Source: a virus. From it: DNA of 24,325 bases. Positions 1 to 24,325 of the stretch are shown here, piece by piece. How positions within the stretch are numbered: position 1 is the stretch's first letter; every line of letters starts with the position of its first letter. The position numbers and the translations under genes were made by a program. The notes beneath the pieces are model-generated. The model ran no database searches. It saw nothing but the letters and a program-made list of their open reading frames with translations, and had not been told where the DNA came from. The DNA is taken from positions 1 to 24,325 of the IMG/VR virus record IMGVR_UViG_3300031696_000057; one strand, 5' to 3'.

Positions 1-48
1 TATGTTTTCTCTTGGTTAGTGTAATTAATGTAATTATGTTTTTGTAGA

Positions 49-573
49 TTATTGCCATCGGTAAAATACGTGTTCTCCTATTCTACCAACTAAATCCAGG
101 GTATGTGCCCAACCCGGCACAACATATGTAGCATGATAATGTGTCGCCCCTTCTGTTATGCCGCGCATTCTATCCAAATGTACAATCTGATATGCAATTA
201 TTTGTGATTGGTACCATGAATCGGAATTAGGCGGTGTGTCGAATTTTCCATCGCAATACCAGCTGAACTGGCATTTATTCCTTAAAGGTACTTTTAACGG
301 TGGATCTTGCTGCAAATGGCGTTTTGACAATTTTGCCTGATATACCACATCGCATATAGTATTTGGATAACGAGGATCTCCTACTCTGTTCAACACTACA
401 TCTGCTACAGCATATTGTCCTGCTAAGTTATCACTGCGAGACTCATGATAAATGTTCAATGCCATACAGTATTCTTGTGGATGGGTTTCTGCGGTATAGA
501 GTACACGAGTAATTGTTTCTGTTACTCCTGGCATACTAGTAAGCAGTATTATTGTTGCAATTAGTATCTTCAT
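49..573 (-). CDS. SleB-type cell wall hydrolase (probable endolysin)
   Basis: Resembles the SleB/Hydrolase_2 family of peptidoglycan hydrolases, so the likely role is host wall degradation at lysis. Seen in the 174-aa product: a hydrophobic N-terminus (MKILIATIILLTSMPGVTE), then NIYHESRSD with the probable catalytic Glu44, the AVADVVLNR helix, CQFSWYCDG at 101-109 and the THYHA segment at 144-148, all characteristic of the family. The frame is open upstream to about 642, but I start at the Met giving a signal-like N-terminus. An ATGATG at about 597-602, overlapping the upstream gene's end, is the main alternative. The hydrophobic segment lacks a clear AxA cleavage site, so it could be a signal-anchor-release segment rather than a cleaved signal. 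Shine-Dalgarno is weak, consistent with coupling to the gene ending at 584. Family assignment is secure; export mode is inferred. Confidence 0.88.
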   Translation of the reverse strand: MKILIATIILLTSMPGVTETITRVLYTAETHPQEYCMALNIYHESRSDNLAGQYAVADVVLNRVGDPRYPNTICDVVYQAKLSKRHLQQDPPLKVPLRNKCQFSWYCDGKFDTPPNSDSWYQSQIIAYQIVHLDRMRGITEGATHYHATYVVPGWAHTLDLVGRIGEHVFYRWQ

Positions 574-583
574 TAGATAACTG

Positions 584-814
584 CTACAGTAGATCATCAT
601 CGTCTGATAGTTCTTTGAACAAGTCGCAATGCCATGCCACATGTATCTCTTTAGTGTCTTTGTTCATAACAATACAATGACCTAGCATGTTAGGAATTTC
701 TCCCATAAAAATATACAGTTGATCCGTTGTCATTGGATACTGTCTCTGGTATTCCAATGGGTAATGGGCGTCACTGAATTTGCAAATACTATACTGTCTC
801 GGTGTCTTACTCAT
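584..814 (-). CDS. Small conserved phage protein, unknown function
   Basis: A 76-aa product with a good ribosome-binding site (GAGGTAG) about 7 nt before the ATG. I do not recognise a named family. It is soluble in appearance, aromatic-rich, contains a central YIFMGEIPNMLGHCIVM stretch followed by a charged segment, and ends with an acidic DDDDLL tail. It lies directly upstream of the wall hydrolase gene, with 10 nt between its stop and the chosen hydrolase start, and probably shares its transcript. Its position in a run of small minus-strand genes behind strong sigma70-like promoters suggests early expression. No membrane segment or catalytic motif is visible. Confidence 0.8.
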   Translation of the reverse strand: MSKTPRQYSICKFSDAHYPLEYQRQYPMTTDQLYIFMGEIPNMLGHCIVMNKDTKEIHVAWHCDLFKELSDDDDLL

Positions 815-862
815 AATACTACCTCATATTGTTGCTTTATTTTACCTAATGCTTCTTGTATA

Positions 863-1084
863 TTATCCTATTTTTTTAGGTGCTGCTGCTTGAAATTCCA
901 AACCAGCAGCATGCCCGATATAAGTATCATGTTGCTTGTTGTACTGCATATTAATCGGCATCCGCTGTATTGTGACAGCAAGGAATACACCTGATTGAAA
1001 GTCTTTAACATCTGCTTCCACTGTTTTGTCTGTGTCTACGCAAAATACGTGTACGCTATCGTGATAATAACCTGCTGCTCTCAT
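863..1084 (-). CDS. Small conserved phage protein, unknown function
   Basis: A 73-aa product with a regular mix of beta-prone and charged segments (for example VHVFCVDTDKTVEADVKDF, then AVTIQRMPINMQYNKQHDTY). It looks like a compact cytoplasmic protein of the kind common in early regions of marine T4-like phages, but I cannot name a function. The start is preceded by only a weak ribosome-binding site. About 60 bp upstream lies a sigma70-like promoter (TCGACT-17-TATAAT), which probably drives it. It ends 48 bp before the next minus-strand gene. Confidence 0.72.
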   Translation of the reverse strand: MRAAGYYHDSVHVFCVDTDKTVEADVKDFQSGVFLAVTIQRMPINMQYNKQHDTYIGHAAGLEFQAAAPKKIG

Positions 1085-1143
1085 AATTCTACAATCTCTT
1101 TTGTGGTTTTTAGATAATACTCTGTGTCTTTATTTACCAGTGC

Positions 1144-1172
1144 ATTATAGCACCCAACGAGTAATAAGTCGA
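1144..1172 (-). promoter_or_regulatory. Early sigma70-like promoter (P3)
   Basis: Minus strand: -35 TCGACT, 17-bp spacer, -10 TATAAT, flanked by GTGC/GCAC so the -10 sits inside a short inverted repeat. It reads toward the 73-aa gene and resembles the promoters at 1998-2026 and 2280-2308. Confidence 0.6.
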
Positions 1173-1192
1173 GCATTATTGTGTCATTTTTG

Positions 1193-1258
1193 TTACATTT
1201 TGGGTAGTTTAATGCCAAATAATAGCACCATAACTCCTAGTGTGCCCATGGTCAGCAT
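1193..1258 (-). CDS. Possible 21-aa hydrophobic micro-ORF
   Basis: ATG to TAA on the minus strand just downstream of the 96-aa gene. The peptide is a single hydrophobic stretch (core GTLGVMVLLFGIKL), long enough for one short membrane span. A GAG lies just 5' of the start but too close to be a convincing ribosome-binding site, and a competing ATG in another frame immediately follows the upstream gene's stop. It fills most of the 1085-1268 gap together with promoter P3. Held only as a candidate. Confidence 0.25.
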   Translation of the reverse strand: MLTMGTLGVMVLLFGIKLPKM

Positions 1259-1268
1259 AACTCATTTA

Positions 1269-1547
1269 TTAAAAATACTGCACTCTGGTGCGATCTGTTT
1301 TATCAAAATTCCAACGTTTGGTTTGCCCGTTAAATTCCCGTACACCTACCGTGGTGCCAATGCTAGATGTTTTCATATCGTTGGCGTCCAGGTATCTGAA
1401 TCCATGGTAGTTGCCGGTGCTATGAAGAATCTGCTCCAGGACTAACGCCTGGCCTTCTCGCTGTGGCACTAAAGAATCTTTGGAATTCTTTAAGATGTCA
1501 TTGACTAGTTTTAATACGTCTGCTACTTTAGTTGTTTTACGTTTCAT
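1269..1547 (-). CDS. Small conserved phage protein, unknown function
   Basis: A 92-aa product starting at MKRKTTKV. The frame can extend four codons to a GTG at 1559, but the ATG is the more natural start. It has a basic N-terminus, an amphipathic helix (VADVLKLVNDILKN), then QALVLEQILHSTGNYHGFRYL. The last part resembles a small conserved protein of marine T4-like phages that carries a TGNY-GFRYL signature, though I cannot name a function. The ribosome-binding site is weak. It follows the 121-aa gene by about 50 bp and probably belongs to the same early transcript. Confidence 0.75.
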   Translation of the reverse strand: MKRKTTKVADVLKLVNDILKNSKDSLVPQREGQALVLEQILHSTGNYHGFRYLDANDMKTSSIGTTVGVREFNGQTKRWNFDKTDRTRVQYF

Positions 1548-1599
1548 TAGTCTAACCACTTTAAGTTTATTTTAAAAATGTTTGTTATTGTGTAACTGG

Positions 1600-1965
1600 T
1601 TACATGCACCAGTATGTTTCCGAAGCCGGTGAACAAGAATTTGGAGTGTTTTTAGCTTCAGTGTACATCTTGCCTGTCATTAAATTCTTGCGTTGAACTT
1701 GCTGTTCAATTTCAGTAGCAAATGTTTCTGCGTCAATAATGTTAAAGTCTTCTTTAACAAGAGCAGTATGCATTGCCTTGTCAGAAGACATACCGTTTGG
1801 AGCAAGAGTTGGAATATAAACAGTGCTATAGCCTAATTCGCCCTTCTTTGCCATTCTAGTAAGAGCTGCCTTAGCTGCTGGCATTGATTTATAACTCTCA
1901 ACAATGTGTGAAGAATATGCTTTAAGAATGTTGGTTGTTTTTTTGTTGTAGATAACGTATAACAT
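1600..1965 (-). CDS. Conserved early phage protein, unknown function
   Basis: A 121-aa product with a clear ribosome-binding site (AGGAAG) before the ATG and a near-consensus early promoter 33 bp further upstream. The C-terminal part (KNLMTGKMYTEAKNTP, then SCSPASETYWCM at the very end) matches a signature I associate with small conserved proteins of T4-like cyanophages and other marine T4-like phages, whose function is unknown. The N-terminus is beta-prone (MLYVIYNKKTTNILK) and the middle includes a Lys/Ala-rich helix. No membrane segment or catalytic motif is visible. Confidence 0.85.
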   Translation of the reverse strand: MLYVIYNKKTTNILKAYSSHIVESYKSMPAAKAALTRMAKKGELGYSTVYIPTLAPNGMSSDKAMHTALVKEDFNIIDAETFATEIEQQVQRKNLMTGKMYTEAKNTPNSCSPASETYWCM

Positions 1966-1997
1966 AGTTGCTTCCTGTTTAATTATTTAATACGTGT

Positions 1998-2026
1998 ATT
2001 ATACACTATTCGAATAGTAAAGTCAA
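1998..2026 (-). promoter_or_regulatory. Strong early sigma70-like promoter (P1) with spacer palindrome
   Basis: Minus strand: TTGACT, 17-bp spacer, TATAAT. The spacer contains a perfect 14-bp palindrome ACTATTCGAATAGT (2005-2018), and the -10 lies within GTGTATAATACAC, itself an inverted repeat around one base. It drives the 121-aa gene, with the expected start near 1991. Confidence 0.85.
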
Positions 2027-2051
2027 GCGGTTTTTAAAATGATTTTGTAGA

Positions 2052-2246
2052 CTACGCCCAGCCTGCCATTGCTTCATAGCGTGTAAGAGGTGCAGGGTTG
2101 TTAACATGATCCATCTTGGCCATCTCGGCATCATGCCATACACACCATTCATTGGTGCCAGAATACCAGTTATCTGAGTACCATTCGTCATACTCTTCTT
2201 CTATAGCAAGGTGGGCTGCGTTTGAGAGTTCTATATTAGTGAGCAT
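2052..2246 (-). CDS. Small acidic, Trp-rich early protein, unknown function
   Basis: A 64-aa product starting MLTNIELSNAAHLAIEEEYD, with a ribosome-binding site (AAGGA) upstream. The open frame reaches 2288, but the upstream ATG there falls inside the -10 box of the promoter, so the start at 2246 is preferred. The protein is acidic, with several Trp and Tyr residues (EWYSDNWYSGTNEWCVWHD), and no recognised domain. It lies directly behind the strongest early promoter in the window, which suggests early, high-level production, perhaps for a host-takeover role; that role is inference only. Confidence 0.78.
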   Translation of the reverse strand: MLTNIELSNAAHLAIEEEYDEWYSDNWYSGTNEWCVWHDAEMAKMDHVNNPAPLTRYEAMAGWA

Positions 2247-2279
2247 AACGTTGCTATTCCTTAGTTGTTTAATACGTGC

Positions 2280-2308
2280 ATTATACACTATCAGAACTGC
2301 AATGTCAA
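2280..2308 (-). promoter_or_regulatory. Consensus early sigma70-like promoter (P2)
   Basis: Minus strand: TTGACA, 17-bp spacer, TATAAT, a perfect consensus. The stretch from ATAGTG in the spacer through the -10 to CACGTATTAAA is shared with promoter P1 (one base differs). It reads into the 64-aa gene and starts just after the 349-aa gene's stop. Confidence 0.9.
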
Positions 2309-2315
2309 GACTTAT

Positions 2316-3365
2316 TTACTTCTTTTTAGTAAAATTTACCTGTGCATATATTTCGTTTGGTTTACTAGGAATGAACGACACTGACGGAGAACCTAAATAT
2401 CCAGCCGAACGTAGTGCAGCAAATTCGTTACCAGAGTTAAAATTGTACACTCGTTTTCCACTAAACCATATAGCCATAATAGAATCAAACCCATCGCGGT
2501 CCTTATACCATTCAAAATTTTGTTTCATGTATTCTATTTCAGCTAGTGCGCCACTCGGATCACGTGCTGCTGCTTTGCCTATAGCAGTAGCCATTGACGT
2601 AGGAAATGACAATGCTATAACCCCTGCCACACACGCCTGTACTGCACTTGGATTGTCTGGAAATAGCATGTGCAATGCCTGTATTGATACGTTTAACGAT
2701 TTTGATTTTACCGATTCGAATGCTTTAAAGAAGAAGTTATCTTGTTCTGGAGTTGTAGTGTATTTTTTAGCGATCTTGCCTAAATGTGCAACTATCGCAT
2801 CTTTCTGTACTGGGCCAACTTCGCCCAATCGGCCACCGGACTCTGAACGCTCTGCTGCTTTAACTTCGACATGCTGAGAGCCTATCATAATGTCGCCTTT
2901 CTCTGCCAATGAAATATCTGGTGCCATAATAGCAAGAGCAAACTCTCCTGGGCCCTTCATTTTTACGCCCCGGCCGAAGTTCGCGTTAGCTGCAAAGAAC
3001 TTTTCTGCAAATGCACTTGAAAATACACTAGCAAATGTGGTTGATGCCATCTGCAATGCCTGTGTATTAACTGCTGTACCATTTTCTAATGATTCTACAA
3101 ATTGTAGTTTCTCAGAGGTACTGCCCGGAATTGTTGCAATTGAACTTAACATGTCGTTAATAACTGTATCAATTTTACCAATATTGGAGTCTTTGGTTGT
3201 TATTGCTAGTGCATTCTCTATTTTCTGTTTTACATTTTTATGCGATAGTACCTGATATATTCTATCAAGTAAATCAAAATCTTCAAGATCTTGCACTTGC
3301 GACACAATCTGAGTTTTTAACTCAGGAACAGTAAGGTCTTCTTTTAAAAATTCAAAATATCTCAT
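2316..3365 (-). CDS. PD-(D/E)XK-like nuclease-type protein with a possible capsid-targeting N-terminus
   Basis: A 349-aa protein. Residues 141-169 carry a pattern typical of PD-(D/E)XK nuclease folds: Glu141 in GPGEFALAI, Asp158 in KGDI, then Glu167-Val-Lys169 in HVEVKA, followed by a Gly-rich GGRLGE. This is a motif reading only. Similar proteins with this GEFALA...KGD...VEVK arrangement occur in marine T4-like phages, usually unnamed. The first residues MRYFEFLKED resemble the capsid-targeting peptides of T4 internal head proteins (MKTYQEFIAE) and include an LxE site of the kind cut by the prohead protease. A GATAAATA late box lies exactly 5 nt before the ATG with no Shine-Dalgarno, so it is probably a late protein although early genes follow it. 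Alternatives include a capsid-unrelated repair or degradation nuclease. Confidence 0.85.
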   Translation of the reverse strand: MRYFEFLKEDLTVPELKTQIVSQVQDLEDFDLLDRIYQVLSHKNVKQKIENALAITTKDSNIGKIDTVINDMLSSIATIPGSTSEKLQFVESLENGTAVNTQALQMASTTFASVFSSAFAEKFFAANANFGRGVKMKGPGEFALAIMAPDISLAEKGDIMIGSQHVEVKAAERSESGGRLGEVGPVQKDAIVAHLGKIAKKYTTTPEQDNFFFKAFESVKSKSLNVSIQALHMLFPDNPSAVQACVAGVIALSFPTSMATAIGKAAARDPSGALAEIEYMKQNFEWYKDRDGFDSIMAIWFSGKRVYNFNSGNEFAALRSAGYLGSPSVSFIPSKPNEIYAQVNFTKKK

Positions 3366-3370
3366 GCTAT

Positions 3371-3378
3371 TATTTATC
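3371..3378 (-). promoter_or_regulatory. Late promoter box abutting the 349-aa gene
   Basis: GATAAATA on the minus strand, ending 5 nt before the ATG. If the start site lies as in T4, transcription would begin at or next to the start codon. Further upstream a TTGACA and TATAAT pair (3403-3428) exists but with only a 14-bp spacer, too short for a normal sigma70 promoter. Confidence 0.65.
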
Positions 3379-3424
3379 GTCGTTAGTTAAATAATATTGG
3401 TTATTATATCCTAGAACTAAAGTG

Positions 3425-4201
3425 TCAATTTGTAGCACGGATGATATCTGTTTCACAACACTGGCTACCTGATTGGATTTCTATTAGCACTGCTGCAGAT
3501 GTACCTATATTTGTTATAATATGCCATGTTTCGTACGGCACTGTTATAATATCACCGGAGTTTATAATTTGCTTTTTTAGTCTATTAACCGTTTGTCCCA
3601 ACTTAACTTCGCACTTGCCATTAATTAACTGCCATGTTTCGTTTCGAATCTCATGTTTTTGCAGACTAATGCCTTTTCCTGGATCTAGCATTAATTCTTT
3701 AACCTTGCAATCAGGGCGGTTGTAAAGTACACTATAGTTGCCCCATCTGCGATCTACAGATTTTCTTATCTGGTTACATACACCAGAGATGATATTCGTG
3801 CTGCTGTTTGCTTTTGTACTACTGCCAGTACCAAACTTAAATGTAACTCCTTTAATTTTCATTTCGGGTATATTACCTTTAGTGCGGTCGCCGCCGTTAG
3901 CAAAGATAATCTCGTCCTTAGGATGCATCTTTTTTACTTGTTTCAATGCATCTATCGCTGTACGATCGGTGTCGTCGAACTCAATTACGCTATCAATATC
4001 ACGAAAGTTCTCCAGTATAACGGCACGTTCATTCACTGATAACACCACATAACCTTTCTTTTGCATTAGCCATGCGTCTGAGTTGACACCCACAATTAGC
4101 TTGCCTGTTTTACCTGCTAGCTTTCTGGCTGCGTTGATGTATGCCACGTGGCCCGAATGCAGTGGGTCAAATCCACCCGTGATTAGTACAATTTTACTCA
4201 T
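3425..4201 (-). CDS. Nucleotidyltransferase-cupin fusion for sugar-nucleotide metabolism
   Basis: A 258-aa two-domain enzyme. Residues 1 to about 145 form a cytidylyltransferase-type nucleotidyltransferase: TGGFDPLHSGH carries the HxGH nucleotide-binding motif (H15-H18), and GGDRTKG at 103-109 is the second conserved block, most like heptose- or glycerol-phosphate nucleotidyltransferases. Residues about 150-258 resemble the cupin domain of type II phosphomannose isomerase (ManC C-terminus): RRWGNYSVLY, LDPGKGISLQKH, NETWQLINGKCEV, VPYETWHIITN, EIQSGS. It may make an activated sugar for surface glycan or DNA/protein modification, perhaps used by the glycosyltransferase at 13151-14221; the substrate is unknown. 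Its ATG overlaps the stop of the 26-aa micro-ORF (ATGA), implying coupling to uvsY expression. The fusion order is unusual: ManC has a GT-A nucleotidyltransferase before the cupin. Confidence 0.9.
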   Translation of the reverse strand: MSKIVLITGGFDPLHSGHVAYINAARKLAGKTGKLIVGVNSDAWLMQKKGYVVLSVNERAVILENFRDIDSVIEFDDTDRTAIDALKQVKKMHPKDEIIFANGGDRTKGNIPEMKIKGVTFKFGTGSSTKANSSTNIISGVCNQIRKSVDRRWGNYSVLYNRPDCKVKELMLDPGKGISLQKHEIRNETWQLINGKCEVKLGQTVNRLKKQIINSGDIITVPYETWHIITNIGTSAAVLIEIQSGSQCCETDIIRATN

Positions 4202-4278
4202 GTAATAGATTCTTCTTGTATATATTGTACTGGTACTTCTCGAGCAATTCCACCTATCATTATTTCATTTGGCATCAT
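4198..4278 (-). CDS. 26-aa micro-ORF tiled between uvsY and the nucleotidyltransferase gene
   Basis: Starts MMPNEIMIGG and ends QEESIT. Its first ATG overlaps the uvsY stop (ATGA) and its own TGA overlaps the ATG of the next gene (ATGA), so it fills the gap exactly with four-base overlaps on both sides. That geometry is typical of coupled phage genes and is the main support. No domain or membrane segment is visible and no function is assigned. It could alternatively be a pure coupling peptide. Confidence 0.55.
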   Translation of the reverse strand: MMPNEIMIGGIAREVPVQYIQEESIT

Positions 4279-4727
4279 ATTGATACATCTTCTAGACCGG
4301 CTGCTCGTATCCTGGTTATATGCCCAACCATAAAGTTCTTGGCATCAATTCCTTTCATTATTCCCAGGTAACGATTTCGCACAAACGCAACTGCATTTTT
4401 CAGTTCTTCGTAATCTACTACTTCCTTTTCGCCATCCGCGTACTTGTCGGCGTCGCGACTGGACAATACTTTGTTATATGATTCTAAATAGTTACGAAAA
4501 TGTTTGCGGTGTACTTTTCGTAATTGTATTTCCATGTATTCCAGGACTGCTTCTATTTCTTGTAGTTGGTTAAATCGGTACTCCAATATGCCAGGTAAAG
4601 CAGCAACCTGTTTTTCAAGGTTACCGCTAATTACACATTCTAGCTTTGCAGATACAAGTTGCTTATCGTAATACTCGATAAAATCGGGCAAGTTGGAAAT
4701 ATCCTGTACAACCTTATTGTACCACAT
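4275..4727 (-). CDS. uvsY: UvsY-like recombination mediator
   Basis: A 150-aa helical, charged protein matching the size and layout of UvsY (T4 UvsY is 137 aa), which loads the UvsX recombinase onto gp32-coated single-stranded DNA. Seen: long amphipathic helices, the segment RNYLESYNKVLSSRDADKY, and the C-terminal FMVGHITRIRAAGLEDVSI, which corresponds to the conserved I-x-N/H-I-x-x-x-R-A-x-G end of marine T4-type UvsY. Its location in the gp32-uvsX-uvsY cluster strengthens the call. The ATG lies 2 nt after the stop of the 76-aa gene, with GGGA as a ribosome-binding site inside that gene, implying coupling. Confidence 0.85.
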   Translation of the reverse strand: MWYNKVVQDISNLPDFIEYYDKQLVSAKLECVISGNLEKQVAALPGILEYRFNQLQEIEAVLEYMEIQLRKVHRKHFRNYLESYNKVLSSRDADKYADGEKEVVDYEELKNAVAFVRNRYLGIMKGIDAKNFMVGHITRIRAAGLEDVSI

Positions 4728-4729
4728 TG

Positions 4730-4960
4730 TTATTCCCAGTCAGTGTTTTCGTCGTCGTCTTCCTCTTCTTCTAGATATTCAGAAGCCGCTTCTTCCAGAT
4801 GTGTATCTGATTTTACTAGTCGCTGAAATTCAGAATTAGGTAATTCCATATCAACAATCAATGGTATAAGATGATCTGCTGCTTCCTGCTTTTCTTTTTC
4901 TGGTATATACGCTTTGAGTACGTCCCATATTTCAATAAGTGTTTCACTTTCTAACATCAT
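4730..4960 (-). CDS. Small acidic conserved protein between uvsX and uvsY
   Basis: A 76-aa protein with a helical N-terminal half (LIEIWDVLKAYIPEKEKQEAA, DHLIPLIVDMEL) and a very acidic tail (EYLEEEEDDDENTDWE). It sits between uvsX (33 bp upstream) and uvsY (2 bp downstream), so it likely takes part in, or is co-expressed with, recombination-replication functions. The acidic tail recalls that of single-strand binding proteins but no homology is claimed. Start: tandem ATGATG with GGAG 10-13 nt upstream. Function unknown. Confidence 0.82.
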   Translation of the reverse strand: MMLESETLIEIWDVLKAYIPEKEKQEAADHLIPLIVDMELPNSEFQRLVKSDTHLEEAASEYLEEEEDDDENTDWE

Positions 4961-4993
4961 TTTTGGTTTGCTCCAGTGTCTATACCATAGTTA

Positions 4994-6094
4994 TCATTGT
5001 TGTGCTGTTTCTTCGTTTACATCATCTTCCGGTAATGCTACAACAGCGTCTGCTTCTTTAAGATCTGATATGTTAAGTCCCTTTTCCATGATATCAGACA
5101 TTACAATATCTAATACACCGTCTTGGTTTGCTTCCCACTTCTTCTTGAACATCTTGTGCTCAATTCCTTTGGCATCATTGTAAATGTAACTGTTGCCCGA
5201 CTTACTTAACATGCTCTTTGCTTCAAACATATCAAATAATCCACTGTATGGATTCATGCCTTCTTCGTATGGTATCTTAACTTGCACACCTTCAAACGGC
5301 TTTGCATATCGTGTCTTCATTACCTTACAGGCCGAGCGAATACCTTGTACTGTAGCCACTTTGTTTCCGTCGGTATCTTCTTTTAACTTCAACTTTCGCA
5401 TAGCAATAACAATAGAGCTAGCATAGATAAAACCCTGGCCGCCACTAATCTTGTCATCTGGATCAAACATGTCTTGCGAAGCATATGTGTGATTTGTTGC
5501 CACAATGCCAACGTTGTACTGTCCAATCATGTTTACAGTGTTGCGTACTAATGATGTTAGAGCCTTGGGCTTACGTCCCATGTCACCCTTCATATCGCCT
5601 TTTTCAAACTGGTTGACATCTGTTGGTGTCATCATCATGCCCAAGCTGTCCAGCACAAATAGTACCTTGCCTCGATCATCTTCTTCCATTGCTTTATATT
5701 CTTTCATGAACTCTGAAATAGTTTTAGCAACATCGTCTATCATTGCCATGTTCAATTTCAGCAATTTATCTTCGTCTGTTGATACGCCCAATGCGTGTAA
5801 CCATTTCTCATCTAGTGCGTTCTCTGAATCAATCAGTACAACAAATATGCCTTGCTCTTGTGCTGACTTTACAATGTTTGCAGATGCAAAGTATGACTTA
5901 CCTGATCCAGATTCACCAGCGAATACTGTTACTTTACCAAGTGGGATTCCTTTGTTAAAATCTGCACTTATTAGGTAGTTGAGTGCGTAGTTGCCTGTGC
6001 TAACCCAATCTGTTGGATCATGAAAGCCTACTGATAATCCTGGTACAGCCTTTGATATCGATTTACGAAATTTACTCGCGTCAAATGGTTTCAT
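4994..6094 (-). CDS. uvsX: UvsX/RecA-like recombinase
   Basis: A 366-aa RecA-family strand-exchange ATPase, close to the T4 UvsX length (391 aa). Seen: Walker A GESGSGKS at 60-67, acidic LIDSENALDEKW at 88-98, Walker B LFVLDSLGMM at 145-154, and the loop region from NHTYASQ to ISGGQG at about 201-221, as in phage recombinases. It promotes homologous recombination, recombination-dependent replication and repair, working with gp32 and UvsY encoded on either side. The ATG is preceded by an ACGAGA weak ribosome-binding site, and the 5' untranslated region carries two strong hairpins (6117-6135, 6145-6175), which may control its translation or message stability. Confidence 0.96.
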   Translation of the reverse strand: MKPFDASKFRKSISKAVPGLSVGFHDPTDWVSTGNYALNYLISADFNKGIPLGKVTVFAGESGSGKSYFASANIVKSAQEQGIFVVLIDSENALDEKWLHALGVSTDEDKLLKLNMAMIDDVAKTISEFMKEYKAMEEDDRGKVLFVLDSLGMMMTPTDVNQFEKGDMKGDMGRKPKALTSLVRNTVNMIGQYNVGIVATNHTYASQDMFDPDDKISGGQGFIYASSIVIAMRKLKLKEDTDGNKVATVQGIRSACKVMKTRYAKPFEGVQVKIPYEEGMNPYSGLFDMFEAKSMLSKSGNSYIYNDAKGIEHKMFKKKWEANQDGVLDIVMSDIMEKGLNISDLKEADAVVALPEDDVNEETAQQ

Positions 6095-6116
6095 TTATTA
6101 TTTCTCGTAGTGTGGT

Positions 6117-6135
6117 ACTTGTACACTGTACAAGT
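6117..6135 (-). promoter_or_regulatory. Second hairpin in the uvsX leader
   Basis: A perfect 19-nt inverted repeat, ACTTGTACA-one base-TGTACAAGT, about 23 nt before the uvsX ATG. It shares the CTTGTAC/GTACAAG arms with the neighbouring hairpin, so arms of the two can pair with each other. It could also be a protein-binding site on DNA. Confidence 0.6.
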
Positions 6136-6144
6136 TGACAATAT

Positions 6145-6175
6145 GCACCCGACTTGTACTGTACAAGCCGAGTGC
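6145..6175 (-). promoter_or_regulatory. Strong RNA hairpin after gp32
   Basis: In the minus-strand transcript, 14-nt arms pair fully around a CAG loop, with two G-U wobbles. On the plus strand those positions would be C-A mismatches, so the structure fits the minus RNA. It starts 6 nt after the gp32 stop. No U-tract follows, so it is not a standard rho-independent terminator; an attenuator, processing site or stabiliser is more likely. Confidence 0.65.
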
Positions 6176-6181
6176 AATACT

Positions 6182-7174
6182 TTATGCTTTGTTGCGGTTA
6201 CGAATCTTGTCTAAGATTGCTTGGGCTTTGTCGTTTCCGCCTTGATCTGCAACTGCCTGCTCAACAACAGGGGTTGATATAGATGGCTGAGGAGTAACTG
6301 CAGATTCTGCTACTGTTACGGCTGCTTCCATTGAAGTGTCTGCTGGTGCGGTTGGTGCTGTAGCTGCTGGTGTGGTTGGGGCAGCTAAACCATAAGGCTT
6401 ATAAAACGCAGACCACTTTTCAGCATCATACGGTTCGCCGTCAACACTTGCTTCAAACATTTCTTTGATAATAGCAACAGTTGCTTCATCAGGCTTCTTT
6501 GGCAAGAATGATTTCAGATCAAACAAGCCGTGCTCGTTGATAGCATCATTTTCTTCTGGTGTAAGCGCCGACTCTTTACGTGCGTACTTGCTGGTTGCGT
6601 AACTTGCGTACTGTCCACCAGAAGTCTTGTTGACTGTGAAGTCCAGACCCGCAATGTAATCAGTTGGCAATTCTTCCAATTCAGGATCCATGAGTGCCGA
6701 TTTAGCGATGTCAAAGATCTGTGGTGTAAGAATGAAACGCCTGATTGGGTTTTCTGGAGAATCTTCGTCTTTCATTGGGTTTTCGCGTACAAAACCCTGC
6801 ATGAAGTAAGAACGCTTCTTCCAGTATTTACGTGCTGTATCTTCCAATGAAGGATCTTTAAACCAGGGTCTAATTTCTGATAGTACAGGACAAGAACCTA
6901 CTCCGTCCCACATTTCCATACAAGGAACTTTTACAGTACAAGGCTTGCTCATTGGGTCGCCTTTGATACCCGTGAATGATAAATTAATTAATAATCGTTC
7001 TATCCAAAAGAACGTATTTGTCTCGTCTGCATCCGGTAAGAAACGTATCTTGGTAGATTCGCCCTCTTTAATATTCCAGTGCGGAAAGATAGTGTTATCA
7101 CCCGATGAATAATTGCTTGATCTTTGGTCGTCTTGTGATTGTAGTTTTGCGCGGATTTCTGCTAATGTAGCCAT
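6182..7174 (-). CDS. gp32: Single-stranded DNA-binding protein gp32
   Basis: A 330-aa protein matching gp32 layout: basic/helical N-terminus (MATLAEIRAKLQ) for cooperative self-association, a core with FPHWNIKEGEST-IRFLPD and a Cys cluster (Cys79, Cys85, Cys95 in PCTVKVPC and GSCPV) where T4 gp32 binds zinc, then RSYFMQGFVRENP, and a low-complexity Ala/Pro/Thr linker (about 265-315). The T4 zinc-ligand His is not evident, so zinc binding may differ. Unlike T4 gp32, the extreme C-terminus is not acidic but ends in KIRNRNKA. A good ribosome-binding site (AGAGGTAA) precedes the ATG. It coats single-stranded DNA in replication and recombination with UvsX and UvsY encoded next door. Confidence 0.93.
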   Translation of the reverse strand: MATLAEIRAKLQSQDDQRSSNYSSGDNTIFPHWNIKEGESTKIRFLPDADETNTFFWIERLLINLSFTGIKGDPMSKPCTVKVPCMEMWDGVGSCPVLSEIRPWFKDPSLEDTARKYWKKRSYFMQGFVRENPMKDEDSPENPIRRFILTPQIFDIAKSALMDPELEELPTDYIAGLDFTVNKTSGGQYASYATSKYARKESALTPEENDAINEHGLFDLKSFLPKKPDEATVAIIKEMFEASVDGEPYDAEKWSAFYKPYGLAAPTTPAATAPTAPADTSMEAAVTVAESAVTPQPSISTPVVEQAVADQGGNDKAQAILDKIRNRNKA

Positions 7175-7389
7175 GTTGTATTACCTCTAAGTTTTCATGT
7201 TTACCTGATGAACCCAATACTCCCATTGAGCCCAACTATAATAAGTGTTTCTTATTATGTAGTTATTTATCTGTTTCAACTTGTACCAGCTTTTTATTTA
7301 CCAATATTTGTTAACTGCCACTATGTCCATTTGTGTCTGTTTAGTAATATTAGTTATGCTACAAATAATAAGGTGAGGGTTTTCTTATC
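7175..7389 (-). promoter_or_regulatory. gp32 upstream region with promoter-like elements
   Basis: Gene-free on both strands as far as I can judge. Minus-strand elements include TTGAAA with AATAAG 17 bp downstream, an overlapping GATAAATA late-type box at 7264-7271, and an inverted repeat ATAATAAG-5 nt-CTTATTAT (7238-7258). Together these suggest multi-stage control of gp32. Each element alone is weak. Confidence 0.4.
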
Positions 7390-7418
7390 AAAAAAAAGGG
7401 CGCCCTTAGGACACCCTC
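7390..7418 (-). terminator. Rho-independent terminator after the 557-aa gene
   Basis: Minus strand: GGGTGTCC-TAAG-GGCGCCC forms a GC-rich stem of about 8 bp (with G-U pairs) around a short loop, followed at once by a run of seven or eight T residues. It lies about 18 bp after the stop of the 557-aa gene and separates the late block from gp32. Confidence 0.88.
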
Positions 7419-7435
7419 GTTGAACTGAGTTGCTG

Positions 7436-9109
7436 TTATAGCCCAGCTAGTCTTATTATATCATTAACAGCTTCTTTAAGGCTATTGTCCTGATTCTGTT
7501 CATTGTGTCGTTTTAATGCTGCTTTAGCTGCTGTTTTAGTACAGTCTTTACCATCCTTCTCTAGTGCCTTGACCATTGCTTCTGGCGTACCCTTGCCAGC
7601 AACGTTCAGATAATCCTTAGGTGTTGCTTTTGACAGTACAACATCTTCATTCACTTCAGATTCTAATATTGCAGGAAACGACACAGCCTCTGTAACATCC
7701 TTAGGGTTGCCATCGTTATCCATTACTTCTCCTTTGCCGATGTCAATACGTGTTTTATGATTAGCAATGCGTATTTCTAATTTGTCGGCATAATCATTGT
7801 TGCCATTTGCGTCTGCTTGTTGGTGCAGTGATATTAGTTGTTGTAACTGTGGACTATCGTCGTATGCCGACTGTGCCATATGGTTAGACACTCCCCATAC
7901 TCCGGCAAGCATTGCAATACCTGCCAACACACCTTTGATACCCTCATCTAATTCAGATTCCGGGTTATTTTTGGCATGACAGTCGCAATACTCACATTCT
8001 GGACCACAGTGGCATTGACTAACAGGCTTGCCGCAGCATGCATCTGCGCACATTTCCTCTGTAGCATCTTCCTGTACCGGCATTGCTGTTGTTTCATTTG
8101 CCCATTCTTCAAATTCTGATATCTGCATTGGTGATTTTATATTCATTGTTGGTTTCTGCGGTCTCATTTTTTTCACATGGACTCTATTAACTGTCTCCAT
8201 GGCTGATTCTATGTTGTTGTTCATTTGCTTCTTGGTAAAACGTTCTTTCATACTACTAGCCATTTCGTCTGTATATTCCACTGATTCCGATGCTATATAA
8301 TTTTCTGTGTATTTTTTGTAACCACGGTTACCAGCTAACTGTCCCAGGCTAGTACGACATTCTGCGTAATGTGCTCTGGCTGCTTCTATCATTTCCATAG
8401 TAGTCTTGTCCTCAGACACTGTATTACGGTTGGCAGAAATAAATGGACGTAGTGCAGAAATGTCATATACCATTTCTGTTATATGCATGCCCATGTCGTC
8501 GTGTGGCTTGCCGCCGTTGCCGACGTGTTGGCTCATTGCTCTGGCACCTGGCAAACTTGTGAATGGCATTAGAAATCGTTCGCCGGCGCATGTTTCAATA
8601 AAAACCGATTCTATTTTACGCGATCGTGCGCCACGTACTTCTGGATCAATTTTCTGATTGTGTCGCACAATAATCTTACTTGGTCCTTTGTTCTGGTAAC
8701 TGCTACGTTTGGAACCGTACATTTTGCTCTCTTGCACGCCATTCCTGCTTACCGTAGCTTGTATATCGTTAACAGACAGTGCCTTTTTGCTAATGTCGTG
8801 TGTGTCAAATGTATATAGATTGGACATTGCTGTCTTGCGCATGTCCTGTAGGAATTTATACCAGGTCGATAACTGCGAGCCCTTGAGTGTAGTAGATATG
8901 TCTTTGCTATAATAAATCTTCATTATTTGATCTATTAGACTGATTGTAACATTACCGTGCTCTGCTGCGTCTGCGTAAGTAAAGTTAAAAAATGCGGCGG
9001 CACTTGGATCTTGTGTTGATTTACCGTTGATAGTTCCTAATGTTATTTGACTGAAACGTGAACGTAATTTGTCAAATACTTGTTCGCCTATTTTATTCTG
9101 AATTTCCAT
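7436..9109 (-). CDS. Conserved marine T4-like phage protein with Cys cluster, unknown function
   Basis: A 557-aa protein. The N-terminal 260 residues carry signatures I associate with a family conserved downstream of gp17 in cyanophages and other marine T4-like phages: RSRFSQITLGTINGKSTQDP, NVTISLIDQ-MKIYYSK, EVRGARSRKIESVFIE, GERFLMPFTSLPGARAM and HVGNGG. Function is not known to me; a virion or head role is plausible. Distinctive here are eight cysteines at 355-378 (CADACCGKP, CHCGPECEYCDCH), suggestive of metal binding, followed by a short hydrophobic segment (GVLAGIAMLAGVWGV, about 394-408). The C-terminus ends with small repeated-looking basic helices. MEIQNKIGEQ at the start includes an IxE that could be a prohead-protease site. 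A CATAAATA box lies 5 nt before the ATG and no Shine-Dalgarno is visible. Confidence 0.88.
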   Translation of the reverse strand: MEIQNKIGEQVFDKLRSRFSQITLGTINGKSTQDPSAAAFFNFTYADAAEHGNVTISLIDQIMKIYYSKDISTTLKGSQLSTWYKFLQDMRKTAMSNLYTFDTHDISKKALSVNDIQATVSRNGVQESKMYGSKRSSYQNKGPSKIIVRHNQKIDPEVRGARSRKIESVFIETCAGERFLMPFTSLPGARAMSQHVGNGGKPHDDMGMHITEMVYDISALRPFISANRNTVSEDKTTMEMIEAARAHYAECRTSLGQLAGNRGYKKYTENYIASESVEYTDEMASSMKERFTKKQMNNNIESAMETVNRVHVKKMRPQKPTMNIKSPMQISEFEEWANETTAMPVQEDATEEMCADACCGKPVSQCHCGPECEYCDCHAKNNPESELDEGIKGVLAGIAMLAGVWGVSNHMAQSAYDDSPQLQQLISLHQQADANGNNDYADKLEIRIANHKTRIDIGKGEVMDNDGNPKDVTEAVSFPAILESEVNEDVVLSKATPKDYLNVAGKGTPEAMVKALEKDGKDCTKTAAKAALKRHNEQNQDNSLKEAVNDIIRLAGL

Positions 9110-9114
9110 AAGTG

Positions 9115-9122
9115 TATTTATG
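9115..9122 (-). promoter_or_regulatory. Late promoter box abutting the 557-aa gene
   Basis: CATAAATA, a one-base variant of the T4 late box, ends 5 nt before the ATG. It lies between the gp17 stop and the 557-aa start, where the gap is only 13 bp. Confidence 0.6.
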
Positions 9123-10688
9123 CTAACTCATTATAAACGGCAGTGGCATTATATCAGCATCCAACTTGTCGCGCAATGTAGCATCTAGTGTTGGGTCGTA
9201 TGACTGTAACGCCTGTGCCATTCTTACTATCAATAACATTGACATCACAAGATCGTCTGTTTCTCCTTGCTTGGCAGCATAAGACGCACCAGATGATACA
9301 AATACTTTTAATTCGGATATCAGTGGCCCACTGTTAATTTTTAATCTACGAGACTCTATTAGTGACTTTCCTTTAGCACATGCTGTTAATTTAGAGCTGT
9401 TAGTTGTGTTGAATCCGCGTCGCATACTGCGGCCACCTGCGCGTGTTTTGGGTTCTGATAAAAATATACCACTAATATTTTCTTCGCCTATCTCTTGTAT
9501 AGACACTAGTGCTGCTTCGCCGAGTGTGTTATTCTCCACACTGTAGTATACAGATTCAGTTGAACCAGTTATGTCCACAATGTACGACGTTATTCTGCTT
9601 AACAAGTTGATCTGCTTGGATATATCTGTCTTGTTATGCATCCATTCTGCTACTTGTTCCATATGAGGTAATTCAAATACTTGTATTGCTGCGTTGTCAC
9701 CTCCTGTTCCTAGGCTAGGATCTAAACCTACTAGATATGTATGGTTAGGAGATGGTTTCTTGAACCAGCGTACTTGGCCTTGTTTTTCGATTGGTTCTGC
9801 TTTTTCTAACACTGTTAATGTTAGTGCATCTATAAGTGTTTCATCAAAACTTATAAATTCGCAATTATGCTCTCGGCGAAAACGCTCATCTCCAATTCGG
9901 CTACGTTCTTCGGTTGCCCATTTCTCATCTCGTTCGGGGTGCTCATGCCAATATGCCTTAAACGCTCTGAATCCGTTGATTCCTAGGTGTGTTGTATTAC
10001 CGAATGCATCCATGCACTTATTAGCACCGTGCCATATTTGTGCGAACTGATCTTCGTCGTTGTTGGGTGTGCTTGTTATTATTGCTCTGCCGCCTGTTGC
10101 TAGTGTAGGAGATATTGATGTCCAAAATTCCTTAGCTATGTTAGGGCGCACAAATGCAAATTCGTCCACGTATAATAATGTTAGTGACAGTCCACGTCCT
10201 GTGCTTTCTGTTGTTGCTTGTGATATAATTCTAGAGCCATTGTCAAATTCTATACTGGACTTGTTGTAGCTTGTTACACCTGCTCGTATGTGATCAGGAC
10301 AGGATTCATATGCGTATCGTACTCGTTGCATAATTTCCAATGCTCCGGCAAACTTGTGTGCTGCTATCAGGATAGTAACGTCTGAATTGAACATAGCAAA
10401 CCATAATAGGTACCCTGCGGCTGTTGCTGTCTTGCCCAATTGCCTACCCAATAAATTTATACTGTAACGATTTGAATGGTAAGTGTCTATTAGCCCGTGC
10501 TGATATGGATATGGCGCATACAACAACTTACCCTGTAATGGGTGCTGGATATAAAAATAGTGTGTCATAAAATACATAGGACCAGTTGATTGGTCCATGC
10601 AACTCACAAATTCTTTTATTTGGGTTGGTGTGTACTGTTGTTTTTGGTTCGGACGTTTTACTAAAACGCCTTCTAAGATATTAGCCAT
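9123..10688 (-). CDS. gp17: Terminase large subunit gp17
   Basis: The DNA-packaging motor: an N-terminal ATPase translocates DNA into the prohead and a C-terminal RNase H-like nuclease cuts concatemers. Seen in the 521-aa product: Walker A GRQLGKT at 81-87, Walker B LLYVDE at 171-176 with catalytic Glu, coupling motif ITSTPN at about 204-209, and nuclease Asp in LVGLDPSLGTGGD with Asp323. Length is a little below T4 gp17 (610 aa). The frame extends nine codons to an ATG at 10715, but the internal start MANILEGV is preferred because a late box lies 5 nt before it and the extension would lie inside and upstream of that box. It follows gp16 by three small genes, an arrangement looser than in T4, where 16 and 17 are adjacent. 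Confidence 0.96.
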   Translation of the reverse strand: MANILEGVLVKRPNQKQQYTPTQIKEFVSCMDQSTGPMYFMTHYFYIQHPLQGKLLYAPYPYQHGLIDTYHSNRYSINLLGRQLGKTATAAGYLLWFAMFNSDVTILIAAHKFAGALEIMQRVRYAYESCPDHIRAGVTSYNKSSIEFDNGSRIISQATTESTGRGLSLTLLYVDEFAFVRPNIAKEFWTSISPTLATGGRAIITSTPNNDEDQFAQIWHGANKCMDAFGNTTHLGINGFRAFKAYWHEHPERDEKWATEERSRIGDERFRREHNCEFISFDETLIDALTLTVLEKAEPIEKQGQVRWFKKPSPNHTYLVGLDPSLGTGGDNAAIQVFELPHMEQVAEWMHNKTDISKQINLLSRITSYIVDITGSTESVYYSVENNTLGEAALVSIQEIGEENISGIFLSEPKTRAGGRSMRRGFNTTNSSKLTACAKGKSLIESRRLKINSGPLISELKVFVSSGASYAAKQGETDDLVMSMLLIVRMAQALQSYDPTLDATLRDKLDADIMPLPFIMS

Positions 10689-10693
10689 ACTGT

Positions 10694-10701
10694 TATTTAT
10701 T
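10694..10701 (-). promoter_or_regulatory. Late promoter box abutting gp17
   Basis: AATAAATA followed by ACAGT and the gp17 ATG. No Shine-Dalgarno lies between or upstream, so the transcript from this box would start at or beside the ATG. Confidence 0.62.
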
Positions 10702-10736
10702 AATAGAAATGCCACTTTGAAAAATATAGTAGCGAA

Positions 10737-10970
10737 TTACATTCCTAGGCAGTGGCCGCCTCTTTGCCCAGCCGTAAACGGTCCTAAGGCAAAATCGTTA
10801 ATACATAAAGTTACAATGTCAAGAACGCCAGGTTTCCTTGTGCCATTCTTGAACTTCACAAGCCCCGTTTTGTTCGTCCTGGTCCATCTTGCCGGTCCAA
10901 CTGTCCTTCTTTCACGATGTTGCTCGTGGTACGGATGTGCTGATGTAGTTGGAAATTTAACGCGGAAAGA
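10737..10970 (-). pseudogene. Start-less 77-codon open frame, possible broken or frameshifted small gene
   Basis: This covers most of the 10689-11003 gap. The minus-strand frame is open for 77 codons (SFRVKFPTTSAHPYHEQ..., TNKTGLVKFKNGTRKPG, ending AGQRGGHCLGM) and has an ordinary, hydrophilic composition, but it contains no ATG start until its last residue. A perfect late promoter (11001-11008) lies just upstream, and an ATG at 10986 in another frame (MSR then amber) sits where the gene's start would be expected. A gene broken by a frameshift, a recoded or non-AUG-initiated gene, a sequencing error, or chance open frame are all possible. The plus-strand frame across the region has no ribosome-binding site. 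Confidence 0.3.
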
Positions 10971-11000
10971 TCAGCTATCTTGACATTATAATGTTGTGCC

Positions 11001-11008
11001 TATTTATA
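11001..11008 (-). promoter_or_regulatory. Perfect T4-type late promoter
   Basis: TATAAATA on the minus strand, overlapping the stop codon of the 185-aa gene. The first annotated gene downstream is gp17 about 310 bp away; the start-less frame at 10737-10970 lies between. Confidence 0.8.
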
Positions 11009-11561
11009 TCGCTGTAGCAACGCCTGCTGATTTCTCAATAGATGAGCTATCCATAATAAATTGCAGATCTTCGGCTAAATCATGTGCATAAGCATCATGG
11101 TCTCTGCGCTCACCACCGTTATGGTCTGAAAATTCGCCCATTATACAATCAACTGCACCCATCATGTTGCCGGCGAGCAGTAATTCAATTGCTTCTTTGA
11201 ACATTGTACGAGTAACTGTTGAACTAAGGTCGCTGCCCTGGTCTTTGATTGTCTCGTCTACCATTTTTGCAAGTTCCTTGATGTTGGACCATTGGTCTGC
11301 ACCTTCGGTTAGCTTGAGCTTTTTAAATGCTCGTGTTAACCGTGCCTGTTCTTTGATAGTGGCATCTGCGCGTGGATTGTCGCCATCTTTTTGCTTGTAC
11401 TGCGACGATTTAACTTTGTGTAAGTCGTTGCCAAACCCTTGCTGTGTAGCAGAGTCCAATACTTGCTCGTTTGGTGTGTTGCTGTACGTGTTCTTGGGCG
11501 TATCAACTTTGACAGGTTCTACTGCCTCCATTAAGCGTTTAAAGTCGTCGTGGTTATTCAT
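11004..11561 (-). CDS. Conserved-type phage protein, unknown function
   Basis: A 185-aa hydrophilic protein, largely helical in appearance in its second half (for example MFKEAIELLLAGNMMGAVDC, then DHDAYAHDLAEDLQFIMDS). The N-terminus MNNHDDFKRLMEAVEP contains an LxE site (after LME) of the kind cut by T4-like prohead proteases, so a prohead-associated role is possible but unproven. The ATG is one base after the stop of the acidic-repeat gene, with GAGAGGA as ribosome-binding site, so the two are translationally coupled. It lies in the gp16-gp17 interval. I do not recognise its family. Confidence 0.82.
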   Translation of the reverse strand: MNNHDDFKRLMEAVEPVKVDTPKNTYSNTPNEQVLDSATQQGFGNDLHKVKSSQYKQKDGDNPRADATIKEQARLTRAFKKLKLTEGADQWSNIKELAKMVDETIKDQGSDLSSTVTRTMFKEAIELLLAGNMMGAVDCIMGEFSDHNGGERRDHDAYAHDLAEDLQFIMDSSSIEKSAGVATAI

Positions 11562-11562
11562 T

Positions 11563-12006
11563 TTAGTAGTTTTCCTCTCCTATGCCCCAAGGATCTGTTC
11601 CTAGTTCGTCTTCTGCTTCGTCTTCTGCTAGTTCGTCTTCTGCTTCGTCTTCTGCTAGTTCGTCTTCTGCTAGTTCGTCTTCTGCTTCGTCTTCTGCTAG
11701 TTCGTCTTCTGCTTCGTCTTCTACAGACTCGTCGACCTCAGCATCTTCGTCCTCTAACCATAACCAATCATTACTTCTTATCAGGTCGGCTACATCATAT
11801 TCTGACATATATGATAGTGCAGCATATGCAACATCAGAGTCGGATACCATTCCTTCTCGCATTGCATCAATGAGTTTGTTGGTCATTTCACGAGCATCGC
11901 GCTCGGTCAACTCTGTTTCGGTAACTGTTTCTTTACCAGTGTATGGTGTGAGAAGTTGTGCTTCTATTTGGTTTAGACTCTCTAAGAGTGTTTTTATTTG
12001 GGCCAT
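11563..12006 (-). CDS. Small protein with acidic tandem-repeat tail
   Basis: A 147-aa protein. Residues 1 to about 85 form a helical domain (MAQIKTLLESLNQIEAQLL, RDAREMTNKLIDAMREGM, DVAYAALSYMSEYDVADLI). The rest is extremely acidic, with tandem AEDE/AEDEL units, ending WGIGEENY. Such a polyanionic tail may mimic DNA or bind basic partners; that is inference. It lies between the 192-aa and 185-aa genes with one-base gaps on both sides and has AAGGA upstream of the ATG. The repeat DNA is nearly pure purine/pyrimidine-biased on each strand and prone to slippage. Function unknown. Confidence 0.85.
   Translation of the reverse strand: MAQIKTLLESLNQIEAQLLTPYTGKETVTETELTERDAREMTNKLIDAMREGMVSDSDVAYAALSYMSEYDVADLIRSNDWLWLEDEDAEVDESVEDEAEDELAEDEAEDELAEDELAEDEAEDELAEDEAEDELGTDPWGIGEENY
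11601..11722 (-). repeat. Coding tandem repeat (12/15-bp units, 27-bp higher-order unit)
   Basis: The plus strand alternates ttcgtcttctgc and ttcgtcttctgctag units with almost no divergence, encoding AEDE and AEDEL on the minus strand. The unit order is 27-bp pairs interrupted once by a lone 15-bp unit. Near identity implies recent expansion or active slippage. Confidence 0.92.
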
Positions 12007-12007
12007 G

Positions 12008-12586
12008 TTAAATATCCTTTGCTGTTGGCAGTTTGTTTTGATTAGTCATTGGGCTTAACGTGCCCGGAGCTAAATCATTAGTTGTTACTGCTTTTTCTGT
12101 ATTAGCGCCTGTTATATCAAACTGGCGTGTTTCGATGCTGTCTAAGAAATCTGTAATGAACTCGTTGCCATAAACTTTTTCCTGTAATTGCATATCTTCT
12201 AGCTCTGTGTCTAGTAAGGCAGTTCCTGCTTCATACATGCCTATTTGCGGTGTGCGGTAAGTTTCTTGTGCTGCTGAGTGTACAACAAACGCACTTTTGT
12301 CGAGACCACAACGTTCTACTAATAATGTTTCAATCATCTCGGCAATTGCTGGATAACCTAGCTCCATTTCAATGACGTTTATTTCAACTGGTCCAAGTTT
12401 TGGAAAATTAACTTCGTCTTCCTGTATTGGCAAGCTCTTTGGCTTAGTGATGCTCTCTAATTGATATGCGTCTAGTGCTTGTTCTATTCTTGCGAATATT
12501 TTATCTGAGCATTCAAACGCCATACGCATCTTAAATGCGTATACCTTCTTGTTGTCTCTGAGATGGCTTACGAATGATTTTATCAT
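12008..12586 (-). CDS. Conserved marine T4-like phage protein, unknown function
   Basis: A 192-aa protein. The N-terminus (MIKSFVSHLRDNKKVYAFKM, then RIEQALDAYQLESITKPKSLPIQ) and the following INVIEMELGYPA resemble a small family often seen near terminase genes in marine T4-like phages, with two alpha-beta units like a ferredoxin-type fold; no function is known to me. The second half is acidic and probably extended (TALLDTELEDMQLQ). AGGAA precedes the ATG, and a GATAAATA late box lies 23 bp upstream within the end of gp16. The stop is one base before the next gene's ATG. Confidence 0.85.
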   Translation of the reverse strand: MIKSFVSHLRDNKKVYAFKMRMAFECSDKIFARIEQALDAYQLESITKPKSLPIQEDEVNFPKLGPVEINVIEMELGYPAIAEMIETLLVERCGLDKSAFVVHSAAQETYRTPQIGMYEAGTALLDTELEDMQLQEKVYGNEFITDFLDSIETRQFDITGANTEKAVTTNDLAPGTLSPMTNQNKLPTAKDI

Positions 12587-12608
12587 ATTGTTATTCCTAT
12601 TGTTATTC

Positions 12609-13127
12609 TTATTTATCAGTTTTATTGACTTCTTGCTGTTCTGCGAACAACGCTAGTAACGCATTGCGATCCAGTTCCGTAGCTTCGCCGGTCGGCAATC
12701 CATTGCCGTCGTCACGGGCGTTTTTTAGTATTTGTGTATCCAATCTGGCCTTCTGTATTTGTAGTGCCACAATTTTTAATTTCTTGTCTAGTTTGGAATT
12801 CTTGGCAGATAGTGCATGTCCTAGCATAGAGGCTGCTGTGCTGAATATTTCCGAACCAAAACGTGGCTCTACATTCATGCCTAGTTCCATTAAATCACTA
12901 AAACTGTTTTCTGCTAATTTTGCTAAATGATCCAACTCGGCATCACTAGTGTTGATGTCACTAACCGAAGGCAGTGCAGCATCTATCTTGTCTATGGCGC
13001 TATCCAGGACTTTTATTTGTTGTTGGTCTTTTTCTAATTTAGCTGGATCAAACGGTTCTTGCTCAGGCTCAACAACTTCTTCTGTCATGTCGGCCAGATC
13101 AAATAAATCTTCTAATTTTTTAGTCAT
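12609..13127 (-). CDS. gp16: Terminase small subunit gp16
   Basis: A 172-aa acidic, helical protein similar in size and layout to T4 gp16 (164 aa): an acidic N-terminal segment (MTKKLEDLFDLADMTEE), a central helical core (FSTAASMLGHALSAKNSKLDKKL, KIVALQIQKARLDTQ) expected to form the oligomeric ring, and a short C-terminal tail. It recognises DNA and stimulates the gp17 ATPase. The call rests on this layout and the genomic setting between structural and gp17 genes. Unlike T4, three small genes separate it from gp17. A CTAAATA late-type box ends 5 nt before the ATG and no Shine-Dalgarno is evident. Confidence 0.8.
   Translation of the reverse strand: MTKKLEDLFDLADMTEEVVEPEQEPFDPAKLEKDQQQIKVLDSAIDKIDAALPSVSDINTSDAELDHLAKLAENSFSDLMELGMNVEPRFGSEIFSTAASMLGHALSAKNSKLDKKLKIVALQIQKARLDTQILKNARDDGNGLPTGEATELDRNALLALFAEQQEVNKTDK
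12610..12617 (-). promoter_or_regulatory. Late promoter box for the 192-aa gene group
   Basis: GATAAATA overlapping the last codons (Asp-Lys-stop) of gp16, 23 bp before the 192-aa ATG. It could drive the 192-, 147- and 185-aa genes, which are separated by only one base each. Confidence 0.55.
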
Positions 13128-13132
13128 ACTAT

Positions 13133-13140
13133 TATTTAGT
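13133..13140 (-). promoter_or_regulatory. Late-type box abutting gp16
   Basis: ACTAAATA ends 5 nt (ATAGT) before the gp16 ATG, the same spacing as at gp17 and the 557-aa and 349-aa genes. The box differs from TATAAATA at two positions. Confidence 0.5.
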
Positions 13141-13150
13141 GCTTTGACAA

Positions 13151-14221
13151 TTAAGATATTATTTTTATCAAGCGTTGCTGTACCGAGTCTGCGGAGTTGA
13201 ATACAGTATGATTGTGTTTTAATATGGGCGAAATTTTCTTAATCAGTGAAACATGTTTTTTATGTGACCAACTAGCCATTTCTGTCACTAGATCCATAAC
13301 AGCTTGTAACCGTAGACCATCGTTCAGTATGTTGTCGTACGACTCGTCTATATAGTTGCCGAATGTTTGAAATCCCATTTTCTTTAAATTAAACAAGGTA
13401 TGATGGCCACCAGCAATAACAAATGGCTGTAGGTTGGCAATTGGTTTGAATGTTTTTTCTGTCATTACAGTGACATATGAAAGGCATTCGGTTTCTGTTA
13501 CTAAATTCCAATAGGCGTCCGTATAAAATTGTGTACTTACATTTGAATGGACGTTCATTGCGAGCAAACTCAAATCGTCTACTATAATTGGTGTACGCGC
13601 ATCCAATAATGTTGAATCAATTATATCAACCCAGTCTGGCTGCGAACTATGACGATCGCCGTTATTTTTCCAGGGCCAGGTGACTTGATAACTTAAATAA
13701 AAGTCTGCGTCGATTTTCCTGTTTAGTATCTCTGATGCCACATAACGCCTATTATGTCTTGGTATTCTATTCAAACATACAAACTTTTTTAGACGAACAT
13801 TTTGATTTATTTCACTAACAGTGTTGGAGTTTTTTATTTGAATTGCATAGGTGAGCCAGAAGTTACTAAAGTATGAGGGCTTATCCTTCATTGTAATGAA
13901 TCGTACTGCACCTCTGGGTATGCCATGTAGCATTAATTCTGCATTGCATGCTGCCATATTATGGTCTATAAACTCAATGAAATTAAACACAATGATTGCT
14001 TGATTTTTCATTGCCATGTTAATTATATTCGCTGGAATCTGACCGCCTTCGATTCTAACAATGTCGCTAGTTACTTCTGTGGCATCTATTGGATCGAATT
14101 CACACATATATATTAATTTGCTAGTATTCCACTCTACGCCAAACAATTTCGTATAGCGCCGTATAGCGTCACCGTACTGAAAGTCTTTTCGTTTGTAGAC
14201 TACCGGGTGAAATTCGATCAT
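13151..14221 (-). CDS. Glycosyltransferase-like protein
   Basis: A 356-aa protein. Residues 145-158 (KKFVCLNRIPRHNR), 235-245 (DAYWNLVTETE), 254-261 (TEKTFKPI) and 265-272 (QPFVIAGG), then MGFQTFGNYIDESYD, form the pattern of a phage glycosyltransferase family related to the C-terminal, nucleotide-sugar-binding half of fucosyl/exostosin-type enzymes; EKTFKPI is the most telling block. It probably glycosylates a virion or host target using an activated sugar, possibly supplied through the nucleotidyltransferase at 3425-4201. It is unusual in lying between gp4 and gp16. Its ATG shares one base with the gp4 stop (TAATG), so it is translated with late genes. Acceptor and donor are unknown. Confidence 0.82.
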   Translation of the reverse strand: MIEFHPVVYKRKDFQYGDAIRRYTKLFGVEWNTSKLIYMCEFDPIDATEVTSDIVRIEGGQIPANIINMAMKNQAIIVFNFIEFIDHNMAACNAELMLHGIPRGAVRFITMKDKPSYFSNFWLTYAIQIKNSNTVSEINQNVRLKKFVCLNRIPRHNRRYVASEILNRKIDADFYLSYQVTWPWKNNGDRHSSQPDWVDIIDSTLLDARTPIIVDDLSLLAMNVHSNVSTQFYTDAYWNLVTETECLSYVTVMTEKTFKPIANLQPFVIAGGHHTLFNLKKMGFQTFGNYIDESYDNILNDGLRLQAVMDLVTEMASWSHKKHVSLIKKISPILKHNHTVFNSADSVQQRLIKIIS

Positions 14222-14685
14222 TATTTTCGTTTACGTGGTTTTTTTACTGTTGGGCCAGCATTTCCTTGGGCAAAAATTTGATCTTCTGTTATAATGCGGA
14301 ACTTCATGCCTTGTGCTTTACACCACACATTGGCAATCTGCCATTTTGCTAGATTTAATATAACGGCTGCTTGATCGCGTTTGGACTTGGCAAACGTCAT
14401 AGATGTTTCTTTCTTGGGCTTTACTTCTATCACTTCTGCGTGCTTATTCATCTTGGAATCCATATATACAATAAGAAAATCCGGAACATATATAGTCTTT
14501 TTGCCTGTGAATGGGTTCTGATAAGGAATCATAAATGGCTCACTGGCCCATTGCACAATAGCCGGATTGTTGTCGCACATTCTGGCAAATACAGTTTCCC
14601 AACTGCTTCGCATATAGGGCTTCTTTTTGCCCACGTACTTTTCTGGGTTGGCTATTTCATATAAACCTTGTGCATACTTGGACAT
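14221..14685 (-). CDS. gp4: Head completion nuclease-fold protein gp4
   Basis: A 154-aa protein matching T4 gp4 (also called gp50/gp65; about 150 aa), needed to finish filled heads. Seen: conserved GLYEIANPEKYVGK, PYMRSSWE with Glu30, PYQNPFTGKKTIYVPDF with Asp69, and EVIEVKP with Glu87 and Lys89. The E-PD-ExK arrangement is a PD-(D/E)XK nuclease core, consistent with a proposed DNA-end trimming role for this family. The C-terminus is basic (VKKPRKRK). AGGA precedes the ATG, which is 2 bp after the upstream stop. The gene is coupled to the glycosyltransferase downstream. Confidence 0.93.
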   Translation of the reverse strand: MSKYAQGLYEIANPEKYVGKKKPYMRSSWETVFARMCDNNPAIVQWASEPFMIPYQNPFTGKKTIYVPDFLIVYMDSKMNKHAEVIEVKPKKETSMTFAKSKRDQAAVILNLAKWQIANVWCKAQGMKFRIITEDQIFAQGNAGPTVKKPRKRK

Positions 14686-14687
14686 TG

Positions 14688-15053
14688 CTATCCTAGTATC
14701 GTGCGAGAGATGTGTGTATTTACCGTTGGTACGTTTTTAACACCTAGTATGCTTGTGTTATTGCGTGTGCCGTTTAGAAATGCAGCCAAGTGAGCGTTTA
14801 ACCGTAAATCGTCTAAACCTTTGAACTCTTCTAATAATGTCAATGGGTTAATTTTGGAGCTTAATGCAGTAACAACAACCGTGTTGACCATTGCCACTGC
14901 TGCGTTTTTATGTGTTGTTCTGCTAATAAAAAAGGCATATAGTGCATCTACTACTGCTTGTGGCACTTGCACCGGGCGATCATATATCTTATTAAAATAG
15001 TCTAGTGTTTTTTCTATATTTGCTACCGGTAAATTTGTTGCTGGACCTGGCAT
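14688..15053 (-). CDS. Conserved marine T4-like phage protein, probable virion or assembly factor
   Basis: A 121-aa mostly helical protein (YFNKIYDRPVQVPQAVVDAL, NPLTLLEEFKGLDDL, LNAHLAAFLNGTRN). Its layout, with helices followed by a LNxxLAxFLNxxR segment and SILGVK near the end, resembles a small protein kept in this position by marine T4-like phages; no function is known to me. The ATG overlaps the upstream stop by one base (TAATG), with GGAG upstream. Position between the tube-initiator-like gene and gp4 suggests morphogenesis. Confidence 0.82.
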   Translation of the reverse strand: MPGPATNLPVANIEKTLDYFNKIYDRPVQVPQAVVDALYAFFISRTTHKNAAVAMVNTVVVTALSSKINPLTLLEEFKGLDDLRLNAHLAAFLNGTRNNTSILGVKNVPTVNTHISRTILG

Positions 15054-16150
15054 TACGATACTCCTGAGCCGTTTGATGTAGCTATATTTCTGGTTTTACC
15101 AAAACCACTAAAAAGGTCCTTTTTAATGTTGGATATGGCTGTAATTGGTGCTGCTATCGTGGTTGCGTCTTTTATTGGCCCAGAAATAACTGCTGGAAAA
15201 TTAAACACAGATCCTGGATCTTTGCCGTCTAGGATAGCGCCGCCTATGTTACGCCCGGTGTTTACTATCGTGTCGCCTATTGCTCCAATGTCTCCATTTA
15301 ATGCAGCGTCTACAACACCTGCTACACCACCTTCCCAGTCGCCATTGGCAAACGAGTCAAATATGCTGCTGGTACCACGTATAGTAGCACCCGCCGATTT
15401 CACTGATACTGGCGGTGTTGAGCCCGGAGCGTTGCCCAACGGGCTTATCTCGTTATCATAGTTAGAGTCTGTGAAGAATTTTGGTTCTTCGTCTTCGCCT
15501 ATTATACCATGTGAATATAATACTGTTTCAAATACAATTTGCATTTTGTTTTCTAATTCGTTATCGCTGCCCTGGGTATGTTTACCATGTGACCAAGCTT
15601 TAATAAGAGGATTAATCAGCGTATAACCTGTAAATTTCTGTTGGGCCAAACTATAAATTGTAATAGACTTAAAGAATGGTTGTAATGGCGGTACATAACC
15701 CCAATTTAAACGAGGTCTATCGCTATATTTTGTTTCTAATGTGTATTCAGACTCTTCAGCGTACGAATCAGCATAGTAGTGTTCGTAATATGCCTGCCAC
15801 ATTGCGTTGGTTAAGTTTGCGGAATCATCGTGAAAAGTAACATTAATGTCAGCATATTCTATTTGTGTTTGTATTATGTTTTTTCTGTTATATGCGTTAT
15901 TGATCTTATTACTAATAGTATACGATGGCAAGTCAACTGACTTTACTAACAAGCCAGCCTGGATTCGTTCGGCTGATACAGAATCACCGAAACCTAGCTG
16001 ACGGCCAAAATTCATTGCCACGTGGAACAGGCCTTCTTGCTTAGGGAGGAATCTAAATGACCCATCCCTAAACAATTTACTTGCGTGTTGGTAGTCTCTT
16101 AGTGTAATGCCTTGGGCATTGGGCTCTAAGTAACCATCAGTTGCGCTCAT
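15053..16150 (-). CDS. Tail-tube-initiator/baseplate hub-cap-like protein (gp48/gp54 type)
   Basis: A 365-aa protein. Residues 30-180 (FRDGSFRFLPKQEGLFHVAM, LVKSVDLPSY, NRKNIIQTQIEYADINVTFH) have the pattern of tail-tube-fold proteins: a structural N-terminus, then a KSVDLPSY-type strand and a ADINVTFHDD strand, as in gp19 and its baseplate relatives gp48 and gp54, which start tube polymerisation. T4 gp54 is 320 aa, similar in size. The C-terminal 120 residues are Gly/Ser/Ala-rich and low in complexity (GNAPGSTPPVSVKSAG, then Gly-Asp repeats), probably extended. It starts 3 bp after the gp19 stop, which supports co-translation. Which of gp48 or gp54 it replaces cannot be told. Confidence 0.7.
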   Translation of the reverse strand: MSATDGYLEPNAQGITLRDYQHASKLFRDGSFRFLPKQEGLFHVAMNFGRQLGFGDSVSAERIQAGLLVKSVDLPSYTISNKINNAYNRKNIIQTQIEYADINVTFHDDSANLTNAMWQAYYEHYYADSYAEESEYTLETKYSDRPRLNWGYVPPLQPFFKSITIYSLAQQKFTGYTLINPLIKAWSHGKHTQGSDNELENKMQIVFETVLYSHGIIGEDEEPKFFTDSNYDNEISPLGNAPGSTPPVSVKSAGATIRGTSSIFDSFANGDWEGGVAGVVDAALNGDIGAIGDTIVNTGRNIGGAILDGKDPGSVFNFPAVISGPIKDATTIAAPITAISNIKKDLFSGFGKTRNIATSNGSGVS

Positions 16151-16153
16151 TTA

Positions 16154-16765
16154 TTAACCCGATAATACGTCGCCAGAGGACCTAGAAGCTGCCTCGCCTG
16201 GACCACCTGTTATTTGTATTGCGTTGTCGTATCGCAGATCTAATGAAATAGTCATTGGATCGTCGCTTCCATAATCAGCTTCACTATATGATGCCTTAGT
16301 TACGAAACAACCGTACAATTCCCATTCTTCTAATACTGTTGGTGCAAATTTACCGTTACCACCGTCTAATACTTCAAATCGTGTAGTAAATTTGTAATCT
16401 ATTCCTGATGCAGCTGACGCTTGCTCCATGAAATCCATTTGCTTTTGCATTTGCTCACCTACTAAACGAGATACTGCTCCGCTTGCGTCGTCGCGCAATG
16501 AACATGATACGCCATCCCATTCTGCTTTACCAGCATAGTACATTTTGCTGTTATAAACGTCTATTGTTTTTACTGGCATTGAGACTGCTGGGCGGCCAAA
16601 TTTCATAACCTGTTTTGTAAGTTCTGACCGTGGAGTTGAAACTCCAAAGTTTTCAAATACTACGCGAAATCTATAGCCCAACTTGGGCATTAATAAGCCT
16701 TGAGCAGATGCACTTTGATCGCTTGCTAATGGCACTGTAAATTTTGTTAATGATGCTACTGTCAT
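16154..16765 (-). CDS. gp19: Tail tube protein gp19
   Basis: The inner tube of the contractile tail. The 203-aa product is slightly longer than T4 gp19 (163 aa). Seen: LMPKLGYRFRVVFENFG near the N-terminus, a KFGRPAVSMP segment corresponding to the conserved tube strand, TIDVYNSKMYYAGKAEWD, and near the C-terminus EEWELYGCFVTKASYSEADY followed by DPMTISLDLRYDNA, typical of marine T4-like tube proteins. AGAGGA precedes the ATG. A GATAAATA late box (16798-16805) and an upstream palindrome (16837-16862) precede it. Confidence 0.95.
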   Translation of the reverse strand: MTVASLTKFTVPLASDQSASAQGLLMPKLGYRFRVVFENFGVSTPRSELTKQVMKFGRPAVSMPVKTIDVYNSKMYYAGKAEWDGVSCSLRDDASGAVSRLVGEQMQKQMDFMEQASAASGIDYKFTTRFEVLDGGNGKFAPTVLEEWELYGCFVTKASYSEADYGSDDPMTISLDLRYDNAIQITGGPGEAASRSSGDVLSG

Positions 16766-16797
16766 TTTAATTATCCTCTGATATATATGTATGCCAA

Positions 16798-16805
16798 TAT
16801 TTATC
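16798..16805 (-). promoter_or_regulatory. Late promoter box for gp19
   Basis: GATAAATA on the minus strand, 32 bp before the gp19 ATG, leaving room for a normal leader with its AGAGGA site. Confidence 0.6.
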
Positions 16806-16836
16806 AGTTTTGATTATAGATTGGTATTCCGTGTAG

Positions 16837-16862
16837 ATTTATAATATACGTGTATTATAAAT
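16837..16862. repeat. 26-bp inverted repeat containing early- and late-promoter-like sequences
   Basis: ATTTATAATA-TACGTG-TATTATAAAT with perfect 10-bp arms, between the 166-aa gene and gp19. The minus strand contains TATAATACACGTAT, identical to 14 bases at early promoter P1, and TATAAATC, close to the late box. No -35 is seen at 17 bp. Confidence 0.6.
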
Positions 16863-16879
16863 GTAGTGTTCTGGGTATT

Positions 16880-17380
16880 TTAATTTAACTGTGGTCTACG
16901 TGGGTTATCGGAATCTGCTGCTGTTATGGTGGTTGGATTGTTTGCTTCTTGCGAAAGCATTGTTCGTGTCTCGAAAAAACCCAACTGCTGTGCTGTAGAT
17001 AAACCCCAACCAACAGCACCCAGTGTAATTGAAATGGTAACCCAGACTGCCCAGGTAATTGCTTTCCACTTACTAACATGGCTGTTAAAATTATTCTTAT
17101 TTACTTGAATACTTGCTACTATTGCTGCATTATGATCTGCATGTTCTTTCATTGAATCGTACATTAAATCCATGTATACTTTGTTATACTTGTCGAGTTT
17201 AGTGAGGATTTGGTCCTGGTTGCGGTTTACAGTTTTAGTAAGTTCGCTTATTGATCGTTTTACTTGTTGAAATTCTTTGTCATGGTACTCGATCACAGTT
17301 TCGACCTTTAAAACTCGATCGCGCAATGTTAGCATTTGGTCGTCGTTGTGTTCATTGTTTGCTGTTATTTTCTTGTCCAT
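16880..17380 (-). CDS. Coiled-coil membrane protein between sheath and tube genes
   Basis: A 166-aa protein with a soluble, charged N-terminal half likely to form a coiled coil (RDRVLKVETVIEYHDKEF, then SISELTKTVNRNQDQILTKL), a single membrane span at about 106-128 (ITWAVWVTISITLGAVGWGL) and a polar C-terminal tail (after QQLGFFETRT). The layout resembles XhlA-type membrane-associated phage proteins, but no family membership is claimed. A holin-accessory, membrane-anchored assembly or superinfection role is possible. AGGAAG precedes the ATG and an AATAAATA late box lies 30 bp upstream, just after the sheath-gene terminator, so it has its own late transcript. Confidence 0.85.
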   Translation of the reverse strand: MDKKITANNEHNDDQMLTLRDRVLKVETVIEYHDKEFQQVKRSISELTKTVNRNQDQILTKLDKYNKVYMDLMYDSMKEHADHNAAIVASIQVNKNNFNSHVSKWKAITWAVWVTISITLGAVGWGLSTAQQLGFFETRTMLSQEANNPTTITAADSDNPRRPQLN

Positions 17381-17410
17381 GTAACATTGCTTCCTACTCT
17401 GGTGTGTATG

Positions 17411-17418
17411 TATTTATT
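17411..17418 (-). promoter_or_regulatory. Late promoter box for the 166-aa gene
   Basis: AATAAATA on the minus strand, 30 bp before the ATG and about 10 bp after the sheath terminator, so it restarts transcription after that stop. Confidence 0.55.
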
Positions 17419-17427
17419 GATTGCACA

Positions 17428-17457
17428 TAAAAAAAGACCCCACGGATGAGGTCTTTA
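17428..17457 (-). terminator. Rho-independent terminator after the tail sheath gene
   Basis: Minus strand: AAAGACCTC-loop-GGGGTCTTT makes a 9-bp stem with one G-U pair, followed by a T-run (TTTTTTT). It lies about 19 bp after the sheath stop. Confidence 0.88.
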
Positions 17458-17475
17458 ATATACTACTTTTTAACG

Positions 17476-20400
17476 TTATAGTTCGCCGGTGTTTTTTAAA
17501 CGTAGCGGAACATAAATAAATTCTGCTGCTTTAACTGGCTCAATTGCCACATCAGCCCATAATTCATTACGGTCTATTCTGCTAGGTGTGTTATTTGAGT
17601 TATCACATACTACAAGATAATCAAAGATAGCACGCTTAGTGACTAACTCATTAAGGTATTTTTCAATTTCACCTTTAAATTCATCACGTGTCAACTTGTC
17701 GTTTGGTTCAAACACAAATGGTCTAGCAATCAAGTCAAGCACATAACGCAAACTTGCCACAGATCTAGCAACATTGACACGATCCAATGATGATGCTGTT
17801 GTTTGACGAGTCTTTTGTCCATATACTGTTACGCCAGACCCAGGTAATACTGAAATTGGATTAACGTTATTTGTGTAAAGAACATCACGCAAACCAGCGC
17901 CGATGTTAACTGATTGATATTCGTTTGATAACGAATCAACATAACCAACTGATGTAGCGTTATCAACTTTACCACGTCTAATACCTGCTGGAGCAATCCA
18001 TGGGTAAGAAACGTTGTCGCTCTTTATAATGGTACGAAGCGCCATATGGCTTGAAGGCATTACAATTGAATTGCCTGCTAGGTCATTGGTTAAACCTGAT
18101 GGGTAATAAACACCCAAGTATGCATTGTCACTGACTAACCCGTCTGGGCCATTATCAGCAGCTAAACCGGCATTTGATGCCCAGTTAGTTAATGCTAATG
18201 AAGATGCTGCTAACTTCATTGGTGAATCACCAACAATAAACGAAGTTTCTTTTCTATCAGTGTTAACTTTGATCAAGTTACTCATTAATTCTGGGTAACC
18301 AACCGCTGCTAGTAAATTAACTGTAGTAGTTTCTTCGCGTACTGTTAAACTTGCGTCAACACCAGCTTTCATAGCTTGTACTATCATGTTGCGTTGAGCA
18401 CCAGAACCCATGTACGGCGAACCGTCTAATTTAAGTCCAGATACTGTTCTCCAAGTATGTTTCTCTGTTGGCAAAGCACCAGTGAATGTTGAAGAGTTAA
18501 AGTAATCTACAGTATATTGCTTAACAACAGAACCACTACGGCGTGTATTCCATAACAATGTACCACGTGGATATAATGCTGGATTCGGCACGTCTAGGTC
18601 AACGTAGTCGCTTACTAACATTGAAGTAATTGCAATTGCTGTTCCTGTTATTGTGTCGGTTGTACCGTCAATGTCCCAGCGTGCATCTGCAAAGATAATA
18701 CCGTTTTCGCTTGTACCGTCTGCGTTGTCTATTATTACCCACGCCTCAACACCTGCGCCCATTGCTGTCCAACGGTTAATAATTGGATAATCATTGATTA
18801 CGCTAGTATTGATCCATAGATCGCCTAACTGTATCGCTGTTGCGTCAGACTGTGTTAACGGCTCCGAAGCTGAAACAATTGGTCCGTTTGGCGACGTATT
18901 AGATAAATCTGCGTTACGAGCATCATTAGTTACATTCTTGTAACCTTTCCAGATGGTACCGTTGTGTACCATAATGTCTACATCTGTTATTGTACTGTCA
19001 TACCAATAAGTACCATCTACTGGATCAACACTTGGTTTTAACAACGATGCTGTGTAAGTAGCTGCTACCCAGTTGCTTAGGATTAAATCTGTATCGTTGC
19101 CGTCTTCGACTAATGTCAATGCATTGCTAAATCCCATTGTTGCTAGTGCTGTACCAGATGTATTTTTCAATACAATTGTTCCGCCTGCTGTGTGTGTAAA
19201 TACAACCTTACCAGCCGAGTCTTGCGTTGCTTCCAAGTTAGCAATTGCCGAACCCATTACCGTAACAACCATAGCTGCTGGATCAGTCGAACTAACTGTG
19301 ATAGTTGTTGCTGCTGACATTACACTACTGCCTTTAGCTGATACTGAAATAGTAAATGTTTCGTTTCCTGCCAATGTAGGATTTGCCACTGATCCAGTTA
19401 CTACGGTGGCACCTTTAATGCTGCGATTATACACAGTGCTTGTTGCTGTACCGTCTTCTACTGTATCGTAACGTACATACAATGAAGCTGATGGAATATT
19501 AAGTCCACCGCCCACTAGATCCAATGCCTTGTTTGCTGCGGCGTTAGATGAATACAATGGAGCGGTTATTCTGGTCCAAGCATTTAGTATGTTGTCATAT
19601 ATACTAACAACATAATCTGCGCCTGTATTTGGCAAGGTTGTCTTAACCCATACACTACCAGTTGGACGTGGTGTTGTATCCAATGTCTTCCATTCTGGAA
19701 CTGTTGTGTGTGCAGACAATTGTGCTTCTAATGTGTTATATGTGCCACCAGTAATACCAGCAACGTTAAAAGCAGTATCACCAGTGCCCAGATTGTCTAG
19801 TAAAAGTTTACCATCCGCGGTTGAACCGTCGGATGTTGCTGTGTGAGCAACATAAAATGTTAATTTGTTGTTGGTTGCTGCTACTGTAACGCCGGTTGGA
19901 CCAACTGTGTTAATATCAATTACTGTTTGTGCAAGTGTTGTACCTGTTAATGTAATTGATGCGTTATTGACATCAAATGTATCACCGATGACAAATGTTG
20001 GGCTAGCAATAGTACCTTGAAGCGTGAAGCTCGAAGTTAACCATGCGTTAGAACCAACTAGTACCCATGTGCCACTGTTGTTCTTATAGTACACAGGATT
20101 AGATGCGCTAACTGTAGTAATCGCATATTCACCAACTGTACCGATATTAGCATTTGGAACACCCGCTGTTTGGTCAGCTGTTGCTGTGATAATACGTGGT
20201 GCGATCTTAGTAAACAATTGAGTTGACGAATTCCACTCAAACAAACCAAAGGCTGACAGCGTTAGGTCTAACCATAATGTACCGTTTGCTGGTGCATTGG
20301 TTGGTCTAACGGAAGTGCCTGCTAATTGACCAAGGTCGATATCAGCTCGCTGAACATATACGCGACTAGTAACACCAAGTAAACTGTATGCTGTTTGAAG

Positions 20401-20676
20401 ACCATATTCGCTTAATTCGTGTGCCTGTACTACGCCGCCTGTTGAAGCTGCTGTAAATGTAGGATTGCCAAACAATGATACCAATTCACGTCGTGAAGTT
20501 ACTGGTGTTACTATGTTTGCGTTCGCTAGTGTAGTTCCGGAGGCAATGTCTCCTGAGCTGTTTGTTTTATCTTGGGCTGTGGCTAGCAGTATATACGGAA
20601 TTGAAGTTGAAATCGCTGGTGCGAAAAAACTCTCATCGTTTACTGTAACCTGCGTGCCGGGTGAAAGTAATGCCAT
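17476..20676 (-). CDS. gp18: Tail sheath protein gp18, greatly enlarged
   Basis: The contractile sheath of the tail. The product is 1066 aa against 659 in T4 gp18. The N-terminus (MALLSPGTQVTVNDESF, SIPYILLATAQDK) and the C-terminal third (about 745-1066: VGYPELMSN, VNIGAGLRDVLYTNNVNPIS, ARPFVFEPND, ending AEFIYVPLRLKNTGEL) are typical sheath. The middle (about 130-745) is an insertion of beta-rich material: six degenerate units of the form GTxW-x(20-30)-W/F-xx-I (at 132, 182, 340, 555, 618 and 705), interleaved with two related domains (about 225-313 and 438-526) of the pattern TLTGTT-x-INTV-x-GVTV-x-KLTF, reminiscent of flagellin hook IN domains. These probably decorate the tail surface. 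It has a perfect late promoter, a GAGGA ribosome-binding site and its own terminator, so expression is independent and high. Confidence 0.96.
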   Translation of the reverse strand: MALLSPGTQVTVNDESFFAPAISTSIPYILLATAQDKTNSSGDIASGTTLANANIVTPVTSRRELVSLFGNPTFTAASTGGVVQAHELSEYGLQTAYSLLGVTSRVYVQRADIDLGQLAGTSVRPTNAPANGTLWLDLTLSAFGLFEWNSSTQLFTKIAPRIITATADQTAGVPNANIGTVGEYAITTVSASNPVYYKNNSGTWVLVGSNAWLTSSFTLQGTIASPTFVIGDTFDVNNASITLTGTTLAQTVIDINTVGPTGVTVAATNNKLTFYVAHTATSDGSTADGKLLLDNLGTGDTAFNVAGITGGTYNTLEAQLSAHTTVPEWKTLDTTPRPTGSVWVKTTLPNTGADYVVSIYDNILNAWTRITAPLYSSNAAANKALDLVGGGLNIPSASLYVRYDTVEDGTATSTVYNRSIKGATVVTGSVANPTLAGNETFTISVSAKGSSVMSAATTITVSSTDPAAMVVTVMGSAIANLEATQDSAGKVVFTHTAGGTIVLKNTSGTALATMGFSNALTLVEDGNDTDLILSNWVAATYTASLLKPSVDPVDGTYWYDSTITDVDIMVHNGTIWKGYKNVTNDARNADLSNTSPNGPIVSASEPLTQSDATAIQLGDLWINTSVINDYPIINRWTAMGAGVEAWVIIDNADGTSENGIIFADARWDIDGTTDTITGTAIAITSMLVSDYVDLDVPNPALYPRGTLLWNTRRSGSVVKQYTVDYFNSSTFTGALPTEKHTWRTVSGLKLDGSPYMGSGAQRNMIVQAMKAGVDASLTVREETTTVNLLAAVGYPELMSNLIKVNTDRKETSFIVGDSPMKLAASSLALTNWASNAGLAADNGPDGLVSDNAYLGVYYPSGLTNDLAGNSIVMPSSHMALRTIIKSDNVSYPWIAPAGIRRGKVDNATSVGYVDSLSNEYQSVNIGAGLRDVLYTNNVNPISVLPGSGVTVYGQKTRQTTASSLDRVNVARSVASLRYVLDLIARPFVFEPNDKLTRDEFKGEIEKYLNELVTKRAIFDYLVVCDNSNNTPSRIDRNELWADVAIEPVKAAEFIYVPLRLKNTGEL

Positions 20677-20709
20677 TATAGTTATTCCTCTATGTTATAA
20701 TTATAATGG

Positions 20710-20717
20710 TATTTATA
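20710..20717 (-). promoter_or_regulatory. Perfect late promoter for the tail sheath
   Basis: TATAAATA on the minus strand 33 bp before the sheath ATG, with a GAGGA ribosome-binding site between. It is divergent to the plus-strand late box at 20765-20772, only about 47 bp away. Confidence 0.88.
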
Positions 20718-20764
20718 GCATTCGTGTAATTTTTTGTACGCAAAAGGTTTTTAAAAGGTCTTAG

Positions 20765-20772
20765 TATAAATA
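20765..20772 (+). promoter_or_regulatory. Perfect late promoter for the plus-strand zinc-finger gene
   Basis: TATAAATA on the plus strand, 8 nt before the ATG of the HNH-like gene. No Shine-Dalgarno is present, so the mRNA leader would be at most a few nucleotides. Confidence 0.8.
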
Positions 20773-20780
20773 ACAGTACA

Positions 20781-21119
20781 ATGAATAGACCTATTTGCGA
20801 ATTATGCACTATACGACCCGCTGCCGTCAATTATCACAAGAATGGTAAGATATATTATCGATCTCTTTGCACAAGATGCATTAATCCATACAAGGTAATT
20901 GTCCCAGGGTGGATGAAATCAGGCTATAAACTAAAAGCCACTTGTGATTTGTGCAACTTTAAACGTAACCATCCCGAGCAAATGACGGTTTTTCACGTTG
21001 ACGGCGATATGAGGAATAATAAATGGCCTAACCTAAGATCCATATGTGCCAATTGTGCCATTAGCATTTCCATCAAAGGCATAGGATGGAAACAGGATAC
21101 TATACATCCAGATTTTTAA
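20781..21119 (+). CDS. HNH-like double zinc-ribbon protein (only plus-strand gene)
   Basis: A 112-aa protein with four Cys-x2-Cys pairs: CELC, CTRC, CDLC and CANC, giving two zinc-ribbon units. The second unit (VFHVDGDMRNNKWPNL, then CANC) has the HNH shape (H-x-D-G...N...NL...C-x2-C), but the final His of a classical HNH is missing (CANCA), so cleavage activity is uncertain. Related conserved proteins occur in marine T4-like phages, usually as unannotated or HNH-like. It could bind DNA as a homing-type or structural nuclease or be a degenerate one. It is the only gene on this strand, has its own perfect late promoter, and its stop codon shares TTAA with the dNMP kinase stop on the other strand. 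Confidence 0.85.
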   Translation: MNRPICELCTIRPAAVNYHKNGKIYYRSLCTRCINPYKVIVPGWMKSGYKLKATCDLCNFKRNHPEQMTVFHVDGDMRNNKWPNLRSICANCAISISIKGIGWKQDTIHPDF

Positions 21120-21736
21120 CCTAGTGTTAATTGATTAACCTTGCATTCCAAATTGAATAAACTGCCATTGTTATTGAGGTGACTATCGGGTTCGGTGCCA
21201 ACCCAGGCCCATTCACTTTGGTGTACGCTGTCTCGTTGTGTGGGAGATAATTCGGTAGTATCCTCTGCCAGCGAGTTATAATACTTGGCATACGTTACCC
21301 AATCGGGTTCTGCTCCACGCTCAACCGTCCATATTACTCCTTGCTCCTGAACAAATGCTATTTCATTTGGAAAGCGAACATCCGTGATTACAACGCGATT
21401 ATGCTTGCGTAGTTTATTTTCCATTGTGTTGAGCCATATGTTTTCATGCAAGTGATTTCTCATAACATCAGTTCCAACACATTGTAACGCTATCCGTGGA
21501 GACCATGACCGCCCCAGTTTGTTTGACCAGAATGGGTCTGGAACTTCGCGTTGTGCTCTGGATTCCGGCGTTGCTCCTTCGAGCATTTCTCTGTCCCAAT
21601 CAAATAACACTGCTGTCATATCTTTCAATGTACCAGCAAAACTCAACCGAGTGTAACCATGCCGGGCTACTAGTATGTCACCAACAGTGTCTTTGCCAGA
21701 CCCAATCAGCCCACATATTCCTATTAGTTGGTTCAT
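21116..21736 (-). CDS. gp1: Deoxynucleoside monophosphate kinase gp1
   Basis: A 206-aa P-loop kinase of the T4 gene 1 type (241 aa in T4), which phosphorylates dNMPs for phage DNA synthesis, including modified nucleotides in T4. Seen: GICGLIGSGKDTVGDIL with the P-loop at 9-17, RLSFAGTLKDM, and RIALQCVGTDVMRN, VVITDVRFPNE, the last typical of the family. An unusual point is that it sits among virion genes rather than replication genes here. AGGAGA precedes the ATG. The 229-bp gap upstream (21737-21965) holds no convincing gene; it contains an 11-bp direct repeat (AGCAGCTATAT at 21754 and 21789) and weak sigma70-like elements, TTAGAC-16-TATACA on the minus strand, which might give it its own promoter. 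Confidence 0.9.
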   Translation of the reverse strand: MNQLIGICGLIGSGKDTVGDILVARHGYTRLSFAGTLKDMTAVLFDWDREMLEGATPESRAQREVPDPFWSNKLGRSWSPRIALQCVGTDVMRNHLHENIWLNTMENKLRKHNRVVITDVRFPNEIAFVQEQGVIWTVERGAEPDWVTYAKYYNSLAEDTTELSPTQRDSVHQSEWAWVGTEPDSHLNNNGSLFNLECKVNQLTLG

Positions 21737-21965
21737 TTGTTCTCTCCTGCTAAAGCAGCTATATTAGCGAATGTTGTTTGTTTATTTCAGCAGCTATATG
21801 TCAATGTATAGCATTTCTGATTCAACGTCTAATAGAATATTGGGTATTTTTACTATGTTATCTGGTTTTTATATTCACGTAGATACTTATCGCCTGCTGT
21901 CAGGGCAATTATATTACGGTTCGTTTAATTCCAAATGCAATAATGTTGTGGCAGCAGACCTGTGC

Positions 21966-22718
21966 TTAACCTCGTATAAACCACATAGGTGACGAACCGT
22001 CTTCGAAGTTTAGCAAGTCTGTCTCTAATTTGTCAATTTCCCTAAGGGCTTCTGCTTTTAGATCATTGCCATTTAATGATGTTCCGCCCTGAGGGCCGTT
22101 GATTGTACCAAACTTACTTCTTGCTTCACCTAGTATAAATTTAGCCTGTGCATACGAATAGTCTTGTATCCATTGCCCTGACATATGGTCACTTATAATA
22201 ATCTGGTCTGGTTTAAAATTGTGTTGCCATAATAGCACGTTTTCTTGTGCGCCAACTGGTATTTTTCTCATTACTGTTAATTGCTTGGTGGTTGGATTAA
22301 ACGTAAAATTCATATAGCCACCGAACATGCGCATTGCCAATTCCTGAAATCCACTATACAGCTCATACATCACTAAACCACCCTGTCTGCCGTTTTGTGT
22401 GAGATAAGCATTCATCCAGCCCGCGCTGAATGGTTCAAAGTTGGAGGATGATTGCGAGTTGCCCAGGCCACGTCTGAATATCTGTTGCACTGACATTACT
22501 TCCTGTGGAAGTGTGTATGTTTGCTGCTCTGGCGCTAACTCTAAGACGGCATAACTTTCTTCTACTGAATTTGCAGAACGCTGTCTATACTTAGATAAGG
22601 CACGAGTGATAGCTAATTCATAATGCGCTGGATCAAGTTCAACGTCGACCATACCATCGCCCAATCTAAGACCAATGTGGCTAACGAGTGCTTGTTTTAA
22701 TTCTTCTGTTGTATCCAT
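21966..22718 (-). CDS. Conserved marine T4-like phage virion-type protein
   Basis: A 250-aa protein. Its N-terminal LGDGMVDVELDPAHYELAI, ALSKYRQRSANSVEESYA and YTLPQEVMSVQQIFRRG, then later FTFNPTTKQLTVMRKI, LLWQHNFKPDQIIISD and GEARSKFGTINGPQGG, match a family repeatedly found in marine T4-like phages and generally considered structural, possibly a neck, connector or baseplate part; the exact role is not known to me. AAGGA precedes the ATG, and a GATAAATA box (22740-22747) 21 bp upstream suggests late expression. No membrane segments. Confidence 0.86.
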   Translation of the reverse strand: MDTTEELKQALVSHIGLRLGDGMVDVELDPAHYELAITRALSKYRQRSANSVEESYAVLELAPEQQTYTLPQEVMSVQQIFRRGLGNSQSSSNFEPFSAGWMNAYLTQNGRQGGLVMYELYSGFQELAMRMFGGYMNFTFNPTTKQLTVMRKIPVGAQENVLLWQHNFKPDQIIISDHMSGQWIQDYSYAQAKFILGEARSKFGTINGPQGGTSLNGNDLKAEALREIDKLETDLLNFEDGSSPMWFIRG

Positions 22719-22739
22719 GACTGATTCCTTATATAAACA

Positions 22740-22747
22740 TATTTATC
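22740..22747 (-). promoter_or_regulatory. Late promoter box for the 250-aa gene
   Basis: GATAAATA on the minus strand, 21 bp before the ATG, at the stop of the 104-aa gene. Confidence 0.5.
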
Positions 22748-22756
22748 TAATTTAGA

Positions 22757-23071
22757 TTATGATATAAGTCTACAATAAACCACTTGTTCGTTTGTTGTAA
22801 GGTAGATACGTGTTTGGCACATTGCTTGCTGCTCAAACATATACCATTTATGTTCGTCCATTTGCGAGTTTCTGTACTGGTCCAACACCAGTGTATTACC
22901 TGATCTCCTAAGTATGCCAGGTTTATTATACGCTGCTATTAGTTTGGTAAGAATCGGATCTAGGTTCAGTATATCAACTGCATCTGTCCAATGCCACCAC
23001 GCCATCACACACTCGCGGTCAGGCATGCGGTCATATTCCGATATTTCAAAAAAGCCACTTTCAGCAGGCAT
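22757..23071 (-). CDS. Small conserved-type phage protein, unknown function
   Basis: A 104-aa protein with a Trp-rich MAWWHWTDAVDIL segment and LDQYRNSQMDEHKWYMFEQ; I cannot name a family. Start choice: a stop lies in frame 6 nt upstream of the ATG, so this ATG is the only option. There is no clear ribosome-binding site. A 13-codon ORF (MWASVTAIQDIVD, 23112 to 23071) begins 3 bp after the 398-aa gene's stop and ends with a TAATG overlap on this start, so re-initiation from it could drive translation. Function unknown. Confidence 0.78.
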   Translation of the reverse strand: MPAESGFFEISEYDRMPDRECVMAWWHWTDAVDILNLDPILTKLIAAYNKPGILRRSGNTLVLDQYRNSQMDEHKWYMFEQQAMCQTRIYLTTNEQVVYCRLIS

Positions 23072-23114
23072 TAATCAACTATGTCTTGTATTGCAGTAAC
23101 ACTGGCCCACATTG

Positions 23115-24311
23115 TTATGTTACTGCCATTAAGATAATAGTGTCCACATTAACACGACCAGTTAATTTAATGTCAACACTTTTAATGTCTTCCATGAACG
23201 TTCGTAACTTAACCTTGCCTGCCTTTTTAAAGTCTGCTAATTGCTGTGCTGGCTTGCGCAATGTCTTGGATACACTAGTGTTAATGTCAAATCCTGTTAT
23301 AGTTGTGCCTTTTACACCTAATGTATCATATTCTGCGGCATGATACACGCCCAACTTACGAGTCTTAGTGTTGTAAGTCCACAATGTCTTTGTATCAATT
23401 ATGGTTTCTGGGTTAACAGATACTAACTTGAGAACATTATGCTTCTTCATATACTTTAAGTTTGCAACAACCTTAGTCTTAGACTGTGGTTTGCGTTTAC
23501 GAGGTGCTGCCAAGACTTTCTTTTCAGCTTTATACATTTCTAAGTCGGCTAGTAACGCCGTGTAGAAGTCCGTAAAACGCTTTACATCGGCCTTTGTTAA
23601 ATGATTGTATGCTTCTGCTAACTGCTCATCTGCATTCTTACCTTGAGACATATAAATCTCGTTGTGTTGCTCTTGAAAGTGTGCTGCTATGCGTGTAACC
23701 ATGCTAGGAGGCACTTCTTCGGTTTTCAGGTAGGTCATGACATCCGGAGCTGAATGTTTTTCTTTGCGCTCAATGATGCCATCTTCGTATGCTTCTTCAA
23801 AATACAATATATGCAGGTTTACCTTGTCATTGATACGGTCCTGTATAGTTGGTGCTTTTGTTTTTTTGCCACGCTCTTTATCCTTTGCATCCTGCGCAAG
23901 TTCGGCAATTTCAACCCCATCCAGGGCATTGGCAGCAATGGCTTTAGCAATCGCTTCTTTAAGATATTCGGTTCCTCGTGGATACTCTGGCATGCCCGCG
24001 GCATATGCTGCTGCTAAACTGCAGGCAGTCATTGGGGTGCGCCATTCCAGACTGCTCTTGTATGCTTTAACCTCAGCAGTATTATACCCATTGTTAGCCA
24101 TCCAAGTGATAACTGCTGGGCGAAGGTCTTTGACACCGTTGAAGTAGCCATAATGTCGCAATGCGTCCGATAACGCCACGGCGAAGTTTTCACTCTCCCA
24201 TTTTTCAACTGTGCTCCAGTCTGGCAAATACCCAATGTACGGAAGGTCCAATGACTTCGATGTGCGCTTCTTTGTAGTTTTACGTGGTGCTTTAATGTTT
24301 GTAACTGCCAT
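23115..24311 (-). CDS. Large conserved-type phage protein, unknown function
   Basis: A 398-aa soluble protein with a strongly basic N-terminus (KAPRKTTKKRTSKSLDLP), a helical centre (KSSLEWRTPMTACSLAAAYA, YLKEAIAKAIAANALDGVEI) and a second basic segment (APRKRKPQSKTK at about 273-284). The C-terminal domain is beta-rich (TLWTYNTKTRKLGVYHAAEYD, VKGTTITGFDINTS, KTLRKPAQQLADFKKAGKVK). The two basic patches suggest nucleic-acid binding, which is inference. It resembles unnamed large proteins in marine T4-like phages but I cannot identify it. GAGGA precedes the ATG, whose upstream region runs to the window edge. The C-terminal part could be a protein-interaction module. Confidence 0.84.
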   Translation of the reverse strand: MAVTNIKAPRKTTKKRTSKSLDLPYIGYLPDWSTVEKWESENFAVALSDALRHYGYFNGVKDLRPAVITWMANNGYNTAEVKAYKSSLEWRTPMTACSLAAAYAAGMPEYPRGTEYLKEAIAKAIAANALDGVEIAELAQDAKDKERGKKTKAPTIQDRINDKVNLHILYFEEAYEDGIIERKEKHSAPDVMTYLKTEEVPPSMVTRIAAHFQEQHNEIYMSQGKNADEQLAEAYNHLTKADVKRFTDFYTALLADLEMYKAEKKVLAAPRKRKPQSKTKVVANLKYMKKHNVLKLVSVNPETIIDTKTLWTYNTKTRKLGVYHAAEYDTLGVKGTTITGFDINTSVSKTLRKPAQQLADFKKAGKVKLRTFMEDIKSVDIKLTGRVNVDTIILMAVT

Positions 24312-24325
24312 TATATGTTTTCCTC

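Follow-up and report, generated by a model that had tools for sequence, protein, structure and literature searches.

The window analysed here is the whole 24,325-nucleotide stretch of the viral record IMGVR_UViG_3300031696_000057 (IMG/VR). It contains, on the minus strand, TerL (gp17), a virion structural protein gene of 557 aa, a 349-aa gene of unknown function and a 172-aa gene, together with tail tube, tail sheath and head-tail adaptor genes, and on the plus strand an HNH endonuclease gene. The first-pass annotation had noted that four of these genes carry a late box exactly 5 nt before the ATG without a Shine-Dalgarno (SD), and had proposed leaderless late mRNAs as a second mode of late translation. 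The features are summarized in the table.

Features of the window related to late boxes and predicted leaderless genes
Feature	Coordinates	Strand	Description
Late box of the 349-aa gene	3371..3376	-	GATAAATA; 5 nt before ATG
349-aa gene	2316..3365	-	Unknown function; predicted leaderless
Late box of the 557-aa gene	9115..9120	-	CATAAATA; 5 nt before ATG, in the gap after the TerL stop
557-aa gene	7436..9109	-	Virion structural protein (phrog_13484); predicted leaderless
Late box of TerL	10694..10699	-	AATAAATA; 5 nt before ATG
TerL (gp17), 521 aa	9123..10688	-	Predicted leaderless; ATG 10688 rather than GTG 10715
Late box of the 172-aa gene	13133..13138	-	ACTAAATA; 5 nt before ATG
172-aa gene	12609..13127	-	phrog_16202, unknown function; predicted leaderless
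Late box of the HNH gene	20767..20772	+	8 nt before ATG; predicted 3-nt leader ACA-AUG
HNH endonuclease gene	20781..21119	+	phrog_10822, E 3.5e-5; predicted near-leaderless
Late box of the tail tube gene	16798..16803	-	32 nt before the start (16765); SD-led
Late box of the tail sheath gene	20710..20715	-	33 nt before the start (20676); SD-led
Late box of the 192-aa gene	12610..12615	-	23 nt before the start (12586); SD-led
Late box of the 166-aa gene	17411..17416	-	30 nt before the start (17380); SD-led
Late box of head-tail adaptor Ad2	22740..22745	-	21 nt before the start (22718); SD-led
154-aa gene, start	14685		Box upstream with SD-like sequence
121-aa gene, start	1965		Box upstream with SD-like sequence

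Late boxes five nucleotides before the start codon

We first examined whether the spacing could be confirmed. TAAATA-N5-ATG occurred exactly four times in the window, in every case at an ORF start. A dinucleotide shuffle of the whole window gave an expectation of 0.79 occurrences anywhere, and a shuffle of the 60 nt upstream of candidate ATGs gave an expectation of 0.12, with a maximum of 1 in 60 shuffles. None of the four genes had an SD of 4 nt or more, although this absence is partly geometric, because a box at -11..-6 occupies the SD position. In contrast, the tail tube, sheath, 192-aa, 166-aa, Ad2, 154-aa and 121-aa genes had boxes 18-33 nt upstream together with an SD-like AGGA/GAGG. The observation of the first-pass annotation, including the 8-nt gap of the HNH gene, was thus confirmed. 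However, its name "gp16" for the 172-aa gene is unsupported, as the only profile match of this gene was to a family of unknown function.

To investigate whether the spacing is a general feature, we conducted an unbiased scan of hexamers by position upstream of genes in the window and its relatives (the window clade). TAAATA ending 5 nt before ATG was the most position-enriched hexamer (63 vs 5.45 expected, p 6e-44), ranking ahead of AGGAGA, whereas the TAAATA peak was at 28 in T4 and at 20-24 in P-SSM2. By shuffling, we obtained 64 observed vs 4.3 expected sites in the clade, 20 vs 2.3 in SAR11/OM43 phages, and 1 vs 1.0 in T4. The spacing-5 arrangement covered 124 distinct proteins in 59 families, and the start codon was almost exclusively ATG (65 ATG, 2 GTG and 0 TTG), as expected for leaderless initiation, although most called starts are predictions. 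An SD was present in 1 of 65 cases at spacing 5, against 109 of 148 for boxes 13-32 nt away (Fisher 9e-26). The genes are not strictly structural, as DNA ligase, radical SAM, a kinase/ATPase and HNH genes also had the close box.

Conservation and distribution among relatives

The first-pass annotation had stated that its reading would fail if the 5-nt spacing were not kept in related phages, and the reading passed this test. Spacing 5 was kept in relatives for TerL, the 557-aa gene and the 349-aa gene, the last in three loci. Homologues of the 557-aa gene had either a box at 4-5 nt or a box at 16-25 nt. A search of viral contigs with the 172-aa protein found nothing, but relatives were found by tblastn in the loci compared, and these homologues keep a TAAATA or TAAGTA-type box at 5 nt in several loci. 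Homologues of the HNH gene had spacings of 5 and 4. Where spacing 5 was lost, the gene often had an SD, or an SD plus a box 16-28 nt away, and the TerL, 557-aa and gp2 genes kept or switched mode cleanly; the same gene can switch mode between relatives.

The arrangement also occurred in the cultivated SAR11/OM43 phages HTVC008M, Mosig and Melnitz. In HTVC008M, 12 of 197 depositor-annotated starts were at spacing 5, no box was found at 9-15 nt, and 12 of 13 boxes from 16 to 38 nt upstream were accompanied by an SD. It is not a general property of T4-like phages, because T4, KVP40, Syn9, phiM12, Cr30, PAU, S-SSM4 and P-SSM2 showed no clear excess over controls, and the sampled part of Phosso lacked it.

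Interpretation of the close late boxes

Taken together, the best explanation, in which we have fairly high confidence, is that the four boxes are T4-type late promoters, recognized by a gp55-like sigma factor and placed so that transcription starts on the A of the start codon. The late mRNAs would then be leaderless and initiated by ribosomes that recognize the 5'-terminal AUG, as a second mode beside SD-led late mRNAs from boxes about 16-33 nt upstream in the same genome. No 5' end has been measured in any of these phages, and initiation at box+6, the absence of 5'-end processing and the translation of 5'-AUG mRNAs are inferred. The T4 late box (TATAAATA) spans -13 to -6 (PMC2988020), which would put +1 on the A of AUG. 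Independently, SD-led late boxes in the same genomes showed A at box+6 in 73 of 113 cases and a pyrimidine-purine peak at box+5/+6, and T/C preceded the ATG in 100 of 108 spacing-5 sites. The TAAATA core was preceded by A or C in 94 of 108 sites, and no other upstream hexamer besides SD-like ones was among the top hits, consistent with a late box without a -35 element, although the first T of TATAAATA was not conserved in the clade. A sigma-70 -10 reading was rejected, as on inspection the hexamer had no good match to TATAAT at the right spacing and T at -13 was not preferred. A gp55-type sigma was found in one relative (G004), PA5oct, Phosso and HTVC008M, with gp45 annotated in HTVC008M and a putative late promoter transcription factor; no gp55 match was found in several relative contigs, which are fragments. 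A likely consequence, by inference, is that such a gene is poorly translated from read-through mRNA, so that its expression depends on its own late promoter.

Among the alternatives, it remains possible, though unlikely, that transcription starts 1-3 nt before the AUG or at mixed positions, giving very short leaders that are still SD-independent. Spacing 4 was found in 23 clade sites, and in one relative (G005) it was as frequent as spacing 5 (14 vs 11); a few genes, such as the HNH gene, had spacings of 7-8, so the start position may wobble or some leaders may be 1-3 nt. However, the peak at 5 is sharp, with T/C just before the ATG, and spacing-8 sites such as those of the HNH gene and of gp2 in some of the loci compared (L250-L256) still place an A at box+6. 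We consider it less likely still that the box makes a 5'-AUG RNA while the protein is made mostly from read-through polycistronic mRNA by translational coupling, with the promoter mainly serving downstream genes. Late genes are tightly packed, and the 557-aa gene starts 14 nt after the TerL stop, but coupling does not explain the exact spacing in 59 families, nor why genes without the close box often have an SD instead.

A fixed distance to AUG would also fit an A/U-rich S1 or ribosome site in the mRNA. This reading is very improbable, because the hexamer, mostly with A or C before it, is the same as in the T4-type late box, and it also occurs 16-33 nt upstream together with an SD, where T4 has its promoters. 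Although TAAATA as such was not enriched in the window (26 vs 30 expected), chance in an A/T-rich genome, or one ancestral copy counted many times, was rejected by the shuffles, other spacings, the hexamer scan, the occurrence in 59 unrelated families and the presence of relatives with a GC content of 47%.

A more speculative possibility, which we regard as unlikely, is that these phages change translation initiation late in infection so that leaderless phage mRNAs are favored, helped by phage-encoded initiation proteins. bS21 was found in three relatives (G001, G003 and G005) and in HTVC008M, Mosig and Melnitz, but was absent from T4, KVP40, Syn9 and P-SSM2, and G003 has an IF3 homologue whose IF3_C match stops short of the domain end. 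However, bS21 as the explanation is only suggestive, since PA5oct and Phosso have it with few or no such genes, and IF3 is not supported, since Phosso and Atu_ph07 have IF3 but no spacing-5 starts in the 40-kb stretches sampled.

Compared with T4 late promoters, the boxes described here share the sequence, the lack of another conserved element, the inferred box-to-start geometry, the association with late structural genes and the gp55-type sigma genes in some relatives; in T4, however, spacing 5 is not above chance and boxes mostly lie 13-34 nt before SD-led starts. Leaderless middle and late transcripts are known from Thermus phage phiYS40 (PMC3594737), an unrelated phage using host sigma-A in a host phylum where leaderless genes are themselves common. 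In Deinococcus-Thermus, leaderless genes have a -10 motif TANNNT 6-7 bp before the ORF (PMC12340547), which is a host sigma-A motif, whereas here a phage late sigma motif lies at 5 bp. The Rak2-like jumbo phages CBB and GAP32 have the same predicted late motif, ATAAATA, before structural genes (PMC5259590); we found no description of a leaderless placement there, and the related phage 121Q showed no spacing-5 start in the 24 kb sampled. In the literature consulted, we found no report of leaderless mRNAs from T4-type late promoters.

T4 late transcription is a textbook system in which late mRNAs carry leaders with an SD. A systematic leaderless late class in marine T4-superfamily phages, including cultivated SAR11 and OM43 phages, would make leaderless initiation a main route for virion proteins in these phages. 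It gives a simple rule for correcting start codons and promoters in their genomes, and it makes the long-standing question of how leaderless mRNAs compete in SD-using bacteria testable with isolates.

Late boxes at gene starts

The 24,325-base window, an IMG/VR virus record, is from a T4-superfamily myophage. Profile matches in PHROGs include TerL, tail tube, tail sheath, head closure, head-tail adaptor Ad2, dNMP kinase, UvsX, UvsY and the gp32-type single-strand binding protein. TerL is 56-79% identical to 80 IMG/VR contigs, and its nearest named relatives are the jumbo phages PA5oct (55%), Sinorhizobium phage Phosso (53%) and Atu_ph07.

We found TAAATA-N5-ATG four times in the window, in each case at a gene start, whereas shuffling the upstream 60-mers gave 0.12. 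None of the four has a Shine-Dalgarno (SD), although a box at -11 to -6 leaves little room for one, so that SD absence is not fully independent evidence. In contrast, the late boxes located 18-33 nt upstream of genes in the window come with an SD-like AGGA or GAGG. The first-pass annotation had named the 172-aa gene gp16, but this identity is not shown; the gene matches a family of unknown function.

Features and their coordinates in the window and in related sequences
Sequence	Position (strand)	Feature	Distance from late box to ATG (nt)
Window	ATG 3365 (-)	349-aa gene	5
Window	7436-9109, ATG 9109 (-)	557-aa structural protein	5
Window	ATG 10688 (-)	TerL	5
Window	ATG 13127 (-)	172-aa gene, phrog_16202, unknown function	5
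Window	20781 (+)	HNH gene	8
Window	3425-4201 (-)	258-aa protein with a heptose-phosphate adenylyltransferase-like N-terminus and a cysteine dioxygenase-like C-terminus
L121 (locus of relative contig G005)	around 6530-6554	Divergent gene pair sharing overlapping, opposite late boxes within about 25 bp	5 (both)
HTVC008M	18916-18943	Divergent gene pair sharing overlapping, opposite late boxes within about 25 bp	5 (both)
L234 (locus of relative contig G003, near 112 kb)	1711-2283 (-)	IF3 homologue (IF3_N and IF3_C, the latter matched to position 64 of 86)

To assess whether this arrangement could arise by chance or from one ancestral copy, we pooled the window with three close relatives and seven larger relative contigs. 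At gene starts, spacing 5 was observed 65 times, against a mean of 5.9 for other spacings, and the shuffle control gave 64 against 4.3. An unbiased scan of all hexamers at all positions ranked TAAATA at spacing 5 first (63 vs 5.45, p 6e-44), ahead of the Shine-Dalgarno hexamers. The sites fall in 124 distinct proteins and 59 blastp families, so a single ancestral copy does not account for them, and relatives with a GC content of 47% and few TAAATA boxes still have the arrangement. TTG was never found at spacing 5, and GTG only twice. One relative, G005 (loci L121-L125, 90 kb), has spacing 4 (14 sites) as often as spacing 5 (11 sites), mostly with T/C before the ATG, and its start site may sit one base closer to the box.

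Distribution among phages and changes of mode between homologues

The arrangement also occurs in cultivated phages of streamlined marine bacteria, namely HTVC008M and Mosig (SAR11) and Melnitz (OM43), with 20 sites against 2.3 in shuffled sequences. For HTVC008M, we used the start codons annotated by the depositors. Out of 197 starts, twelve have the box at exactly 5 nt, none has a box 9 to 15 nt away, and twelve of thirteen boxes from 16 to 38 nt upstream come with an SD. This empty zone is what two exclusive modes predict: either no leader, or a leader long enough for an SD. The spacing-5 genes include gp2, head closure gp4, tail tube cap, gp53, gp3, the tape measure, a baseplate wedge protein and curli CsgF, many of which are low-copy virion parts. 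In contrast, T4 (1 site, as expected by chance), KVP40, Syn9, phiM12, Phosso and Atu_ph07 (40-50 kb sampled for the last three) showed no excess, and P-SSM2 and PA5oct showed no clear one. The favored spacing is 28 in T4 and 20-24 in P-SSM2.

Interestingly, the same gene can be found in either mode. TerL homologues have the box at 5 and usually no SD, or an SD without a near box (for example loci L031, L038 and L052), or an SD plus a box about 28 nt away (L034 and L048), while some have neither. The 557-aa gene family keeps its own late box, but at 4-5 nt without an SD in one set of relatives and at 16-25 nt, usually with an SD-like stretch, in the other; the protein is 631-1018 aa in most relatives with spacing 5, and the window copy is shorter. 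The 349-aa gene keeps spacing 5 in loci L001, L236 and L237, and in pelagiphage gp2 the spacing is kept down to 36% protein identity. Several homologues of the 172-aa gene (in L004, L009, L013, L015 and L018) have TAAGTA-type variants at exactly 5 nt before the ATG, whereas others have an SD-like stretch or neither. This suggests a wider box consensus, and counts based on TAAATA are thus lower bounds.

Predicted transcription start and a proposed leaderless mode

We next examined why transcription should start at the start codon. A review of T4 late transcription places the first base of the 8-bp box at -13 (PMC2988020), which makes the box -13 to -6 and the sixth base after it +1. The SD-led late boxes of the window clade, where no ATG is near, provide an independent indication. 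In these, box+6 is A in 73 of 113, against 30-52 at the five preceding positions, and the pyrimidine-purine step peaks there (55; neighboring steps mostly 18-39). T4 and the marine phages show the same peak. At the spacing-5 sites, the base before the ATG is T or C in 100 of 108, which is the usual initiator context, while in spacing-5 hits without an ORF it is 21 of 31. The few spacing-8 sites seen at the HNH gene and in gp2 of loci L250-L256 still place an A at box+6 and would give 3-nt leaders.

The promoter appears to be of the T4 late type. Leaderless late phage mRNAs are known in Thermus phage phiYS40 (PMC3594737), an unrelated phage in a phylum where leaderless genes with the -10 element 6-7 bp from the ORF are common (PMC12340547). 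An ATAAATA late motif was previously predicted in Rak2-like jumbo phages, without a leaderless reading in the text we examined (PMC5259590). We found no description of leaderless T4-type late mRNAs in literature searches that did not cover most subscription papers. Hence, leaderless late phage mRNAs and the late motif are each already known, and what differs here is the proposed leaderless use of a T4-type late promoter.

Ribosomal protein bS21, which contacts the SD/anti-SD helix, is encoded by most large spacing-5 genomes, namely the relative contigs G001, G003 and G005 together with HTVC008M, Mosig and Melnitz, but not by T4, KVP40, Syn9 or P-SSM2. However, PA5oct and Phosso also have it with few or no spacing-5 genes, so the link is only suggestive. 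Phage bS21 has been tied to late-stage phage replication (PMC9723584). In G003, the IF3 homologue lies next to bS21, ClpX-like, ClpS and Hsp20 genes, and IF3 is also present in Phosso and Atu_ph07. Near the tail tube genes (loci L082 and L084), Phosso carries an annotated Ro-like RNA-binding protein among tail genes, and Atu_ph07 has an RNA-binding protein at the same place.

Genes for gp55-type sigma are present in the relative G004 (E 6.7e-85 to phrog_12791), PA5oct, Phosso and HTVC008M. Although neither start sites nor translation have been measured, the best reading of our data is that a gp55-like late sigma directs host RNA polymerase to these boxes, that RNA starts at the A of AUG, and that ribosomes initiate on the 5'-terminal AUG. 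Because a gene built this way lacks an SD on read-through RNA, we infer that its translation should depend on its own late promoter.
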